This document shows positions 1-64,000 of a DNA stretch of 64,000 nt, in pieces; position 1 is the first letter of the stretch, and every line of letters begins with the position of its first letter. Position numbers and translations under genes: made by a program. Source of the DNA: Niabella beijingensis (GTDB lineage: Bacteria > Bacteroidota > Bacteroidia > Chitinophagales > Chitinophagaceae); NCBI RefSeq assembly GCF_020034665.1, contig NZ_JAIQDI010000002.1, positions 682,001 through 746,000 of the forward strand, written 5' to 3'. The notes under the pieces are model-generated. The model worked only from the letters and a program-made list of their open reading frames with translations, was not told the DNA's origin and searched no databases.

Positions 1-536
1 AAGACCACAACACGCATTTTTTTTTCAAGATCTTTTGCCAGCCGGAGCTGCGTTTTTAGCTTTTGCAATTCCTGTTCTTCAAGTGACTCACCCGGAACAT
101 TTTTATTAACCCGGATAGAGGTTTCGATCGTGGAAGAAATAACCGGTGCGGTCTTTAGCATCCGGAACAATCCCTGCCGGTAAATGGTTTCGCACTCAAA
201 AACAGGTTTTTCTGAATTGCTGATTGCTGAAGGCAGTTTTTTATATTTTTGCTCCCGCATCATTTTTTGATACACATACCGTTCCTGTTCTGTATTGGTA
301 CAGGCCGCACTTAAACACAGGCTGTCCTGCAATTGAAATACCGATGTTGCTCCTAAAGAACCCAATATAAAAACTCCGGTGCTCTTATGGATGTATTGAT
401 TAATCGCTTTTGTGTCTTTTTTATTATAAAGCGTAATGATCTTCAATGCCGCCCGTTTGAAGGCTGCTTCTTTATTGGTTTGCCCGCCTGCATTAATTGC
501 GCAGAGCATGAAGATTAGAAACAAATAATTCCGCAT
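1..536 (-). CDS. Secreted protein of unknown function, 3' end beyond window; candidate amidase immunity protein
   Basis: The reading frame is open from the ATG at 536 down to base 1 (178 codons, no stop), so the C-terminus lies outside the window. The N-terminus (MRNYLFLIFMLCAINAGGQ) is a convincing signal peptide, predicting a periplasmic or outer-membrane location. The mature part is charged, has three cysteines (in LCLSAAC and FECE contexts) and ends in a Glu/Lys/Leu-rich helical stretch. I recognise no family. It starts 7 bases after the stop of the amidase-like effector gene, so the two are probably cotranscribed. Immunity proteins of T6SS amidases are usually periplasmic and encoded directly downstream of the effector, which fits, but this is inferred from position only. 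Confidence 0.7.
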   Translation of the reverse strand, partial: MRNYLFLIFMLCAINAGGQTNKEAAFKRAALKIITLYNKKDTKAINQYIHKSTGVFILGSLGATSVFQLQDSLCLSAACTNTEQERYVYQKMMREQKYKKLPSAISNSEKPVFECETIYRQGLFRMLKTAPVISSTIETSIRVNKNVPGESLEEQELQKLKTQLRLAKDLEKKMRVVV

Positions 537-543
537 TCCTACA

Positions 544-1956
544 TTATTGATTTAAGTGAGGTAAAATTATATCCATAACATAACGCCCTTCTCCTCTGTT
601 TTTACTCTGGATCTCATCGTGGGGATAAATGTCATTAACCGTTAAATCGTATTTTTTCAACAAAGCTTTTACGAGGCACACCAGTGATGTTACTTGTTTA
701 TCCGTAAGTTTCTCCCAATAATAGGTGGCCTCACCCTTACCTTCATAAGCATATCCTTTATCCATGTATACGGTACTCCCATCCGATACTTTATTATTGA
801 GCGTATTTACCAGTTCCTTTTTTTCATTATAGATATAAGGCCAGCCGGCCACTTCAATGCCAACCGAGTTCTCGGACTGTACTTCCAGGTGGGCCAGTCT
901 CGATTTTGAGCTTAAGATATGGGAGGGCGCTTTGTCCAGGCTCATGGACTGGTATATTTCTCCATCATTGCCTTTAGCACCATCTACATAAAACGTGGTG
1001 CCTTTGCTGGATTGTACGGCTCCCTCTGTACTCCACCCGGAAGTACGATGCATTATAATGGCAATCACCTTCTGCATGGTCCCGGCGGAAACGACTTTGC
1101 TGCCTGTTTTTGTATGAATGACGTTTGGTCCCTGTAATAAATTGTTTTCAATTTTATAGATACAGCACTGGCAATATTTGGCTTTATATCTTCCGGAGGC
1201 TGCTGTGTAAAACTCCGGGTTGTTGTCTGGAAATTTTATCTCGTAATCCGTATCCGTTACCTCGGCTTTTAAGTAGAGCGGTACCAGCTTGTCTTTCCGT
1301 TCTGCAATTTTTTTTTCGAGTTCTAAAAAGTCGTTGTCTTCTTTGGGGCGCACTGCTATTTTTACCGCGTATGTAACCGTGCCGTTTATTTTAAAGAGTG
1401 CCGTTGTCTTTTCTTTGCCGGCCTCCAGAAAAGGAGCGGGGCTTGCCAGTACTGCATCTGTAGCGGTGCCGTTGTCTTCATGAATGGTTACTTTTAAAAC
1501 GCCCTTATCGCCGTTGACCTTGGCCACCAGCCAGGTTTCGCAACCAAGATCTCCGCTTGTCTTTTTAATATAGTCAAAGGCCGGCTGACCACTTTCGTCT
1601 TTTTCCTGCGTGGTTTCTTCCCAGAAAACCTGCACTTTTTCTCCCGGTTTTAATGGGTTCTGGTGATCGGGTACCGTGGTGAAATTTGAGCGCCCTTCTT
1701 TCTTAAAGTTCTTTAAAACATCGGGTATTTTACCTCCACTTTTTACTGGGTAGGTTTCCTGCTTTTTTTCGGTTTTCATCCGTGGGTTACGATCGCCAAA
1801 AAAAACATCCACCACATCGATCAAATGATCGGTCTGGTGTACCTGATCATAGGTTTTCTGATTGGGATTGGCTGCATAAGCGTCCTTCCCGGAGTCGGAC
1901 ACGGGTATGTTTTGATCCGCTGCCTGTTGTACCACATCTTTTATAATTTCGCCCAT
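544..1956 (-). CDS. N-acetylmuramoyl-L-alanine amidase-like protein, probable T6SS cargo effector
   Basis: 470 aa. The C-terminal part (about 295-470) is an amidase_2/PGRP-type domain: IIMHRTSG supplies a predicted zinc histidine (H303), NSVGIEVAGW holds the conserved Glu (E368), and YPHDEIQSKNRGEGR gives the second zinc histidine (H446). The third ligand, usually Asp in an HxxxxPGRKxDPG segment, is not obvious; E456 sits nearby. Such enzymes cut the MurNAc-L-Ala bond of peptidoglycan. The N-terminal 290 residues are not recognised and lack a signal peptide, so export would need another route. The gene lies in the same-strand run vgrG, DUF4280, membrane protein, amidase, secreted protein, which supports a T6SS effector role. 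Confidence 0.75.
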   Translation of the reverse strand: MGEIIKDVVQQAADQNIPVSDSGKDAYAANPNQKTYDQVHQTDHLIDVVDVFFGDRNPRMKTEKKQETYPVKSGGKIPDVLKNFKKEGRSNFTTVPDHQNPLKPGEKVQVFWEETTQEKDESGQPAFDYIKKTSGDLGCETWLVAKVNGDKGVLKVTIHEDNGTATDAVLASPAPFLEAGKEKTTALFKINGTVTYAVKIAVRPKEDNDFLELEKKIAERKDKLVPLYLKAEVTDTDYEIKFPDNNPEFYTAASGRYKAKYCQCCIYKIENNLLQGPNVIHTKTGSKVVSAGTMQKVIAIIMHRTSGWSTEGAVQSSKGTTFYVDGAKGNDGEIYQSMSLDKAPSHILSSKSRLAHLEVQSENSVGIEVAGWPYIYNEKKELVNTLNNKVSDGSTVYMDKGYAYEGKGEATYYWEKLTDKQVTSLVCLVKALLKKYDLTVNDIYPHDEIQSKNRGEGRYVMDIILPHLNQ

Positions 1957-1980
1957 ACATTTACATTTTGTACCCGGAAC

Positions 1981-2406
1981 CTATTTCCTGCCTGCAGTCT
2001 TTACCAGAAAATAAATCAATAATGCCAGTGAAATCCCCCAGGAAGCCATTTGATACAGTACCGGAGGAAATTGTTTATCATAGATGTCCGGGTGTTCCAC
2101 TGCTATTAGCTCAGGAGCCAGGGAGAGTATCTTGACTGCCCGGATATACTGATAAAGGGAAAATAGCAAAAACAGCACAAGCATTACCCCCATGGCTTGT
2201 CTTACCCTTCGCTTTTTTATAATCGAATCGCCAGCGACAAGCAGGGTCGCCAGGATAATCAGTGCTCCTGTTAAGTACAGAAAGGACTGTTCAGCACCAC
2301 CCCATAAAAAAAGGTCGGCACCGTGGAAACGAAACGCCTCATCTGCCACAGCAAAATAAAATACGGCCAGTACTGCTAAAATGATGGTTATAAATAATGC
2401 TTTCAT
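1981..2406 (-). CDS. Small four-helix inner-membrane protein
   Basis: 141 aa, predominantly hydrophobic, with four predicted membrane segments at about residues 4-22, 44-62, 70-90 and 117-137. A short basic loop (KKRRVRQ) between the second and third favours a cytoplasmic loop. The ATG at 2406 is one base from the stop of the DUF4280 gene, so translation is likely coupled. No family is recognised. Placement between a putative T6SS adaptor/effector and an amidase effector makes a membrane immunity protein or accessory factor possible, but the sequence itself does not show it. Confidence 0.7.
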   Translation of the reverse strand: MKALFITIILAVLAVFYFAVADEAFRFHGADLFLWGGAEQSFLYLTGALIILATLLVAGDSIIKKRRVRQAMGVMLVLFLLFSLYQYIRAVKILSLAPELIAVEHPDIYDKQFPPVLYQMASWGISLALLIYFLVKTAGRK

Positions 2407-2407
2407 A

Positions 2408-4096
2408 CTACTTAATCAAAGCAGGGATTGAAAAAAGATTGGTTAATTCCCCGGCAGAAACGTCAAAGCGGTCGTCAACTGCTATTCTTTTTACATCACT
2501 GTAAACTAAAAAATCGCTGCCTTTTTTTACATCCTTCCTGTATTGCTGATAACTGCTGTTGGTAATGTATTTGTACGAGCTGTCCTTAGCATTTACAGAA
2601 ACATCATTTTTTGAGGTGCTCCAGTATCCCAAGGGCTGACTTCTCCATGTAGAAGGACTTAGGATTTCTGCAGCGGCATCAATAAAATCAAAGGAGTCTC
2701 TTACGTAAATACCTACCTCTTTAATCTGAATCGTGTATCCATTCGCGTTCATGAGTATGACGCCTGTTGCTGCCATCCGGAACACAAAATTTGCAAGTGC
2801 TGCATACATGTCATCCAACGCCGTATCGGGCACATTGTAGTTTTCATGAAATGCCCGCTCCTGAAAATGATGCAGATCAATGGCCGGACATTTTTGCCCC
2901 TTCTTATTTGTTGATTCAGGATTTAAAGCAAGTGTTCCAAAAGGTACTGTATAAACCATTGCTGTTGGCAGTTTTAGCTCCATTCGCCGTATTTCTGCGG
3001 TCAGCGCCTTTTTCCCTGCTGGGTTCATCCATATTTTTCCATTGATCATCTGATCATAAACAGCCCTTGCTCTTGGAAAGCCCAGTACCCAGTCCATTGA
3101 AATAATCTTTCCTGAATCTGCTTTATTTCCCGGCCGGTCACTTGCAATACCATTAAACCATTTTTCCTGTAATAAAAATCCCTTTTCCCATTTTTTTGCT
3201 TTCATAATGCGGGGAATGTAGCGAACCAAATGAACTTTTAAGCGCAGCCCGGTCTCTTTACAGTACTCCTTTTCTGTGCAATCAGCAACTTTTATTTTAA
3301 AATACAATTCCACCACCGGGTCACCGCCTTTCGCAAACAGCTCACCGGTCAGGGAAAAAGAAAAGGAGGTCTTTTCATAGAGCACCGGCTTCGTAGTTTC
3401 AAAAATGACCTCATCGGATAAGGTATGACTGGCAACAATCTTTAGGTGATAATTTTTCCCAATAGCGGAGGGTACAAAATTGATAAAAATAAATGTGCGG
3501 TCATCTTCCTTATAGGGCAGTACCGTTGTACGGAGTGTGCCGGTTTGATCCGCCGCCCAGTAAGCACTCACAATGGTAGTACAGTCATCAGCTGTATTTA
3601 GTGGCTGGGCTTTGGGAATAGCACCGGCGGTAGCCGCATTGGGCACGGGGTCACAATCAATACAGGATGCTTTGATAAGCACTTTTTGTTCCTGTACAAG
3701 TGAGGTCCCCAAATTATACCAGGAGGAGAGCCTGATAACAGTTTTGCAGGGCGGTTTTGTCTGCCCGTTAAACTTGGGATGCCCGCAGATACCTTCAAAC
3801 TGCAGGTTCACCATGTTGTTATGATCACCTTCTGTGGCAAATAACTGATCCTGCAATAAAATTTCGTTGGAGGTTACTTTTATTTTACCCGCTCCCTGAG
3901 CATAAGGGCATTTTAGTTCCGCACCGTGGATCACCATTTCCCGCTGTTCATTGGGGCTGTCTGTTTGTTGCTGCTGCTGTTTTGCTGCGCGTTTTTGCGC
4001 AAGCTTTTCCTGGTGGGCACTGCCGGGTATGCCATCTGTAGCGGCGGGTGACGGGCTTCCGGTAACAACAGGCGTATTTAAGTTCTTTTCTGCCAT
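2408..4096 (-). CDS. DUF4280 (PAAR-like) protein with large C-terminal region, T6SS adaptor or effector
   Basis: 562 aa. Residues 1-53 are a low-complexity linker with a Gln run. From about residue 54 (MVIHGAELKCPYAQGAG) to 150 the sequence matches the DUF4280 pattern: a PAAR-like fold with cysteines at CPYAQG, GICGHP, PPCK and SCIDCDP that could bind metal at the spike tip. The remaining 400 residues include a segment (MDWVLGFPRARAVYDQM, later SQPLGYW) that resembles DUF6402 proteins as I remember them; I could not check this. It lies 16 bases after vgrG on the same strand, so it probably caps the VgrG trimer and may carry a toxin or adaptor in its C-terminal half. Confidence 0.75.
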   Translation of the reverse strand: MAEKNLNTPVVTGSPSPAATDGIPGSAHQEKLAQKRAAKQQQQQTDSPNEQREMVIHGAELKCPYAQGAGKIKVTSNEILLQDQLFATEGDHNNMVNLQFEGICGHPKFNGQTKPPCKTVIRLSSWYNLGTSLVQEQKVLIKASCIDCDPVPNAATAGAIPKAQPLNTADDCTTIVSAYWAADQTGTLRTTVLPYKEDDRTFIFINFVPSAIGKNYHLKIVASHTLSDEVIFETTKPVLYEKTSFSFSLTGELFAKGGDPVVELYFKIKVADCTEKEYCKETGLRLKVHLVRYIPRIMKAKKWEKGFLLQEKWFNGIASDRPGNKADSGKIISMDWVLGFPRARAVYDQMINGKIWMNPAGKKALTAEIRRMELKLPTAMVYTVPFGTLALNPESTNKKGQKCPAIDLHHFQERAFHENYNVPDTALDDMYAALANFVFRMAATGVILMNANGYTIQIKEVGIYVRDSFDFIDAAAEILSPSTWRSQPLGYWSTSKNDVSVNAKDSSYKYITNSSYQQYRKDVKKGSDFLVYSDVKRIAVDDRFDVSAGELTNLFSIPALIK

Positions 4097-4112
4097 AGAT
4101 ATTCAATAAAAA

Positions 4113-5915
4113 TCAGCCTTTACTTATTTTTACGTCCTTTCCTCCCTGGAATACCGCCAGGCCGGAACCACGCAATTTCAAATCACCTTTTGAAGTTTGT
4201 ATGTCCGATGTGCCGGCTACATGGTGGTAGGTATCCCCGGTGTGTTCTGTTTTGTTTTTACTGACCGTTACATTTTTATTTTCTGAAAACTGCGTATAGT
4301 TTTTTGAGATGGTCACATTCTTATCATTGCCAACAGACAGCTGTTCATTTTTACCGATTGAGGTGGTCATATTTTCACCCACAGTAATATTAAAGTTTTT
4401 ACCAACGGCTATTTCCATATCATTCGGTGCATTTACTTTAATATTTCCTTTACCATCCATAAACCAGGTATTGCCACTGGGATCCTCAACAAATACGGAA
4501 CCCTCTGCATCGTTCATAATAATTTTTGTTCCGCAGCGTGTCTGTATCGCTTTTACATCATTGCCTGCATTGCTGAAATTATTATCCGCCTGCTGATGAT
4601 AAACGGCACCTATCACATATGGTTTGGTAGCGCTGTCACCTTCAAAACCTACCACTACTTCTTCACCAATTTCCGGAATAAAAAAATGCCCTTTTCCGCC
4701 ACCGGCATGTGGCGTGGTTACCCGGATCCAGGGGGTTTTTTCAGCCCCGTTCATCCAGTGCATTTTTACCTGCACCCGTCCCAGACCCTGCGGATCGTGA
4801 TTGTTCGTAACAATAGCACTCTGTGTTTCGCACACGGGATCGTCAGGGATGGTTACCGGTGGTACATTGATGCTGGCGGGGATAGCTGTAAAATCGTTTT
4901 CGTAATTTCCCATGGCATCTACATGATGGTTCACTGCAGTGACCAGGTACTCGCCGTAGCCCTCCGTACCAGCACTGTATACATTATTACCACTTACTTC
5001 GATCGTTCCGCCCAGTACAATGCCCGGATGACCACTCTGTCCTGTAAAACGGACCATTTTGCTGCTTTCCACGGCACTGCGCATTGTAGCCAGATCGTCC
5101 TGCTGTTTTTTATTATTAGCATGCCGGTAATTCCATTGTTTGGGTTGGGTACCGTAAACGGACCGGGCTCTTTGAAATACCTTTTCGCCCCAGGGGTTCA
5201 GCCCGGCTTTTTGTTCAACACCCTGTGGCTGGCTGGTATATACCTGGCTGTTCTGATAGTCCCAGCTTATGTATTGCATTGCTGTGGGTCTTGCCTGCAG
5301 CGTTACATTGAAGCGGCTTAACGTGCTGCCATAGACCAATGCCACTTTAGTGTTGGTTTGCGGAGGACCCACCACCAGGTTACGCCCGTCCCAGAACAGC
5401 CACTCGCCATAGCTGCCGGTGATCCGCTGCAGGAACTTCCATGCAGACTCTCTATATTGTACCGTATAACCCAGCTCCTCGCTGTAAAGCGGCTGTACTT
5501 TGGCTTCCAGCAGGTTTTGCGGGAAAAATTTCAACACGTCTTCAGAAATACTTTTAATGGTCTTTTTCTCCCAGCTTTTGCAATGAGGACCACTGTCCAG
5601 TACAATTGTGGGACTATAACCCATAATAATCACGTCTCCATGATGACCGGCAAACCGGGATGTTTCCACACTGGTAATGATGCCGTTGAACAGGACATTT
5701 CCCCCTAATCCAAGGCCGGAGATCCGGGCACCAAAGGTGCTGCCAATCATATCCTGCGATGAAGTAAAAAGTCCTCCCGTGCCGTCAATGGAAGTTGCTG
5801 GCACTACCAGCGAAAAATAGTGATGGTCGGATATGCATTGGTTAAGCGAAAAAGAGGTGAATTGTTTAATGAGGTTGCCATTGATGCTAAACATGGGTTC
5901 GGTGAGTTGCGCCAT
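4113..5915 (-). CDS. vgrG: Type VI secretion VgrG spike protein
   Basis: 600 aa from the chosen start. The N-terminal part is the phage gp27-like hub (FSINGNLIKQFTSFSLNQ; SAWKFLQRITGSYGEWLFWDG). It is followed by the gp5-like OB domain (AIVTNNHDPQGLGRVQVKMHW, then TPHAGGGKGHFFIPEIGEE and GFEGDSATKPYVIGAVYH). The C-terminal spike is built of short repeats of the type KNFNITVGEN, KNEQLSV, NKNVTVSKN, typical of a trimeric beta-helix needle. A longer frame begins at 5948, but ATG 5915 (MAQLTEPMF) matches the usual VgrG N-terminus. First gene of the minus-strand cargo cluster. No T6SS sheath or baseplate genes are in the window, so this is a cargo island. Confidence 0.92.
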   Translation of the reverse strand: MAQLTEPMFSINGNLIKQFTSFSLNQCISDHHYFSLVVPATSIDGTGGLFTSSQDMIGSTFGARISGLGLGGNVLFNGIITSVETSRFAGHHGDVIIMGYSPTIVLDSGPHCKSWEKKTIKSISEDVLKFFPQNLLEAKVQPLYSEELGYTVQYRESAWKFLQRITGSYGEWLFWDGRNLVVGPPQTNTKVALVYGSTLSRFNVTLQARPTAMQYISWDYQNSQVYTSQPQGVEQKAGLNPWGEKVFQRARSVYGTQPKQWNYRHANNKKQQDDLATMRSAVESSKMVRFTGQSGHPGIVLGGTIEVSGNNVYSAGTEGYGEYLVTAVNHHVDAMGNYENDFTAIPASINVPPVTIPDDPVCETQSAIVTNNHDPQGLGRVQVKMHWMNGAEKTPWIRVTTPHAGGGKGHFFIPEIGEEVVVGFEGDSATKPYVIGAVYHQQADNNFSNAGNDVKAIQTRCGTKIIMNDAEGSVFVEDPSGNTWFMDGKGNIKVNAPNDMEIAVGKNFNITVGENMTTSIGKNEQLSVGNDKNVTISKNYTQFSENKNVTVSKNKTEHTGDTYHHVAGTSDIQTSKGDLKLRGSGLAVFQGGKDVKISKG

Positions 5916-6118
5916 AAAGAATGTCTTTGATAATGATCGGAATAACAAAAAACAAACAGATGATCTTTTGAAGTTACTGCAAAATCATTAAAAATGGAGC
6001 CGGAGAAGGAAGAAATATATATTAACATGTAAATCAATATTAAAGGGACGTTTGTCATTTGCCTGATCTCCGTTCCTCAGCCTGAGCTAAAAACTAAGCG
6101 ACTATTACCTCTAAATGT

Positions 6119-6126
6119 TATCTTTA
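6119..6126 (+). promoter_or_regulatory. Possible -7 box of the prolyl oligopeptidase gene
   Basis: TATCTTTA lies 15 bases before the ATG at 6142 and differs in one base from the Bacteroidota -7 consensus TAnnTTTG. No clear TTTG -33 element stands 17-23 bases upstream. The call rests on position and on the same TATCTTTG-type box before other genes in this window. Confidence 0.3.
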
Positions 6127-6141
6127 TGCAAATGAGCTTAT

Positions 6142-8253
6142 ATGAAGAAGGCTTTTTGTGTATCATTTGTATTAATTGCTATGAACAGTGCGGCACAGCT
6201 AAACTACCCGGTAACCCATAAGGAAGTGGTTACGGATGATTATTTCGGAACCAAAGTAGCAGATCCGTACCGCTGGCTGGAAGACGACAACAGCGCGGCA
6301 ACCAAGGCGTGGGTGGCCGAGCAGAATAAAGTGACCAACGGGTATCTCGCAACCATACCGTATCGTTCGAAGATCAAAAGCCGGCTGGAATCCCTTTGGA
6401 ATTACCCGAAATACGGCGCCCCGTTTAAAAAAGGCGACTACTATTATTTTTATAAAAATGACGGGCTGCAGAACCAGTCGGTACTGTACCGGACGCCGTC
6501 ACTTGCGGCCACCCCGGAGGTTTTTATCGATCCCAATACATTGAGCAGCGAAGGTATTGCCGCTCTGAGCGGACTGTCGTTCACAAAGGATGGAAAGCTG
6601 TGTACCTATTCCGTTTCAAAAGCGGGCAGCGACTGGAGTGAGATCTTTGTAATGAATACCGAAACAAAAGCATTGCTGCCGGATAAGATCAACTGGACCA
6701 AATTCGGTGGTGTTGCCTGGAAAGGCAATGAAGGTTTTTATTACAGCGCTTATGACGAACCGGATGAACAATCAAAGCTGAGTAAGAAAAATGAATTCCA
6801 GAAAGTCTTTTATCACAAGCTGGGTACCAGCCAGAAGGAAGATGTGATCATCTATCAGGATAAAGAACACCCGCTGCGTTATTTCGGAGTGGGACTCACA
6901 GAAGACGAGCGGTTCCTTATCCTGTATGTAACAGAAGGCACAAGCGGCAGCGAGCTCTGGTACCGGGATCTTAACGACGCCGGCCAGCAAAACTTTTCCT
7001 TACTGGTACTAGGATTTGATACCGAATCCTCGGTTATTGAAAATAAAGGCGACCTGCTGTTGCTGAATACCAATTACGAGGCACCCAACTACCGTGTAGT
7101 GGCGGTGGATCCGAAACAACCCGGACGCCAGAACTGGAAAACGGTGATACCGGAACAGAAGGAAGCCTTACAGGGTGTTGGCACCGCAGGAGGCAGTCTG
7201 TTTGCCAGTTATCTGAAAGATGCCGCGTCGAAAATTGTGCAGTATGATTTTGAAGGAAACCGTATCCGCGACGTGGAACTGCCGGGAATCGGTACCGCGG
7301 GCGGCTTTGGGGCCGATAAGGAGGATAAGACCTTTTACTACACGTATACTTCATTTGCCACCCCCCCCGCTATATATGAATACGACATCGCCACCGGAAG
7401 ATCAACGCTGTATAAGAAGACCGAGCTGAACCTGAAAACAGATGATATTGTAACAGAACAGGTGTTTTTTAAAAGCAAGGATGGCGCACAGGTGCCCATG
7501 TTTCTTACGTATAAAAAAGGATTGAAAAAGGACGGTAATAACCCCGTACTGCTCTATGGTTACGGAGGGTTTAATATTCCCATGACACCCGGTTTCAGCG
7601 TCAGCAATGCTTTTTTTGTAGAGCAGGGGGGGATTTATGTAGTAGTGAACCTCAGGGGTGGAAGCGAATATGGCGAGGCCTGGCATAAAGCAGGAATGCT
7701 GCTTAACAAACAAAATGTATTCAATGATTTCATTGGAGCGGCCGAACACCTGATCGCAGCAAAATATACCGGCAAAAATAAAATTGCGGTACGCGGCGGA
7801 AGCAACGGCGGACTGCTGGTAGGCGCGGTAATGACCCAGCGCCCCGATCTGTTTAAAGTAGCCATCCCCCAGGTAGGAGTACTGGACATGCTGCGCTTTC
7901 AGAAATTTACGGTGGGATGGGGATGGACGGTAGAATACGGCAGCGCTGATTCTGCACAGTATTTTCCTTACCTGTACAAATATTCCCCGTATCATAACCT
8001 GAAAAAAGGAGTCAGCTATCCCGCTACACTGATCACCACCGGTGATCATGATGACCGCGTGGTACCGGCACATTCTTTCAAGTATGCGGCACGGCTGCAG
8101 GAATACCATAAGGGCAGCAACCCGGTATTGATCCGGGTGGAGACCAATGCGGGACATGGTGCGGGAAAACCCACCAGCAAGGTGATTGATGAGGCTGCCG
8201 ACATATGGGCCTTTGTTATGTACAACCTCGGAATGAAGTTTAAAGATCAATAG
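6142..8253 (+). CDS. Prolyl oligopeptidase (S9A family), secreted
   Basis: 703 aa. It cleaves short peptides after proline. The signal peptide (MKKAFCVSFVLIAMNSAAQ) sends it to the periplasm. Residues about 20-430 form the seven-bladed propeller that gates the active site, starting with the typical YPVTHKEVVTDDYFGTKVADPYRWLE region. The alpha/beta-hydrolase domain carries the nucleophile in GGSNGG (S554), the Asp in DHDDRVVP (D637) and the His in NAGHGAG (H672), a complete triad. Length and order match the family. The next gene starts 7 bases downstream on the same strand, so they may be cotranscribed, though no functional link is evident. Confidence 0.95.
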   Translation: MKKAFCVSFVLIAMNSAAQLNYPVTHKEVVTDDYFGTKVADPYRWLEDDNSAATKAWVAEQNKVTNGYLATIPYRSKIKSRLESLWNYPKYGAPFKKGDYYYFYKNDGLQNQSVLYRTPSLAATPEVFIDPNTLSSEGIAALSGLSFTKDGKLCTYSVSKAGSDWSEIFVMNTETKALLPDKINWTKFGGVAWKGNEGFYYSAYDEPDEQSKLSKKNEFQKVFYHKLGTSQKEDVIIYQDKEHPLRYFGVGLTEDERFLILYVTEGTSGSELWYRDLNDAGQQNFSLLVLGFDTESSVIENKGDLLLLNTNYEAPNYRVVAVDPKQPGRQNWKTVIPEQKEALQGVGTAGGSLFASYLKDAASKIVQYDFEGNRIRDVELPGIGTAGGFGADKEDKTFYYTYTSFATPPAIYEYDIATGRSTLYKKTELNLKTDDIVTEQVFFKSKDGAQVPMFLTYKKGLKKDGNNPVLLYGYGGFNIPMTPGFSVSNAFFVEQGGIYVVVNLRGGSEYGEAWHKAGMLLNKQNVFNDFIGAAEHLIAAKYTGKNKIAVRGGSNGGLLVGAVMTQRPDLFKVAIPQVGVLDMLRFQKFTVGWGWTVEYGSADSAQYFPYLYKYSPYHNLKKGVSYPATLITTGDHDDRVVPAHSFKYAARLQEYHKGSNPVLIRVETNAGHGAGKPTSKVIDEAADIWAFVMYNLGMKFKDQ

Positions 8254-8260
8254 ATATTAC

Positions 8261-9520
8261 ATGATGGAGAAAACAAAACAACCGCTGATGCAGGAAGACT
8301 GGGCGATCGTGATGCTGGGCGGAGCACTTATTGCGCTGGCGCTTTCCGGTTTGATCATTCCTGTTCCGGCCTATTCCTGGAACAACGGCACCGAGCTGAC
8401 CACATCTGTCTTTTCAGCAGGGAACCTGCTGGCTATAGGAACGCAATTGCTGATCGTGTTCCCTGTGGCAGTCCTGGCCGCATGGCTTACGGGAAAACCG
8501 GTGAAAACAACAATACCCGTATTTATCGTCGTTTTTGTGATTACACAACTGGCGCTGGTGCTGGCGGGCAATAAGGTGATGAAAGATCTTAATCTGGAAG
8601 CGGTGATCTTCAGTCTTGCCCTGGGATTGATCATCGGTAACTGCTTTAAACTTCCGGAGTGGTTCCGGGAGGTACTCAATGCGGAGTTGTATGTAAAAAT
8701 CGGGCTGGTCCTGCTGGGATGTTCCGTTATTTTTTCGGATGTGATGAAAGCAGGAGGACTGGGGCTGGTGCAGGCACTCGTTGTCGTATTGTCGGTCTGG
8801 TATTTTGCTTTCTGGCTGTGCCGCAAACTGAAAGTGGATGATGATCTGACAATGATGATCTCCAGTGCGGTTTCCATTTGCGGGGTCTCTGCTGCTATCG
8901 CCACTTCAGGGGCTATCAAAGGAGATTCGAAGAAATTATCCTATGTGATCTCCATGGTGTTGGTGACCGCAGTGCCGATGATGATCTTTATGCCGGTCAT
9001 CGCTAATTATTTTAATTTTCCGGAGCAGGTAACCGGTGCCTGGCTCGGAGGCAGCATTGATACCTCCGGAGCGGTGGTTGCCTCCGGTTCGCTGGTAGGA
9101 GAGGAAGCACTTAAGATAAGTACCATTGTCAAATTTTCGCAGAATGTATTGCTGGGGCTGGCGGCCTTCGCCATTTCGGTTTACTGGACCTATTCCAAAA
9201 GCCCCGCGGCAGGAAAACAGGAAAAGCCTACCCTGGGGGTGATCTGGCAACGTTTTCCAAAATTCATCCTTGGTTTTATGGGAGCCTCCCTGCTCTTTTC
9301 CTTTATGGTGACACCTGAAACCAATGCGGCCGTAAAGAATGGTCTTAAAAGTTTGCAGGGCCTGTGGTTCGCACTGGCGTTCACCAGTATCGGGCTCGAA
9401 ACGAGGTTTGCTGATCTTTTCCGGAATAACAGCCGCAAACCGTTGTGGGCCTTTTTAATTGCACAACTGTTTAATGTACTGATCACCCTGGTGATCGCCT
9501 ATCTGTTGTTTGGCCGTTGA
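8261..9520 (+). CDS. YeiH-type putative sulfate exporter family transporter (UPF0324)
   Basis: 419 aa, about ten hydrophobic segments. The core sequence ELYVKIGLVLLGCSVIFSDVMKAGGLG, ISSAVSICGVSAAIATSGAIK and WLGGSIDTSGAVVASGSLVG is characteristic of the UPF0324 / YeiH membrane family, which is annotated as putative sulfate exporters; the substrate here is unproven. Two consecutive ATG codons open the frame (8261 and 8264) and either could be used. It follows the prolyl oligopeptidase gene closely and converges on secG across a 206-base spacer that carries a strong hairpin. Confidence 0.85.
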   Translation: MMEKTKQPLMQEDWAIVMLGGALIALALSGLIIPVPAYSWNNGTELTTSVFSAGNLLAIGTQLLIVFPVAVLAAWLTGKPVKTTIPVFIVVFVITQLALVLAGNKVMKDLNLEAVIFSLALGLIIGNCFKLPEWFREVLNAELYVKIGLVLLGCSVIFSDVMKAGGLGLVQALVVVLSVWYFAFWLCRKLKVDDDLTMMISSAVSICGVSAAIATSGAIKGDSKKLSYVISMVLVTAVPMMIFMPVIANYFNFPEQVTGAWLGGSIDTSGAVVASGSLVGEEALKISTIVKFSQNVLLGLAAFAISVYWTYSKSPAAGKQEKPTLGVIWQRFPKFILGFMGASLLFSFMVTPETNAAVKNGLKSLQGLWFALAFTSIGLETRFADLFRNNSRKPLWAFLIAQLFNVLITLVIAYLLFGR

Positions 9521-9613
9521 GTGCCGCCTGTTATCTGACAGACTATAAAACATGAATACATCCTGCCTGCAGGCGGTTATATTTAGTGTCCCGAATACGA
9601 CATAAGACCTCTG

Positions 9614-9670
9614 TTAATGCCCCTGCGCAACCAGACAGATGTCCTTCTGTTGCACCACCCGGGGCATTAA
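9614..9670. repeat. Interrupted inverted repeat in the yeiH-secG spacer
   Basis: TTAATGCCCC (9614-9623) and GGGGCATTAA (9661-9670) are exact reverse complements 37 bases apart. Inside them GCAAC and GTTGC (about 9627-9652) can also pair, followed by AGA/TCT around a bulged base, so an RNA from either strand could fold into a two-level stem. It sits just beside the secG terminator hairpin. It may be an extended termination structure or a small structured RNA. No known RNA family is recognised. Confidence 0.5.
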
Positions 9671-9702
9671 AAAATCCCGGAATCGCATTGCCGTTCCGGG
9701 AT
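9669..9702 (-). terminator. Rho-independent terminator of the secG transcript
   Basis: ATCCCGGAA (9674-9682) pairs perfectly with TTCCGGGAT (9694-9702) around an 11-base loop. Read on the minus strand the stem is followed by six T residues, so it terminates the leftward lptE-TPR-secG transcript 24 bases after the secG stop. On the plus strand there is no comparable T run. Confidence 0.8.
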
Positions 9703-9726
9703 CTTATTATTATCAGAATTCTGTTC

Positions 9727-10131
9727 TTATTTTCCTGAATCTGCTTTTGGCAGGGGAGCTGTCTGAACCGGTGCTGTTTGTGTGCCCGGTTGTTGCGCGC
9801 CGTTGTTAAAAGGAACGGCGGGTGCTGCCTGGGGTTGTGCCTGCTGTACCGGTTGTGTGCCTACATCCTGTAATCTTCCGTTGTTAGTACCGCCGGATTT
9901 GGTACCGGATATAAAGAACGTGGAAAACAGGCATAAAAGACCGATAATGGCCGCAAAGATCCAGGTGCCTTTTTCCAGCACGTCATTGGTTTGTTTCACG
10001 CCCATGAACTGGCTACTTACACCACCGAAAGTACCGGCAAGACCGCCTCCTTTGGGGTTCTGGATCAATACGATAAAGCTTAAGATCACACAAGCCAGTA
10101 TAATGAGTATTACAAAAAGTGTTGTTAACAT
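9727..10131 (-). CDS. secG: Preprotein translocase subunit SecG
   Basis: 134 aa. SecG is the small inner-membrane subunit of the SecYEG channel that assists SecA-driven export. The N-terminal helix (MLTTLFVILIILACVILSFIVLIQ) is followed by the hallmark NPKGGGLAGTFGG loop and a second helix (WIFAAIIGLLCLFSTFFI). The last 50 residues form a Gln/Pro/Ala-rich tail longer than in E. coli SecG, which is common in this phylum. It starts 5 bases after the stop of the upstream TPR-like gene and is the last gene before a clear terminator. Confidence 0.95.
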   Translation of the reverse strand: MLTTLFVILIILACVILSFIVLIQNPKGGGLAGTFGGVSSQFMGVKQTNDVLEKGTWIFAAIIGLLCLFSTFFISGTKSGGTNNGRLQDVGTQPVQQAQPQAAPAVPFNNGAQQPGTQTAPVQTAPLPKADSGK

Positions 10132-10136
10132 GGAAT

Positions 10137-10877
10137 CTATTTCTTTAAATGTTCGATTTTCGCTGCAAAATAAGCTCTTTTAGAGGGATTTAGCAAACTT
10201 AATTTTTGGTAGATCTCAATGGCCTTGGCCTTATTGCCCTGTTTGGCCCATACTTCAGCCATGGCCGCGGTTTCTTCGTTCTCGCCATCCAATGATTTTT
10301 CCGCCATTTTTTCGATCACCGCCTCGTTATTGGCGCTGAGCCGGATACCCGCCGTTGCATCCGGCAGCCGGCGCATTTCCCTGAGCCAGGAGGTAAAGCT
10401 TTTTAGCTGATTTCCAAACCGGTCGCCCTCGCCCGCGGCTGCTTCGTCCTGCAGGTTAATGCCCTGGGAAGCAAAATAATCTACGGTGTAGTAAGGCGTA
10501 AACAGCAGGTCGGCTTTTGCCGGGTCCATTGGTTCCAGCTTCAGCCCGGGAATTACAGGCACTTCTGCTGATTCCGTTGCGGCAACCGCTTCCTCCGGGG
10601 TTTCCATAGCTTCCGGTGCCTTCACAACAGCGGAGGAAGGTTTACTGCCGGCGAAGAACTGGTATTGGAGCAACAGCGGATCCTGGAAATAAAGCAGGGT
10701 CTTTTGCCATTGTGCGTCAAAGCGGCTGTCGCCGTTTTCTTTCAGCCGCGCTGCCAGTAATAACTGAAGGGCAGGGGCATAGGGATATTTTTGCGCCAGG
10801 GCCTCCAGATCGGCTTCCGGCAGGGACTGCTGGTGGGGAAACACCGCATAAGCGATGTTGTTGATAAAATGATTCAT
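10137..10877 (-). CDS. TPR-like cytoplasmic protein of unknown function
   Basis: 246 aa with no signal peptide. The first 80 residues look helical (LEALAQKYPYAPALQLLLAARL). A Pro/Glu/Ala-rich centre follows, and the C-terminus holds one recognisable TPR-like helix pair (MAEVWAKQGNKAKAIEIYQKLSLLNPSKRAYFAAKIEHL). An uncharacterised gene in this slot between lptE and secG recurs in Bacteroidota as I remember it, suggesting a conserved envelope or secretion context, but its role is unknown. It is almost contiguous with secG downstream. Confidence 0.75.
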   Translation of the reverse strand: MNHFINNIAYAVFPHQQSLPEADLEALAQKYPYAPALQLLLAARLKENGDSRFDAQWQKTLLYFQDPLLLQYQFFAGSKPSSAVVKAPEAMETPEEAVAATESAEVPVIPGLKLEPMDPAKADLLFTPYYTVDYFASQGINLQDEAAAGEGDRFGNQLKSFTSWLREMRRLPDATAGIRLSANNEAVIEKMAEKSLDGENEETAAMAEVWAKQGNKAKAIEIYQKLSLLNPSKRAYFAAKIEHLKK

Positions 10878-10991
10878 ACGTTTGTTTCTTGTTGCGGGCC
10901 GCCCCGTAACCGATAAGGGCGGGCATCGTACTGATCGTTGTTACCGGAGAATAATTGCGCTACCCCGGTTCTGTTTTTTATGCTTCCGGCG

Positions 10992-11519
10992 CTACCAGTT
11001 GGAGAAGATCCGGTTAAAGATATCATCAGAAAGGCTTCGCAGCATCTCCGACTTAAGCCCCTGTTCCGCCTGTTGCAGGGCCAGTGTGCCATCGTAGTCG
11101 AAGCTGCGTGTTACATCATATTTATTTGTTTTCTGGGAATGATTGTCCCTTACTTCGATATGAACACCCACATTCAGACGGTTGGTATTGGCCCGCTGGT
11201 TGGAAACCCCTGAAGTAGCAAAGGAGTAGGAGGTAATGGTACAGTTGATATCCCAGTCGCCATCATCTCCATTGGTTTGTTTCAGCCGGGTCTGGCTGAC
11301 CACCTTTTGTTTCAGGCGCTCGGTCAGCTCCGGTGCCAGTTGCGGGTTTACATAGGATGCCTTGTTCTGGATGATCCCTATGCGGACCACGCTGATGGAA
11401 TCCGGGATGCTTACATCTTTAAATTTGTAAACACCGCAGCCGCTTTGTGCAAAAGCCAGTACAACTATTGCGGCCACTACCAGCGATGCAAAAAAGCCTT
11501 TATAGTTCTTCAATATCAT
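10992..11519 (-). CDS. lptE: LptE-like LPS-assembly lipoprotein
   Basis: 175 aa from ATG 11519. The N-terminus (MILKNYKG, hydrophobic core, then AQSGCGVYKF) is a lipoprotein signal with the acylated Cys in SGC. The mature protein (GVYKFKDVSIPDSISVVRIGIIQN, VNPQLAPELTERLKQKVVSQTRL) has the beta-alpha-beta pattern of the LptE family, which plugs the LptD barrel that delivers LPS to the outer leaflet. The frame extends upstream to 11567, but those residues lie before the signal peptide. The start overlaps the end of the sigma-54 activator gene by 20 bases, implying translational coupling. Confidence 0.85.
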   Translation of the reverse strand: MILKNYKGFFASLVVAAIVVLAFAQSGCGVYKFKDVSIPDSISVVRIGIIQNKASYVNPQLAPELTERLKQKVVSQTRLKQTNGDDGDWDINCTITSYSFATSGVSNQRANTNRLNVGVHIEVRDNHSQKTNKYDVTRSFDYDGTLALQQAEQGLKSEMLRSLSDDIFNRIFSNW

Positions 11520-12759
11520 ATTCCTTAAGTTTTCTGTAAAGCGTGCGCTCGCTGATGCCCAGATCAAGCGATGCGTCCTTGCGTTTTCCTTTGTGCTTTT
11601 TCAGCGCTTTAATGATCAGCTCTTTTTCTTTTTCCATGATGTTCAGGCTTTCATCCACTTCCTCGTGTTCGTCAATGGCATTGTCAACGATCACCGATGC
11701 TGCGGACGGCTGCGGCATGCTTAGCTGAACCGGCTGGTAGCTGGCCACGGGTGCCGGCAGGTAGCTGGAGTCATGACCATTATTCAGGTCCTTGAGCTCA
11801 TTGATCAATGCAGGATTCTGGGCGGCCACCGAAGGATTCTGCAGCACTTCCAGGAACATGCGCTTGAGCTCATTGACATCTTTCTTCATGTCAAAGAAAA
11901 GCTTGTAAAGAATCTCCCTTTCGTTCTGAAATTCGCTCTGTTTCTGGGTGGAACTAAGTGCCGGCAGCCGGTTATTGGAATAGGGCTGAAGATACCGGCT
12001 GAGCGCCTTTGCAGAGATCTGCTTGTTTTCGGATAAGACAGAGATCTGTTCGGCAATATTTTTCAGTTCCCGGATATTTCCCGGCCAGGGATATTCCAGC
12101 AACAGGTTTTTTGCCTCCTCATCCAGCTGCACCGACTGGGTCTTGTACTTATCCGCAAAGTCTGCTGCGAATTTCCGGAACAATAATACGATATCTTCCT
12201 TCCGGGCGGAAAGGGAAGGCACCCGTATGGGCACGGTGCTTAACCGGTAATAAAGATCTTCCCTGAATTTATTTTGTTCTACCAGTTTGAGCAGGTCCTT
12301 GTTTGTGGCAGCGATCACCCGGACATCTGTTTTCTGAACTTTGCTGGATCCCACGCGGATGTATTCCCCCGCTTCCAGCACCCGCAGCAAACGGGCCTGC
12401 GTGCCCAGCGGCATTTCGCCGATCTCATCGAGAAAGATCGTACCGCCGTTCACCGTTTCAAAATAACCTTTCCGGGCATCCACTGCGCCGGTAAAGGAGC
12501 CTTTTTCATGTCCGAACAGTTCGGAATCAATCGTGCCTTCCGGTATGGCGCCACAGTTCACCGCGATAAACGGGTTGTGCTTACGGGCCGAAAGGGAGTG
12601 TATGATAGAGGAAAAGGCCTCTTTTCCCACACCGCTGTCCCCGATGATCAGCACGGTAAGGTCGGTGTTGGCCACCTGCACCGCTACCTGCAAGGCATAG
12701 TTCAATTCGGGTGAATTGCCAATGATGTTAAAGCGGTTTTTTATTGATTGTAGCTCCAT
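11500..12759 (-). CDS. Sigma-54-dependent activator without an N-terminal sensory domain
   Basis: 419 aa. The AAA+ domain begins almost at once (IIGNSPELNYALQVA) with Walker A GDSGVGKE, the sigma-54 contact loop GSFTGA (a frequent variant of GAFTGA) and Walker B GGTIFLDEIGEM. An arginine-finger region (FREDLYYRLSTVPI) follows. A low-complexity linker of about 110 residues leads to a Fis-type helix-turn-helix at the C-terminus (KDASLDLGISERTLYRKLKEY). There is no receiver, GAF or PAS domain, so activity must be set by abundance, a partner or the linker. The neighbours, miaB upstream and lptE/TPR/secG downstream, suggest control of envelope genes, but this is inference. Confidence 0.88.
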   Translation of the reverse strand: MELQSIKNRFNIIGNSPELNYALQVAVQVANTDLTVLIIGDSGVGKEAFSSIIHSLSARKHNPFIAVNCGAIPEGTIDSELFGHEKGSFTGAVDARKGYFETVNGGTIFLDEIGEMPLGTQARLLRVLEAGEYIRVGSSKVQKTDVRVIAATNKDLLKLVEQNKFREDLYYRLSTVPIRVPSLSARKEDIVLLFRKFAADFADKYKTQSVQLDEEAKNLLLEYPWPGNIRELKNIAEQISVLSENKQISAKALSRYLQPYSNNRLPALSSTQKQSEFQNEREILYKLFFDMKKDVNELKRMFLEVLQNPSVAAQNPALINELKDLNNGHDSSYLPAPVASYQPVQLSMPQPSAASVIVDNAIDEHEEVDESLNIMEKEKELIIKALKKHKGKRKDASLDLGISERTLYRKLKEYDIEEL

Positions 12760-12882
12760 TTATTTACAATTCTTTTTTATTGTCAGCACTCCCGGCGTAT
12801 TGTTCCAGAGGAGATGCTGCTGCATTTTCCGGAACCTGCCGGGTTTAATAATTTGGGGCCATGCCGGATACCGGCCGGCTGG

Positions 12883-14319
12883 TTATACGATCGTACCAAA
12901 CAGCGTGGCCTGTGTACAGTCATTGATCTGCACAAAAACATAATCGCCCTTTTGATGGGTGCTTTCCTCCGGTTTGGGAAAGATCACTACTTTGTTCTGA
13001 GAGGTCCGGCCCACCCACTGCGCACTGCTGCGCTTGCTGTCGCCATCGATCAGCACTTTATAGGTGGCCCCGATATCTTTTTTATAGTCCGCCAGCGACA
13101 GCTGATTTTGTTTTTCAATGATCTCCTGCAGCCGCTGCTTTTTTATTTCCAGGGGAATATCGTCCTGGTAACGGCGCTGGGCCAGTGTGCCCGGGCGCTC
13201 GCTGTAATAGAACATATACCCGTACACATAGTTGCTGTAATCCATAATGGATAGCGTGTCCTGGTGATCCTGATCGGTTTCCGTACAAAAACCTGCAATG
13301 ATATCGGAGGTGATGCTGCAATCGGGCAGGATCTCGCGGATCCGGTCCACCTTTTTCATATACCATTCACGGGTATAGGTACGGTTCATCAGCTGTAATA
13401 TGCGCGTGGAGCCGCTTTGAACGGGCAGGTGGATGCATTTGCAGATATTTTCATGTGCTGCCATCGTATGCAATACGTCATCGGTAATGTCTTTAGGGTG
13501 GGAGGTGGAAAACCGTACTCTCAATTCGGGGGAAATCAGTGCGACCTGTTCCAGCAGGCTGGCAAAACTGATCGCATCGGCTTCGGTCCCGTCTTTGGGG
13601 ATGTAGTGGTAAGAATCCACGTTCTGTCCCAGCAGGGTCACCTCTTTATATCCTTTTTCAAAAAGATCTTTACATTCATTGATGATGCTTTCCGCATCCC
13701 GGCTGCGCTCTCTTCCTCTCGTGAACGGCACCACACAGAAAGAACACATATTGTTACACCCCCGCATAATGCTTACAAAAGCGCTGACACCATTGCTGTT
13801 GAGCCGTACGGGCGCAATATCCGCATAAGTCTCTTCACGGCTCAAAAGCACATTCACACTTTTTTGTCCGTCGTTGGCTTCATCCACCAGGCGGGGTAAA
13901 CTGCGGTAGGCATCGGGTCCTACAACAATATCCACCAGTTTCTCTTCTTCCAGGAATTTGGATTTGAGGCGTTCCGCCATGCAGCCCAGCACACCGATAA
14001 GGGTGCCGGGCCGGCCGGCTTTCAGCCTTTTAAAATCGGAGAGCCGTTTACGAACCGTCTGTTCCGCTTTTTCCCGAATGGAACAGGTGTTGATAAAAAT
14101 AAGATCTGCTTCCTCCACATTCCGGGTGGCGCCAAATCCTTCCTTATTTAAAATAGCTGCCACCACTTCACTGTCGGCAAAGTTCATCTGGCAGCCATAA
14201 CTTTCTATGTAAAAACGCTTTGCATAGCTGTTAGGGTCATTCGTAAAGGGCGCAAACTGCTCTCCCTGACGCGTCTCATCAAGCACCTTTGTTGTTGCTA
14301 CATCTAACATACTGCTCAT
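12883..14319 (-). CDS. miaB: tRNA-2-methylthio-N6-dimethylallyladenosine synthase MiaB
   Basis: 478 aa from ATG 14319; the frame runs upstream to 14406, but family N-termini support MSSMLDV. It adds the methylthio group to i6A37 of tRNAs reading UNN codons. The N-terminal UPF0004 domain has the auxiliary cluster cysteines C43 (SYGCQMN), C79 (NTCSIRE) and C113 (GCMAER). The radical SAM domain has C188, C192 and C195 (GCNNMCSFC). The C-terminal TRAM domain ([12 protein letters not shown] to [11 protein letters not shown]) binds tRNA. A TATCTTTG box lies 13 bases upstream. Confidence 0.95.
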
Positions 14320-14332
14320 TATTATAAAATCG

Positions 14333-14340
14333 CAAAGATA
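14333..14340 (-). promoter_or_regulatory. -7 box upstream of miaB
   Basis: On the minus strand TATCTTTG fits TAnnTTTG exactly and ends 13 bases before the miaB ATG at 14319, predicting a very short leader. No convincing TTTG -33 element is present at 17-23 bases. Confidence 0.45.
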
Positions 14341-14450
14341 GGTAAATCTCCTGTTTGTATGACAGTATGGCAGTAGGGAAATGTTAATTCCGGCCCTGCA
14401 TACCACGGATCACCGGTTCAGCAGCCGGGTCAGTTTTAAACGGGCGCCCG

Positions 14451-15128
14451 CTAAAAATCTTTTGGAAGGTACAGCCGGTATTTTTCCAGAACCTTTCCGT
14501 CTGCATACAGCTCAAAATTGATATAGCCGGCTTTGTAAAAATAAGAGCGATCCAGCTTAAACCGTTTCTCCTTTACGTTTTTCAATTCAAACAGCGGCTG
14601 ATTGGTCTCACTAAAAAATTTAATGTCGTATTTCCGGGAGTCCATCGGAAGTTCTACCCGCACATACCGGTCCGGGGTGGTAAAAATATATTTCGACTGT
14701 ACAAATCCCGCAGGAAGAAAATCATTGGTCTGGGCGGCAGGATTGTTGTTGGTATTCACATCGCTGTAAGCGCCGGCTACGCCGGAAGTATCAACCATTG
14801 GACGTTTGGCTTTTGTCATGGCGTATTTTCCGCCGTCCAGGAGCACATATACGCGGTAGTACATGCTGTCGCCGGGCGGGTTGGGGTCGGAAACCCCGTT
14901 ATCCTTAAGATTCGGATCCGGAGGGGAGCCGATGGATTGAAAATACCTGCTGCTGTCGTACGACCGCTGAACGGAGATCATCTTTACGGAAGGAAAGTTG
15001 TGGGTCCAGGAAACCACTACGCGTTTCCCCACCTTGAATACCGAAAAATCTTTGGGGAGGTCTTCCTGGCTGTAAGAGAAATTACCGACTGCAAGTCCGA
15101 TCAAGAGTAACAAAGCTATTTTTTTCAT
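14451..15128 (-). CDS. Secreted protein of unknown function
   Basis: 225 aa with a clear signal peptide (MKKIALLLLIGLAVGNFSYS). The mature region begins with a beta-rich stretch (FSVFKVGKRVVVSWTHNFPSVKMISVQRSYD) resembling the start of a fibronectin-III-like module, with several YRVYVLLDGG-type strands. The second half (VRVELPMDSRKYDIKFFSE, FKLDRSYFYKAGYINFELYADG) also reads as beta sandwich. I recognise no catalytic motif. It has its own TATCTTTG promoter box and lies upstream of miaB on the same strand, separated by 131 bases. Periplasmic or surface location is predicted; function unknown. Confidence 0.75.
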   Translation of the reverse strand: MKKIALLLLIGLAVGNFSYSQEDLPKDFSVFKVGKRVVVSWTHNFPSVKMISVQRSYDSSRYFQSIGSPPDPNLKDNGVSDPNPPGDSMYYRVYVLLDGGKYAMTKAKRPMVDTSGVAGAYSDVNTNNNPAAQTNDFLPAGFVQSKYIFTTPDRYVRVELPMDSRKYDIKFFSETNQPLFELKNVKEKRFKLDRSYFYKAGYINFELYADGKVLEKYRLYLPKDF

Positions 15129-15163
15129 ATCCTGTGCGCTGTATCTGCTGTTGTTGATTCAAA

Positions 15164-15171
15164 CAAAGATA
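15164..15171 (-). promoter_or_regulatory. -7 box upstream of the secreted 225-aa protein gene
   Basis: TATCTTTG on the minus strand, an exact TAnnTTTG match, 35 bases before the ATG at 15128. A T-rich run (rc of the A tract near 15193-15198) lies about 21 bases further upstream where a -33 element would be. Confidence 0.45.
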
Positions 15172-15190
15172 ATGCTGCCCTGCATATCCG

Positions 15191-16063
15191 TTAAAAAATT
15201 AACGTTCCTTTTGGCAGCGACCGGTTTCCCTGCAGCCCCCCGCTGTGAATGACCAGCAGTTTTCTGCAATCACTGAAATCCTTTTCCAGTACTGCTTTTA
15301 CGCCGTAGAACAATTTGGCGGTATATACAAAGTCGGTAGGGATGCCCGTCCGGTCATATAATTCATTCATAAAACGAAGGAGGGTGGCATTATATTTTGC
15401 ATAGCCGCCAAAATGAAAATCAGGGTAGATCCTGCATTTTCCGGGATACCGGGGATAGAGTGCCGCAATCTCCTGTGTTAAGCTTTTATGATTTTTCAGC
15501 ACACTGAACCCGGAAATGCCTGCCGGGGCAACGGCCCGCTGCATCAGCCCGGCCAGCATGGTGCCCGTTCCTGTGGCACAGCAGATCTGGTCGTACATAC
15601 CGGCAGGAACGGGAATGGTGGCGGCGCCCTGCATGCCCGTTGTGCCATAACCACCTTCAGGTATTACCAGCCATCCGGCGTTGTTTACTGCCTGGGGCAG
15701 GATCTTTTCTTTATAATCCTGCCGTGAGATAAAATGCAGTTCCATGCCCAGGGATGCAGCATCTGCAAGGGTTGGCGCGTATCCGGAAGGCGCTTCGCCG
15801 CGGATAATACCGGCGCAGCGCAGGCCTGTTAAGTTGCAGGCAGCAGCGGTTGCGAGGATGTGGTTGGAATAGGCCCCCCCGAAAGTAACAATGGCCTTTC
15901 CTTCCTGTTGGGCAGCTTCCAGGTAATAGCGCAGTTTGTACCACTTATTACCGCTCACCTGCGGATGGATCCTGTCGAGCCGGAGCACATCTACCGAAGT
16001 GTTTCCGTTCCCCATCCAGGGCACGGCTTCCAAAACAGCTAAATCTTCACGGATCGGTTCCAT
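15191..16063 (-). CDS. PLP-dependent ACC deaminase / D-cysteine desulfhydrase family protein
   Basis: 290 aa. The fold is the tryptophan-synthase-beta type of PLP enzyme. VSGNKWYKLRYYLEAA contains the lysine expected to hold PLP (GNK), and TFGGAYSNHILATAAA is the substrate-carboxylate loop. A glycine-rich phosphate loop (CCATGTGTMLAGLM) follows. It is shorter than typical ACC deaminases (about 330 residues), as are many Bacteroidota homologues, so the substrate cannot be told from sequence; D-cysteine or another D-amino acid is as likely as ACC. The gene is divergent from the nucleotidyltransferase and ends 19 bases before the promoter box of the secreted-protein gene downstream on the same strand. 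Confidence 0.82.
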   Translation of the reverse strand: MEPIREDLAVLEAVPWMGNGNTSVDVLRLDRIHPQVSGNKWYKLRYYLEAAQQEGKAIVTFGGAYSNHILATAAACNLTGLRCAGIIRGEAPSGYAPTLADAASLGMELHFISRQDYKEKILPQAVNNAGWLVIPEGGYGTTGMQGAATIPVPAGMYDQICCATGTGTMLAGLMQRAVAPAGISGFSVLKNHKSLTQEIAALYPRYPGKCRIYPDFHFGGYAKYNATLLRFMNELYDRTGIPTDFVYTAKLFYGVKAVLEKDFSDCRKLLVIHSGGLQGNRSLPKGTLIF

Positions 16064-16089
16064 CGCTTTTATGAGTTGGCTAATTTACC

Positions 16090-16097
16090 TATTTTTG
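16090..16097 (+). promoter_or_regulatory. Candidate promoter of the nucleotidyltransferase gene
   Basis: TATTTTTG matches TAnnTTTG. A TTTT tract (16067-16070) sits 19 bases upstream at the -33 position. The predicted leader to the ATG at 16152 is about 50 bases. Confidence 0.4.
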
Positions 16098-16151
16098 AAA
16101 TCTCGTTAAGTAAAATATATCAATCAGGCAGAAGTCGTAAAAAAAAATTGA

Positions 16152-17048
16152 ATGAAACCAACGTTAGTGATCTTAGCAGCCGGTATGGCATCCCGTTACG
16201 GAAGCATGAAACAGGTGGAGGCGTTCGGGCCTTCCGGAGAAACCATTATGGATTATTCCATTGCTGATGCCATCAGCGCCGGATTTGGAAAAATTGTGTT
16301 TTTGATCCGTAAGCAGTTCGAGTCCAATTTCCGCGAATTGTTTGCTTCCAAACTCGATGGGAAAGTAAATTATGAGTTTGCCTTCCAGGAACTGGATATG
16401 TACCTGGATGGTGCGGAAATACCCGCTGAGCGTACCAAACCCTGGGGAACAGGCCACGCGGTTTTAAGCACACAGAATGTGGTGAAGGAACCCTTTGCGG
16501 TGATCAACGCGGATGATTTTTACGGAGCGGACTCCTTTAAAAAGGCGTTCGGATTTTTAACGGCCGGTGCCGATGAAAAGACCTACGCAGTGGTAGGGTA
16601 TAACCTGATGAACACGCTGTCGGATCATGGAACCGTAAACCGCGGTGTTTGCGGACTGGATGCGAACGGCAACCTCGAGAGCGTGGTGGAACGTTACAAT
16701 ATTGCGGAGCAGGGTGCTGTGGTGATCGCCGATGACGGCCAGGAGCCCCGGGAACTTTCAAAAGATACAACGGTGTCCATGAATTTCTGGTGTTTCCATC
16801 CTTCCATTTATAAATGGTATGAAGAGCAATTTAAACTTTTCATCAAAGAAAATATCAATGTACCGAAGTCCGAATTCCTGATCCCCGCCGTAGTGGATCA
16901 TTTTATTAAAGAAGGCGGAGTGGTGAAGGTCATTAAAACAGACGCACCCTGGTTTGGGGTTACTTATAAGGAAGATGCTCCTGCGGTTCAGAAACAGCTG
17001 AATGACCTTATAGCTCAGGGTGCTTATACCACCAACCTCTGGGGATAA
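16152..17048 (+). CDS. Sugar-phosphate nucleotidyltransferase (NTP_transferase family)
   Basis: 298 aa. The N-terminus MKPTLVILAAGMASRYGSMKQVEAFGPSGETIMDYSI is the nucleotide-binding signature of NDP-sugar pyrophosphorylases (LAAGxxxR...K), and PFAVINADDFYG carries the metal-binding aspartate. It would couple a sugar 1-phosphate to an NTP, but the sugar is not evident from sequence. The length fits the short single-domain group without a hexapeptide acyltransferase tail. It stands alone between a divergent PLP enzyme and tRNA-Gly. Confidence 0.88.
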   Translation: MKPTLVILAAGMASRYGSMKQVEAFGPSGETIMDYSIADAISAGFGKIVFLIRKQFESNFRELFASKLDGKVNYEFAFQELDMYLDGAEIPAERTKPWGTGHAVLSTQNVVKEPFAVINADDFYGADSFKKAFGFLTAGADEKTYAVVGYNLMNTLSDHGTVNRGVCGLDANGNLESVVERYNIAEQGAVVIADDGQEPRELSKDTTVSMNFWCFHPSIYKWYEEQFKLFIKENINVPKSEFLIPAVVDHFIKEGGVVKVIKTDAPWFGVTYKEDAPAVQKQLNDLIAQGAYTTNLWG

Positions 17049-17192
17049 CCGTACAGCGGACAGGTATCTGGCCGGAAGACGGTAAAACTGTTTGTCCATG
17101 GCTCATTGATTTTGCAATGCAGACAGGGACCCGTCCGGAGAATAAACAGTAAAACAACTGTTGAAACTGTCTTTCACCACTTTTTTCTGAAT

Positions 17193-17228
17193 GAAACAGA
17201 ACGGCGCCACACTGCGCGGTTCCTGTTC
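17193..17228. other. Imperfect hairpin in the spacer before tRNA-Gly
   Basis: The spacer 17049-17302 contains no gene that I can support. Within it AACGGCGC (17200-17207) pairs with GCGCGGTT (17214-17221) with one mismatch, and flanking GAAACAG/CCTGTTC extends the stem with a bulge. There is no T run after it on the plus strand, so its role as terminator of the nucleotidyltransferase transcript is uncertain. Confidence 0.35.
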
Positions 17229-17279
17229 CATTCGGTATAAAAAATAGCCCGGTGTTTTTTATTTTATCAGGATACAGCG

Positions 17280-17287
17280 TATATTTA
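17280..17287 (+). promoter_or_regulatory. Candidate promoter of tRNA-Gly
   Basis: TATATTTA differs from TAnnTTTG only in the last base. A TTTTTT run (17255-17260) ends 19 bases upstream as a likely -33 element. Transcription would start about 8 bases before the mature tRNA 5' end at 17303. Confidence 0.4.
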
Positions 17288-17302
17288 TAGCCGCCATTAA
17301 AA

Positions 17303-17375
17303 GCGGAAGTAGCTCACCTGGTAGAGCGGCAGCTTCCCAAGCTGCAGGTAGCCGGTTCGAGTCCGGTCTTCCGCT
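17303..17375 (+). tRNA. tRNA-Gly (anticodon CCC)
   Basis: 73 nt cloverleaf. The acceptor stem GCGGAAG pairs with CTTCCGC, followed by discriminator T and no encoded CCA. The D arm is GCTC...GAGC. The anticodon arm GCAGC-TTCCCAA-GCTGC gives anticodon CCC at 34-36. The T arm GCCGG-TTCGAGT-CCGGT has one G-T pair. It reads GGG glycine codons. Confidence 0.96.
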
Positions 17376-17447
17376 CTTTTATTTTATCCCGGTTGCGGGA
17401 TCCGCGGATGGGTCTGGTTGTGTTTTTAATATTCTGCAGATTCCCCT

Positions 17448-17455
17448 TATCTTTG
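17448..17455 (+). promoter_or_regulatory. -7 box upstream of pyrB
   Basis: TATCTTTG matches TAnnTTTG exactly. A TTTT tract (17424-17427) lies 20 bases upstream as a weak -33 element. The box ends only 7 bases before the ATG at 17463, so the transcript would be leaderless or nearly so. Confidence 0.5.
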
Positions 17456-17462
17456 TCCTTTA

Positions 17463-18389
17463 ATGAAGCTTTCCACCAAACATTTATTGGGTATTAAAGA
17501 TCTTACTAAAGGTGATATTTCCCTTTTCCTAGATACAGCAGTTCAGTTCAAAGAAGTTTTACAGCGGCCGGTGAAAAAGGTACCGTCCCTGAGGGATGTT
17601 ACGATCGTAAACCTGTTTTACGAAAACTCTACAAGGACCCGCATCTCCTTTGAGCTGGCGGAGAAGCGTCTTTCGGCGGATACGATCAATTTTACAGCAT
17701 CGGGCTCATCCGTATCCAAGGGAGAGACCCTGCTGGACACCGTGAATAATATCCTCTCCATGAAAGTGGATATGGTGGTCATGCGGCACAGTGCCACGGG
17801 CGCGCCTCATTTCCTCGCCCGGCATATACCGGCAGCGATCGTCAACGCCGGTGATGGCATCAATGAACATCCTACCCAGGGACTGCTGGACGCGTTTTCC
17901 ATCCGTGAAAAGATCGGAACGCTCAGCGGGACGAAGGTGGCCATCATCGGGGATATCATGCACAGCCGGGTAGCTATGAGCAATATGTACCTGCTTACCA
18001 AAATGGGCGCAAAGGTAACCGTGTGCGGTCCGCCCACATTGGTGCCGAAATATATTGAGGAGGCTTTTGGAGTAACGGTGAATTATAATTTACAGGAAAC
18101 ACTGAACTGGTGCGATGTGGCCAATGTGCTGCGCATCCAGCTGGAGCGGCAGAACCAGGTGTTGTTCTCCTCGCTGCGGGAATATAACCTGTCTTATGGT
18201 ATCAGCAGAAAATTACTGGCAAGTCTGAAGAAAGACATCGTGATCATGCACCCCGGCCCGATCAACAGGGGCGTGGAGCTGGATAGTGATGTGGCCGACA
18301 GCGGACAATCGATCATCCTGCAGCAGGTGGAAAACGGCGTGGCGGTGAGAATGGCGGTGCTCTATCTGCTTTCAAATAAAAATCAATAA
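17463..18389 (+). CDS. pyrB: Aspartate carbamoyltransferase catalytic subunit
   Basis: 308 aa, the usual length. It condenses carbamoyl phosphate with L-aspartate in the committed step of pyrimidine synthesis. The carbamoyl-phosphate motif STRTR is at FYENSTRTRISFELAEK, KGETLLDT supplies the loop lysine region, INEHPTQGLLDAF is the conserved HPTQ motif, and MHPGPINRGVE forms part of the aspartate site. No pyrI gene follows, consistent with an unregulated trimer, but partner genes elsewhere cannot be excluded. coaD starts 27 bases downstream, so the two may share a transcript. Confidence 0.96.
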   Translation: MKLSTKHLLGIKDLTKGDISLFLDTAVQFKEVLQRPVKKVPSLRDVTIVNLFYENSTRTRISFELAEKRLSADTINFTASGSSVSKGETLLDTVNNILSMKVDMVVMRHSATGAPHFLARHIPAAIVNAGDGINEHPTQGLLDAFSIREKIGTLSGTKVAIIGDIMHSRVAMSNMYLLTKMGAKVTVCGPPTLVPKYIEEAFGVTVNYNLQETLNWCDVANVLRIQLERQNQVLFSSLREYNLSYGISRKLLASLKKDIVIMHPGPINRGVELDSDVADSGQSIILQQVENGVAVRMAVLYLLSNKNQ

Positions 18390-18416
18390 ACATTTTGTAG
18401 TACTTAACCTGGCGCT

Positions 18417-18887
18417 ATGTCAAAGATCTGCTTATTCCCCGGAACCTTTGATCCCATTACCCTGGGGCATGTGGACATTATTAACAGGGCGTTGCCGCTG
18501 TTCGACAAGATCATTGTGGGCATTGGTATCAATACTTCCAAAAGCCCGATGTTCAGCGCAGAAAAAAGACTGAGCTGGATCCGGGCGATCTACCCGGATA
18601 ATACACGTATCGAAGGCGCGATCTATGAAGGGCTTACCGTAAATTTCTGCAGGGAGATCGGTGCCCGTTTTATATTAAGAGGCATCCGTTATGTGAGCGA
18701 TTTTGAATATGAAAAAACAATCGCCGATGCCAACCGCGCGCTGGATCATACGATTGAAACGATCTTCCTTACGGGAGAACCCAAATACACGTCTGTGGCG
18801 TCCACCATTGTCCGGGATATCATCAAGAACAATGGGGATGCAAGTCCGTTCCTTCCGGCAGAAGTATACGCCTCATTAAACGACTGA
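18417..18887 (+). CDS. coaD: Phosphopantetheine adenylyltransferase
   Basis: 156 aa. It transfers AMP from ATP to 4'-phosphopantetheine, the penultimate step of coenzyme A synthesis. The nucleotidyl-transfer motif GTFDPITLGH lies at the N-terminus, FILRGIRYVSDFEYE matches the substrate loop, and STIVRDI corresponds to the ISSSxVR motif. Length and spacing are those of bacterial CoaD. It sits just downstream of pyrB and ends before a strong bidirectional terminator. Confidence 0.96.
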   Translation: MSKICLFPGTFDPITLGHVDIINRALPLFDKIIVGIGINTSKSPMFSAEKRLSWIRAIYPDNTRIEGAIYEGLTVNFCREIGARFILRGIRYVSDFEYEKTIADANRALDHTIETIFLTGEPKYTSVASTIVRDIIKNNGDASPFLPAEVYASLND

Positions 18888-18940
18888 CAATCTTATTTAC
18901 AACCGATCTGTTATTACAGCACATCGCATTTACGTCCAAA

Positions 18941-18974
18941 AATAAAAGGGCTGATCCGGATCAGCCCTTTTATT
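18941..18974. terminator. Bidirectional terminator between coaD and the convergent DUF1080 gene
   Basis: A perfect 34-base palindrome with arms of 17 bases (AATAAAAGGGCTGATCC and its complement). The GC-rich core is flanked by A and T tracts on both strands, so it can end transcription of both converging genes. Confidence 0.9.
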
Positions 18975-19002
18975 GATTGCCTGTGATGCTGCGGCAAAAT
19001 AG

Positions 19003-19746
19003 TTATTCCAGTTCGCGGATCCAGATGTTCCGGAAGCTTACGGGATTACCATGATCCTGGAGTATGATGGGCTCTTTTTCTTTATGAAAAATATTCTGGG
19101 GAATGCCGATGTATTGGGTGGCACCTAAAATGGCTGCGTTATTCTGTACCAGCACACCATTATGGATTACCGTGATGCGTCCCTGTGATTTTACTGTGCT
19201 GTCCTTGTTAAACCGGGGTGCTGTAAAAATGATATCATAGGTCTGCCATTCTCCCGGTTTGCGTGATGCATTGGCAAGCGGCATCAGTTGCTTGTAAATG
19301 CTTCCGGCCTGGCCATTGCTGTAAGTGCGGTTCTTGTAACTGTCGAGCACCTGCAGTTCATAATTACTCATTAAAAAGATACCGCTGTTTCCGCGTCCCT
19401 GTCCATCTCCTTTTACTTCAGCAGGAGCGCGCCATTCCACATGCAGCTGGCAGTCGCCGAAGGATTGTTTGGTACGGATAGCACCGGCTCCTTTTACTAC
19501 GGTGAGTGCTTTATCACCTACTTTCCATGTTGCAGGTCCGCTGCCGTCTGCACGTTCCCATGCAGATAAACCGGAGCCATCGAATAAAACGACCGCATCA
19601 GAGGGGGGATCGGCGCTTGTTGCACCCGGCGTTACTATACGGGGCTCGGGGTTCCATACTTCGGTAATTTTCGGGTCGCCATCCTGGGCGCATAAAAGAT
19701 TGCTTGCATAGAGGGCCGCAAACGCAAGATAAAGTTGCTTTTTCAT
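19003..19746 (-). CDS. DUF1080 / 3-keto-disaccharide hydrolase domain protein, secreted
   Basis: 247 aa from ATG 19746; the frame runs on to 19773, but the signal peptide begins at MKKQLYLAFAALYASNLLCAQ. The domain signature is VVLFDGSGLSAWERADG, FGDCQLHVEWRAP, GNSGIFLMSNYELQVLDSYKN, the jelly-roll fold of DUF1080 proteins. Some of these hydrolyse 3-keto-glycosides and others bind sugars. Periplasmic location is predicted. It lies downstream of the degenerate acylphosphatase gene and convergent with coaD. Confidence 0.88.
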   Translation of the reverse strand: MKKQLYLAFAALYASNLLCAQDGDPKITEVWNPEPRIVTPGATSADPPSDAVVLFDGSGLSAWERADGSGPATWKVGDKALTVVKGAGAIRTKQSFGDCQLHVEWRAPAEVKGDGQGRGNSGIFLMSNYELQVLDSYKNRTYSNGQAGSIYKQLMPLANASRKPGEWQTYDIIFTAPRFNKDSTVKSQGRITVIHNGVLVQNNAAILGATQYIGIPQNIFHKEKEPIILQDHGNPVSFRNIWIRELE

Positions 19747-19808
19747 GTATATGAACATTGAATTAAATAACAAGCAACTTACACAATATCGTCCGAACTG
19801 TGAAAAAA

Positions 19809-20072
19809 TTATGTGAGCGAAAAATTATAGTATGCCTTGAAGGCCAGGTCGCTGGTTTCAATAAGTTCTGCTCCCTGCTCCTTCACCGCTGCTTCACACC
19901 AGGTGATATAATCTTCAAGATGATCTTTGACACCGGTGGTAACCAGGGTTGCTGTGTTGTCGTTGGCTTTAAGTATGCCGGTAATATCCAGTTCCTCTGC
20001 TTTCAGCTGAAGTGTTTTTTGAAATGCCGGATGAAGGGTTTTGCCTTTGATGATGAGCTTCTTTGTATTCAT
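19809..20072 (-). CDS. Degenerate acylphosphatase paralogue lacking catalytic residues
   Basis: 87 aa. It aligns along its whole length with the true acylphosphatase at 20240-20506 (KKLIIKGKTLHPAF against KKIVVTGKVQGVFF; later ITWCEAAVKEQGAELIE against INWCGKGPRDAVITNIN). The phosphate-cradling loop GKVQGVFFR is replaced by GKTLHPAFQ, so the catalytic Arg becomes Q18, and the catalytic Asn becomes A36. It therefore probably keeps the ferredoxin-like fold without hydrolysing acyl phosphates; ligand binding or a protein-contact role is possible. It has its own good promoter 110 bases upstream and is intact, which argues against simple decay. Confidence 0.75.
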   Translation of the reverse strand: MNTKKLIIKGKTLHPAFQKTLQLKAEELDITGILKANDNTATLVTTGVKDHLEDYITWCEAAVKEQGAELIETSDLAFKAYYNFSLT

Positions 20073-20187
20073 TGTTTGAAATTTGATGTTTTCAGTAAAC
20101 CGTTATGACCTTTGTAGTTAACGGAACGGTTTGCTAAACGATTGAACACACCAGAAGGTATGCATTTGATGAACTGATAGGCCAGTT

Positions 20188-20219
20188 CAAATATAGGGAA
20201 AATAACCGGGGCGGACAAC
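20188..20219 (-). promoter_or_regulatory. Promoter of the acylphosphatase-like gene
   Basis: On the minus strand GTTG (20216-20219) and TATATTTG (20188-20195) are 20 bases apart, close to the Bacteroidota TTTG-N19/20-TAnnTTTG consensus. The predicted start near 20181 gives a leader of about 110 bases before ATG 20072. Confidence 0.5.
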
Positions 20220-20239
20220 GCGTTTTTTGTTAATATTGA

Positions 20240-20506
20240 TCAACGAAGGACCTCAAAGCTTGTATACGTCTCTGTTTCAGGGATATCGGTTATATTAATA
20301 TTTGTTATTACTGCATCCCGGGGGCCTTTGCCGCACCAGTTGATGAATTGCTGCAGGGCACCGGAGTTGCCCGTGACATGGATCAGTACCGAGCCGTCGT
20401 CCTGGTTCTCCACGGAACCGTAAAGATGTAGCCGGTCCGCCTCTTGCTTTGCCGTTTTTCTGAAGAATACACCCTGTACTTTTCCGGTGACAACAATTTT
20501 TTTCAT
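20240..20506 (-). CDS. acyP: Acylphosphatase
   Basis: 88 aa, the normal family length. It hydrolyses carboxyl-phosphate bonds in small molecules such as carbamoyl phosphate. The signature GKVQGVFFRKT contains the catalytic arginine R16, and YGSVENQDDGSV contains the catalytic asparagine N34. It lies 13 bases after the stop of the sulfoxide reductase gene, so it is likely cotranscribed with it. A catalytically altered paralogue follows on the same strand. Confidence 0.93.
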   Translation of the reverse strand: MKKIVVTGKVQGVFFRKTAKQEADRLHLYGSVENQDDGSVLIHVTGNSGALQQFINWCGKGPRDAVITNINITDIPETETYTSFEVLR

Positions 20507-20519
20507 GAGGTACCTGTTA

Positions 20520-20993
20520 TTAAAAATGCAGTTGCTGCACTATTGTTTCGAGGTGTTGCTGATCAATGGTGTCAAAATGACCCTGCTGCTCGCTGTCGGC
20601 ATCCAGCACCGCCACAACTGCTCCGTTGCGGATCACCGGCACAACGATCTCTGATCTTGAAGCGCTGCTGCAGGCGATATGGCCCGGAAACTGTTCCACG
20701 TCCGGCACGATGACCGTTGCAGCCTGCTGCCAGGCGGTACCACAGACGCCGCGTCCTTTTTTAATACGGGTGCAGGCTACCGGTCCCTGGAACGGCCCCA
20801 GCACCAGCTCTTCGTTCTTTACAAGATAGAAGCCGACCCACCACCAGCTGAACTGTTCTTTCAACGCGGCGGCAATATTGGAAAGATTGGCGATCAGGTC
20901 CGGTTCTCCTTCGGTCAGTGCGCGGATCTGCGGGATCAATGATTGGTACTGTGCTTCTTTTGAGCCTTTACTGATGATAAGATCTTCTGCCAT
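20520..20993 (-). CDS. msrC: Free methionine-(R)-sulfoxide reductase (GAF domain)
   Basis: 157 aa, a single cytoplasmic GAF domain that reduces free L-methionine-(R)-sulfoxide. The three redox cysteines are present as C74 (VACTRI), C84 (GRGVCGTA) and C108 (HIACSS), with the same 10 and 24 residue spacings as C84/C94/C118 of the E. coli enzyme. SRSEIVVP and VLDADSE complete the signature. The gene starts one base after the stop of the DUF1572 gene and is followed closely by acyP. Confidence 0.92.
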   Translation of the reverse strand: MAEDLIISKGSKEAQYQSLIPQIRALTEGEPDLIANLSNIAAALKEQFSWWWVGFYLVKNEELVLGPFQGPVACTRIKKGRGVCGTAWQQAATVIVPDVEQFPGHIACSSASRSEIVVPVIRNGAVVAVLDADSEQQGHFDTIDQQHLETIVQQLHF

Positions 20994-20994
20994 T

Positions 20995-21525
20995 TTATTT
21001 TATTTCCGTTTTCATTTGATCGTTGTATGCTGCCGATTGTCCTTTTGCTATTGACAGGTCCTGCCATTGGTCTTTCCGGATGTGTTTACCGATAAATACG
21101 ATCTGGCCTACGTGATAGGAGTAGTGCGCCAGCTGCCGGTGTATCGCTTCAATAACTGTCAATGGCTTTGTACGGATGGTGACGGTTTTTTCAAGGTCCT
21201 CCGGCCGCAGTGATTCCAGCGCGCCCAGCAGGCATTTCCAGCCTTCCTCCCAAAGCCGCAGCAGCGCTGTATGGTCCAGGTGCTGTTCTTCAAACTCTGC
21301 ATCCCGGCTGCGCCATTCCTTTTCACCGTCTTCGGTGAGGAAGTTGGTCCAGCGGCTGCGCATGTTGCCATGCAGATGGGTGATGTTCACCGCCAGGTTA
21401 TTATTGGCCGTGTCCGGCTGGAAATGGAAATCGGCTTCGTTTAATTGTGCAAATGTTCTTTCAGCAAGGGCTTTATAATCCTTAAACTGCTGAATAGCGC
21501 TTTTTATAAAGAGATCTTCTTTCAT
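20995..21525 (-). CDS. DinB-like / DUF1572 family protein
   Basis: 176 aa, all-helical, resembling DUF1572 proteins of the DinB four-helix-bundle superfamily. Candidate metal-binding histidines are in VNITHLHGNM and in RQLAHYSYHVGQIVFIG, the typical arrangement. DinB-fold proteins include thiol transferases and enzymes of low-molecular-weight thiol metabolism, but the reaction of this subgroup is unknown. First gene of the run DUF1572, fRMsr, acyP, with an upstream TAAATTTG promoter box. Confidence 0.82.
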   Translation of the reverse strand: MKEDLFIKSAIQQFKDYKALAERTFAQLNEADFHFQPDTANNNLAVNITHLHGNMRSRWTNFLTEDGEKEWRSRDAEFEEQHLDHTALLRLWEEGWKCLLGALESLRPEDLEKTVTIRTKPLTVIEAIHRQLAHYSYHVGQIVFIGKHIRKDQWQDLSIAKGQSAAYNDQMKTEIK

Positions 21526-21544
21526 AGTTTATTGAATGGGTCTT

Positions 21545-21552
21545 CAAATTTA
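21545..21552 (-). promoter_or_regulatory. -7 box upstream of the DUF1572 gene
   Basis: TAAATTTG on the minus strand matches TAnnTTTG and ends 19 bases before the ATG at 21525. No clear -33 element was found. Confidence 0.35.
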
Positions 21553-21564
21553 TAAAAGAAAAAA

Positions 21565-22029
21565 TTAAGCGGCGGCATTTACTATCTCTTCGAACCGACT
21601 GAGAAACATTTTCTTCGAAAAAATATCGTACATAGCCACAGCGAAAAGCAATAGTACTGAAAACAAATAGGGCTTTTCTGTAATCGATAGATAAATGAGT
21701 CCGGCTCCGAATATCGAATAAAAATAATAGAGGAATGGATTTGTTTTTAATACGATATTTATTTTTGTGCCGGGAGTGGTTTTTAGAAATGTGGCATCTA
21801 TTGTTATTGAGTATGTTGTCGCGGGTACCTCATTCAACCAGTTTTTTATATTTCTGAATTCCACTGTAAGTGGATCCTGTTCTTTTACATCTGTGCATAG
21901 GTTTAGTTTATCAAATTGAATAGAACCAAATAAAATATCCTCCATCTTGTTGTTGCCAAAAAAATACGCGACATTTTTTTCTATATGATAACTTTTGCGA
22001 AAGGGTATAATAGGTAAGATCATAAGCAT
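21565..22029 (-). CDS. Hypothetical membrane-anchored protein
   Basis: 154 aa. The first 95 residues are soluble and polar (KMEDILFGSIQFDKLNL; VKEQDPLTVEFRNIKNWLNEV). They are followed by a hydrophobic hairpin at about 100-135 (FLYYFYSIFGAGLIYLSI, YLFSVLLLFAVAMYDIF) and a short C-terminal tail. The GC content is visibly lower than that of its neighbours, which may indicate a recent arrival. No family recognised. The alternative starts at residues 3 and 29 cannot be excluded; the longest ATG is given. Confidence 0.6.
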   Translation of the reverse strand: MLMILPIIPFRKSYHIEKNVAYFFGNNKMEDILFGSIQFDKLNLCTDVKEQDPLTVEFRNIKNWLNEVPATTYSITIDATFLKTTPGTKINIVLKTNPFLYYFYSIFGAGLIYLSITEKPYLFSVLLLFAVAMYDIFSKKMFLSRFEEIVNAAA

Positions 22030-22045
22030 CAGTAATTAAGCAGAC

Positions 22046-22070
22046 AAAAACAGCCCGATCCTTCATCGGG
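22046..22070 (-). terminator. Terminator of the gamma-glutamyltransferase transcript
   Basis: CCCGAT (22054-22059) pairs with ATCGGG (22065-22070) around a 5-base loop. On the minus strand the stem is followed after three bases by TTTTT. It lies about 70 bases after the ggt stop. Confidence 0.6.
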
Positions 22071-22138
22071 AATGGTTTGGCTTTTTTGAGAGTTGAGATT
22101 TCAGACTTGAGATTTAGAATTTGATGCCTGCAATTATA

Positions 22139-23839
22139 TCAGAATCCTGCTGCTGAGTCGTCGCCTCTCCGGTCGGCTACAGCTTCCATTTTTCCGTCGG
22201 GGCGTACTTTAATAACCTCTGTGCGCCCGATTTGTTTACGCTCGTATAATTTATATCCCATTTTTTCAAGTGCTTTTGCGGTAGTATCGGGGAAGCCGCT
22301 TTCAATATCGATACGGTCCGGCAACCACTGGTGGTGGAATTTGGGCCGGTTTACAGCATCAGTGACAGACAGGTTAAAGTCCAGTATATCGATGATCGTT
22401 TGAAAAACGGAGGTAGGGATGGTGGTGCCGCCGGGTGTGCCCAGTACAAGAAAAGGTTTATTGTTCTTTAATACAACTGTGGGAGACATGGCACTCAGCA
22501 TCCGCTTTCCCGGTGCAATAGCATTGGCTTTGCCCCCCACTGCACCAAACATATTGGGGGAGCCGGGTTTGGCGCTGAAGTCGTCCATTTCATCATTGAG
22601 GATAAAGCCGGCACCACCGATCACCGTCCGGCTGCCATAACTATTATTCAGGGTGGTGGTTACGGCAACGGCATTGCCCTCGCCGTCCAGCACACTGAGA
22701 TGCGTGGTCTCCTCGCTTTCGTACCCGGGGATCATTCCGGGCTTTGTAACACTGCTGCTGCCTGCCTTACCGGGTCTGTAATCGCTCATGCGCTGTTTCA
22801 GGTATGCCGCGCTTCTGAGCTGCTCCACCGGTACCTTAAAAAAGTCATCATCGCCCATATACCGGGCACGGTCTGCAAAGGCACGCCGTTCCACCTCTGT
22901 CATCAGCTGTACGGATGCCGGCGTTGAAAAGCCCATGGCACCGATATTGAAGGGTTCTGTCATTTTGAGCATCTGGTTGAGCAGGAGACCTCCGCTGCTG
23001 GGCATGGGCATGCTGATGATATGATGACCACGGTAATCGAACTCCAGAGGGGTGCGGAAGCGGGCGGTATAATTTTTAAGGTCTTCTTTTGTAATGATGC
23101 CGTTCCCCCGTTTCATTTCCTCCACGATCAGTCGGGCCGTTTCGCCTTCATAAAATCCTTTCTGGCCCTCATCGCGGATCCGCATTAATGTAGCTGCAAG
23201 CTCCTTTTGTACCAGGGTATCGCCCTCCTTCCAGGATGTTTCTTTTACAAAAGCCGAAGGAAGGCTACTGTATCTTTTAAAGTCATCCTGGTTGTTGTTC
23301 AGTCCTCTTGCCTCACCCGCAGTGATCTTAAAGCCCTGCTCGGCAAGCAGGATTGCGGGTTGTATCAGTACCTTCATCGGCAGCCGCGCGTATTTATGTG
23401 CAGCAAAAAGCCCGGCCACTGTTCCCGGAACACCGCCGGCAAGATGTCCGTTCAGACTTTTTTCCGCAATGGCATTGCCAGCACTGTCGAGGTACATATC
23501 CCGGTGTGCCGCAGCAGGAGCCATTTCGCGATAGTCCAGTGCAATTTTTTTATTATCCGCCATGCGGGCTACCATAAAGCCGCCGCCGCCGATATTGCCG
23601 GCTCCGGGGTATACTACGGCCAGCGCCCATTGCGTGGCAATAGCAGCATCCACCGCGTTGCCTCCTTTTTTCAGCATTTCCAGTCCGGCCTCGCTGGCGA
23701 GCGGATGGGCAGATACGACAGCGCCTTTGGAAGCAGTGGCCGTTTTCCGGATACTGTAATCGAAGCCGTTCTGGGCAGCAGTTATCCTGCTTCCGGATAA
23801 AAACAAAAAGAGCGCCCAAATCAGTTTACGGTAGTTCAT
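22139..23839 (-). CDS. ggt: Gamma-glutamyltransferase, periplasmic
   Basis: 566 aa. It is an N-terminal nucleophile hydrolase that moves or hydrolyses the gamma-glutamyl group of glutathione and related peptides. The signal peptide is MNYRKLIWALFLFLSGSRITAAQ. The large subunit begins with ASKGAVVSAHPLASEAGLEMLKKGGNAVDAAIA. Autocleavage is expected before T378 in ESEETTHLSVLDGEGNAVAVTTTLN, giving a large and a small subunit. The small subunit has the MLSAMSPTVVLKNNKPFLVLGTPGG signature that forms the oxyanion region. It stands alone and is followed by a terminator. Confidence 0.95.
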   Translation of the reverse strand: MNYRKLIWALFLFLSGSRITAAQNGFDYSIRKTATASKGAVVSAHPLASEAGLEMLKKGGNAVDAAIATQWALAVVYPGAGNIGGGGFMVARMADNKKIALDYREMAPAAAHRDMYLDSAGNAIAEKSLNGHLAGGVPGTVAGLFAAHKYARLPMKVLIQPAILLAEQGFKITAGEARGLNNNQDDFKRYSSLPSAFVKETSWKEGDTLVQKELAATLMRIRDEGQKGFYEGETARLIVEEMKRGNGIITKEDLKNYTARFRTPLEFDYRGHHIISMPMPSSGGLLLNQMLKMTEPFNIGAMGFSTPASVQLMTEVERRAFADRARYMGDDDFFKVPVEQLRSAAYLKQRMSDYRPGKAGSSSVTKPGMIPGYESEETTHLSVLDGEGNAVAVTTTLNNSYGSRTVIGGAGFILNDEMDDFSAKPGSPNMFGAVGGKANAIAPGKRMLSAMSPTVVLKNNKPFLVLGTPGGTTIPTSVFQTIIDILDFNLSVTDAVNRPKFHHQWLPDRIDIESGFPDTTAKALEKMGYKLYERKQIGRTEVIKVRPDGKMEAVADRRGDDSAAGF

Positions 23840-23950
23840 GCTTAAAATTTAGCGGAAGGTAAAAAAAGTTTCCGGTTTCCCGACGGCGTGTTGTTGGAGG
23901 AATGTGATGCATGGTTCACAACTATGATCGATGAATTGTATATTCGTACG

Positions 23951-26443
23951 ATGAAGCGTTTTCTGTATCTTTTTTTTATTGCCTGCCTTGGCAGCAGTGC
24001 GATGGCGCAGGCCCCCCGGAGCTGGTCCGGTGCAGAAATATTGCAGGGCATCCGCAAGCTGAATGTGCTGGGAAGTGTGCTGTACCTGGCTGCTCATCCG
24101 GATGATGAGAACACCCGGCTGATCACCTACCTGGCCAATGAGAAATTTTACCGCACGGGTTATCTCTCGCTCACAAGAGGAGACGGCGGACAGAACCTGA
24201 TCGGTGAGGAGCAGGGCATTGAGCTGGGGCTGATCCGCACCCAGGAACTGCTGGCGGCCCGGCGTATCGACGGCGGGGAACAGTTTTTTACACGTGCTTT
24301 TGACTTCGGATTTTCAAAAAACCCCGAAGAAACCTTTACGATCTGGAACCGCGCACTGGTTCTGAGCGATGTGGTGTGGGTGATCCGTAAATTTCAGCCG
24401 GATGTGATCATTACCCGGTTCCCGACAACGGGAGAGGGCGGTCATGGGCATCATACCGCGTCGGCCATCCTGGCCAACGAGGCGTTCAAACTGGCTGCCG
24501 ACCCCGGTCAGTTCCCGGAGCAGTTAAAATATGTAAAGCCCTGGCAGGCGAAACGCATTCTTTGGAACACCTTTAATTTTGGTGGAAATAACACAACGGC
24601 TCCCTCTCAGTTCAAGATGGATGCAGGGGCCTATAATGCACCGCTTGGAAAAAGCTATGGAGAGATCGCGGCACTGAGCAGAAGTCAGCATAAAAGCCAG
24701 GGCTTCGGTTCCGCGGGAACCCGCGGGGAAAGCTGGGAGTATTTTAAAACGACCGGCGGCGATGCACCTGCAACGGACCTTATGGATGATGTTGATCTTA
24801 CCTGGGCCCGCGTAGGGCCGGAGGGAACGACGATCAGCGAAGCGATCAAAAAGATCGAAACGCAGTTTTCTGTTGTAAATCCTGCCGCTGCTGTGAAACC
24901 GCTGGCAGCCCTTTATCAGCAGATCGGGAAACTTCCGGATTCTTACTGGAAACGTAAAAAGCTGGAGGAAGTGCAGGAGCTGATCCGCCAGTGCTGTGGG
25001 TTGTTTATAAAAGCCACCAGCGCTGTACAGATGTTGTTCCCGGGAGAAACGGTAAAATTCACTACCGCTATTATCAACCGCTCGGCTGCCCGGGTACAGC
25101 TCAAGGGCATCAAGGTGGGAAATGATCATGTATCCCTGGACCTGCCGCTGGAAAAGAACCGCAATGTAAACCAGACCGTAACGGTAGCCATCCCCGATGA
25201 TGTGCCATTGAGCCAGCCCTACTGGCTGCGCGAAACAATGGCTGCGGCCAACTATACTGTGCCGGATCAGCAGCAGATAGGCATCCCGGATGCGTTGCCC
25301 GCCTACACTGCGGAAATAGCTGTTACGATAGAGGGTATGCCATTTACTCTTACAGAGCCGGTACGTTATAATTTTACCGACCCGGTAAAAGGAGAACTTT
25401 ATGAACCGGTTGTCATTGCACCAAAAGTTACGGTACAGCTATCACCCAAGCTGGTATTGTTTCAGAAAGGAACAACAGGGACAAAGCAATTAAAACTGCA
25501 ACCGGTTATCAATAAACCGCTCCCGGGGCAGCTGGGTGTTGGTCTGGCAGGGCTTCCCGGAACAGCCGCCGCTGCCGTGGCGGATACCGGTGCGGGGGTA
25601 CAGATACCCGTTACCAACCAGCAGCTGACGCAGCCCGTAACTTCGGTGTACGGAACCGTCTGGGATCAGACAAAACCGGAGAAGAAATATGCGCAGGCGC
25701 TGAAATCGATCCACTACGATCACATTCCTTACATTAATTATTTCTTTACCGATTCGGTAAAACTGCTGAACATCGACCTGAAAACGGCGGGTAAAAGGAT
25801 CGGGTACATCCCGGGTGCCGGTGATAAAGTGCCGGAAGTACTGACCGCTATGGGATACGAGGTGGTATTACTCGACCGCAGCAGGCTGACGGGGTCCGAC
25901 CTTTCCGGTTTTGATGCGATCATCAGCGGTGTACGTGCTTATAATATCCATGAATGGCTGAACGAGTCCTATGATAAATTAATGGCTTATATTCGTAACG
26001 GGGGAAACCTGATCGTACAATACAATACCAATAACAATATCGGTCCTGTAAAAGCGAAGATCGGCCCCTACAGTTTCGCTATTTCGAGAAACCGGATCAC
26101 AGATGAAAAAGCCCGCGTCCGTTTCACCGATCCTGTCATGCCGGTGCTCAATTATCCGAATAAGATTACACAGGAAGATTTTGAAGGATGGGTGCAGGAG
26201 CGGAGCACGTATCATGCAGCGGACTGGGATGCACAGCTGAAGCCGGTATTTGCCATGAAGGATCCGGGTGAACAGGAAGATACCGGAGCCCTGGTTACCG
26301 GTAAATACGGGAAAGGATATTTTACGTATTGCGGTATCGCCTTTTTCCGGCAACTGCCGGCAGCGGTTCCGGGAGCGATCCGTTTATTTGCAAATATTAT
26401 TGCATTAAATTCGCAGCTTTCAACAAGTGCAAATGACAGATAA
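23951..26443 (+). CDS. PIG-L family deacetylase, large secreted form
   Basis: 830 aa from ATG 23951; the frame reaches upstream to 23888, but the signal peptide MKRFLYLFFIACLGSSAMAQ begins here. The LmbE/PIG-L domain occupies about 30-300: AAHPDDEN provides the zinc ligands and catalytic Asp, and GGHGHHTASA the second histidine motif. The family removes acetyl groups from N-acetylglucosaminyl compounds. The C-terminal 500 residues read as beta-sandwich domains plus a segment (LDRSRLTGSDLSGFDAIISGVRAYN) like a glutamine-amidotransferase-type fold. Downstream lie two small membrane-protein genes and a sodium symporter, a gene pairing also seen in other Bacteroidota. Confidence 0.9.
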   Translation: MKRFLYLFFIACLGSSAMAQAPRSWSGAEILQGIRKLNVLGSVLYLAAHPDDENTRLITYLANEKFYRTGYLSLTRGDGGQNLIGEEQGIELGLIRTQELLAARRIDGGEQFFTRAFDFGFSKNPEETFTIWNRALVLSDVVWVIRKFQPDVIITRFPTTGEGGHGHHTASAILANEAFKLAADPGQFPEQLKYVKPWQAKRILWNTFNFGGNNTTAPSQFKMDAGAYNAPLGKSYGEIAALSRSQHKSQGFGSAGTRGESWEYFKTTGGDAPATDLMDDVDLTWARVGPEGTTISEAIKKIETQFSVVNPAAAVKPLAALYQQIGKLPDSYWKRKKLEEVQELIRQCCGLFIKATSAVQMLFPGETVKFTTAIINRSAARVQLKGIKVGNDHVSLDLPLEKNRNVNQTVTVAIPDDVPLSQPYWLRETMAAANYTVPDQQQIGIPDALPAYTAEIAVTIEGMPFTLTEPVRYNFTDPVKGELYEPVVIAPKVTVQLSPKLVLFQKGTTGTKQLKLQPVINKPLPGQLGVGLAGLPGTAAAAVADTGAGVQIPVTNQQLTQPVTSVYGTVWDQTKPEKKYAQALKSIHYDHIPYINYFFTDSVKLLNIDLKTAGKRIGYIPGAGDKVPEVLTAMGYEVVLLDRSRLTGSDLSGFDAIISGVRAYNIHEWLNESYDKLMAYIRNGGNLIVQYNTNNNIGPVKAKIGPYSFAISRNRITDEKARVRFTDPVMPVLNYPNKITQEDFEGWVQERSTYHAADWDAQLKPVFAMKDPGEQEDTGALVTGKYGKGYFTYCGIAFFRQLPAAVPGAIRLFANIIALNSQLSTSANDR

Positions 26444-26612
26444 GAAAAAAGAATTTATGGGGGTCCGCAGGGGAGAAATGGCCTTTATTGTTGCCATTGT
26501 GATCGGATTGGTGGTTGGAACCCTTATAAAGAAGATACGGCTGGGTCTTATGCTCGGATTGATCATTGGGCTCGGGATCGTATTTATGAACAGCCTGCGG
26601 GCAAAACGATAA
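26433..26612 (+). CDS. Small two-helix membrane protein
   Basis: 59 aa from ATG 26433; a GTG two codons upstream at 26427 is an alternative. A short charged N-terminus (MTDKKKEFMGVRRGE) precedes two hydrophobic helices (MAFIVAIVIGLVVGTLI and LGLMLGLIIGLGIVFM) joined by KKIR, with a basic C-terminus. The start overlaps the end of the PIG-L gene by 11 bases, implying coupled translation. It is probably a helper of the deacetylase or symporter, but no family is recognised. Confidence 0.7.
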   Translation: MTDKKKEFMGVRRGEMAFIVAIVIGLVVGTLIKKIRLGLMLGLIIGLGIVFMNSLRAKR

Positions 26613-26666
26613 GTTGTTGAAAACAGGAGGAGTCCTGGTATTTTTAGTTGATTGTTCTCTGTAACA

Positions 26667-26706
26667 TTTGCCGGAAACGCAGGTGCTGAGCGCTGCTGCC
26701 GGCAAA
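26667..26706 (+). other. Intercistronic stem-loop before the 45-aa ORF
   Basis: TTTGCCGG (26667-26674) and CCGGCAAA (26699-26706) pair perfectly around a 24-base loop that itself contains AGCGCT. No T run follows. It sits between the 59-aa and 45-aa genes and may stabilise or attenuate the transcript. Confidence 0.4.
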
Positions 26707-26717
26707 CCCTGTGAAAG

Positions 26718-26855
26718 ATGAGTGAAAAAAACAACATACAGGAAACAGAACGGGCACCGCTGCTGGGATCCTGGTCCCGCTGGTATATTCTTGTGATTGC
26801 CGTGCTTTTTATTTTGATTGCCTGTTTTTACCAGATCACTAAAACCTTCTCATGA
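26718..26855 (+). CDS. 45-residue single-helix membrane protein preceding the symporter
   Basis: ATG at 26718, stop TGA at 26853-26855. The N-terminus is polar (MSEKNNIQETERAPLLGSWS), followed by one transmembrane helix (YILVIAVLFILIACFYQIT). Its stop overlaps the symporter start in an ATGA junction, a classic sign of translational coupling. The context recalls small accessory subunits encoded before other SSS transporters, for example the DUF485- or DUF997-type proteins beside ActP and PanF, although the sequence is not clearly of either family. Confidence 0.65.
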   Translation: MSEKNNIQETERAPLLGSWSRWYILVIAVLFILIACFYQITKTFS

Positions 26856-28552
26856 AGTCACTGGATTGGGTTGTACTGATTGTAACATTGACGGGTATCA
26901 TCCTTTACGGGATCTATAAAAGCCGTACTACGCGCGATCTGGATGGCTATTTTCTTTCCAACCGCAGCATGCCCTGGTACCTGATTCTCTTAAGTATCAT
27001 GGGTACGCAGGCCAGTGCCATCACATTCCTTGCAGCCCCGGGCCAGGCCTATACGGACGGGATGCGTTTTATCCAGTATTATTTCGGACTACCGCTGGCA
27101 GCCATTGTTATCTGTATCTCTTTTGTTCCGGTGTTCAGCCGGCTGAAGGTGTTTACAGCCTACGAATACCTGGAACACCGGTTTGATCTGAAAACACGTA
27201 CGTTTACCTCCTTCCTTTTTCTTTTGCAACGTGGCTTATCAACCGGCATCAGTATTTATGCGCCATCGATCATTCTTTCCGTATTGTTGGGCTGGAATAT
27301 TTATCTCACCAACCTGTTCATGGGCGGACTGCTGATCATTTATACCGTAACCGGTGGTGCACGTGCAGTGGCATATACACAAACCTTCCAGTTCCTGATC
27401 ATTATGGGCGCTATGGCTGTGGCGGGGTATTTTATTGTAAAGGACCTGCCCCCGGGTATCGGGTTTACGGATGCCCTTCGGGTAGGCGGTAAGCTGGGGA
27501 AAATGAATATAGTGACCTCCGGTATCACCGATGGTAAGTTTGACTGGGGCGACCGTTATAATATCTTCAGCGGAATGATCGGGGGCTTTTTCCTGCTGCT
27601 TTCTTATTTTGGTACCGATCAGTCGCAGGTAGGGCGCTACCTTACTGCCCGGAGTCTGACCGAAAGCAGGCTGGGGCTGCTGATGAACGGCATCGTAAAG
27701 ATCCCGATGCAGTTCTTTATCCTGCTGCTCGGAGTACTTGTATTTGCGTTTTACCAGTTCAACAAAGCCCCGGCTTTCTTCAATGAGTTTGAATTGAACC
27801 GGCTGGAACAGTCGGTTTATAAGGACTCCCTACACCAGTTGCAGCAGGAGCTGCAATCGATCCAGCAGCGGAAGGACGCGGCACTGGCACTCTATCCCGG
27901 TCAGCGCGAAACAGCCTTCGGCCAGTTGCAGGAGTTGCAGAAGGAAACAGAGACCGTGCGTTCACAGATCAAAGGACTGGTGAAAAAGAACGGCGGCGCA
28001 GACAATGATACCAATTATATTTTCCTGCATTTTGTAGTAGATTATTTACCGGCCGGACTGGTGGGCCTGATCATCGCGATCATTTTCCTGGCCAGTTGGG
28101 GAAGTATTGCAGCGGCGCTGAATTCGCTGGCGTCGAGTACGATGATCGATTTTCATAAAAGGTTCCGCATAAAACATACAGCACAGGAGAAAGAGTACCG
28201 TGTTTCAAAATTGTATACGCTTTTATGGGGCATCTTCTGTATTGCCGTTGCCATGTTCGTCTCCAACTGGGGCAATAGTCTGATTGAAGTGGTGAATGTA
28301 CTCGGTTCGCTTTTTTATGGTACGATACTCGGTATTTTCCTGGTGGCATTTTATTCCCGGCGGGTGAAAGGGAATGCCGTGTTCTGGGCGGCGCTGATCG
28401 CAGAAGCCATTGTAGTGGTGCTGTTTTTTCTGAATGAATATAAGGTCATTTCACTGGGTTTTCTGTGGCTCAATGCTATCGGCGCCTTGCTGGTATGGGG
28501 AATCAGCAGCTTCCTGCAATGGGTTATCCCTGGTAAAACGACGGTCAGCTGA
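26852..28552 (+). CDS. Sodium:solute symporter (SSS family) with coiled-coil insertion
   Basis: 566 aa, about 13 membrane helices with the LeuT-type SSS pattern: LDGYFLSNRSMPWYLILLSIMGTQ at the start, TAYEYLEHRFD after the third helix and SYFGTDQSQVGRYLTA in the middle. Between two helices, at about residues 313-382, lies a soluble stretch rich in Gln, Glu and Leu (HQLQQELQSIQQ, GQLQELQKETETVRSQIKGL) that should form a coiled coil. Substrate unknown; the PIG-L deacetylase upstream suggests a sugar or amino-sugar compound. The start overlaps the 45-aa gene by four bases, and the end overlaps the convergent NTPase gene by eight. Confidence 0.9.
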   Translation: MKSLDWVVLIVTLTGIILYGIYKSRTTRDLDGYFLSNRSMPWYLILLSIMGTQASAITFLAAPGQAYTDGMRFIQYYFGLPLAAIVICISFVPVFSRLKVFTAYEYLEHRFDLKTRTFTSFLFLLQRGLSTGISIYAPSIILSVLLGWNIYLTNLFMGGLLIIYTVTGGARAVAYTQTFQFLIIMGAMAVAGYFIVKDLPPGIGFTDALRVGGKLGKMNIVTSGITDGKFDWGDRYNIFSGMIGGFFLLLSYFGTDQSQVGRYLTARSLTESRLGLLMNGIVKIPMQFFILLLGVLVFAFYQFNKAPAFFNEFELNRLEQSVYKDSLHQLQQELQSIQQRKDAALALYPGQRETAFGQLQELQKETETVRSQIKGLVKKNGGADNDTNYIFLHFVVDYLPAGLVGLIIAIIFLASWGSIAAALNSLASSTMIDFHKRFRIKHTAQEKEYRVSKLYTLLWGIFCIAVAMFVSNWGNSLIEVVNVLGSLFYGTILGIFLVAFYSRRVKGNAVFWAALIAEAIVVVLFFLNEYKVISLGFLWLNAIGALLVWGISSFLQWVIPGKTTVS

Positions 28553-29108
28553 ATGACCGGAGTTGCTGCAGCATAAATTCCAGCCGTCGGGGTATGGAGC
28601 CTTCGGGAACCACAATGATATGGTAGCCCTGATGCCTGTAGGTCTGTTCGAGACAGGTATAAGTGTATACCGCTTCTTCCCAATCCTGTTTACGTTCCTC
28701 ATCAGTTCTGTAGATCGCTTTCCATGGAGGGAGTATAAAAACCGAACGGTTATACCGGTAGGTCCGGCCCGTTTGTTCCAGATCCCCGGGTAGTTCCGTA
28801 CCGGTCATTCGGGCGTAGCAGAGCGCATCGGGAATGCCCCGGTCGAAAAGAAAAACCGAGCCGGGAACGGCCGCTGCCTTTTCAACGGTTTCCTGATAAC
28901 TTTTCACGGAGCGGTCCAGCATCAGCTGTATATATAGCGGCCGGTTGCCCCAGGGAAGCGCCGTTCCGCCGGCATCAACCTGCTCCTGTATGATGGCTCT
29001 CGCCACTTCCGGAACAACGGTAAAGCCGGCTGTCTGCAATGCATTCAGTAATGTGGTCTTTCCTGAACCAGGTCCGCCGGTGATCACAAAAAAACGGTCG
29101 CTGTTCAT
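28545..29108 (-). CDS. P-loop NTPase (AAA_28-type ATP-binding protein)
   Basis: 187 aa. The N-terminus FFVITGGPGSGKTTLLNAL is a Walker A loop, and VFLFDRGIPDALCYARM has a Walker B-like DRG motif typical of small kinase-like ATPases annotated as AAA_28 or predicted ATPases. AIYRTDEERKQDWEEA is the lid region with basic residues. The substrate is unknown; a nucleotide or small-molecule kinase is plausible. Its ATG overlaps the stop of the D-Ala-D-Ala dipeptidase gene by four bases, so it is translationally coupled to it. Confidence 0.82.
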   Translation of the reverse strand: MNSDRFFVITGGPGSGKTTLLNALQTAGFTVVPEVARAIIQEQVDAGGTALPWGNRPLYIQLMLDRSVKSYQETVEKAAAVPGSVFLFDRGIPDALCYARMTGTELPGDLEQTGRTYRYNRSVFILPPWKAIYRTDEERKQDWEEAVYTYTCLEQTYRHQGYHIIVVPEGSIPRRLEFMLQQLRSFS

Positions 29109-29800
29109 TTTCCCATTTTATTAAGCTGATCAAATGAAAGGTCGAGCACATCAAATGAACCATTGCCATAGGTATAGTGCCACCATTCTGAACTCAGCGG
29201 TTTGAATCCGTTCTGTTCCATAACTGACCGCAGACGGACCCGGTTCTGCAACACCTGCTGCGGCAGGTTGGTGAAACTATGATGTGCGCTGTCCGTAAAA
29301 TTATCGAAGCCGGTGCCCATCGGTAATTCCTTCCCGGTTTTCAGATCGATAAGCGTAAGGTCCACCGCCGTACCACGGTTGTGATTGCTTCCCTTTGCGG
29401 GATTGGCAGCATAGCGCTCATCGGGCACCAGCTCCCAGAATTTTTTGGTGACAGCAAACGGGCGGTAGGCATCAAATATCTTCAATCCCAGACCTTCCTG
29501 TTTCAATGTTGCTTCAACCGCGGCCAGCGCCACCGCCGCAGGTTTTCTCATAAAGGTGCTGCGGGTATGGGAAGGATACATCAGCCGGTGCATAAAATTA
29601 TTGGTGGTCGCATACCTGAGGTCATACACCAGACCGGGTGCAAGTGTTCTGAGCTCGGTCATTTCATTGTCCGGTTTTTCCCGGATACTTTTTTTATATA
29701 CGCGGATGGAGCGCAGTACCGGGAACGAAACCGGTTGGCTGCTCAGCTGCATACCGGCAAACAGGAGCTGTAGTAACAGTATTTTCTTTAACAGGCTCAT
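29105..29800 (-). CDS. D-alanyl-D-alanine dipeptidase (peptidase M15D, VanX/DdpX type)
   Basis: 231 aa with an N-terminal signal peptide (MSLLKKILLLQLLFAGMQLSSQ). It hydrolyses D-Ala-D-Ala. Zinc and catalytic motifs are complete: YDLRYATTNNFM at the start of the domain, FDAYRP with the conserved Arg, SNHNRGTAVDLTL (SxHxxGxAxD), and EWWHYTYG with the catalytic Glu and last zinc His. In organisms without a van cluster such enzymes serve peptidoglycan turnover. No vanH, vanA or vanRS genes are nearby, so resistance is not implied. Coupled to the downstream P-loop NTPase. Confidence 0.92.
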   Translation of the reverse strand: MSLLKKILLLQLLFAGMQLSSQPVSFPVLRSIRVYKKSIREKPDNEMTELRTLAPGLVYDLRYATTNNFMHRLMYPSHTRSTFMRKPAAVALAAVEATLKQEGLGLKIFDAYRPFAVTKKFWELVPDERYAANPAKGSNHNRGTAVDLTLIDLKTGKELPMGTGFDNFTDSAHHSFTNLPQQVLQNRVRLRSVMEQNGFKPLSSEWWHYTYGNGSFDVLDLSFDQLNKMGK

Positions 29801-29914
29801 ATAAAATTTTAAGCGGATGGTGTTATAAAATAAGATAGAAGGGGAGGAGGAAATAGATCGGAGCAGGTAAAGATAATATATTATTTTAGCATCCGTAAAA
29901 AAATAAAAAGACGG

Positions 29915-31156
29915 TTGGCAAAAACGTTGTATATAATCGGAGGTGGTGCATCCGGATTTTTTTGTGCGGTAAATGCGGCACGGTTGTACCCGGATTTACG
30001 TGTAGTGATCCTTGAAAAGAGCGCGAAGCTGCTGTCGAAGGTGAAAGTGAGCGGCGGCGGGCGTTGTAACGTTACCCATGCCTGTTTCGATATTGCTGAG
30101 ATGGCACGGCGCTACCCGCGGGGCGGCAATTTTGTAAAAAAGATATTTCATGAATTTTTTACCAGCGATACGATCAACTGGTTTGAGGAACGTGGCGTGC
30201 AGCTGAAGACCGAGGCCGATGGACGTATGTTCCCGGTATCCGATTCGTCACAAACGATTATTGACTGCCTGCTAAACGAAGCCGGCCGCTACGGTGTAAC
30301 GATCCGCATGCAGGAAGCCGTGACCGGCATCCGGAAAACAGCGGCAGGATTTGAAATTGAAACAGCAAAAGGAACGGTTTTTCATAGTGATTATGTATGT
30401 GTGGCCTGCGGCGGTTTTCCGAAGGCAGAGCAATTTGAATGGCTGCGTAATCTGGGACATACTATTGCTGTTCCGGTACCTTCGTTGTTCACCTTTAACA
30501 GTCCGCAACATCCGTTAACGGAGTTGATGGGGGTAAGCGTTACGGAGGCGCGGGTTGCTGTTGCAGGTACAAAGCTCCACCAGCGCGGAGCGTTGCTGGT
30601 AACACATTGGGGGATCAGCGGCCCTGCCGTATTACGTTTGAGCGCCTGGGCCGCCAGGGACCTTGCGGGGCAGGAATGGACGTTCACCGCAATCATCAAC
30701 TGGCTGCCGGAGCTTTCGGAAACGGAGCTGAGGGAACGGTTCGTAACATGGCGTTCGGAAAAAGCTGCACAAAAAATAGGGAATAAAAATCCGCTGGAGC
30801 TTCCCGGCCGTCTCTGGCTGTTTCTGCTGACCCGGTCCGGAATCGATGAGCACCGGCGCTGGGCAGACCTGCCTTCAAAAAATCAAAACCTGCTGATCCG
30901 GAACCTGCTGGCTTTTGAGTTGCCGGTAAAAGGGAAGACCACCTATAAAGAAGAATTTGTAACGGCGGGAGGAATTACGCTGGCGGAAGTGGAACCACAA
31001 ACAATGATGAGCCGGAAAATACCGGGTCTGTTCTTTACAGGAGAAGTGATCGATGTGGACGGTATCACCGGCGGCTACAATTTTCAGAATGCCTGGAGCA
31101 CGGGCTTCATAGCGGCACGATCCGCAGGACAGCTGGCTAGTGCCCCATCTTTTTAA
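29915..31156 (+). CDS. BaiN/YhiN-type NAD(P)/FAD-dependent oxidoreductase
   Basis: 413 aa starting at a TTG codon (29915); no in-frame ATG precedes the FAD motif. LYIIGGGASGFFCAVNAA is the dinucleotide-binding loop and VILEKSAKLLSKVKVSGGGRCNVTH is the hallmark of the HI0933/YhiN family. The C-terminus GLFFTGEVIDVDGITGGYNFQNAWSTG closes the FAD site. Its reaction in this organism is unknown; homologues include the BaiN reductase of bile-acid metabolism and proteins of unknown role. The 3' end overlaps the convergent response regulator gene by 20 bases. Confidence 0.9.
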   Translation: MAKTLYIIGGGASGFFCAVNAARLYPDLRVVILEKSAKLLSKVKVSGGGRCNVTHACFDIAEMARRYPRGGNFVKKIFHEFFTSDTINWFEERGVQLKTEADGRMFPVSDSSQTIIDCLLNEAGRYGVTIRMQEAVTGIRKTAAGFEIETAKGTVFHSDYVCVACGGFPKAEQFEWLRNLGHTIAVPVPSLFTFNSPQHPLTELMGVSVTEARVAVAGTKLHQRGALLVTHWGISGPAVLRLSAWAARDLAGQEWTFTAIINWLPELSETELRERFVTWRSEKAAQKIGNKNPLELPGRLWLFLLTRSGIDEHRRWADLPSKNQNLLIRNLLAFELPVKGKTTYKEEFVTAGGITLAEVEPQTMMSRKIPGLFFTGEVIDVDGITGGYNFQNAWSTGFIAARSAGQLASAPSF

Positions 31157-31931
31157 TATAGTCGGTTGGGGTCATTCCGAACTGTTTATGAAAATTCCTT
31201 CCAAACTGGGTCAGCGAGCTGTAGCCGACGGTTTCTGCAATCTCATTCATCCGGTGGTGGCCCTCGCTGATCATGGCAGCTGCTTTTTTCAGCCGGGTAA
31301 GGTTGATCATTTCATTAGGCGAGAGATCAGAGATCGATTTGATCTTGCGGTACAGGGTAGGGCGGCTCATATTCAGCTGCTGTGCCAGAAACTCTACGTC
31401 CAGAAGGGTGTTGGAGAGATTGGATTCGATCAGCTGCTGCAGTTTTTCCAGGAATTGCTCGTCCATCCTGGTATGCGCCATCGTTCTGATATGCGTGAGC
31501 GGTGAGTTCGCAAAATAATCTTTCAGTTTCATCCGGTTATTGAGCAAGCTGGCAACCTGTGCATTCAGGTGTTCGGGAGAGAATGGTTTTTCAATATAGG
31601 CGTCTGCGCCGGCGTCAAGCCCCTCGATCTTTGACTGCAAAGAATTTTTTGCCGTCAGCAATACAATGGGGATATGGCTAAGCTCGAAATTTGATTTTAT
31701 ATAATCACAAAATTCCAGGCCATCCATGCCCGGCATCATAATATCACTGATGATCAGGTGAACGATCTGCTCTTCAAGTTGCAGCAGTGCTTCATTACCG
31801 CTGGTTGCTGTAAGTACGGTATACCGCTCTTCCAGATCGTCCCGTAGAAAGTCAAGAATATCTTCATTGTCATCTACAATCAGTATTGTAAATTTCGACA
31901 GGTCTTCTGTAAATAGCTCTTTGCTGTTCAA
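31137..31931 (-). CDS. Response regulator with AraC-type output domain (C-terminal half of an HTCS)
   Basis: 264 aa. The receiver domain has the acidic pair D20/D21, phospho-acceptor D63 (IISDIMMPG), T93 and K115 (EKPFS). A linker leads to an AraC/XylS double helix-turn-helix (LLDVEFLAQQLNMSRPTLYRKIK and MNEIAETVGYSSLTQFGRNFHKQFGMTPTDY). The annotated start is a TTG; no ATG occurs before the phosphorylation site. The frame is the same as that of the sensor kinase gene, interrupted only by its TAA stop and five sense codons, so this is the detached tail of a hybrid two-component system that probably activates the divergent susC operon. Confidence 0.9.
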   Translation of the reverse strand: MNSKELFTEDLSKFTILIVDDNEDILDFLRDDLEERYTVLTATSGNEALLQLEEQIVHLIISDIMMPGMDGLEFCDYIKSNFELSHIPIVLLTAKNSLQSKIEGLDAGADAYIEKPFSPEHLNAQVASLLNNRMKLKDYFANSPLTHIRTMAHTRMDEQFLEKLQQLIESNLSNTLLDVEFLAQQLNMSRPTLYRKIKSISDLSPNEMINLTRLKKAAAMISEGHHRMNEIAETVGYSSLTQFGRNFHKQFGMTPTDYIKKMGH

Positions 31932-31946
31932 GATAAAAACATTGGT

Positions 31947-34900
31947 TTATGCCTGTGCCGGACGGATAGGGAACAGGACTTCGAAAGTAACCAAATTTTC
32001 CATCGGGGCCAAACGGATAAGACCTCCATGAAGGTCGATAAGTGATTTGGCGAGCGCCAGGCCGATCCCTGCGCCGGAGATGCTTTCGGTAAACTGCGAA
32101 CGGAAGAACAGGTCAAAGATCCGGGGCCGGTCCTTTTCCGGTATCGGGGGGCCGTCATTGCTGATCTGGATCAGGAATTGCTGTGCCTCCTTCAGATGTA
32201 AAAGACTGACGCTGACCTTGCTGTTGCAATACTTGAGTGCATTATCCAGCAGGTTGCTGACGATCTTTTTAAAAGCCTCCGGATCAATAGCGGCTTCGAA
32301 TGTTTCAGAAGGGATATCCAGTTCAAAAGAAATAGCATGCTCTTCTGCCGTGGGTTGAAAATTGCTCCAGATGGCCGCCAGCAGCTCGGTAATATCGGTG
32401 TTCACAAAATTTAATGAAACCTGCTCGGATTCCGCTTTCCGGAAATCGAGCAGCTGGTTGCTCAGTTCCAGCAGGCGTTCCGTATTCCTGTTCATACTGC
32501 GGAGGTATTTTTCTGTCTGCGGGGTGGGGGTTAGCAGTTTGGTGATTTTTTCCAGCGGCGCTTTGATCAGTGTCAGTGGCGTGCGGATCTCGTGTGCCAC
32601 TTTGGTAAAGAAATCGATCTTTGATTCGATGAGTTCCTTTTCTTTTTGTACGGCGTACAACTGCATTTTTCTTTTTTGTTTGGCGGCTATATTGCTGCGA
32701 TAGGTCCGGACGGAAATGTACGCAATAATGATCAGCAATAAAAGATAGATCATATACGCCAGCGGGGTTCTCCATAACGGGGGACGGATCAGGATGCGGA
32801 GACTGCGCTCATTATTCTGCCAACGGCCGCTGCTGTTGGTGGAACGTACTTTAAAAACATATGAACCCGGAGGCAGGTTGGTAAAGTAAACGCTTCTGTT
32901 GGTTTTGATATAGTTCCATTCTTCATCCAGCCCTTCCAGTTTATAGGCGTACTCCACATTATCCGGTGCGGTAAAATTGATTGCTGCAAAATCGATATTG
33001 AAGGTTGACTGCGGATAGGCGAGCGTGATCCGCGGCGTGATGAGCAATGACCGGAACAACGGGCCTTTCTTTGGCGCAATGGATAGCGGCGCGTTGAATA
33101 CCGAGAAGTTGGTGATATATACAGGAGGCGTATATGTATCTGTAGTGAGCTTCGCCGGATCAAAGCTGATCATTCCTTTTACGCTTCCGTAATAGAGCCG
33201 TCCGTTCCGGTCTTTGAATGCCGAAGAATAATTGAACTGGTCTCCCAGGAGTCCGCTCGTTTTTGTAAAGGTCCTTAATACCCCGCCTTCCGGATCCAGC
33301 AGCACCAGGCCTCTTGATGTGGTGACCCAATGCCGGCGCAGCGGGTCTTCTGCAACCGTATAAATAAGATTGCTCGGAAAACCTGTAGCAGTTGAATACG
33401 TGACCACCTTTCGTGTAACAGGATCAATATTGAATAAGCCATCTTCAGTGGCGATCCATAATGTATGATCGGAGGCCTCATGAATATAGGTGACCCTGTT
33501 CTCGGACAGGCGGTCCTTGTTCTGATACAGCAGTTGCAGCTGACCGTAAATCTTTTTCCGCGGATTATAGTAGTGCAGTCCGTCCTGGAAGGTGCCCGCC
33601 CAGATCGTTCCGTCGCTTGCCTCAAGGATACCGGAGTAAAAGCCTCCCCGGGGAAAATAGCCGGGCGCAGTAAAATTGCCTTTTTTTTCATTATAGATGT
33701 AGATCCCGTTGGAAGTACCGGCCCATATCCGGTTGTCGGAGGTCTTATAAAGACTGTGTATGAAATTACTTTTCAGATCATTGGGACCGGGTCCGGCCGT
33801 AAAGTGATGAATCACGTTGCCGGTGCGGAGATCCATAACATCCAGACCATGTTCAAATGTTCCGATCCAGAGCCGGTTGCCATCATGCAGCAGCCCGTGA
33901 ATATTGGTGTGGGCGATGCCCGAAGGTTTTCCGGTAGGTTTGAAATTAATGAATGTTCCGGTTGCCGGATCGAATTTGTTGAGCCCGGCATCTTCTGTGC
34001 CGATCCAGAGATGACCCGAATCATCGGCGGTGATCTCCCGTACCGCATTGCCCCGGATCGATCCTGCACCGGCGCCGGGGAAATATTTTTCAAACGGCGG
34101 GTTTTCTTTAGGGTAGTAATTCAGCCCGCCGAAATAGGTCCCGATCCAGATGCCGCCTTCCCGGTCTTTACAAAAGGAGTACACGGCATTATCGGTAAGT
34201 GCATAGGGATTCTGGTAATGTTTCTTCAGGTTGGTAAACCTGCCGGTGCGGGCGTTGTAAATATAGATGCCGCTTTCTGTTGCAACCCAGTATTCGCCTT
34301 CTTTCGATTGCACAAAATCACGCGCATAGATCTGTGTGTTGTCGGTATTGTAGGTCAGCAGGTCTTCATAAGTATGCGACGCTGTATAAAATTTCTTGAT
34401 GCCCTGGGTTGCTGTTCCTACAAGAAAATATCCTTCGCCTGTATCATAGATCCGTTCCAGCCAGGGAGAGACCGGCGGGGGCGAGTGTTGAAAAAGGGAA
34501 AAAAAAGAGAATCGCCCGCTGGCGCTGTCGTAGCGGCCGACAGAACCCGATAACAGGCCTACCCATAATTCATTGGCCTTTGAAATAGTGAGGGTGGTGC
34601 AGAGATCCAGTTCATTGTTCAGAAAACGGGTGATTCTTCCGGTTTGCCGGGAGTACCGGTATAATTTAAAATTGATGATAAACCACAGGTTGCCTGCAGC
34701 ATCTTCATCAATGGCCCGCACCAGTTGTTTGGGGGTATGTTGCAGGAAAGTAAAAGTCTCATCTTCCGGGTGATACGCATAGATGCCATGTTCGGTGCCG
34801 ACCCAGATGGTTCCTTCGCGTCCTTCGTGCAATTGCCATACCGAATTATTTCCGAGACTGCTGCTGTCTCCCGGTGTGTTGCGGAATACCTTAAAACTGT

Positions 34901-35105
34901 AGCCGTCAAAGCGGTTCAGTCCGTCTTTGGTACCAGCCCAGATAAATCCCTTTTTATCCTGGATCACGCAGGTGGCTGTATTATTGGATAATCCTTTCTC
35001 TACCTGGAAGCGTTCAAAATAGTATTGTTGCGCACAAACGCTCTGTACACAGAATATAAATGCAACAGCTGAAAAAACATGTATGATCCAACCCTTCAAA
35101 TGCAA
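31947..35105 (-). CDS. Hybrid two-component system sensor kinase half (Reg_prop, Y_Y_Y, HisKA, HATPase)
   Basis: 1052 aa, starting at TTG 35105 with signal peptide ending SVCAQQ. About 700 residues of Reg_prop propeller repeats (IQDKKGFIWAGTKDGLNRFDG and many WIGTxxxGL units) form two sensor propellers in the periplasm, followed by a Y_Y_Y domain (YKLEGLDEEWNYI). One membrane helix (AYMIYLLLLIIIAYISV) follows, then the HisKA motif KVAHEIRTPL with H838 and the ATPase motifs NLLDNALKYC and GAGIGLALAKS. It ends in PIRPAQA at a TAA that is in frame with the following response regulator. Such sensors bind oligosaccharides released from the locus substrate. Confidence 0.92.
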   Translation of the reverse strand: MHLKGWIIHVFSAVAFIFCVQSVCAQQYYFERFQVEKGLSNNTATCVIQDKKGFIWAGTKDGLNRFDGYSFKVFRNTPGDSSSLGNNSVWQLHEGREGTIWVGTEHGIYAYHPEDETFTFLQHTPKQLVRAIDEDAAGNLWFIINFKLYRYSRQTGRITRFLNNELDLCTTLTISKANELWVGLLSGSVGRYDSASGRFSFFSLFQHSPPPVSPWLERIYDTGEGYFLVGTATQGIKKFYTASHTYEDLLTYNTDNTQIYARDFVQSKEGEYWVATESGIYIYNARTGRFTNLKKHYQNPYALTDNAVYSFCKDREGGIWIGTYFGGLNYYPKENPPFEKYFPGAGAGSIRGNAVREITADDSGHLWIGTEDAGLNKFDPATGTFINFKPTGKPSGIAHTNIHGLLHDGNRLWIGTFEHGLDVMDLRTGNVIHHFTAGPGPNDLKSNFIHSLYKTSDNRIWAGTSNGIYIYNEKKGNFTAPGYFPRGGFYSGILEASDGTIWAGTFQDGLHYYNPRKKIYGQLQLLYQNKDRLSENRVTYIHEASDHTLWIATEDGLFNIDPVTRKVVTYSTATGFPSNLIYTVAEDPLRRHWVTTSRGLVLLDPEGGVLRTFTKTSGLLGDQFNYSSAFKDRNGRLYYGSVKGMISFDPAKLTTDTYTPPVYITNFSVFNAPLSIAPKKGPLFRSLLITPRITLAYPQSTFNIDFAAINFTAPDNVEYAYKLEGLDEEWNYIKTNRSVYFTNLPPGSYVFKVRSTNSSGRWQNNERSLRILIRPPLWRTPLAYMIYLLLLIIIAYISVRTYRSNIAAKQKRKMQLYAVQKEKELIESKIDFFTKVAHEIRTPLTLIKAPLEKITKLLTPTPQTEKYLRSMNRNTERLLELSNQLLDFRKAESEQVSLNFVNTDITELLAAIWSNFQPTAEEHAISFELDIPSETFEAAIDPEAFKKIVSNLLDNALKYCNSKVSVSLLHLKEAQQFLIQISNDGPPIPEKDRPRIFDLFFRSQFTESISGAGIGLALAKSLIDLHGGLIRLAPMENLVTFEVLFPIRPAQA

Positions 35106-35119
35106 CCGGTTTTTATAGT

Positions 35120-35127
35120 CAAATATA
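35120..35127 (-). promoter_or_regulatory. -7 box upstream of the sensor kinase gene
   Basis: TATATTTG on the minus strand matches TAnnTTTG and ends 14 bases before the TTG start at 35105. No good -33 element is visible. Confidence 0.4.
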
Positions 35128-35283
35128 AGTAAATGTAACAGCGGAATCAGTACGGGTACATTTTTTAAGCAGCATGCATTTCTTTATGATTGCGATCAGT
35201 ACGGTAGATACCCAGTGAAGTGAATTGATACAATTTGATGAAAGAATGAGACAAAATATTAAGGAATCAGGTGTGTGGAATAC

Positions 35284-35291
35284 TATTTTTG
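35284..35291 (+). promoter_or_regulatory. Candidate -7 box of the arabinan-type susC operon
   Basis: TATTTTTG matches TAnnTTTG and lies 31 bases before the susC ATG at 35323. The -33 position lacks TTTG, consistent with a promoter that depends on an activator such as the adjacent AraC-type regulator. The 217-base divergent spacer contains no gene. Confidence 0.4.
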
Positions 35292-35322
35292 GAAGAACGC
35301 TGATTGTTAAATTTTATGCTAT

Positions 35323-38300
35323 ATGAATGATCGATTCAAAAAGCCATTGGGCCTGTTCCGTTATGGACGTTGTGTGCCCTTTTTCATCTTTCTGTTTTCC
35401 CTGCTGAGTACGGTGTACGCCCAGGAGCAGAAGACCGTTTCGGGTACGGTAACGGACGAGCGGGGAACGGCGCTGGTGGGTGCCAGTGTATCTGTTAAAG
35501 GCACCACCACTGCAACGGTAACCGGGGAAAACGGAACCTACCAGATAGGAGTGCCTGCAAATGCCGTGCTGGTGATCACCAGCGTAGGCTATGCGACGCA
35601 GGAGGTAGCTGTAAGAGACCAGCCTTCCGTTGACGTGGTATTAAAAGCATCTGCCACCGACCTGAATGAAGTAGTGGTGGTGGGGTATGGTACCCAGTTA
35701 AAGAAAGACCTGACGGGAGCGGTTTCTGTTGTAAAATCCGCCGATGTATTAAGACGCCAGTCCACCACAGTAGCAGAAGCCCTGCAGGGACTGGCTACAG
35801 GTATCCGTGTAAGAGGTGGTGGTCGTCCGGGTTCTGAAGCACTTATACAGATCCGTGGCGCAAAGAACCTTACGGGAACAAATCCTTTGTATGTAATCGA
35901 CGGATTGATCACAGATGCCAACCGCGATTTTAACAGTTTTGACATCCAGTCGATCCAGATCTTAAAAGATGCCTCTGCGGCGGCCATTTATGGTTCGAGG
36001 GCAGCGAATGGGGTGATCATCATTACCACGAAACAGGGGAAGGACGGACCGATGAAGATACAGGCTTCAGCACGCTATACAGTGCAGAAGATGCCACAGT
36101 ACGACCTGATGGAAACGCCGGACTTTATGAAGCTGAATTATCAGGCGTATGACAATGCCGGTGTTGCCCGGCAGCAGCTGGACAGCAGCGTAAATACCGA
36201 CTGGCAGGATGTGGCATTCCGCCCCGGCGCTGTAAAGGACCTGAACATGAGCTTCTCCGGCGGCGGAAACAATGGCTCTTATTATGTTTCCGGAGGCTAT
36301 TTCGGAAATAAAGGAACGGTGATCGGTACTGACTTCAATCGTTATAACCTGCGGGTCAATACACAGGGTACAAAAGGGATCTTTAGTATCGGCGAAAACC
36401 TGGCCATCAGCAACGCAGATGTATCCGATATGCAGGGCAACCCGGTAGTAGATGTTTACCGCCTCCTGCCCACTATACCGGTATATGATGACAGTCACCC
36501 GGGCGGATATGGTTATGGTGATGAGCGGAAAGCCAGGACCTTTGGTACCAATCCGCTGGCCATTGCAAATATAGTGAACTCAGGTGTTGAAAATTTCCGT
36601 GTAAGAGGCAACCTCTGGAGCGAATTGAAATTTACCTCCTTCCTGAAATACAGGCTGAACCTGGGTTATGAAACCAGCCGCGATCATTATAAATACCTGA
36701 AGAAGGACGGGTTCTGGACATTGAACCAATCCTATGATCCTTCCATTGCCAATGAGAACAGGGCCTCTTATGAAAATAAATTGATAGAAAATACACTGAG
36801 CTTTAAAAAGCAATTCGGAAAGCATGATATCTCTGCTATTTTAGGACAGTCGTTCCAAAAACAAACCTATGCGCAGATATGGGGTTCAAAGCGGAATATA
36901 GTTCGGGACGCGTCCGGCCGCTATTATGACGTACTCGATCAGGGAGATGGCGGACAATTGGGCGGTTACCGCCAGGAAGCCGATCTGATCTCTTATTTCG
37001 GACGGGTGGAATATGCGTATGATAACCGCTACCTTATCAATGGAGTATTGCGTTATGACGGAACATCGAGATTAGGGACTGGTTATAAAACAGGTTATTT
37101 CCCCTCTGTATCCGCAGCATGGCGCGTTAGCGGGGAGAAGTTCTTCCAGGTGCCCTGGATCAGCGATCTGAAAATAAGAGCTAACTATGGTACACTGGGT
37201 AGTTCCAATATCGGATATTATGATCCCTTCGCAGTGATCAATACTTTCCCCACCATCGCTATGGGGAAAGACCAGCATGTGGAACATGTCGGCACCCAGG
37301 TGCAGCTGACCAATCCTGATCTTCGCTGGGAAACCCTGGAACAGCAGAACTATGGATTTGATGTTTCTTTCCTGAATAATAAATTGTCATTAACAGGAGA
37401 CTACTTCGTAGCAAAAACAAGAGATGTGCTTTATGGAGCTCCCATCTTAATGACAACAGGGAATGATGGCGGTAACCCGCTGGTGAATGCACTTTCACTG
37501 CAAAACAGTGGTATTGAACTTTCGGTCTCTTACCAGGATCAGACACATGAATTTAAATACGGAGGTACACTGAATTTTACAAGCGTACGTAATAAGGTGC
37601 TGAAACTGGGTTACCAGGGCAATGATCTGTTTACAGGAATGACCCGTACTACAGTGGGACAGCCGCTGGGCTTATGGTACCTGCTGAAAACAGACGGGAT
37701 CTTCCAGACCCAGGAGGAAGTGAACAATCATAAGAATTCGGAGGGTAAAGTAATCCAGCCGAATTCAAAGCCGGGCGATCTGCGTTTTGTGGATATGGAC
37801 GATGACGGCCAGATCACCAACAGCGATAAAGTGGTTATGGGACATGCCTGGCCAAAATTTGAAACCGGACTGAACCTCAACGGGGCGTATAAAGGATTTT
37901 CTGTAAACATGGACTGGTTTGGATCATTTGGGGCCAAGGTGGTGAACGGGCCGCGTATCGCAATGGATGGATTCTCCGATAATGCCAACTATCGGAAAGG
38001 GATACAGCCCTGGACCCCCGAAAACCCCAACACCGATGTGCCGAGAGCCTTATATGCTTCCTCACTGAACTCAAGAGGGGATATTGACCGCTGGCTGGAG
38101 AATGGCTCTTTTGTGCGATTGAAACTGATCAGCCTTTCTTATGATCTACCCAAGGAATGGTTGTCAAAGATCGGGTTTGCCAATGCCCAGATATCTGTTT
38201 CCGGACAGAACCTGATCACTATTACAAAATATACAGGATTGGATCCTGAGTTTAATAATACCAACATTTATGAGAGAGGCTATGATTTCGGAGCCTACCC

Positions 38301-38343
38301 GAATCTGAAAATGTATACTGTTGGATTAAATTTTGGTTTTTAG
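35323..38343 (+). CDS. SusC/RagA-type TonB-dependent outer-membrane transporter
   Basis: 1006 aa. It is the gated barrel that imports oligosaccharides captured by SusD at the cell surface. After the signal peptide (ending VYAQE) a CarboxypepD_reg domain (VSGTVTDERGTALVGASVSVKGT, residues about 38-115) precedes the RagA motif LNEVVVVGYGTQLKKDLTGAV and the plug (ALQGLATGIRVRGGGRPGSEALIQIRG, ILKDASAAAIYGSRAANGVIII). The rest is barrel, ending in aromatic MYTVGLNFGF as needed for outer-membrane insertion. The susD partner follows 63 bases downstream, and the HTCS genes are divergent. Confidence 0.95.
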   Translation: MNDRFKKPLGLFRYGRCVPFFIFLFSLLSTVYAQEQKTVSGTVTDERGTALVGASVSVKGTTTATVTGENGTYQIGVPANAVLVITSVGYATQEVAVRDQPSVDVVLKASATDLNEVVVVGYGTQLKKDLTGAVSVVKSADVLRRQSTTVAEALQGLATGIRVRGGGRPGSEALIQIRGAKNLTGTNPLYVIDGLITDANRDFNSFDIQSIQILKDASAAAIYGSRAANGVIIITTKQGKDGPMKIQASARYTVQKMPQYDLMETPDFMKLNYQAYDNAGVARQQLDSSVNTDWQDVAFRPGAVKDLNMSFSGGGNNGSYYVSGGYFGNKGTVIGTDFNRYNLRVNTQGTKGIFSIGENLAISNADVSDMQGNPVVDVYRLLPTIPVYDDSHPGGYGYGDERKARTFGTNPLAIANIVNSGVENFRVRGNLWSELKFTSFLKYRLNLGYETSRDHYKYLKKDGFWTLNQSYDPSIANENRASYENKLIENTLSFKKQFGKHDISAILGQSFQKQTYAQIWGSKRNIVRDASGRYYDVLDQGDGGQLGGYRQEADLISYFGRVEYAYDNRYLINGVLRYDGTSRLGTGYKTGYFPSVSAAWRVSGEKFFQVPWISDLKIRANYGTLGSSNIGYYDPFAVINTFPTIAMGKDQHVEHVGTQVQLTNPDLRWETLEQQNYGFDVSFLNNKLSLTGDYFVAKTRDVLYGAPILMTTGNDGGNPLVNALSLQNSGIELSVSYQDQTHEFKYGGTLNFTSVRNKVLKLGYQGNDLFTGMTRTTVGQPLGLWYLLKTDGIFQTQEEVNNHKNSEGKVIQPNSKPGDLRFVDMDDDGQITNSDKVVMGHAWPKFETGLNLNGAYKGFSVNMDWFGSFGAKVVNGPRIAMDGFSDNANYRKGIQPWTPENPNTDVPRALYASSLNSRGDIDRWLENGSFVRLKLISLSYDLPKEWLSKIGFANAQISVSGQNLITITKYTGLDPEFNNTNIYERGYDFGAYPNLKMYTVGLNFGF

Positions 38344-38406
38344 GCAATTTAGTTAAAGTGAAAATCCGGCCGCACCGCATGCCGGCAACAACTTAAAAAT
38401 ATTCCG

Positions 38407-39942
38407 ATGAAAAAGAGTTTCTTGTTTATATCGATGGCCCTTTTACTAAGCTCCTGCAGCAAGTCTGTATTGGATCAGTTAAATCCCAATGCCATGCCGG
38501 TTACCCAGTTCTGGAAAACGGAAGATGATGCACAAAAGGCAGTAAATGCCATTTATGCGATGTTCTATCAGAACGGTGGCTGGAACCGCTGGATCTATTT
38601 CCGGCTCGACCTTACCTCTGATGAAGGCATGAGCAAAAGTCCCTGGGTGGAGCTGGCGGACTGGACACGTTTTAATTATGTGAATTATAATTTTTTTGAA
38701 GGCAATGGCAATACCTGGAAGGATACCTACAAAGCTATTTTCCGCGCCAACCAGGTACTGAAATTTGTTCCGGATATCCCGTTTGCCGATGAAGCAAAGA
38801 AAAAAACCATTCTTGCCCAGGCAAAATTTTTCCGTGCACTCTATTATTATTATGGCGCGCTCCTCTGGGAAAATATGCCGATTATGACTGATCCGCACGT
38901 GGATGACCCGGGCTACACGCCCCCTGCGGGTACACTGGCCGAAGTGTGGGCCCTGGTGGAGAAAGACCTGACAGAAGCCTTGCCGGATCTCCCGGTAATC
39001 TGGGATGACGCCAATGTAGGGCGGCCCACCAAAGGCGCCGTAAATGCCTTCCTGGCACGTGCTTATATGCAGCAGCATAAATGGACCGAAGCCAAAACAG
39101 CACTGGATTATTTTTTTACGGGAGCAGGTCAGGGAAAGTATAGTTTGGTTGATTTTAAAGAGAACTTCAGGGCCACCGATGAGAACAATGAAGAGTCTGT
39201 TTTTGAGATCCAGTTCTCCGATGCCAATAAAACAGGAGAAGGCGATGGGGTGAACGCCAATATGGGAAGCAACCGTACACAGTTCTTTGCACCCCGTGGT
39301 ATCGGCTGGTCGGACGGGCAGGCCCGGTTCTGGCTGGTGCAGGAATTTAAGAAAGAAAAAACAACAGACGGCAAAATCGATCCCCGGCTGCGCTATTCAC
39401 TGTTTTATCCCGACCTGGAGAAGGATTTTGGGGATAAGGTATATGGTAAAACCTGGGAGCAGGGAGAGTGGGGGCAGGACGAAGCCTGGTTTAAGAAATA
39501 TTCCAGGGATTATTACCGGACCAATGAAGATTATTATTCAGAAGTGAACAACCGGCTGGTACGTTATGCCGATATTTTACTGATGTATGCGGAAGTGCTG
39601 AATGAGCTGGGACAAACATCCGATGCAGTCCAGTATGTGAACCAGGTAAGGGAACGTTCAAAAATGGCACCGCTGGCAACAGCCCATCCTACCGCAGTGT
39701 TAAACAAAGATAATTTCCGCGACCGGCTGAAAATGGAGCGGGCACTGGAACTTTGCGGAGAGAGTGTGCGCTGGGCAGATCTGAAACGCTGGGGTGACCT
39801 GGAAACACAGCAAAAGCTGGATGTGGTAGCACAGCGGGATCCGGATTTTAAAAACTTTACCATTGGAAAGCATATCCGTTTGCCATTGCCGCAAACAGAA
39901 GTACTGAATAATCCCAATTTAAAACAGAACCCGGGTTATTAA
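38407..39942 (+). CDS. RagB/SusD-type glycan-binding lipoprotein
   Basis: 511 aa. The lipobox is LLLSSCSKS with the acylated Cys, so it is surface-anchored and forms the lid of the SusC barrel. The N-terminal SusD-like domain (LDQLNPNAMPVTQFWKTEDDAQKAVNAIYAMF) and TPR helices (AKFFRALYYYYGALLWENMPIMTDP) are typical, as is the C-terminal region with RDRLKMERALELCGESVRWADLKRWGDL and the closing NPNLKQNPGY. The spacer to susC carries a 5-bp hairpin (38366-38385), common between susC and susD where it may tune relative expression. Confidence 0.94.
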   Translation: MKKSFLFISMALLLSSCSKSVLDQLNPNAMPVTQFWKTEDDAQKAVNAIYAMFYQNGGWNRWIYFRLDLTSDEGMSKSPWVELADWTRFNYVNYNFFEGNGNTWKDTYKAIFRANQVLKFVPDIPFADEAKKKTILAQAKFFRALYYYYGALLWENMPIMTDPHVDDPGYTPPAGTLAEVWALVEKDLTEALPDLPVIWDDANVGRPTKGAVNAFLARAYMQQHKWTEAKTALDYFFTGAGQGKYSLVDFKENFRATDENNEESVFEIQFSDANKTGEGDGVNANMGSNRTQFFAPRGIGWSDGQARFWLVQEFKKEKTTDGKIDPRLRYSLFYPDLEKDFGDKVYGKTWEQGEWGQDEAWFKKYSRDYYRTNEDYYSEVNNRLVRYADILLMYAEVLNELGQTSDAVQYVNQVRERSKMAPLATAHPTAVLNKDNFRDRLKMERALELCGESVRWADLKRWGDLETQQKLDVVAQRDPDFKNFTIGKHIRLPLPQTEVLNNPNLKQNPGY

Positions 39943-39993
39943 TACATCACCCGGATTTGCCCGATAAACAAGTATAAAAAAACATAACGCATA

Positions 39994-41178
39994 ATGAAAA
40001 AGTTGAACATTAGGAATTTTATGAAAGGCACAATGGTGCTGGCCGTCGCGGCATTGTTAGCAACTTCCTGCAACACACCCGGTGCTGGGAAAAGCGAAGG
40101 CGGGGACTCGGCTACCGCCACCAACACCACCCGGGAAATATGGACGGCGCAGCAGGCCAACGACTGGAATGCAAAACAACCCTGGTATGTAGGGGCCAAT
40201 TTTTTGCCCAGTACCGCCATTAACCAGCTGGAAATGTGGCAGGCTGAAACCTTTGATACGGCTACAATCGACAAAGAGCTGGCGCTTGCGGCGTCTATCG
40301 GTATGAATGTGATGCGGGTGTACCTGCACGACCTGGTTTTTAAAAATGACGAACAGGGTTTTTATGACCGGATAAATAAATTCCTTGAAATAGCCGACCG
40401 GCATAAAATAAAAATACTGTTCACCATTTTTGATTCCTGCTGGGATCCCTTTCCCAAAGCAGGAAAGCAACGGGACCCGAAGCCCTTTACACATAATTCC
40501 GGCTGGGCACAGAGCCCCGGTCAGGCCGTGCTGAAGGATTCGACGCAATACCCCGCATTGGAGCATTATGTAAAATCAATTGTAGGTAAATTCGCCAACG
40601 ATCAGCGCATCATTGCCTGGGATGTATGGAACGAACCGGATAATATGACAGGGTCTTCCTATCAGAAGGTGGAGATACCTAATAAAGTAGAACTGGTGCT
40701 ACCATTGCTGAAAAAAACATTTGAATGGGCGAGAAGTGCCAATCCTTCACAGCCGCTGACCTCGGGTGTATGGGCCGGCAACTGGGAGTCGGACAGTACC
40801 CTGAAACCCATCGAACGGTTACAACTCGAAGAATCGGACATCGTATCCTTCCATTGCTATGATGACTCGGTAACGCTTCGTAAAAAGATCAATGAGTTAA
40901 AGCGCTATAACAAGCCACTCTGGTGTACCGAATACATGGCGCGCCCCAATAAGAGCACCTTCCAGAGCTCCCTGCCGATCGGCAAGGAAAATAAGGTGGC
41001 CATGATCAACTGGGGTTTTGTGGATGGTAAGTCCCAGACCATTTATCCCTGGGATAGCTGGACAAAAACATATACCGGCGAGCCGCCGCTTTGGTTCCAT
41101 GATATTTTCCGGAAAGATGGTACTCCCTATAAACAGGAAGAGGTTGATTTCATAAAAACCATGACCGGCAAACAATAA
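39994..41178 (+). CDS. Clan GH-A glycoside hydrolase lipoprotein (GH5-like)
   Basis: 394 aa. The lipobox LLATSCNTPG anchors it to a membrane, probably at the cell surface. The (beta/alpha)8 barrel shows the clan GH-A pattern: IGMNVMRVYLHDLVF, then the acid/base in WDVWNEPDN (E214), then the nucleophile in LWCTEYMARP (E313). These retaining enzymes cut beta-linked backbones (glucan, mannan, xylan, galactan). The exact family and linkage cannot be fixed by eye; annotation as GH5-like or as 1,4-beta-xylanase would both be defensible. It follows susD by 51 bases and is followed by a strong stem-loop. Confidence 0.82.
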   Translation: MKKLNIRNFMKGTMVLAVAALLATSCNTPGAGKSEGGDSATATNTTREIWTAQQANDWNAKQPWYVGANFLPSTAINQLEMWQAETFDTATIDKELALAASIGMNVMRVYLHDLVFKNDEQGFYDRINKFLEIADRHKIKILFTIFDSCWDPFPKAGKQRDPKPFTHNSGWAQSPGQAVLKDSTQYPALEHYVKSIVGKFANDQRIIAWDVWNEPDNMTGSSYQKVEIPNKVELVLPLLKKTFEWARSANPSQPLTSGVWAGNWESDSTLKPIERLQLEESDIVSFHCYDDSVTLRKKINELKRYNKPLWCTEYMARPNKSTFQSSLPIGKENKVAMINWGFVDGKSQTIYPWDSWTKTYTGEPPLWFHDIFRKDGTPYKQEEVDFIKTMTGKQ

Positions 41179-41213
41179 AATTAGATTTATATTGTTGAAA
41201 AAACAGACAGAAA

Positions 41214-41248
41214 GGATCCCCGTTTGTGTTTATCATGAACGGGGATCC
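41214..41248 (+). other. Perfect stem-loop between the GH-A gene and the GH43 genes
   Basis: GGATCCCCGTT (41214-41224) and AACGGGGATCC (41238-41248) are exact complements with a 13-base loop. There is no T tract downstream, so it is more likely an mRNA-stabilising or processing element than a complete terminator, dividing the operon after susC-susD-GH-A. Confidence 0.55.
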
Positions 41249-41326
41249 GGGCTGTGAAAGAACAGGACGGAAAGCTGATGGTCATAAATGTCCGCTCCTT
41301 ATTTTAACCATTAAACCTGCAACGAC

Positions 41327-42277
41327 GTGTACCGGTTTTTTTTGAGCATATTGATCTTATCACTGGGGTTCGCTTTAAAAGCCGAAGCCCAGGCAGCCGA
41401 AGCAAAGAACCCGCTGGTAGCGGATCCCACGATTTTTTATTACAAGGGAATCTATTACTTATATGGAACAAACGGACATAATGCCGATAAAGGGTTTACG
41501 GCCTATACTTCCGCGGACCTGATGTCGTGGAAAAATGCCGGGCAAGTACTTAGCCCCGGCCAGGCATTTGGCGATCGCGGCTTCTGGGCGCCGCAGGTAT
41601 TTATGTATAAAGGCCGGTTCTATATGGCGTATACGGCAAATGAACATATTGCAATTGCAGTAGCCGATAATCCCCTGGGTCCGTTCAGGCAAAAGGAATT
41701 AAAGCCGCTCCAGGCACCCGTGCGGATGATCGATCCCTTTGTCTTCTTTGATAAGGGTAAGATCTATCTGTACCATGTGCGGTTGCAGGAAGGCAACCGG
41801 ATCTTTGTTGCAGAAATGGACGAAACATTGAGCAGTATTAAAGAAGAAACAGCGCAGGAATGCCTGCATGCTGCAGCCTCCTGGGAAAATACCGCCAGTG
41901 CCAAATGGGGTGTTACGGAAGGCCCGACGGTGTTTAAAATAAAGAACCGTTATTATATGCTGTATGCTGCAAATGATTTTCGTAACCCCGACTATGCGAT
42001 AGGAGTTGCCACCAGTGCCGCACCCACAGGGCCCTGGAAAAAAGAGGCCGGCAATCCGCTTATTTCAAGATCCCTTACGGGCTTTAATGGTACCGGTCAC
42101 GGAGATCTTTTTAAAGATAAAAAGGGCAACTGGCAATATGTGTTGCATACCCATGCTTCCGCATCACAGGTGGGACCCCGGAAAACAGCGATCATACAGC
42201 TGACGCTTCCCGGAAAAAATAATTCGATGATAACTGCCGATCCCAAAACATTCCGATTTTTAAATCTTCAGAAATGA
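41327..42277 (+). CDS. Glycoside hydrolase family 43-type enzyme, secreted
   Basis: 316 aa, starting at GTG 41327, with signal peptide (YRFFLSILILSLGFALKAEAQA). The five-bladed propeller carries the GH43 residues: general base D33 (VADPTIFYYKG), pKa modulator D136 (MIDPFVFFD) and general acid E198 (GVTEGPTVF). Family members release arabinose or xylose from arabinan, arabinoxylan or related side chains by inversion. It is first of three consecutive GH43-type genes, with its stop overlapping the next start (ATGA). Confidence 0.88.
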   Translation: MYRFFLSILILSLGFALKAEAQAAEAKNPLVADPTIFYYKGIYYLYGTNGHNADKGFTAYTSADLMSWKNAGQVLSPGQAFGDRGFWAPQVFMYKGRFYMAYTANEHIAIAVADNPLGPFRQKELKPLQAPVRMIDPFVFFDKGKIYLYHVRLQEGNRIFVAEMDETLSSIKEETAQECLHAAASWENTASAKWGVTEGPTVFKIKNRYYMLYAANDFRNPDYAIGVATSAAPTGPWKKEAGNPLISRSLTGFNGTGHGDLFKDKKGNWQYVLHTHASASQVGPRKTAIIQLTLPGKNNSMITADPKTFRFLNLQK

Positions 42278-43323
42278 TCCGACTTTTTTATTTTTTATTT
42301 TTTGCGATGGTATTTGCCGGGTGCTCCGGTTCCAAAACTACTTCTGCCGTAAGCTCGTTTACCAATCCGTTGCTGCCCTCGGGGGCAGATCCGTATAGCT
42401 TTTATAAAGATGGGTACTACTATTATACACATACAGCTCAGAATAAGCTGGTGTTATGGAAAACAAAAGATCTTTCCGATCTGAAGGACGCGGAACAAAA
42501 GATCGTCTGGACACCGCCCCGCAATACCGCTTACTCCAAAGAATTATGGGCCCCTGAGATCCTCTTTCTGAGGGGAAAATGGTATATGTATTTTGCTGCG
42601 GATAATGGCAATAACCATAACCACCGGATGTACGTGATCGAGAACAGTTCTCCCGACCCGATGCAGGGCGAATGGGTATTTAAAGGAAAAGTAGCAGATC
42701 CTTCCGATAAATGGGCCATTGACGGGGATGTGTTTGAGTATAAAGGACAGCTGTATATGATCTGGTCAGGCTGGGCCGGTGATGCGAATGGTCAGCAGAA
42801 CATCTACATTGCAAAAATGAGCGACCCCTGGACGATCGAAGGCGAGCGCGTACTGATCTCAGAGCCCGAATATAAATGGGAAAAATACGGATACCTTAAA
42901 GGCGAGACGCCGGATCATGTATTTGTAAACGAAGGCCCCCAGTTCCTGATCCGGAACGACCGGATCTTTATTGTATATTCCGCAAGCGGTTGCTGGACGG
43001 AAAACTATACGCTGGGTATGCTGACACTGAAAGACAATAAAAACCTGCTGAACCAGGATAACTGGGTGAAGAGCCCGGAACCGGTATTTAAAGCAGCTCC
43101 CGAGAACGGTGTGTATGCGGCTGGTCACAATTCCTTTTTTAAATCCCCGGATGGAAAGGAGGACTGGATCCTTTATCATGCCAACCCTCAGCCGGGACAG
43201 GGATGTGGCGGACACCGCTCGCCCCGGGCACAGCGGTTCACTTGGCGGAAGGACGGCACTCCTGATTTTGGCCGCCCGCTGCCTACCGGCAATCCTTTAT
43301 CCGCTCCATCGAAAAAAAAATAA
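42274..43323 (+). CDS. Glycoside hydrolase family 43-type lipoprotein
   Basis: 349 aa. The lipobox FAGCSGSKT marks it as a lipoprotein. Catalytic residues fit the family: D39 (GADPYSFYKDG), D150 (AIDGDVFEYKG) and E220 (VNEGPQFLI). Downstream, YAAGHNSFFKSPDGKEDWILYHANP contains the active-site histidine typical of the arabinofuranosidase-type members. The ATG overlaps the previous stop by four bases and the stop is one base before the next ATG, so all three GH43 genes are translationally linked. Confidence 0.9.
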   Translation: MIRLFYFLFFAMVFAGCSGSKTTSAVSSFTNPLLPSGADPYSFYKDGYYYYTHTAQNKLVLWKTKDLSDLKDAEQKIVWTPPRNTAYSKELWAPEILFLRGKWYMYFAADNGNNHNHRMYVIENSSPDPMQGEWVFKGKVADPSDKWAIDGDVFEYKGQLYMIWSGWAGDANGQQNIYIAKMSDPWTIEGERVLISEPEYKWEKYGYLKGETPDHVFVNEGPQFLIRNDRIFIVYSASGCWTENYTLGMLTLKDNKNLLNQDNWVKSPEPVFKAAPENGVYAAGHNSFFKSPDGKEDWILYHANPQPGQGCGGHRSPRAQRFTWRKDGTPDFGRPLPTGNPLSAPSKKK

Positions 43324-43324
43324 G

Positions 43325-45367
43325 ATGAAAAAAGCCCTTTATCTTTTTGCAGCCCTGCTTCAGCTACAGGCCAGCGCCCAGTCCCCGGCCGTGATCCATA
43401 CGGATTTTCCGGATCCCACGGTCATTGCAGCCAACGGTAAGTATTATGCCTATGCCACGAATTCAGATCCTGCCGGAAAATTTCTTCACATCCAGGTGGC
43501 TGTTTCGGACGACCTGAAGGAGTGGAAGATCATTGGTGATGCGCTGCCCGGGCAGCCCGTATGGGGATACAAGGATTTTTGGGCTCCCCATGTGTTGTAC
43601 AATGCGCAACTCAAAAAATATGCGTTATTCTATTCCGCAGAAACCGTGGATACGACAGCCGGAAAGGCCATCGGCATTGCTTTTTCAGACCATCCCGAGG
43701 GGCCTTTTAAAGATTCCGGCAAGCCATTGATCGTGCGTCCGGAATTTGAAGCCATTGATCCGATGGTGATCAAAGATCCGCGCTCAGGAAAGTTTTATAT
43801 GATCTGGGGGTCCGGTTTCCAGCCGCTCCAGATCCGTGAAATGGATCCATCCATGACAGCATTTAAAAAGGGGTCGGCTGCAAAAGCAGTGATTCAGGCG
43901 GGCGCCGATAAGGATTACGGGAGGCTGGTGGAAGGTGCCTGGATTGACTACAACGATGGTTACTATTATATCTATTATTCCGGGGATAACTGTTGCGGTA
44001 TTGAAGCCCATTATGCCGTAATGGTGGCACGCTCAAAAAATATCACCGGCCCCTACACCCGGCTGGCCGAAGTGGCCGCCAATAAAAGCAGCGTGATCCT
44101 GGAAAGCGATGCACATATCGTCGCACCCGGGCACAACTCGGTTATCAAAGACAACAACGGGAAAAAATGGATCGCCTATCATGCCATTCCCAGGGAAGCG
44201 TTTGATAAAAAAAGATACGGCAGGGTGATGTATATCGACCGTATAATATACAGGGATGGATGGCCGGTTGTTGTAAAAGAACAACCACCGGCTATTTCCA
44301 TCCGCTGGACAGATAGTGTGACCATCAGTACCGGGTATACTAAGAATGCGGCGGCGGACCAGCTGCCGGGTTATGGCGCCCAGTACCCGCGTCTTTTAAA
44401 ACTTGCGAATGGCAATTGGCTGGCGGCGTACACCGTATTGCGGAATAAAGGTTACCGCCAGGAGTCCGGAGGCGGGCTGGAACTGGAAGTTGCGGAAAGC
44501 AGGGATAACGGAAGAACATGGAAGTCGGTCAGCTGGATCACCGATCCGGGAAGGGACCTGGATAATGCACAAATGATCCAGTTGCCTGATGGATCAGTAT
44601 TGCTGGCCGGGCGCTCCGTCCGCTGGCAGGAATCGTACCGGCTGCCCGTATATAAAAGCAGCGACGACGGAAGGAACTGGCAGCGGTTAAGCATCATCGA
44701 TGCAAACGAGGGAGCACCCGGCACGCTCGGAAAACCGGATAAGGGCATTTATGAACCCCATTTTTATTTTTTAAAAGATGGCCGGCTGGCGGTCATGTAT
44801 GCCAATGAAAAACATGTAACGGAGTCGCCTTCTTATAGTCAGACCATTGCGCAGAAAGTATCGGAGGATTCTGGAAAGACCTGGGGAAAAGAGATCTGGG
44901 TGGCACATACACCGGGACATCCGAAATCGAGACCCGGTATGCCGGTAGTAGACCGCATGCAGAACGGGAAGTACATTGCTGTTTACGAAGTGTGCGGACC
45001 GGAAGATTGCGGCATCTATTATAAAACAAGTGCTGATGGCCTGCATTGGGCGGAAGGACTGGGTACAAAAGCCCCCGAACAAAAGGCTGCCCCCTATGTA
45101 CTGTCTCTTGCGGATGGGAACCTGCTGTTGTCCTCTAACCTGGGAGTGGTCACGGTAAGCAATGATTACGGACTTACCTGGAAAAAACAACCCATGCCCT
45201 GGGTACTTCAGGTGCCTTTTGAAACCGACTGGACCCAAACACTTTGGCAGGGAATGTACCAGTTTGACGAACATACGGTCGGTATTGTAACATCAAGAAA
45301 AAGAGCAGGAGGAGGGCATGATATAAAAATCCGCTTTGGACGAATCGAAAAAAGCGGTATTTTGTAG
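43325..45367 (+). CDS. Two-domain protein: GH43-type hydrolase fused to an Asp-box (sialidase-like) propeller
   Basis: 680 aa from ATG 43325; a longer frame upstream overlaps the previous gene and precedes the signal peptide (MKKALYLFAALLQLQASAQ). Residues 20-330 are GH43-like with D30 (DFPDPTVIA), D145 (AIDPMVIKD) and E203 (LVEGAWIDY). From about 335 to the end the protein has repeated Asp boxes (RDNGRTWKS, SDDGRNWQRL, SEDSGKTWGKE, SNDYGLTWKKQ), the mark of a six-bladed sialidase-type propeller. Whether the second domain is catalytic or a binding module is unknown. Two consecutive propellers in one secreted enzyme are unusual. Confidence 0.85.
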   Translation: MKKALYLFAALLQLQASAQSPAVIHTDFPDPTVIAANGKYYAYATNSDPAGKFLHIQVAVSDDLKEWKIIGDALPGQPVWGYKDFWAPHVLYNAQLKKYALFYSAETVDTTAGKAIGIAFSDHPEGPFKDSGKPLIVRPEFEAIDPMVIKDPRSGKFYMIWGSGFQPLQIREMDPSMTAFKKGSAAKAVIQAGADKDYGRLVEGAWIDYNDGYYYIYYSGDNCCGIEAHYAVMVARSKNITGPYTRLAEVAANKSSVILESDAHIVAPGHNSVIKDNNGKKWIAYHAIPREAFDKKRYGRVMYIDRIIYRDGWPVVVKEQPPAISIRWTDSVTISTGYTKNAAADQLPGYGAQYPRLLKLANGNWLAAYTVLRNKGYRQESGGGLELEVAESRDNGRTWKSVSWITDPGRDLDNAQMIQLPDGSVLLAGRSVRWQESYRLPVYKSSDDGRNWQRLSIIDANEGAPGTLGKPDKGIYEPHFYFLKDGRLAVMYANEKHVTESPSYSQTIAQKVSEDSGKTWGKEIWVAHTPGHPKSRPGMPVVDRMQNGKYIAVYEVCGPEDCGIYYKTSADGLHWAEGLGTKAPEQKAAPYVLSLADGNLLLSSNLGVVTVSNDYGLTWKKQPMPWVLQVPFETDWTQTLWQGMYQFDEHTVGIVTSRKRAGGGHDIKIRFGRIEKSGIL

Positions 45368-45368
45368 G

Positions 45369-45399
45369 TCTGCTACAATGGTGATGTATTGTATATTTG
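45369..45399 (+). promoter_or_regulatory. Possible internal promoter before the GH127-type gene
   Basis: TCTG (45369-45372) and TATATTTG (45392-45399) are 19 bases apart, one mismatch from TTTG-N19-TAnnTTTG. Transcription would begin about 11 bases before ATG 45417, allowing separate expression of the last two genes of the locus. Confidence 0.4.
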
Positions 45400-45416
45400 A
45401 TTCTTAATGATTGTTC

Positions 45417-47447
45417 ATGCGCCTGCTTAAATCTTACAGCATCTTATTATTGTTTTTAGCCCCGGCGGCTGCTGCCCAGGAACAGCCCCATCTTACGGAA
45501 GCGATCCGGTATGTGCCCCGGGTGTTCACACCGTTTGACATCGGTGCCGTAAAGCCCGAAGGATGGCTGATGGATCAGCTGAAGACCGTTGCAGCGAATT
45601 CGACGGGGCATTTAGACGAAACCCACGATAAAATCAAAAATGACAATGGCTGGCTGGGTGGTAAAGGAGACGGATGGGAAGAGACGCCGTACTGGCTGGA
45701 TGGAGCGGTCCCTGCAGCCTATCTGCTGAACGATGCTCCATTGAAAGAAAAAGTAGTAAAGTATATCAACTGGACCTTAGACCATCAGCGGCCTTCGGGA
45801 TATTTTGGCCCGCTTACAAAATACGAACGGGAGACGGGAAAACCGGTAACGGTTGCGGTTGCTGATAAAGGAGAAGACTGGTGGCCGAAGATGGTCATGC
45901 TTAAGGTGCTGCAGCAATATTACAGTGCTACAAAAGATAAACGGGTAGTGCCATTTATGTTGCGTTATTTCCGTTACCAGGAAGCCGCACTGAAAAAGGC
46001 ACCGCTTTCCAAATGGACCGAATGGGCGGTTTCCCGGGGTTCTGAAAATATGCTGGTGGTGCAATGGCTTTACAGCATTACCAAAGAACCCTTCCTGTTA
46101 AAATTGGCGGCGATGGTCCGCGATCAGTCGTTGCCGTGGAGCTCTATGTTCGGCGGGCGCGACTGGGTAATGAATGCGGCCGCATTTCAGAATAATAAAA
46201 GCTGGATGACGCGGCACGGCGTAAATGTGGGAATGGCGATCAAAGAACCTGCGCTGAATTATGAGCGGACCGGTAATAGAAAATATATAGATATACTGAA
46301 TACCGGCTGGAAAGATATTATGCTGCTGCACGGATTGCCGAACGGCATTTTTTCGGCGGATGAAGATCTTCATGGGAACCTGCCCACGCAGGGAACGGAG
46401 CTGTGCGCAATAGTGGAAACAATGTTCTCGATGGAAGAAGCATTGTCCATTACCGGTGAGCTGCAGTTTGCGGATGCACTGGAACGCATGACCTTTAATG
46501 CTTTTCCGCCACAGACAACTGCTGATTTTAACAGGAAGCAATATTTCCAGATCGCCAACCAGGTGGAAGTAGATCGTGGCGTGTACGATTTCTCGCTGCC
46601 TTTCGACCGGCAAATGAACAATGTATTTGGTGCCCGCAGCGGATACAGCTGCTGCCTGGCAAATATGCATCAGGGCTGGCCCAAATTTGTAAGGAACCTC
46701 TGGCACCGGTCCGGCAGCAACGGCATTGCGGCACTCGTATATGGTCCCAGTGAACTGACAACAACCATCGGATCCATTCCCGTAACGATTGCAGAGAGAA
46801 CAACCTACCCATTTAATGACGAGATCCTTTTTGAAATAAAGACCGGCACCGCGGTGGTATTCCCTTTTTTACTACGCATTCCCTCCTGGTGTCAAAAGCC
46901 CGAACTATGGGTGAACAACGAAATACAAACCCCGGTGACACAACAGGGGTTGGTTACCCTGCACCGGACCTGGAAAGAAGGGGATGTGGTCCGGCTCCGG
47001 CTGCCAATGACGGTTCAGGTCAGCAACTGGGGACGTAATTCAAGAGCCATAGAACGCGGTCCGCTGGTATATGCACTTAAATTAAATGAAAAAGCTGCTA
47101 CGGGCACAGAAGCTTCCGAAGGTATGTACGAGACGCTCACCACTACGGATCCCTGGAATTATGGATTACTAAAAAAGATCGTTGATGATCCTTCCGGACT
47201 GAAAGTGACCGTAGAACCGCTGAAGCATAATTTTAGATGGGTGCAGGACCAGGCGCCGGTTACCATCACCGCCACGGGCAAACGCATTCCTGCATGGCAC
47301 GCGGAAAAAGGAAGGGTTGCCGATCAGCCGGTATCCGACCGCGAAGGCATTTATAAAGGAACGGTAGCAGCAGGAGCGTATCCGCTCACCCTGATCCCTT
47401 ATGGTTTTACCCGCCTGAGGATCGTAGCTTTTCCCGTGGTTCCGTAA
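45417..47447 (+). CDS. Beta-L-arabinofuranosidase, GH127/GH146 type (DUF1680)
   Basis: 676 aa from ATG 45417; a TTG two codons upstream is the alternative. The signal peptide is MRLLKSYSILLLFLAPAAAAQ. The (alpha/alpha)6 domain starts with FDIGAVKPEGWLMDQL and has WEETPYWLDGAVPAAYLL. The zinc and nucleophile residues known from the bifidobacterial enzyme HypBA1 are all in place: E328 and C330 (TELCAIVE) and the CC pair C412/C413 (YSCCLANMHQGWPKF), one of which is the catalytic cysteine. It removes beta-L-arabinofuranose, the clearest clue to the substrate of this locus. Confidence 0.92.
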   Translation: MRLLKSYSILLLFLAPAAAAQEQPHLTEAIRYVPRVFTPFDIGAVKPEGWLMDQLKTVAANSTGHLDETHDKIKNDNGWLGGKGDGWEETPYWLDGAVPAAYLLNDAPLKEKVVKYINWTLDHQRPSGYFGPLTKYERETGKPVTVAVADKGEDWWPKMVMLKVLQQYYSATKDKRVVPFMLRYFRYQEAALKKAPLSKWTEWAVSRGSENMLVVQWLYSITKEPFLLKLAAMVRDQSLPWSSMFGGRDWVMNAAAFQNNKSWMTRHGVNVGMAIKEPALNYERTGNRKYIDILNTGWKDIMLLHGLPNGIFSADEDLHGNLPTQGTELCAIVETMFSMEEALSITGELQFADALERMTFNAFPPQTTADFNRKQYFQIANQVEVDRGVYDFSLPFDRQMNNVFGARSGYSCCLANMHQGWPKFVRNLWHRSGSNGIAALVYGPSELTTTIGSIPVTIAERTTYPFNDEILFEIKTGTAVVFPFLLRIPSWCQKPELWVNNEIQTPVTQQGLVTLHRTWKEGDVVRLRLPMTVQVSNWGRNSRAIERGPLVYALKLNEKAATGTEASEGMYETLTTTDPWNYGLLKKIVDDPSGLKVTVEPLKHNFRWVQDQAPVTITATGKRIPAWHAEKGRVADQPVSDREGIYKGTVAAGAYPLTLIPYGFTRLRIVAFPVVP

Positions 47448-47494
47448 ACATAAAGCGTTGTAATTTTAACGAGATTAAACATTAAAATTGAAAA

Positions 47495-48694
47495 ATGATA
47501 AACATGAATCAGACTTTTAAAGTGGCAACTTTTTCACTTTTGGCCGCAGGAATGTTTTCCTGCAAAAGCCCCGAAAACAAGGCTGGGGAACAAGGTGCTC
47601 CGGATTCAACAGCAGTAGCGGGTGCAGACAGTATATCTGCCCTGAATCCGGCAAACTTTGAAGCGACCATCGATGGAAAGAAAACCGGTTTGTATACGCT
47701 AAAAAATAATAACGGCATGCGGGTGGCCATCACCAGCTTTGGCGGCCGCATTGTAGGGCTTTGGGTTCCGGATAAATCCGGGAAACCAACAGATGTGGTG
47801 ATCGGCATGGGCAGCGTGGAAGGCTATCAGAAAGCAACAGAAGCTTATCTGGGCGCAACCATCGGCCGGTACGGCAACCGGATCGCCCATGCGCGTTTCA
47901 AGCTCGATGGCAAGGAATATACGCTGGCGGCCAATAACGGCCCCAACAGTCTGCATGGCGGTAAAAAGGGCTTCCAGTACGTGGTATGGGATGCCGCGCA
48001 GCCCAACGACAGCACGCTGGAATTAAGTTATACCAGTCCGGATATGGAAGAAGGTTTTCCGGGGGAACTGAAAGTAAAAGTGATCTACAGCATCACAGCG
48101 GACAATGCGTTAAAGATGGACTACAGTGCACAGACCAGCAAGAACACGGTGGTGAACCTTACCAACCATGCTTATTTTAATCTTAATGGTGAAGGCAGTG
48201 GGGATATCCTGAAACACACCGCGCAGATCTATGCCGATAAATACACACCGGTAGATGCAACCCTGATCCCGACCGGTAAACTGGACCCCGTGACCGGAAC
48301 GCCCTTTGATTTTACAAAACCGGTGGCCATCGGCGCCCGTATCGGTGAAGACAATACCCAGTTGAAATATGGAAAGGGGTATGATCATAACTATGTGCTC
48401 AATGGTACCAAGGGCGATTACGGGCTGACCCATGCGGCTACTTTTACCGGTGACCTGTCCGGCATTGTAATGGACATCTATACACAGGAGCCCGGGCTGC
48501 AGTTCTACAGCGGTAATTTTAATGAAGGAAAAAATACATTGAAATCCGGTGCAAAGGACATCCACCGGGGTGCCTTCTGTGCGGAGACCCAACATTTTCC
48601 GGATTCTCCCAATCAGCCTGCTTTTCCGAGCGTGGAATTAAAGCCGGGTGCAGCGTATCATACAGTTTCGTATTATAAATTTTCCGCGAAATAA
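47495..48694 (+). CDS. Aldose 1-epimerase (galactose mutarotase family) lipoprotein
   Basis: 399 aa. The lipobox GMFSCKSPE predicts a membrane-anchored periplasmic or surface protein, with an acidic linker before the catalytic domain. The fold markers are complete: GGRIVGLWVPD, GRYGNRIAHARF, SLHGGKKGFQYVVWDA with the active-site His, LTNHAYFNLNGEGSG with the second His, and QEPGLQFYSGNF with the catalytic Glu region. It speeds interconversion of sugar anomers released by the locus hydrolases. ATG 47504 is an alternative start. It ends before a good terminator and closes the operon. Confidence 0.92.
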   Translation: MINMNQTFKVATFSLLAAGMFSCKSPENKAGEQGAPDSTAVAGADSISALNPANFEATIDGKKTGLYTLKNNNGMRVAITSFGGRIVGLWVPDKSGKPTDVVIGMGSVEGYQKATEAYLGATIGRYGNRIAHARFKLDGKEYTLAANNGPNSLHGGKKGFQYVVWDAAQPNDSTLELSYTSPDMEEGFPGELKVKVIYSITADNALKMDYSAQTSKNTVVNLTNHAYFNLNGEGSGDILKHTAQIYADKYTPVDATLIPTGKLDPVTGTPFDFTKPVAIGARIGEDNTQLKYGKGYDHNYVLNGTKGDYGLTHAATFTGDLSGIVMDIYTQEPGLQFYSGNFNEGKNTLKSGAKDIHRGAFCAETQHFPDSPNQPAFPSVELKPGAAYHTVSYYKFSAK

Positions 48695-48719
48695 GGATCA
48701 TACAATTGTTGTAATATGC

Positions 48720-48748
48720 AAAGGGGCGCCAGCAGCGCTCCTTTTTTT
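48720..48748 (+). terminator. Terminator of the arabinan-type locus
   Basis: AAAGGGGCGC pairs with GCGCTCCTTT (one G-T pair) around loop CAGCA, followed by a run of T residues to 48748. It lies 25 bases after the mutarotase stop. Confidence 0.85.
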
Positions 48749-48996
48749 ATTGCCGGCCGTACAATCGTACCGGAATGGGCGCTACCTGTTGCAATGAAAA
48801 ACGATTGAGCAACCGGATTCCCCGGCTCAAGAAATTTATACCTGTTTTGTTATTTTATTTTTTTAAAAAAGTATCAGATTGTTATGTTATATTTTTTGCA
48901 AATAACTTATTGAATACATTGTTGTTTTAATTAAACATTAAGGATTTATTAATTCTGTTTTAACAAAAAAAATATTATAAAAAACTTTAAATAAGT

Positions 48997-49028
48997 TTTG
49001 TTATATCCGATGTTGTCTTATATATTTG
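48997..49028 (+). promoter_or_regulatory. Near-ideal Bacteroidota promoter of the second (fasciclin/M60) operon
   Basis: TTTG (48997-49000), a 20-base spacer and TATATTTG (49021-49028) match the Bacteroidota consensus TTTG-N19/20-TAnnTTTG at every defined base. The predicted start near 49035 leaves a leader of about 310 bases before ATG 49346. Confidence 0.65.
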
Positions 49029-49049
49029 GAATCCATTAAATAAAATAAA

Positions 49050-49072
49050 CCTTTTTAAATGTTTTAAAAAGG
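49050..49072 (+). repeat. Hairpin at the 5' end of the predicted leader
   Basis: CCTTTTTAAA (49050-49059) and TTTAAAAAGG (49063-49072) are exact complements with a 3-base loop, about 15 bases after the predicted transcription start. It may protect the 5' end or regulate the long leader. Confidence 0.5.
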
Positions 49073-49345
49073 AAATTTATGAAGGAAAAGACTGGAATTA
49101 ACAGACAGAACCCGAGATTATTGACAAATTGCTTTCCGTGTACGGACTTCGTTGGTTGTTCTTGAGATAGTTTTCTTTGGTGTATTGGGCAACGGTTCGT
49201 ACTGCATTTGCAAAAACCTTAAATACGAATGGCCGGCTTTGTTGTAATCTTTCCCGGAGGAGTGCTTCCTGCCGGGGGAGGCCGGAGTATGTATAAAAGA
49301 GAATTCATATAATAGAAATTTTTCAGAATTGATTAACTGTTTAGT

Positions 49346-52333
49346 ATGCAATTAAAAAAGCTGTTTATGCATTGCAGGTGGCAATTGATTGTTTTTTTGC
49401 TTTTGGGAGCCACTTCCACTTTCAATGGTATGGCCCAGGTTGACTCACTTTCCGACGCTGATAAGCAGGATTCAATTTTAAAGGCGGATGCCAGCCGGCA
49501 ATTCAATGAGGAATTGGAACGGTCCAATCATCCGGGCCTGAGCGATACCTCTTCCGTATTGACCCTGGTGCATTTGGACGGGATAAAAAAGACGCCGTTC
49601 ATCAGTGTGCAACAATACCTGAAAGGAAATGCTGCCGGTTTATACGTGAATGAAGAAAGCGGTGAACCGGGTGCCGAGCAATTTATGTTTATCAGAGGGC
49701 TTAACATGCCCGTGTTTAATAAGCAGGATCTGATCGCACAGCAGCCGGCTGTTTTTGTGAACGGTGTGCCGCTGGTACAGGAAAATGCGCTGACCTATAA
49801 TATCCAGCGTTACGATTTTAACAGGATCGGTTCCGGTACCAACTTTTTATCGACCATTGATGTGAACAATATCGAAAGAATCGAAGTATTGAAAACGCCC
49901 TCCGATCTGGCTGTACTGGGACCACTCGCAGCGAACGGTGCGATCTGGATCACCACCAAAAATGCGCAGTCAGGCTACCGGAAAATAAATGTGGATACGT
50001 ATTTCGGAGTGCTGAAACGACCGGCGGTATATAATGTAAACAGCCAGTATGAAAATGAATTCCGCGACCGGTACTATCAGAAGTATGCCACCCTGGATCA
50101 GATACAGAACAAACCATTGTATGTGGCCAATACACTGGATCCGAATTTTTACGGTCCTTCCGACTGGACGGATGTGTATTACAAGTCAAAACCGGTACAC
50201 TATATCGGTGTAGGGCTGCTGGGGGGTATGGACAGGGCCAACTTTATGTTTAACATCAGCAAAACAAAGGATCAGAATTTTGACGCTACTTCACTCAACC
50301 GCTACAATATTGTTTTTGGTATTAACATGTTGCCCGCAAAATGGCTGACCATCAGCGGGAACGTAAACGCCACGCGGATGGACCGGGACCGTAACCGGAG
50401 TTTAAGAGACCGTTTCGCCGAAACAAGATTTGTTCCGGATCTGGCCAACCCACTGGCGCCCAACGCAGCTTCCTATAACAGCTTCCTGAGGAAATACGAG
50501 GGCTCAGTAGATGACAATATCAATAACTCCTTTTTCGGATCTTTCGGGGTGCGCGCAAAATTTGATGAGCTGGAACTGAATACCCGCCTGGCGGTTGACT
50601 ACGAGGAATCGCTGCGGGATGTATTCTATGGTAAGGAACTGATGGATAACAACAATTTCCTGTCGACGTATACCGGGTTTAACCAGCGGTTTTCCGTACT
50701 CAATACGATCAAATATACACTGCCGTTTAATAATAACGCCCAGAAGATCCGCCTGGAAGCCGGACAAAGCTTCATATCTGATTTTGTAAAGTATGATTAT
50801 GTTCTTGCCTATAACAGTCCGAATGATTTTATTAAGATCAAGGAGATCTATCTGGATGATAATACGAAGTTTTTAAACCGTAATGATATTTTCGGATATC
50901 CGTTTACCGATAAGACCAAAGCGAATCTTTCTTCCATGTACGGGCGCATCGGGTACTCGTATAAAAAGCTGCTTGACCTTGACTTTGTAGGACGTTATGA
51001 CGGCTATTCTAATTTTTCCGAATATTCCCGCTGGCTGTTTACCCCGGTAGCAAGTGCCCGCTTCAATGTGCACGAACTGTTGAAAAGTGATGTATTGAGT
51101 ACGTTCGTATTGAAAGGATCCTGGGGACAGTTTGGTAACCTGCTGGCCGATAACCGCTTCAAGATCGGGCCTCAGTACCGCGTGGACCTGGGTTACTCGG
51201 ATGAACCCACCCTGGGTAGCTACGCCGGGCTGGCGGGCCTTTCACAACCCTATTCCTTTGGCTGGGTAAACGAATATTACAACTGGCCGTTCAGTGTGCG
51301 TACCAACATCGGAACAGAGATCGGGTTATACCAGAACCGGATTTTGTTGGGACTGGATTACTATAATAATAAGAATAAGAATCTGCTGGTGCCCACAAGC
51401 ATGCCTGCTGAAAACGGTTTTTCCTATAAGTATGTACAGGGGATGACGGTGCAGAACAGTGGTCTGAACCTGACATTCAATGCGGCATTAGTAAAGGACA
51501 GGAAAGATTTCGGCTGGAACCTGTTCGGTAATTTCAGCTGGAATAAAAATAAATTGCTGCAATTGCCTTATGGGCTTACTTCACTGGTTTATGGCAGCAA
51601 AAAGATCGAGATCGGTAAGCCGGTGGATGCCTACTGGGTATATGAGAATAAAGGGATCATCAATTCCGAAGCAGATATTCCCAGGGGAAAGCTGAATCCG
51701 GATGGAAGTTATAATCCGTTAACTTTTAGCGGTCTGATCAGTTTCTCTCCCGGCGATGCCTTGTGGGCGGATAATAACGGCGACGGCAATATTGATGTAA
51801 ATGATAAGGTGCTTAAAGGAAATGCGCTGCCGGTATATATCGGCGGATTGGGAAGTAATGTGACCTATAAAAGATTCACGCTTGATTTTCAGTTCTACCT
51901 GGCATTGGGGCAGCAGCTGCTGAACCGTTCTACCTCTAATAAACTGGATTTTGTAAACAACGAAAATTCCAGGGATATCAGTTATGTAAAGGAAGTGACT
52001 TTCTGGCAAAAGACCTTTGATTATAATGACTATCCGCTATACAACCCCTGGAGTAGTACGATCCCTTACCGCGTGGATCAGGATCTGTTTCTGGAAAATG
52101 CCGGCTACCTGAAATTGCGGAATGTATCACTTGGATATGATCTGGCAGGGCTCAACTTCCTGGATAAGGCAAAGTTTAATAAAGCGCTTTTATATGTAAC
52201 CGCTTCCAATCTGTTTACCATTTCTTCTTTTTCCGGAGGCGATCCGGAGCAGGTGGATTATATGGGGTATTATAATGGAAGGGCGCTGCCCATTCCGAAA
52301 TCTTTCATTATTGGTTTGAAACTGGACTTTTAA
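49346..52333 (+). CDS. SusC/RagA-type TonB-dependent transporter without the usual N-terminal domain
   Basis: 995 aa. Signal peptide ending NGMAQ. Unlike the two other SusC proteins here it lacks the CarboxypepD_reg module; about 60 polar residues (DSLSDADKQDSILKADASRQ) lead directly to a divergent plug (YLKGNAAGLYVNEESGEPGAEQFMFIRGLNMPV, VNNIERIEVLKTPSDLAVLGPLAANGAIWI). The barrel ends in ALPIPKSFIIGLKLDF with terminal Phe. susD follows 18 bases downstream. It is the first gene of a plus-strand run of nine tightly spaced genes reaching the window edge. Confidence 0.9.
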   Translation: MQLKKLFMHCRWQLIVFLLLGATSTFNGMAQVDSLSDADKQDSILKADASRQFNEELERSNHPGLSDTSSVLTLVHLDGIKKTPFISVQQYLKGNAAGLYVNEESGEPGAEQFMFIRGLNMPVFNKQDLIAQQPAVFVNGVPLVQENALTYNIQRYDFNRIGSGTNFLSTIDVNNIERIEVLKTPSDLAVLGPLAANGAIWITTKNAQSGYRKINVDTYFGVLKRPAVYNVNSQYENEFRDRYYQKYATLDQIQNKPLYVANTLDPNFYGPSDWTDVYYKSKPVHYIGVGLLGGMDRANFMFNISKTKDQNFDATSLNRYNIVFGINMLPAKWLTISGNVNATRMDRDRNRSLRDRFAETRFVPDLANPLAPNAASYNSFLRKYEGSVDDNINNSFFGSFGVRAKFDELELNTRLAVDYEESLRDVFYGKELMDNNNFLSTYTGFNQRFSVLNTIKYTLPFNNNAQKIRLEAGQSFISDFVKYDYVLAYNSPNDFIKIKEIYLDDNTKFLNRNDIFGYPFTDKTKANLSSMYGRIGYSYKKLLDLDFVGRYDGYSNFSEYSRWLFTPVASARFNVHELLKSDVLSTFVLKGSWGQFGNLLADNRFKIGPQYRVDLGYSDEPTLGSYAGLAGLSQPYSFGWVNEYYNWPFSVRTNIGTEIGLYQNRILLGLDYYNNKNKNLLVPTSMPAENGFSYKYVQGMTVQNSGLNLTFNAALVKDRKDFGWNLFGNFSWNKNKLLQLPYGLTSLVYGSKKIEIGKPVDAYWVYENKGIINSEADIPRGKLNPDGSYNPLTFSGLISFSPGDALWADNNGDGNIDVNDKVLKGNALPVYIGGLGSNVTYKRFTLDFQFYLALGQQLLNRSTSNKLDFVNNENSRDISYVKEVTFWQKTFDYNDYPLYNPWSSTIPYRVDQDLFLENAGYLKLRNVSLGYDLAGLNFLDKAKFNKALLYVTASNLFTISSFSGGDPEQVDYMGYYNGRALPIPKSFIIGLKLDF

Positions 52334-52351
52334 ATAAACAAGGTTTAAGTT

Positions 52352-53968
52352 ATGCGTAAGAACTATTTTAAATATTCCGTCTTTTGTTTCTCCCTGGCAG
52401 TATTGCTTGTTGCGCTTGGTTGCAACAAGAAGCTGGACACACAATCTTCGTCTGCTCAATCTTCGGAGGTTATGTGGAAATCGTATGATGATGCCCGGAA
52501 CGGCCTTGTTGCGATATACGGACTTTCCCGTGCTGCACTGGCTGAAAATAATGCGCACTGGATGTACGGTGATCTCCGGAAAGGGGATTTCGTAGCCACC
52601 TCCAGCGGGAACTACCTGGATGCGATTATTAAGAACGAACTGAACAAAGGGTTCCCGCAGATCAAACAGCTCACCAACTGGCGCCGCTTTTATGCAGCTG
52701 TTGATGCCTGTAATACCTTTATTGAAAATGCAGAGAGCTGCAAACAGGACCTCCGGTATTCCGATCTGAACTGCACTGTGGATGTTGCACAGGCCCATAT
52801 GCTGCGTTCCTTCCTTTATTTTTATATGGTGCGGATCTGGGGAGATGTGCCCCTGATCACCGCTGCTTCGAAGAACGGGGAAACCAACCAGGTGGCCCGT
52901 ACCCCGCAAGACCAGGTAATGGATTTTTGTATCAATGAACTGAGGTTGTACCGGGATAGTTTGCCCACTGAATATGGCGGCGATGATAAATCCAAACTGA
53001 ATTATGACGGGAGTTATTACGGACAGAGCTGGAGCAGCTGGGGGAACGCTTTCTGGGGATACTACCAGTGTCTGGGATTACTTGCTCATATGTATGCGTG
53101 GAAGGGAGACTATCAATCCTGTCTGGCTGTTACAACGGAGATCAATTCTAATCCCGCTGCCGCCCGTACAGGATATGTGAGCTCTTCAAACGCCCGGGCC
53201 TATCTCGCCGGAAGAAACAGCATCTTTTACAGCAACGGGGTGAAGGGCTCACTCTGCTACCAGATCATCTCATTCCCTTATAACATGGCCAACAGGGAGT
53301 CCGGTCCGAGCGGGGTAGGACATCTGGAATCACTGACCCTTGCCAGTCCTTATGTGGTTAGGGCCAAGCCTGATATCTATGTACCGCGGGACACGATTGC
53401 CCGATGGTTTTACTATAACGGGGATTTCCGGCATCCCTATCAGCCGGAGTTTAGTAACTATGAAGATATTTACTTTACCAACTATTACGGAACGATCCCC
53501 ATTTTTGCGAAGTTTAAGAATATCGCCACCGGCTCAAACACCTTTTCCATCTTTGGCTCCGCCATTCCTATTTTCCGCTTTGAAGATAACCGTCTGCTGA
53601 TGGCCGAGGCACAGCTGATGCTCGGGCAATTTGCGGATGCCTATAAAACATTGAACTCTGTGCGTGAGATCCGGAACACTCCCGGATACTGGGAAGATAC
53701 CAACAGCCAGACAAGACCAGGGTATAAGCTTAAGCCGACAGAAGCCAGTATGGAAGGCGGCCTTTTATATAATATTTTCCGCGAACGGCGTATTGAACTG
53801 GCCGGTGAAGGCGGATGGTGGTACGACCAGGTACGGTATAACCGTATTGCAAGGAACAACCCTGCGTTTAACAAACTGATAGATGAAGGGGGCATTTACT
53901 GGCCCATTGATGAAGAGATCATCAGCAAAAATCCATTGATTGAACAAAATTCTTATTGGAAGCGATAA
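52352..53968 (+). CDS. RagB/SusD-type surface lipoprotein
   Basis: 538 aa. The lipobox region VALGCNKKLD gives the acylated Cys. The fold is recognisable from MWKSYDDARNGLVAIYGLSRAAL, AHMLRSFLYFYMVRIWGDVPLIT, FRFEDNRLLMAEAQLMLGQFADAYKTLNSVREIR and IFRERRIELAGEGGWWYDQVRYN, with a C-terminal YWPIDEEIISKNPLIEQNSYW. It should form the lid of the SusC transporter encoded just upstream. The next gene begins 11 bases after its stop. Confidence 0.92.
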   Translation: MRKNYFKYSVFCFSLAVLLVALGCNKKLDTQSSSAQSSEVMWKSYDDARNGLVAIYGLSRAALAENNAHWMYGDLRKGDFVATSSGNYLDAIIKNELNKGFPQIKQLTNWRRFYAAVDACNTFIENAESCKQDLRYSDLNCTVDVAQAHMLRSFLYFYMVRIWGDVPLITAASKNGETNQVARTPQDQVMDFCINELRLYRDSLPTEYGGDDKSKLNYDGSYYGQSWSSWGNAFWGYYQCLGLLAHMYAWKGDYQSCLAVTTEINSNPAAARTGYVSSSNARAYLAGRNSIFYSNGVKGSLCYQIISFPYNMANRESGPSGVGHLESLTLASPYVVRAKPDIYVPRDTIARWFYYNGDFRHPYQPEFSNYEDIYFTNYYGTIPIFAKFKNIATGSNTFSIFGSAIPIFRFEDNRLLMAEAQLMLGQFADAYKTLNSVREIRNTPGYWEDTNSQTRPGYKLKPTEASMEGGLLYNIFRERRIELAGEGGWWYDQVRYNRIARNNPAFNKLIDEGGIYWPIDEEIISKNPLIEQNSYWKR

Positions 53969-53979
53969 TTGTAGATATT

Positions 53980-55158
53980 ATGAAAAGACAGTTATTTTTC
54001 TTAGGTACCCTGTTGTTGCTGATAGCAGCGGTCTCTTCCTGCAACAAGGCAAAAGGTCCTTATTATAATGCAACGATTACAGCCACTGTTCAATTCAATG
54101 GCACGGTGTTGGAATATCTGGAAAGCCAGAAAGGGATTTATGATTCAATGGTGATTGTGATCCGCCGTTATCCCGACCTGGTTCAAAAGCTCTCTTCGCC
54201 CGGAGCAATGACCCTATTTGCAATACCTAATACTGCATTTGAACTGGCGCAGAAGAATTTTAACCGGGAGCGTGCAAAACAGGACAGCGTTCCGCTTTAT
54301 TTTAAACCTGCAGCTTATAATCTGAACCGACCGGATTCCGGTATGTATCATTATGAGGCGCTCGAAGATCTGATCACCCGTTACATTTTTGACAGCGTAT
54401 ATAACTATGATGAGCTGGCAAAATCGACCAGCGGGTTTCCGACCCATTCCCTGCTGGGCTACCAGATGAATTTGATGGCGGTGCAACAAAATGCGGTGGG
54501 CGCAACAAAAGACGGCCCCAAAGTAATAGAGTTGAGCGATATGAATAATTCTATTTTTCGCCGCTATTGGAAATCGGCTTTAACCAGCACTATAGCCGCT
54601 GTTCAAACCAGCAATGCACTGGTGCATGTGTTAACCCAGAATCATGAGTTTGGCTTTGCCAGCTTTACACAGAAACTGCTGGATCCCACCATCGACCGGG
54701 GCGGCTGGGTTCCTATTGCCTGGCATTCGCAATACCTGGGCACCTGGGGCGGCACTGTTTTTCATGCCCTGGATAACGACTACGATACCCGCTGGCATAC
54801 GCTTACTTCTAATCCTCCGCCATTGCCGATATTTTTCACGGTGGATATGAAGAGCATGACCACCATCGGAGGGCTTACAATAAAGTGCAGGGGTGATGGC
54901 GGGCATGACGGTTCTCCGGTTGACTTTAATATAGAATTTGCGCCGGATGGGGCGAACCTGTCGGATTCTTCGAGCTGGACCAGGTTCCGCTTTTTTTACC
55001 CGCCGGATGCCTCAACGATCATGATTCCTAAACGCTTCAATTTAGATCGAAAGATCACCGCGCGTTATTTCCGCTTTACAGTAAATCAGGTGTTTTCAGG
55101 AAGGCTTTATACGGACCGGCCTTATTCCAACCTGGATGAGATTTGGATGAACTATTAA
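53980..55158 (+). CDS. Fasciclin-domain lipoprotein with C-terminal discoidin-like domain
   Basis: 392 aa from ATG 53980 (MKRQLFF); the frame extends upstream into susD. The lipobox is AVSSCNKAK. Residues about 30-225 form a FAS1-like domain: FNGTVLEYLESQKGIYDSMV, TLFAIPNTAFELA (first conserved FAS1 box) and NALVHVLTQNHEFGF (second box). The C-terminal 150 residues (NDYDTRWHT, PIFFTVDMKSMTTIGGLTIKC, ITARYFRFTVNQVF) have the pattern of an F5/8-type-C discoidin domain, often a carbohydrate-binding fold. It is therefore probably a surface adhesion or ligand-binding partner of the SusCD pair upstream. A shorter paralogue lies at 61011-61718. Confidence 0.8.
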   Translation: MKRQLFFLGTLLLLIAAVSSCNKAKGPYYNATITATVQFNGTVLEYLESQKGIYDSMVIVIRRYPDLVQKLSSPGAMTLFAIPNTAFELAQKNFNRERAKQDSVPLYFKPAAYNLNRPDSGMYHYEALEDLITRYIFDSVYNYDELAKSTSGFPTHSLLGYQMNLMAVQQNAVGATKDGPKVIELSDMNNSIFRRYWKSALTSTIAAVQTSNALVHVLTQNHEFGFASFTQKLLDPTIDRGGWVPIAWHSQYLGTWGGTVFHALDNDYDTRWHTLTSNPPPLPIFFTVDMKSMTTIGGLTIKCRGDGGHDGSPVDFNIEFAPDGANLSDSSSWTRFRFFYPPDASTIMIPKRFNLDRKITARYFRFTVNQVFSGRLYTDRPYSNLDEIWMNY

Positions 55159-55172
55159 TTATGCAATAAATT

Positions 55173-56219
55173 ATGAATAGATTTTTTTTAGCAGGTTTAT
55201 TGGTGCTGGGTCTGGTGTCAGCAGAGTCGTGTAAAAAGCTGCTTCCTGATGACCGGAATGCGATCGACCCTGCTGCAACCTACCTTACAACGAACTTTTC
55301 TCCGATATTAGGAAGAAATTATATCGCAAGAGGCGCGTTTAGTTTTGGAGAGTCGACCCTGCCGATGGAATTTGAGGTACTCAATCTTCGCAGATTTAAC
55401 GGGGAACCAGCCCCCGAGCTCACCCAGGATATCTATCCGGTAACCGTCTGGAAGACGACCGGGGCAGGTGCATACACCGGCTTTGAAAAATCCATTGCCG
55501 AAATAGAAGCAAAACGCACGATTGAGAACCATCGCATTCTTGAAGTGCGGAAAAGTTCCGGCGATATCGTTGTTTGGGGAGATGTGAATTCCTCCAAACT
55601 GATAACACGGCCGGACTCTGGCTATGTGTTTGATGTGAAGGTTTCCAACAGCGGCGCTACCCGGTATTTTTATAACCTGCGTTTTATGCCTTACAAACCG
55701 GTACCACACGATCCGCATAATTATAACCTGAATACCGGCATGGCCTCCAGCCCTGCGCTGACCTCCGGTACCAGCGGTATTTCACTGACTAATTTTGTGA
55801 GGAGCAGGGACAATGTAAGCATGTCTGTAGGGGAAGTGGACGTCTATTTTAATAAACTGACCGGTGGCAGCGGCAATTCGCTCACCTTCAAATTTCTCGA
55901 TTCTTCCTATTCACCCATCAATCCCAAGCTGTTCAACCAGACAAAATGGGATAAACTGGTACACGGGTTTGATATGAAACTGACGGATACCGAGGTGAAG
56001 TACACTGTTGCCTACCCGATACCGCTGGTTCAGATTCCCACAACCTATACGAACAGTGCGGGTAACCGGGCGAATGTTCAGTTTTCCTATTACCGGCTCG
56101 GGCCCGGGGGCTTTGGGGTAACGGCGACCCTCGGATTTAATTTCGCCATTTATCAGAAAGGAGACTGGGAGATCGCTTTTCACTTTAAGAATACATCACC
56201 CAAATTTACCAACGATTAA
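55173..56219 (+). CDS. Surface lipoprotein, DUF5007-like, accessory to SusCD
   Basis: 348 aa. Lipobox VSAESCKKLL. The mature region (DPAATYLTTNFSPILGRNYIARGAFSFGESTLPMEFEVLNLRR) is beta-rich and resembles the DUF5007 lipoproteins of Bacteroidota as I remember them; this assignment needs a profile search. Repeated beta-strand patterns continue to a C-terminus DWEIAFHFKNTSPKF. No catalytic motif is visible. Its place after susC, susD and the fasciclin gene suggests a surface ligand-binding protein. It lies 14 bases after the fasciclin gene and 31 before the next susC. Confidence 0.72.
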   Translation: MNRFFLAGLLVLGLVSAESCKKLLPDDRNAIDPAATYLTTNFSPILGRNYIARGAFSFGESTLPMEFEVLNLRRFNGEPAPELTQDIYPVTVWKTTGAGAYTGFEKSIAEIEAKRTIENHRILEVRKSSGDIVVWGDVNSSKLITRPDSGYVFDVKVSNSGATRYFYNLRFMPYKPVPHDPHNYNLNTGMASSPALTSGTSGISLTNFVRSRDNVSMSVGEVDVYFNKLTGGSGNSLTFKFLDSSYSPINPKLFNQTKWDKLVHGFDMKLTDTEVKYTVAYPIPLVQIPTTYTNSAGNRANVQFSYYRLGPGGFGVTATLGFNFAIYQKGDWEIAFHFKNTSPKFTND

Positions 56220-56250
56220 TCTGCTTATATAGAATTATAAACGAAATGTT

Positions 56251-59200
56251 ATGAGGATACTGACGGGGTTCTTTCTTATGTTTTTTTGTTTTTCAATGCA
56301 GGTGCTGCATGCACAGCAGGTTGAAATACGGGGAAAGGTATTTGATGATAAAACGCAGCAACCCATAGAGGGCGTATCTGTAGTGGTGGGCAACAGAGGC
56401 ACCCATACCGATTCACTGGGGCAATTTGCGATAATAATGGCCCGGACGGAGACCCTGAACTTCTCCTATGTGGATTATAAAAAGCAAACGTATAAACCGG
56501 GAGGAGACGAAAATGACCTGGTGATTTACCTGGTTTCGGACGATGCAAAAAGTTCCATGAATGATGTGGTTGTTGTGGGATTCGCAAAAAAAAGCAAGGT
56601 GTTGTCAACCGGATCATCTGTTGTGATCACCTCCGATGATATTAAGGATGTGCCGGCTGCCAACCTCGCCGACCTCTTGCAGGGGAAGGTGCCGGGGGTA
56701 AATATCCAGACGACAAGTGGTATGCCCGGTGCACGGAGTTCCATATTTCAAAGAGGGCTGAGCTCTGTTGAGGTTTCCGGTTCCGGTAACGATGCCTATC
56801 TGGCTTCCACCCAGCCCCTGATCATTATTGACGGTGTCCCCATCGATCCCAACACTGACTATGAATATGGTTTTGCTACGGCGGGTGCGGGGGTAAGTCC
56901 CTTAACCCTGATACCTGCGGAAGATATTGAGGATATACAGATCTTAAAAGATGCTGCAGCAATATCCGTTTACGGTTCGCGTGGCGCCTATGGTGTGTGG
57001 ATCATCAATACAAAAAAGGGACGCTCGGGTAAACCGGAGATCAATTACACCACGAATTTCTTTCTGAGTACGGTGCCTTCGTTAAGGGATATTTATGGGG
57101 GCCGTATCGAACGGGAAACAAAGATCGACCAGATCATCCGGTACAATGAATACCTCTCTGAACATGCGGGATGGGCAATGGTGAACGGCCTTCCGTATCT
57201 TTCAGACAGTCTGAATCCGTATATAAATAACTCGACGAACTGGCAATCCTATTTCTTCAGGAACAGCTTCAACCAGAATCATAATATGAGTATAAGAGGG
57301 GGAGATCCGAGCTTTAATTACAAGATCAACCTCGGCTATTATAACGAAAAAGGGATCATAGAGAATACCGGGATGTCGAGGTATACGCTGGGTATGAATA
57401 CGATCTATGAACCCAAGTCAAAAAAGATAAAGCTGGTGGCAAATATCAATGCGAACAACACGGTACGTAATAACGGAAGCGGGATAGGACTGCTCCAAAC
57501 CGGTGTGGCTACCAGTGGAATGGCTTCTACCAATTTACCACCGCCGGACATCTATACGGAAAATAATGCGGCCCTGGCAGCCTTTCAGATTGAAGAGGAC
57601 AATAAGGCCAGCACCATCCTTTCAAATGTTCAGATGGATGTAATGATGCATAAAAATTTACGGTTCCACACAGAAGGAAGCCATTCCTATTCGCATTCCA
57701 ACAGCAATACTTTTTATCCGTCGTGGTTAAACAGCGGAAGCAGTTATTATCTGACAACGGGGGCTAATCCGCTGGCGCAATACAATACATTTTCAAGGAT
57801 CACCAATAATTATTACAACCGTAACGTGCTGACCTATACCAAGGCATTTAATGAAGAGAAGCATTATATTCAAACCTATGCTTTCACGGACCTGATCGCG
57901 GATATGATCCGGAGCAATGGAATGGCGCTTTACGGTGCTCCGAGTGATGTGATCTCCGGTCCGATCGGGTACAATCTTTCCAACTCAAGGTTTGGTGCAA
58001 ACGGAACACCGTATAACAGGAGGACATTCGGGTATGGTGCGGCGTTTACTTATGCCTATGAACAAAAATATGTGGTGGATCTTAACTACCGGATTGACGG
58101 GACCTCGACAAACGGACCGCTTTCCGGGTATCGGCACAATCCTTCCATCGGATTGAAATGGAACCTTTATAAAGAGGGTTTTATGCAGGATGTTAACTGG
58201 GTGGATTTTGCCTCGCTTCGCGGCAGCTGGGGCCGGAACATCGTTCCTCAGGGAAGCGTCTTCGATATTTATGGGAAATACTATCCCGGCGGAACCTATA
58301 TGGGGCAGCCATCTGTTGGGCTGAATTTCGAATCGGCCCCCAATGCCTACTTCCTGCCCAATACATCGATCAGCTGGAACGGAGGGCTGGAAGCAAGTTT
58401 CTTCAAAGGAAGGGTATCACTTGAATATGATGCCTACTACCGGACCGTGGAAAATATCCGGAGAAGCATCTCTATAGTAAAAGAGTCCGGGTATTCAACA
58501 AAACCTACGAATGATGTAAGTATGGTGAACTACGGACACGAACTGTCGCTGCGTTTTAAACCCGTTCAAACCAAAAATTTTACCTGGAACCTGATGGTTA
58601 ACGGTGCGTATAATAAGAATGTGCTTACGCATTTGCCGAAAGATTCCCGGCAAATTGTTGTAAACCCCAACGATCTCTTGAACCTGCCTATCTTATACCG
58701 GCTGGGAAGAAATGCGTTAACAAATCTCGTATTCAATACGAAGGGCGTTTATGCTACCGATGCAGACGTTCCGGTGGATCCGCTCACCGGCCTGCCGCAG
58801 CGGGTGGGATCGGAATATTTGAAGGGCGGAGATCCCATTTTTGCTGATCTGAACGGGGATTACGTGATCGATAATAATGACCGGGTAGCTGTGGGTGATC
58901 CGCAGCCAAAACTGACCGGGGGGGTGATCAACAACCTGTCTTATAAGAACTGGTCCCTGTCTATTCAATGTTCTTATACATTCTTCAGGGATGTGTTGAA
59001 TACGCCGCTGGCAAAACGGTTCCGTTACTTTTATACGCCCACCAGCAACGCCAATTCACTGCCCCCGATCGAAGCATACGACTACTGGCAGCAGCCCGGA
59101 GATATCGCCACTTACCCGAATCCCTACTCTTATATCCATAATTCAAGGATAGATGCGTACCGCTATAATCAAACCTTGTTTATGGAAGACGGGTCTTATT

Positions 59201-59421
59201 TTAAGTTCAATGTGGTTACGCTGAGCTATGCATTTCCAAAAGAGCTGCTTTCCCGGATCAGCGTTAAAACAGCACGGGTATATTTCACCGGGTACAATGT
59301 GCTGATACTTTCCAACTATTCGGGTCCCAACCCGGAGAATGTATCAGATCTTGGAAGGGATCATCCCGACGGCTATCCCAATCCCAAAAAGTTTTCAATT
59401 GGTTTAAATGTTACATTATAA
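56251..59421 (+). CDS. SusC/RagA-type TonB-dependent transporter (second of the operon)
   Basis: 1056 aa. Signal peptide ending VLHAQQ. A CarboxypepD_reg domain (IRGKVFDDKTQQPIEGVSVVVGNRGTHTDSLGQF) is followed by MNDVVVVGFAKKSKVLSTGS and the plug (DLLQGKVPGVNIQTTSGMPGARSSIFQRG, ILKDAAAISVYGSRGAYGVWII). The barrel ends PNPKKFSIGLNVTL. The N-terminal domain and plug are standard, unlike the first SusC of this operon, so the two pairs probably accept different ligands. susD follows 10 bases downstream. Confidence 0.94.
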   Translation: MRILTGFFLMFFCFSMQVLHAQQVEIRGKVFDDKTQQPIEGVSVVVGNRGTHTDSLGQFAIIMARTETLNFSYVDYKKQTYKPGGDENDLVIYLVSDDAKSSMNDVVVVGFAKKSKVLSTGSSVVITSDDIKDVPAANLADLLQGKVPGVNIQTTSGMPGARSSIFQRGLSSVEVSGSGNDAYLASTQPLIIIDGVPIDPNTDYEYGFATAGAGVSPLTLIPAEDIEDIQILKDAAAISVYGSRGAYGVWIINTKKGRSGKPEINYTTNFFLSTVPSLRDIYGGRIERETKIDQIIRYNEYLSEHAGWAMVNGLPYLSDSLNPYINNSTNWQSYFFRNSFNQNHNMSIRGGDPSFNYKINLGYYNEKGIIENTGMSRYTLGMNTIYEPKSKKIKLVANINANNTVRNNGSGIGLLQTGVATSGMASTNLPPPDIYTENNAALAAFQIEEDNKASTILSNVQMDVMMHKNLRFHTEGSHSYSHSNSNTFYPSWLNSGSSYYLTTGANPLAQYNTFSRITNNYYNRNVLTYTKAFNEEKHYIQTYAFTDLIADMIRSNGMALYGAPSDVISGPIGYNLSNSRFGANGTPYNRRTFGYGAAFTYAYEQKYVVDLNYRIDGTSTNGPLSGYRHNPSIGLKWNLYKEGFMQDVNWVDFASLRGSWGRNIVPQGSVFDIYGKYYPGGTYMGQPSVGLNFESAPNAYFLPNTSISWNGGLEASFFKGRVSLEYDAYYRTVENIRRSISIVKESGYSTKPTNDVSMVNYGHELSLRFKPVQTKNFTWNLMVNGAYNKNVLTHLPKDSRQIVVNPNDLLNLPILYRLGRNALTNLVFNTKGVYATDADVPVDPLTGLPQRVGSEYLKGGDPIFADLNGDYVIDNNDRVAVGDPQPKLTGGVINNLSYKNWSLSIQCSYTFFRDVLNTPLAKRFRYFYTPTSNANSLPPIEAYDYWQQPGDIATYPNPYSYIHNSRIDAYRYNQTLFMEDGSYFKFNVVTLSYAFPKELLSRISVKTARVYFTGYNVLILSNYSGPNPENVSDLGRDHPDGYPNPKKFSIGLNVTL

Positions 59422-59431
59422 AATTCAACGC

Positions 59432-61000
59432 ATGCGCTATAGAAAGTATTTATTGATCATTGCAGTAGTTGCAGGTCTGATTACCGGCACAGGTTGTAAA
59501 AAATTTCTCAATGTAAACCCCGTAGATTCCATGTCCGGAAATAATTTCTGGAAAAGCAGGGATGATGTGGAAAAATTTATTACAGGTTCTTACATATTGC
59601 TGAGGAATTATACCTGCATGGATGGCTATTCCCTGCTGGCCCTTGCAGACTATCGTTGCAGTGCATGGATCCCGTCCTCGCTGGGAACGGCAAGGACCTA
59701 TATCTCCAACCTGAATAATAACCGCATTAAAAACCTCCTGACTGAAACGGCCGGCTGGGCGGGGGATTATGGTAATTTCGACCAGAGCATCAATCAGTTT
59801 GGATTTAAGAATATGTCGGACTGGGGCTATATGTACCGGATCATCACCAGTACCAATACCATACTGGCGAACATTGACAGCAAGGATATAACGGATATTA
59901 CTGAAGAAGAGCGGAAACGCTACAAGGCCGAAGCCATCTTTATAAGAAGCCTGACTTACTTTTTGATGGTCCGTCATTGGGGCGATGTGCCGTATATTAC
60001 GGATCCTTCTGATGAAACACCGCATGAGCGGATGAACCAGATCGAAGTGTTTAAAAATTGCATTGCCCTGTTGAAGGAGACCAAGAACGATCTGCCCTGG
60101 ACATATGCGGATCCTACCATGCGTGGTGTAAGAGCGATGAGGGGCGGGGCACTGGCGCTGATGATGGAAATGAACATGTGGATGGCCGGTTTCGATGAGG
60201 CCAATGAAAAAGCCTATTTCCAGGAAACGGTGAACCTGGGGGATGAATTGATCGGTCAGAACGGCGGTGCCTATGAATTGCTGCCACTGGATAATTATAA
60301 AGAGATTTTCAAGGGAACATCCAAAGAAAGTCTTTTTGAAATAGGGCAGGACTATAACTATGGAGAAACCTTCGGCCTGATGGCGACCATTGCCGATATC
60401 GTATTGCGGACGCCATACAAGAAGAATGTGACCTCCACCTATCTGTACTACTCAACGCCTTACCTGCAGCAATTATACGCTTCCGAAAATAACGGACAAA
60501 ATGATAAACGCATTGATCTTTGGTTTGAGCAACCGACGATGTACAATGCCACCGGCCAGTTTGTATTTAAAAAATTCCTGAACACCTTCGCTACGCAGCA
60601 GGAAACGGAGAACCCCAATGATGCAAAGATCCTTTTCCGTTATGTGGATGCCTATCTGCTCAGAGCTGAGGCATTGGAACGCCTGGGACGTTACGCAGAA
60701 GCGGTAGCTGATGTAAACGTGATCCGGACAAGAGCAGGTGCTGAATTGTTTACCGGAATGGAGACCAACCAGTTTGGTCAGCTGCTGAGTGATGCGATCT
60801 GGTGGGAGCGCGAGCGGGAATTAATGGGAGAAAGCTCCACCTTCTATGATCTGGTACGCACCAAACGGATCCTGAGCGGGCAATACACGCCGTTCCCGAT
60901 TACTTATGAGGAGTTTTTGAGCGGAGCCTGGACCTATCCGATTCATCAGAATGTAATGTTAAGCAACCCCAAAGTAAAACCGAATTTATTCTGGATGTAA
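59432..61000 (+). CDS. RagB/SusD-type surface lipoprotein (second of the operon)
   Basis: 522 aa from ATG 59432. Lipobox ITGTGCKKFLNVNP, the classic SusD beginning. Diagnostic parts are NFWKSRDDVEKFITGSYILLRNY, AEAIFIRSLTYFLMVRHWGDVPYITDP, LFRYVDAYLLRAEALERLGRYAEAVADVNVIRTRAGA and DAIWWERERELMGESSTFYDLVRTKRIL. It is the binding partner of the preceding SusC. The fasciclin gene follows 10 bases downstream. Confidence 0.93.
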   Translation: MRYRKYLLIIAVVAGLITGTGCKKFLNVNPVDSMSGNNFWKSRDDVEKFITGSYILLRNYTCMDGYSLLALADYRCSAWIPSSLGTARTYISNLNNNRIKNLLTETAGWAGDYGNFDQSINQFGFKNMSDWGYMYRIITSTNTILANIDSKDITDITEEERKRYKAEAIFIRSLTYFLMVRHWGDVPYITDPSDETPHERMNQIEVFKNCIALLKETKNDLPWTYADPTMRGVRAMRGGALALMMEMNMWMAGFDEANEKAYFQETVNLGDELIGQNGGAYELLPLDNYKEIFKGTSKESLFEIGQDYNYGETFGLMATIADIVLRTPYKKNVTSTYLYYSTPYLQQLYASENNGQNDKRIDLWFEQPTMYNATGQFVFKKFLNTFATQQETENPNDAKILFRYVDAYLLRAEALERLGRYAEAVADVNVIRTRAGAELFTGMETNQFGQLLSDAIWWERERELMGESSTFYDLVRTKRILSGQYTPFPITYEEFLSGAWTYPIHQNVMLSNPKVKPNLFWM

Positions 61001-61010
61001 ATTAAAGACT

Positions 61011-61718
61011 ATGAAAAGAAAATTAAACTATACATTGATCAGCGCTTTTCTGCTGCTGCTGCTAATGGCCACAGCCTGTCAGAAAAAATATTACTATGAC
61101 TCTGGTTTAAGCAAATCCGAGTTCAATGGCACTGTGATGGAGTACCTGGAATCCAACCCGGTAATATTTGATACGCTGGTGCAGGTCATAAAACTGGCAG
61201 GGATGGAATCCTATTTCAGGGACAGCAGTCTTACTTTTTTCGCTCCCGCGGATTCAAGTATCCATCTTACCATTGATTATTTTAATGCCAATCTGAAAGG
61301 ATTTGGACAGGATACGATAGAAGTCCTCTCCGATGTAAAAAAGGAAGTCTGGGGTGCGCTATTGAAAAGCTATATGTTCAAAAGCATAAAGGGACTGGAA
61401 GATTACCCGCAACTGGACTTAGATAACAAACAGGCTTTTCCCGGTGAGTTTTCGCGTTCCATGGGAGGACGGGTAATGAATATCGGCGCTGTTTTTACAG
61501 ATGCAAGGGGGATCAAGTACCAGGGGCTGCGTTATCTGAATATATCTTACGTGCCGAATGAAGCGGCGCCCTATAATTCCTGGATACTGGGCCGGGTGGC
61601 CACCTGTAATATAAAACCCAGGAACGGAATGGTTCATGTGCTCCAATATGCGTCTCATTATTTTGGCTTTGATCCGGGAGATGCATGGCAGCTTGCAAGA
61701 TATTATGGCTTTAACTAA
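61011..61718 (+). CDS. Fasciclin-domain lipoprotein (short paralogue)
   Basis: 235 aa. Lipobox LMATACQKKY. The mature protein is a single FAS1-like domain paralogous to the N-terminal half of the 53980-55158 product: FNGTVMEYLESNPVIFDTLV near the start, TFFAPADSSIHLT as first FAS1 box and NGMVHVLQYASHYFGF as second. It lacks the discoidin-like extension. FAS1 domains mediate adhesion or ligand binding. Occupying the same slot after susC-susD as its paralogue, it marks a repeated module. Confidence 0.82.
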   Translation: MKRKLNYTLISAFLLLLLMATACQKKYYYDSGLSKSEFNGTVMEYLESNPVIFDTLVQVIKLAGMESYFRDSSLTFFAPADSSIHLTIDYFNANLKGFGQDTIEVLSDVKKEVWGALLKSYMFKSIKGLEDYPQLDLDNKQAFPGEFSRSMGGRVMNIGAVFTDARGIKYQGLRYLNISYVPNEAAPYNSWILGRVATCNIKPRNGMVHVLQYASHYFGFDPGDAWQLARYYGFN

Positions 61719-61738
61719 ATCTAATTGAGAATAAGGAC

Positions 61739-63499
61739 ATGAATTTAAAGACAAATAAAACAGGTCTGATATGTAGCCTGGTATCAGTGATGCTGCTTTG
61801 CGCGTATTGTACCCGGAAAAATGATCAGAGTTTCTCCGGCGCCTATAAACCGGCGGTAAAGACATTTGTGAAATTCTCCGGAAGTATTCCGGTTCCGTCT
61901 TCAGGAACAGCTGGTACTTTAGTGACCTTCAAGATCGCGGGGGTCGATTCACTTTTGTTGCTCCAGCCGGGGGATGTCCAGTTTTTATTGAATGGGATAG
62001 AGGCAAAGATCGAGAAGATGTCGCCGTCCGACAGTACGATCACCATTGTTGTTCCGGACAACGCATCCTCGGGAGCCGCCGCCATCGTTGTAAAGGACCG
62101 GATGTTCTATGGCCCGCAATTTAAAGTCAGGGGTGATGTCTGGATCGATTCCACCTTTAATAATTTGGGCACTGATCAGCAGGGCAAACCTATTATGGGT
62201 TCCGGAACCAACGCCAACAGTACGATAAACCGGGTTTATCTGGAATCCATTGGTGCTGCAGAAAGCATCTATATAATGGGGTCGTTCACCAGTTTCAATG
62301 GTGAAACCGGCTATACGTCTATCTCGGGGGGCGCAAATATTACTTCCAGCAGAAGCTTTCTGCTGAAACTGGATCCCAGGACCGGTACCATTAAAAATGA
62401 TTTTGCAAAAGGGGCGGGTACCGACGGAAGTGTTATGGGCCTGCTGCCGTTGACGCGATTTCCGGGATACCTGGTATACGGAGGATTCAGTCTGTATAAT
62501 AACCGGGACGGCGTAAATAATATGACAAGGATGTATCCCAATGGCGGGATGGACTCTGTCATTCAAAATGTCTATAATCCCAACCCGCTGGAAACACAGT
62601 ATAATGTGGATACATTGCCTGCTTTTATCGGAGGAACGGATATTGGGGTTATAAAGGCATTCCTGGATAAAGACCAGCGAATTATCAGTATCGGTAATTT
62701 CAAGTACCACCGGAAAAATTTATATGATCTGTCTACCTATTTCAATGTGACCCGTCAAAATACCTATGTACCGAATATTGTTGCAACGGATCAGGATGGT
62801 AATCTGGATACCACTTTTAACTATGATATCACCAGAGGACAGTTGTATACGGGCGCTAATAATATCGTTACCGATGCGGTGCAGATAAGAGATGGAAATG
62901 GTCCCAGCGGCAAGATCATTGTTGTAGGAGGCTTTACAGCATTCAACAATGTACCGGTGCAGCGCATTTTTATGCTGGATCGCAATGGCCAGCCCGATCC
63001 CGGTTTCAAGGCCCAGGCTAATGGCGCGATCAACAGGATTACCTATAATGCCACAACAAGAAAGCTGTTGGTGGTGGGTATCTTCACACAATTTAACGGG
63101 CAGTCGACCCCGAATGGGTTGGTTATGCTCAATGAAGATGGCACCACTTATAATTCCTTTACAATGGGCGAATTATTGCCCAACTCCGCCTCAGCCGGTA
63201 ACCTGGTAACCTATGCGGGGCAGTTAAACGACGGAAGGGTCGTGATCGGCGGAAACTTTGCCAAATATAAAAACCCCGGGGGAAGCGCTTTTATCACCCG
63301 GCAGAACTTTATGATCCTGAATGCCGATGGAACAATGGCGGAGAATATGAATAACACGGGCGCGTTGAACGGGACAATTACTGATATGCTTGAAACCAAA
63401 TCCGGAACGAAAAAAGCGTTGCTTCTGGTGGGACGTTTTAGTTTGTTTGATAATGAAACAGTGGGGAATATTATCCGGATCGGAATAGAGCCAAAATAA
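61739..63499 (+). CDS. DUF5008-like surface lipoprotein with IPT/TIG-like domain and delta-60 repeat propeller
   Basis: 586 aa. The lipid-modified Cys is probably in LLCAYCTRKN, an imperfect lipobox. Residues about 45-125 form an IPT/TIG-like sandwich (SGTAGTLVTFKIAGVDSLL; STITIVVPDNASSGAAAIVV), resembling DUF5008 from memory. From about 130 onward delta-60-type propeller repeats occur: DGNLDTTFNYD, RNGQPDPGFKAQANG, KIIVVGGFTAFNNV, LLVVGIFTQFNGQ, RVVIGGNFAKYKN. No catalytic residues are apparent; a surface ligand-binding role is likely. It lies between the fasciclin gene and the M60 peptidase gene with 20 and 12 base gaps. Confidence 0.78.
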   Translation: MNLKTNKTGLICSLVSVMLLCAYCTRKNDQSFSGAYKPAVKTFVKFSGSIPVPSSGTAGTLVTFKIAGVDSLLLLQPGDVQFLLNGIEAKIEKMSPSDSTITIVVPDNASSGAAAIVVKDRMFYGPQFKVRGDVWIDSTFNNLGTDQQGKPIMGSGTNANSTINRVYLESIGAAESIYIMGSFTSFNGETGYTSISGGANITSSRSFLLKLDPRTGTIKNDFAKGAGTDGSVMGLLPLTRFPGYLVYGGFSLYNNRDGVNNMTRMYPNGGMDSVIQNVYNPNPLETQYNVDTLPAFIGGTDIGVIKAFLDKDQRIISIGNFKYHRKNLYDLSTYFNVTRQNTYVPNIVATDQDGNLDTTFNYDITRGQLYTGANNIVTDAVQIRDGNGPSGKIIVVGGFTAFNNVPVQRIFMLDRNGQPDPGFKAQANGAINRITYNATTRKLLVVGIFTQFNGQSTPNGLVMLNEDGTTYNSFTMGELLPNSASAGNLVTYAGQLNDGRVVIGGNFAKYKNPGGSAFITRQNFMILNADGTMAENMNNTGALNGTITDMLETKSGTKKALLLVGRFSLFDNETVGNIIRIGIEPK

Positions 63500-63511
63500 A
63501 AACCAGCAATT

Positions 63512-64000
63512 ATGAAAAAAGGATATAAATATTTGTCACTTTTTGCGGTACTGATTTTAACGGGGTTGGCCGCCTGTAACAAATACGGGTACAATTTTGC
63601 CGATGGCTATGAGGGCGGACAGGAAAAAGCCAATATGCCGGGAGGGCAATCGGACTCAATGGGCATAAATCTTTCAAAGATCTATGCTGCCCGTAATTTT
63701 CCCGGACTCGTTGGAGACGCAGAGCCGCGCTTGAACAATGTAAATGTGACCGTCGACTTTTCGGAACGGTATGTACCGGCTTCAGATATCCGGATCAGTT
63801 CTGCTCCGCAACCCTGGTATAGTACCGGGTTGTATGCTCCCACCGGCGAGCCTGTTACGATTGAAGTTCCCCAGGGCGTGAATGGAATTGTAGCGGTAAT
63901 CGGCGGTTGGACCGACAACCTGGACGGAGTACCGGCAACCAAAAGAGATCCCGTTATTTTTAACCAGCTGGCGCTGCAGCCGGGAAAGAATGTGATCCGG
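63512..64000 (+). CDS. M60 (enhancin-like) metallopeptidase lipoprotein, N-terminal part only
   Basis: 163 codons from ATG 63512 to the window edge, still open. Lipobox GLAACNKYG. After a Gly-rich linker the sequence WYSTGLYAPTGEPVTIEVP, GVNGIVAVIGGWTDNLDG, KRDPVIFNQLALQPGKNVI is characteristic of the beta-sandwich at the beginning of Peptidase_M60 domains. The catalytic HExxH motif would lie beyond base 64000 and is not seen. M60 enzymes of gut and soil bacteria cut O-glycosylated proteins such as mucins, so this gene gives the best hint at the ligand of the operon. Confidence 0.75.
   Translation, partial: MKKGYKYLSLFAVLILTGLAACNKYGYNFADGYEGGQEKANMPGGQSDSMGINLSKIYAARNFPGLVGDAEPRLNNVNVTVDFSERYVPASDIRISSAPQPWYSTGLYAPTGEPVTIEVPQGVNGIVAVIGGWTDNLDGVPATKRDPVIFNQLALQPGKNVIR

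Follow-up and report, generated by a model that had tools for sequence, protein, structure and literature searches.

Results

The window, a stretch of 64,000 nucleotides of Niabella beijingensis DNA, ends in nine plus-strand genes whose spacing of 10-31 bases, given in the initial annotation, is borne out by the ORF positions (49346 to 65533, past the window end); the mechanically called starts at 53956 and 59408 overlap the preceding genes, and the next in-frame ATG leaves gaps of 11 and 10 bases. The series opens with SusC1 (49346..52333), a SusC/RagA barrel and plug without the PF13715 extension or a recognisable TonB box (TIGR04056, Pfam Plug, Foldseek), followed by the SusD1 lipoprotein (52352..53968; PF07980, 1.6e-16; lipobox), the FAS1-A lipoprotein with a C-terminal F5/8C (discoidin) domain (about 53980..55158; PF00754, 8.1e-12) and a DUF5007 lipoprotein with predicted beta-sandwich domains (55173..56219; Pfam DUF5007, 1.1e-80). 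The second half comprises SusC2, a full SusC with N-terminal extension (NTE) and TonB box (56251..59421; TIGR04056, 648 bits; PF13715, 8.4e-13; Plug), the SusD2 lipoprotein (about 59432..61000; PF07980, 9e-22), the FAS1-B lipoprotein (61011..61718) and a lipoprotein with DUF5008 and the beta-propeller repeat DUF5122 (61739..63499; Pfam). The ninth gene (63512..64000, continuing to position 65533) encodes an M60-like protein (PF13402, 2.5e-30; M60-like_N; F5/8C), which is predicted to be a pseudopeptidase with SEIGR replacing HExxH.

The FAS1 assignments hold on family profiles, the window sequences alone being unmatched or under the Pfam cut-off. Pfam was silent on FAS1-A itself and called the domain in the three orthologues scanned, the FAS1-A and FAS1-B families matched each other profile to profile (hhalign, 99.9%, 2.9e-34), and the FAS1-B family profile matched the FAS1 domains of TGFBI in the PDB (6.8e-9), its single sequence reaching 0.0042 against Pfam Fasciclin, under the cut-off. 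These fasciclin and discoidin domains were described at first as adhesion domains; a reading as subunit or glycan-binding domains is more probable. The DUF5007 structure model was good, the structure comparison gave no informative match for it among the families listed, and its sequence matched no PDB chain.

The statement that the locus holds no glycoside hydrolase is borne out up to the M60 gene. Further downstream, the putative operon runs on through phosphodiesterase-like, DUF1735 and NAGPA (phosphodiester glycosidase) lipoprotein genes (piece L008, 2538-6634), and a 233 bp gap is followed by ApbE and a GH20 hexosaminidase. By our own pattern, a lipobox is present in each of the ten non-SusC proteins as far as NAGPA, and the suggested surface capture complex with extra subunits is therefore consistent with the sequences. 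Upstream, past a terminator-like stem-loop on the plus strand (48720..48744) called by a consensus scan alone, which counted fewer such stems in the region itself (11) than after shuffling (17.5), there is a PUL of arabinose type that contains GH127 and genes identified by reading as GH43-like; an Rfam scan of 46000-64000 returned nothing at gathering score. N. aurantiaca likewise has GH43-like, GH127 and epimerase genes upstream; a Niabella MAG has the GH127 and epimerase genes, at the point where its locus begins. The GH127-type neighbourhood was seen in these 3 loci only, the named loci reaching just about 4 kb beyond susC1 on the upstream side.

The order of the eight-gene core (susC1-susD1-FAS1-DUF5007-susC2-susD2-FAS1-DUF5008) was kept in all 27 strong DUF5007 loci that were analysed, out of 33 (G639, G542, G467, G640, G401 and G492, from the same genera, being left out), and in 80 of 80 named loci from Chitinophaga, Niabella, Pedobacter, Sphingobacterium and relatives (73 by ORF labels, 7 by labels and tblastn). 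The named survey covers 80 of 133 named relatives, with one locus (L127) ending at a contig end, and 11 of 12 weak DUF5007 loci were covered, the twelfth (G507) being a contig-end fragment. Conservation of gene order in relatives, on which the initial annotation had staked its functional module, was thereby confirmed, and since the order is kept the operon pattern goes beyond chance; the eight-gene core is an old unit. No first half without the second was found in 107 loci with full-length DUF5007 (96 distinct: 11 of 106 DUF5007 rows duplicate another, leaving 95, to which L140, with an uncalled DUF5007 ORF, is added), while a lone second half (susC2-susD2-FAS1-DUF5008) was detectable in the N. 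beijingensis genome only, because loci were sought through DUF5007. Single four-gene units occur among the loci fetched, and directly adjacent susCD pairs in G417, G620 and G660 only.

SusC1 is homologous to SusC, with 392.8 bits against TIGR04056 (cut-off 368.25) in a match starting at profile position 99, a Plug domain in 25 of 25 rows by Pfam, and a structure model (residues 1-50 and 60-69 below pLDDT 50) that matches SusC/RagA structures (Foldseek, 4.9e-51), levan SusC being the top fold match. It is yet no standard SusC, because PF13715 is missing: Pfam called this domain in 0 of 25 SusC1 and 23 of 24 SusC2 (sets A2 and A3, which omit 2 of 27 SusC1 and 3 of 27 SusC2 rows with cut ends or joints). 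The NTE profile, built from 29 of the 30 other SusC of the genome, matched all 30 of these, 104 of 104 SusC2 rows and 0 of 103 SusC1 rows (SusC1, SusC2 and M60 row counts include duplicate rows).

In the TonB-box test, 1 of 103 SusC1 and 79 of 104 SusC2 scored higher than 95% of shuffles, as did 30 of 30 other genome SusC, which had supplied the training words; no SusC1 score exceeded 10 bits. The score is imperfect, given that 25 of 104 SusC2 fail the shuffle test. The final matrix kept 25 of 29 training words, four un-box-like ones being dropped, with a widened search region for the controls; an earlier matrix, covering 91 of the 103 SusC1, gave 2/91 for SusC1 and 69/104 for SusC2, and the initial regular expression that scoring matrices replaced was too narrow (controls 9/30, SusC2 69/104, SusC1 3/103). 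The window SusC2, with its NTE and TonB box DVVVVGFA, has the features of a TonB-dependent transporter. As a rule, SusC1 lacks the NTE and, by score, a TonB box ahead of the plug. In three tandem relatives, the plug of the SusC1-like protein begins, by reading, about 20 residues past the signal peptide.

The SusC1 and SusC2 trees are largely congruent, SusC1 dN/dS is 0.073-0.12, and the two proteins cluster together against the other SusC of the genome in a comparison with 30 of the best-scoring ones and the upstream one, in which long stems could attract. This grouping, the existence of four-gene singles and the N-termini that differ by rule support the proposal that whole import units were duplicated and specialised; a recent duplication inside the operon is rejected, both stems being deeper than the radiation. 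Placing SusC1 in one clade with the SusC of the G417, G620 and G660 tandems that lack the NTE gave an AU p of 0.77 and improved on the free quick tree by 11.6 log units, and these proteins may share a single loss.

Motif alignment of the window M60 protein places SEIGR at HExxH, with both His gone, and A at the conserved Glu of GETTNN. The peptidase reading fails for the window copy, since SEIGR stands at the zinc site and only homology to PF13402 remains, but it fits two paralogous modules of the genome that keep an intact HExxH. Among 48 module M60 rows the motif is absent in 10 (9 distinct loci, eight besides the window), present in 35 and cut in 3. Pseudogene decay is unlikely, dN/dS being 0.047-0.095 in three zinc-site-less pairs, two of which share L108, a sign of strong constraint; the window's own pair is saturated at synonymous sites. 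The window protein, its zinc ligands lost, likely only binds cargo. In 44 of the 71 named loci carrying a PDEa gene, the M60 slot is taken by another protein family.

The phosphodiesterase-like proteins have likewise lost metal ligands. Neither the copy at this locus nor the module copies carry both metal-ligand motifs of alkaline-phosphatase-superfamily phosphodiesterases (DxxGH and DHG): the Asp of DHG is lost in 21/21 PDEa and 20/20 PDEb, and the His of GH in 21/21 and 19/20, the exception (G409_1347) keeping DxxGH but having NG for DG. The His of DHG is retained in 14 of 20 PDEb.

Discussion

We propose, with about even confidence, that this conserved operon encodes two dissimilar SusC-SusD pairs, a FAS1 protein belonging to each, and that together they would form one mixed importer, with SusC2 as its sole TonB-driven barrel and an M60 protein without zinc ligands that likely only binds cargo. 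A mixed SusC1/SusC2 complex is our best guess because SusC1 lacks the energy-linking segment. SusC transporters are dimers with lipoproteins on the lip (PMC7618045), and the growth of Bt1763 TonB-box mutants resembles that of a SusD deletion (PMC7782687); since a model SusC is disabled once its TonB box is removed, TonB power is expected for SusC2 only. FAS1-A and DUF5007 would dock onto SusC1/SusD1 and FAS1-B and DUF5008 onto SusC2/SusD2, SusC1 pairing with SusC2 by analogy with SusC dimers elsewhere. A glycoconjugate may then be held by the discoidin, propeller, ex-peptidase and ex-phosphodiesterase lipoproteins, and fragments released by enzymes encoded elsewhere would enter through SusC2, with SusC1 serving as a second docking barrel or lid platform. 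The stricter version, an obligate heteromer of a passive, permanently uncoupled SusC1 barrel and a TonB-driven SusC2 barrel with dedicated FAS1 couplers and former peptidases and phosphodiesterases recycled to bind cargo, would be a new outer-membrane import architecture; it is possible but less likely than not. The reason for SusC dimerisation is unsettled, with one suggestion in PMC7618045, and an unlike SusC pair with one TonB box offers a natural experiment on whether a single energised barrel is enough for both.

Structure matches, in searches including Foldseek with SusC1, included PDB 5fq6, which we take to be BT2261-2264, a SusC and a SusD with two additional lipoproteins in a single pair. 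PUL5 of Bacteroides thetaiotaomicron (BT0262-90), which presumably holds glycoside hydrolases unlike the nine-gene operon, resembles the core in its annotation. A search for Bacteroides loci with a SusD model (E 1e-150), covering 119 genomes of the class, matched nothing, controls included, so this parallel rests on published annotation. There, BT0269-79 runs in the order SusD, hypothetical, DUF5007, SusD, DUF5124, then a carbohydrate-binding and an alkaline-phosphatase family protein (PMC10434189), and BT0268 is SusC-like. The M60 PUL BT4240-50, with a DUF1735-type SGBP (BT4245), and the BT3013/BT3015 locus, the latter said to be CAZyme-free, share SusCD and an M60 lipoprotein with our operon, but BT4240-50 combines an active M60 with GH2 and GH109 and has just one SusCD (PMC11992087); the terms 'fasciclin' and 'FAS1' are absent from that paper. 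The levan utilisome (PMC7618045) shares with our model the SusC dimer as a platform for surface lipoproteins and differs, like Bt1762-63 (PMC7782687), in that its SusC is a homodimer carrying NTE and TonB box and its levanase is active.

The cargo is at best weakly guessed to be glycoprotein or arabinogalactan-type (plant-glycan) fragments; the upstream GH43-like and GH127 genes point to arabinose glycans and the downstream GH20 equally to hexosamine. It is rather unlikely that the operon extends the upstream PUL under the same two-component regulator and takes up the arabinogalactan or arabinan fragments that the GH43-like and GH127 enzymes release. The N. aurantiaca and MAG neighbourhoods favour this, as does the listing of BT0262-90 as an arabinogalactan PUL with BT0268 as its arabinogalactan-responsive susC, a parallel in annotation; but the neighbourhood was seen in 3 loci only, a paralogue's counterpart in N. 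aurantiaca adjoins GH2, fucosidase and GH20 instead, the terminator-like stem lies between the two units, the BT0262-90 HTCS mutant keeps 79% of growth on arabinogalactan, and a 2026 table gives the PUL5 substrate as unknown (PMC13088901).

SusC1 may still transport, since plug, barrel and strong constraint are kept, and TonB could bind it through an unrecognised segment. Two separate homodimeric SusCD importers, each with its own lipoproteins and co-expressed for two pieces of one cargo, would account for the constrained barrels, plugs and SusD partners of both pairs and for four-gene single units that presumably work alone. We consider this unlikely, as the loss of extension and TonB box from SusC1 is near-complete across the family, few residues precede the plug in the three tandem relatives, and the first half never occurred without the second in the 107 full-length DUF5007 loci.

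That the locus is an ordinary tandem-susCD locus, nothing beyond the kind described in 2019, seems unlikely. Tandem pairs with strict positional synteny on the same strand (trsusCD) and CAZyme-less susCD loci with PF00149 and PF01663 proteins have been published, and heterodimers were called conceivable (Lapebie et al. 2019, PMC6499787). However, those pairs are defined as directly adjacent, whereas the Niabella operon has two lipoprotein genes between its pairs, a FAS1 protein per pair and a SusC1 without NTE or recognisable TonB box, and sections 8 and 9 of that paper mention no such asymmetry, FAS1 partners or degenerate active sites. Tandem susCD loci are known; our literature searches found the SusC1/SusC2 asymmetry in no published description. 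Finally, an active surface O-glycopeptidase that cuts glycoproteins, both SusCD pairs importing glycopeptides, is highly improbable at this locus given SEIGR, the A in GETTNN and the frequent replacement of M60 by another family, although HExxH is intact in most module rows and BT4240-50 is thought to work likewise (PMC11992087).

Proteins of PF01663 and PF00149 in susCD loci have been taken to suggest nucleic-acid targets (PMC6499787, section 9). A nucleic-acid or phosphodiester cargo was dropped here, the Asp of DHG being lost in 41/41 and the His of GH in 40/41 proteins. Domain names can mislead on function, since the PF01663-type module copies examined and the window M60 have lost their metal ligands or zinc site. 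Binding of phosphate groups by the PDEa and PDEb proteins stays conceivable, and the NAGPA protein of this locus has NFNGG in place of NLDGG.

Conservation of the Eight-Gene Core

At E up to 1e-3, DUF5007 was detected in 5 of 395 phylum genomes and in 33 of 294 family genomes, the window genome included. Of the 33 strong loci, 27 were fetched, and all 27 carried the core susC1-susD1-FAS1-DUF5007-susC2-susD2-FAS1-DUF5008 in this order on a single strand, although the fetched stretch truncates DUF5008 at two loci and susC1 at a single one. The same order was obtained by ORF labelling in 73 of 80 named GTDB loci examined (from 133 relatives), and tblastn placed FAS1-A, DUF5007, FAS1-B and DUF5008 in the remaining seven, the DUF5008 match being only partial in L127, a locus that ends there. 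The core occurs in Niabella, Chitinophaga, Arachidicoccus, Paraflavitalea, Pedobacter, Sphingobacterium, Mucilaginibacter and other genera. Three modules are present in the window genome; in each of them 9-11 kb separate the DUF5007 gene from an M60 gene, and DUF5008 was detected there at these sites only. In other genomes a lone susC2-susD2-FAS1-DUF5008 half would escape a search keyed on DUF5007. DUF5007, DUF5008 and the whole-word combination of SusC, SusD and fasciclin are scarcely mentioned in the literature searched.

Asymmetry of the Two SusC Proteins

SusC2 is complete. The profile match of SusC1 begins at TIGR04056 position 99, whereas it begins at positions 1-3 in all 56 SusC of the window genome that were listed (184 candidates). 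Neighbouring same-strand SusC pairs are not asymmetric in general, since both members of the pair C1:297840 and C1:304209 also begin at positions 1-3. A profile of the N-terminal extension (NTE; PF13715, PMC7782687), built from 29 other SusC of this genome, matched none of 103 SusC1 rows, all 104 SusC2 rows and 30/30 controls. The median TonB-box matrix score was -3.4 for SusC1 (shuffles -1.3), 12.2 for SusC2 (shuffles 2.4) and 25.1 for the controls, on which the matrix itself had been trained. In the structure predicted for SusC1 (mean pLDDT 74), plug and barrel are preceded by an N-terminus modelled with low confidence. A missing TonB box was not mentioned in the papers listed by a literature search, albeit a weak one that also picked up terms like susceptibility.

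In trees, SusC1 and SusC2 each formed one clade, together apart from 31 other SusC, and the wider family also held together with an unresolved base. Single SusC-SusD-FAS1-DUF5007-like units were found among weak DUF5007 relatives, clearly in genomes G269, G261, G656, G468 and G579 (G556 had no called SusD, G610 had SusCD only and G433 was cut), and all seven SusC seen at such loci carried the NTE and a TonB-box-like word. In G417, G620 and G660 the units are tandem, and the first SusC (802-803 aa) lacks the NTE and, by reading, leaves little room for a TonB box. In these three NTE-less proteins (L236:3004-5412, L237:3056-5464 and L238 4879-7290, the last on the reverse strand), each with a full SusC downstream, the plug by reading begins about 20 residues past the signal peptide, and they appear to be shorter versions of the predicted unpowered SusC.

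TonB-box mutants of Bt1763 are reported to grow like a SusD deletion (PMC7782687), and we infer that SusC1 could not be driven by TonB in the usual way. The fixed 4+4 gene set suggests that SusC1 and SusC2 may form one mixed complex. Lipoproteins are described on the lip of SusC dimers (PMC7618045), and Lapebie et al. considered heterodimers conceivable for tandem susCD pairs (PMC6499787, section 8), an idea for which the SusC1/SusC2 asymmetry provides both a reason and a test.

Variable Downstream Genes and Lost Active Sites

The core was followed by M60 flanked by two phosphodiesterase-like proteins (PDEa-M60-PDEb) in 17 of the 27 loci, by M60 without PDEa in three (the window and Niabella aurantiaca contigs C3 and C13), by PDEa and a protein of ~470 residues in four, and by nothing on the same strand in one, two being cut. 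Next to PDEa in 71 named loci stood M60 in 25, the ~470-residue protein in 44 (assigned by phmmer match and often cut at the locus end) and neither in two. M60 is thus optional. The ~470-residue protein that takes its slot (for example L060:5686-7098, L095:2677-4077 and L101:2782-4233) has C-terminal F5/8C or CBM6-type domains (3/3 scanned); its N-terminal part had no Pfam match and, by reading, looks like DUF1735 repeats. Downstream of the C13 module, and in the same direction, lie genes for three BNR-repeat proteins and one sulfatase, together with two unassigned genes (L093:8017-16375).

Zinc is bound in the M60 family by HExxH plus a Glu. Of the 48 M60 rows from modules, 35 had HExxH, 10 lacked it and three were cut at the site, the absences representing nine distinct loci (the window, C3, C13, L105, L106 and L108-L111), eight from Niabella and one from a MAG named Sphingobacteriales bacterium 41-5. 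The window protein has SEIGR at this site and Ala for the Glu of GETTNN, which is apparently kept in L110 and L111; HExxH is intact in four non-module M60 proteins of the same genome. Pairs of the zinc-site-less genes gave dN/dS of 0.095, 0.093 and 0.047, and therefore appear to be kept by selection. With motif positions set by a weak match to ENPP4 (E 0.037), PDEa and PDEb retained the Asp of DG (20/21 and 19/20), but the Asp of DHG was missing from all 41 rows and the GH His from 40 of them, the exception being PDEb G409_1347 with DxxGH; the His of DHG was retained in 14/20 PDEb. The window phosphodiesterase-like copy has TTTQVS at the DHG site, and the NAGPA lipoprotein of the window operon (L008:4868-6634) has NFNGG, compared with NLDGG in the best and second-best solved relatives.

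Operon Extent and Possible Cargo

A terminator-like stem (48720-48744) lies ~600 bases before the operon start at 49346, and upstream of it is an arabinose-type PUL with SusCD, a GH-like gene, GH43-like genes (named by reading), GH127 and an aldose epimerase. The M60-like gene ends at 65533, past the window end, and is followed in L008, the stretch holding the continuation, by phosphodiesterase-like (2538-3551, gap 4), DUF1735/BT_3987-like (3580-4851, gap 28) and NAGPA (gap 16) genes, then by a 233-base gap, ApbE and GH20. By our own pattern, all ten non-SusC operon proteins as far as NAGPA carry a lipobox, which ApbE and GH20 both lack, so that the surface protein set likely ends after NAGPA. 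ApbE and GH20 (L008 6868-9932) also lie 3' of the operon in N. aurantiaca C3, and an ApbE gene lies downstream of the G570 module.

Arabinogalactan-type cargo is favoured by the GH127 and epimerase genes adjoining the operon in three Niabella loci and by a parallel, from annotation alone, with Bacteroides thetaiotaomicron BT0262-90 (PUL5), the substrate of which is given as unknown in one table (PMC13088901). Glycoprotein cargo is favoured by the intact M60 of other modules, by the GH2, fucosidase and GH20 genes that neighbour one paralogous module's counterpart in N. aurantiaca, and by GH20 next to the window copy. Our guess is that both meet in plant arabinogalactan proteins.

An apparent hybrid two-component regulator at 31137-35105 (minus strand) is read as two ORFs, kinase-like and response-regulator/AraC-like, 15 bases apart, whereas the regulator beside one N. 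aurantiaca module is a single 1378-aa protein; the division may be either a natural split or a frameshift.
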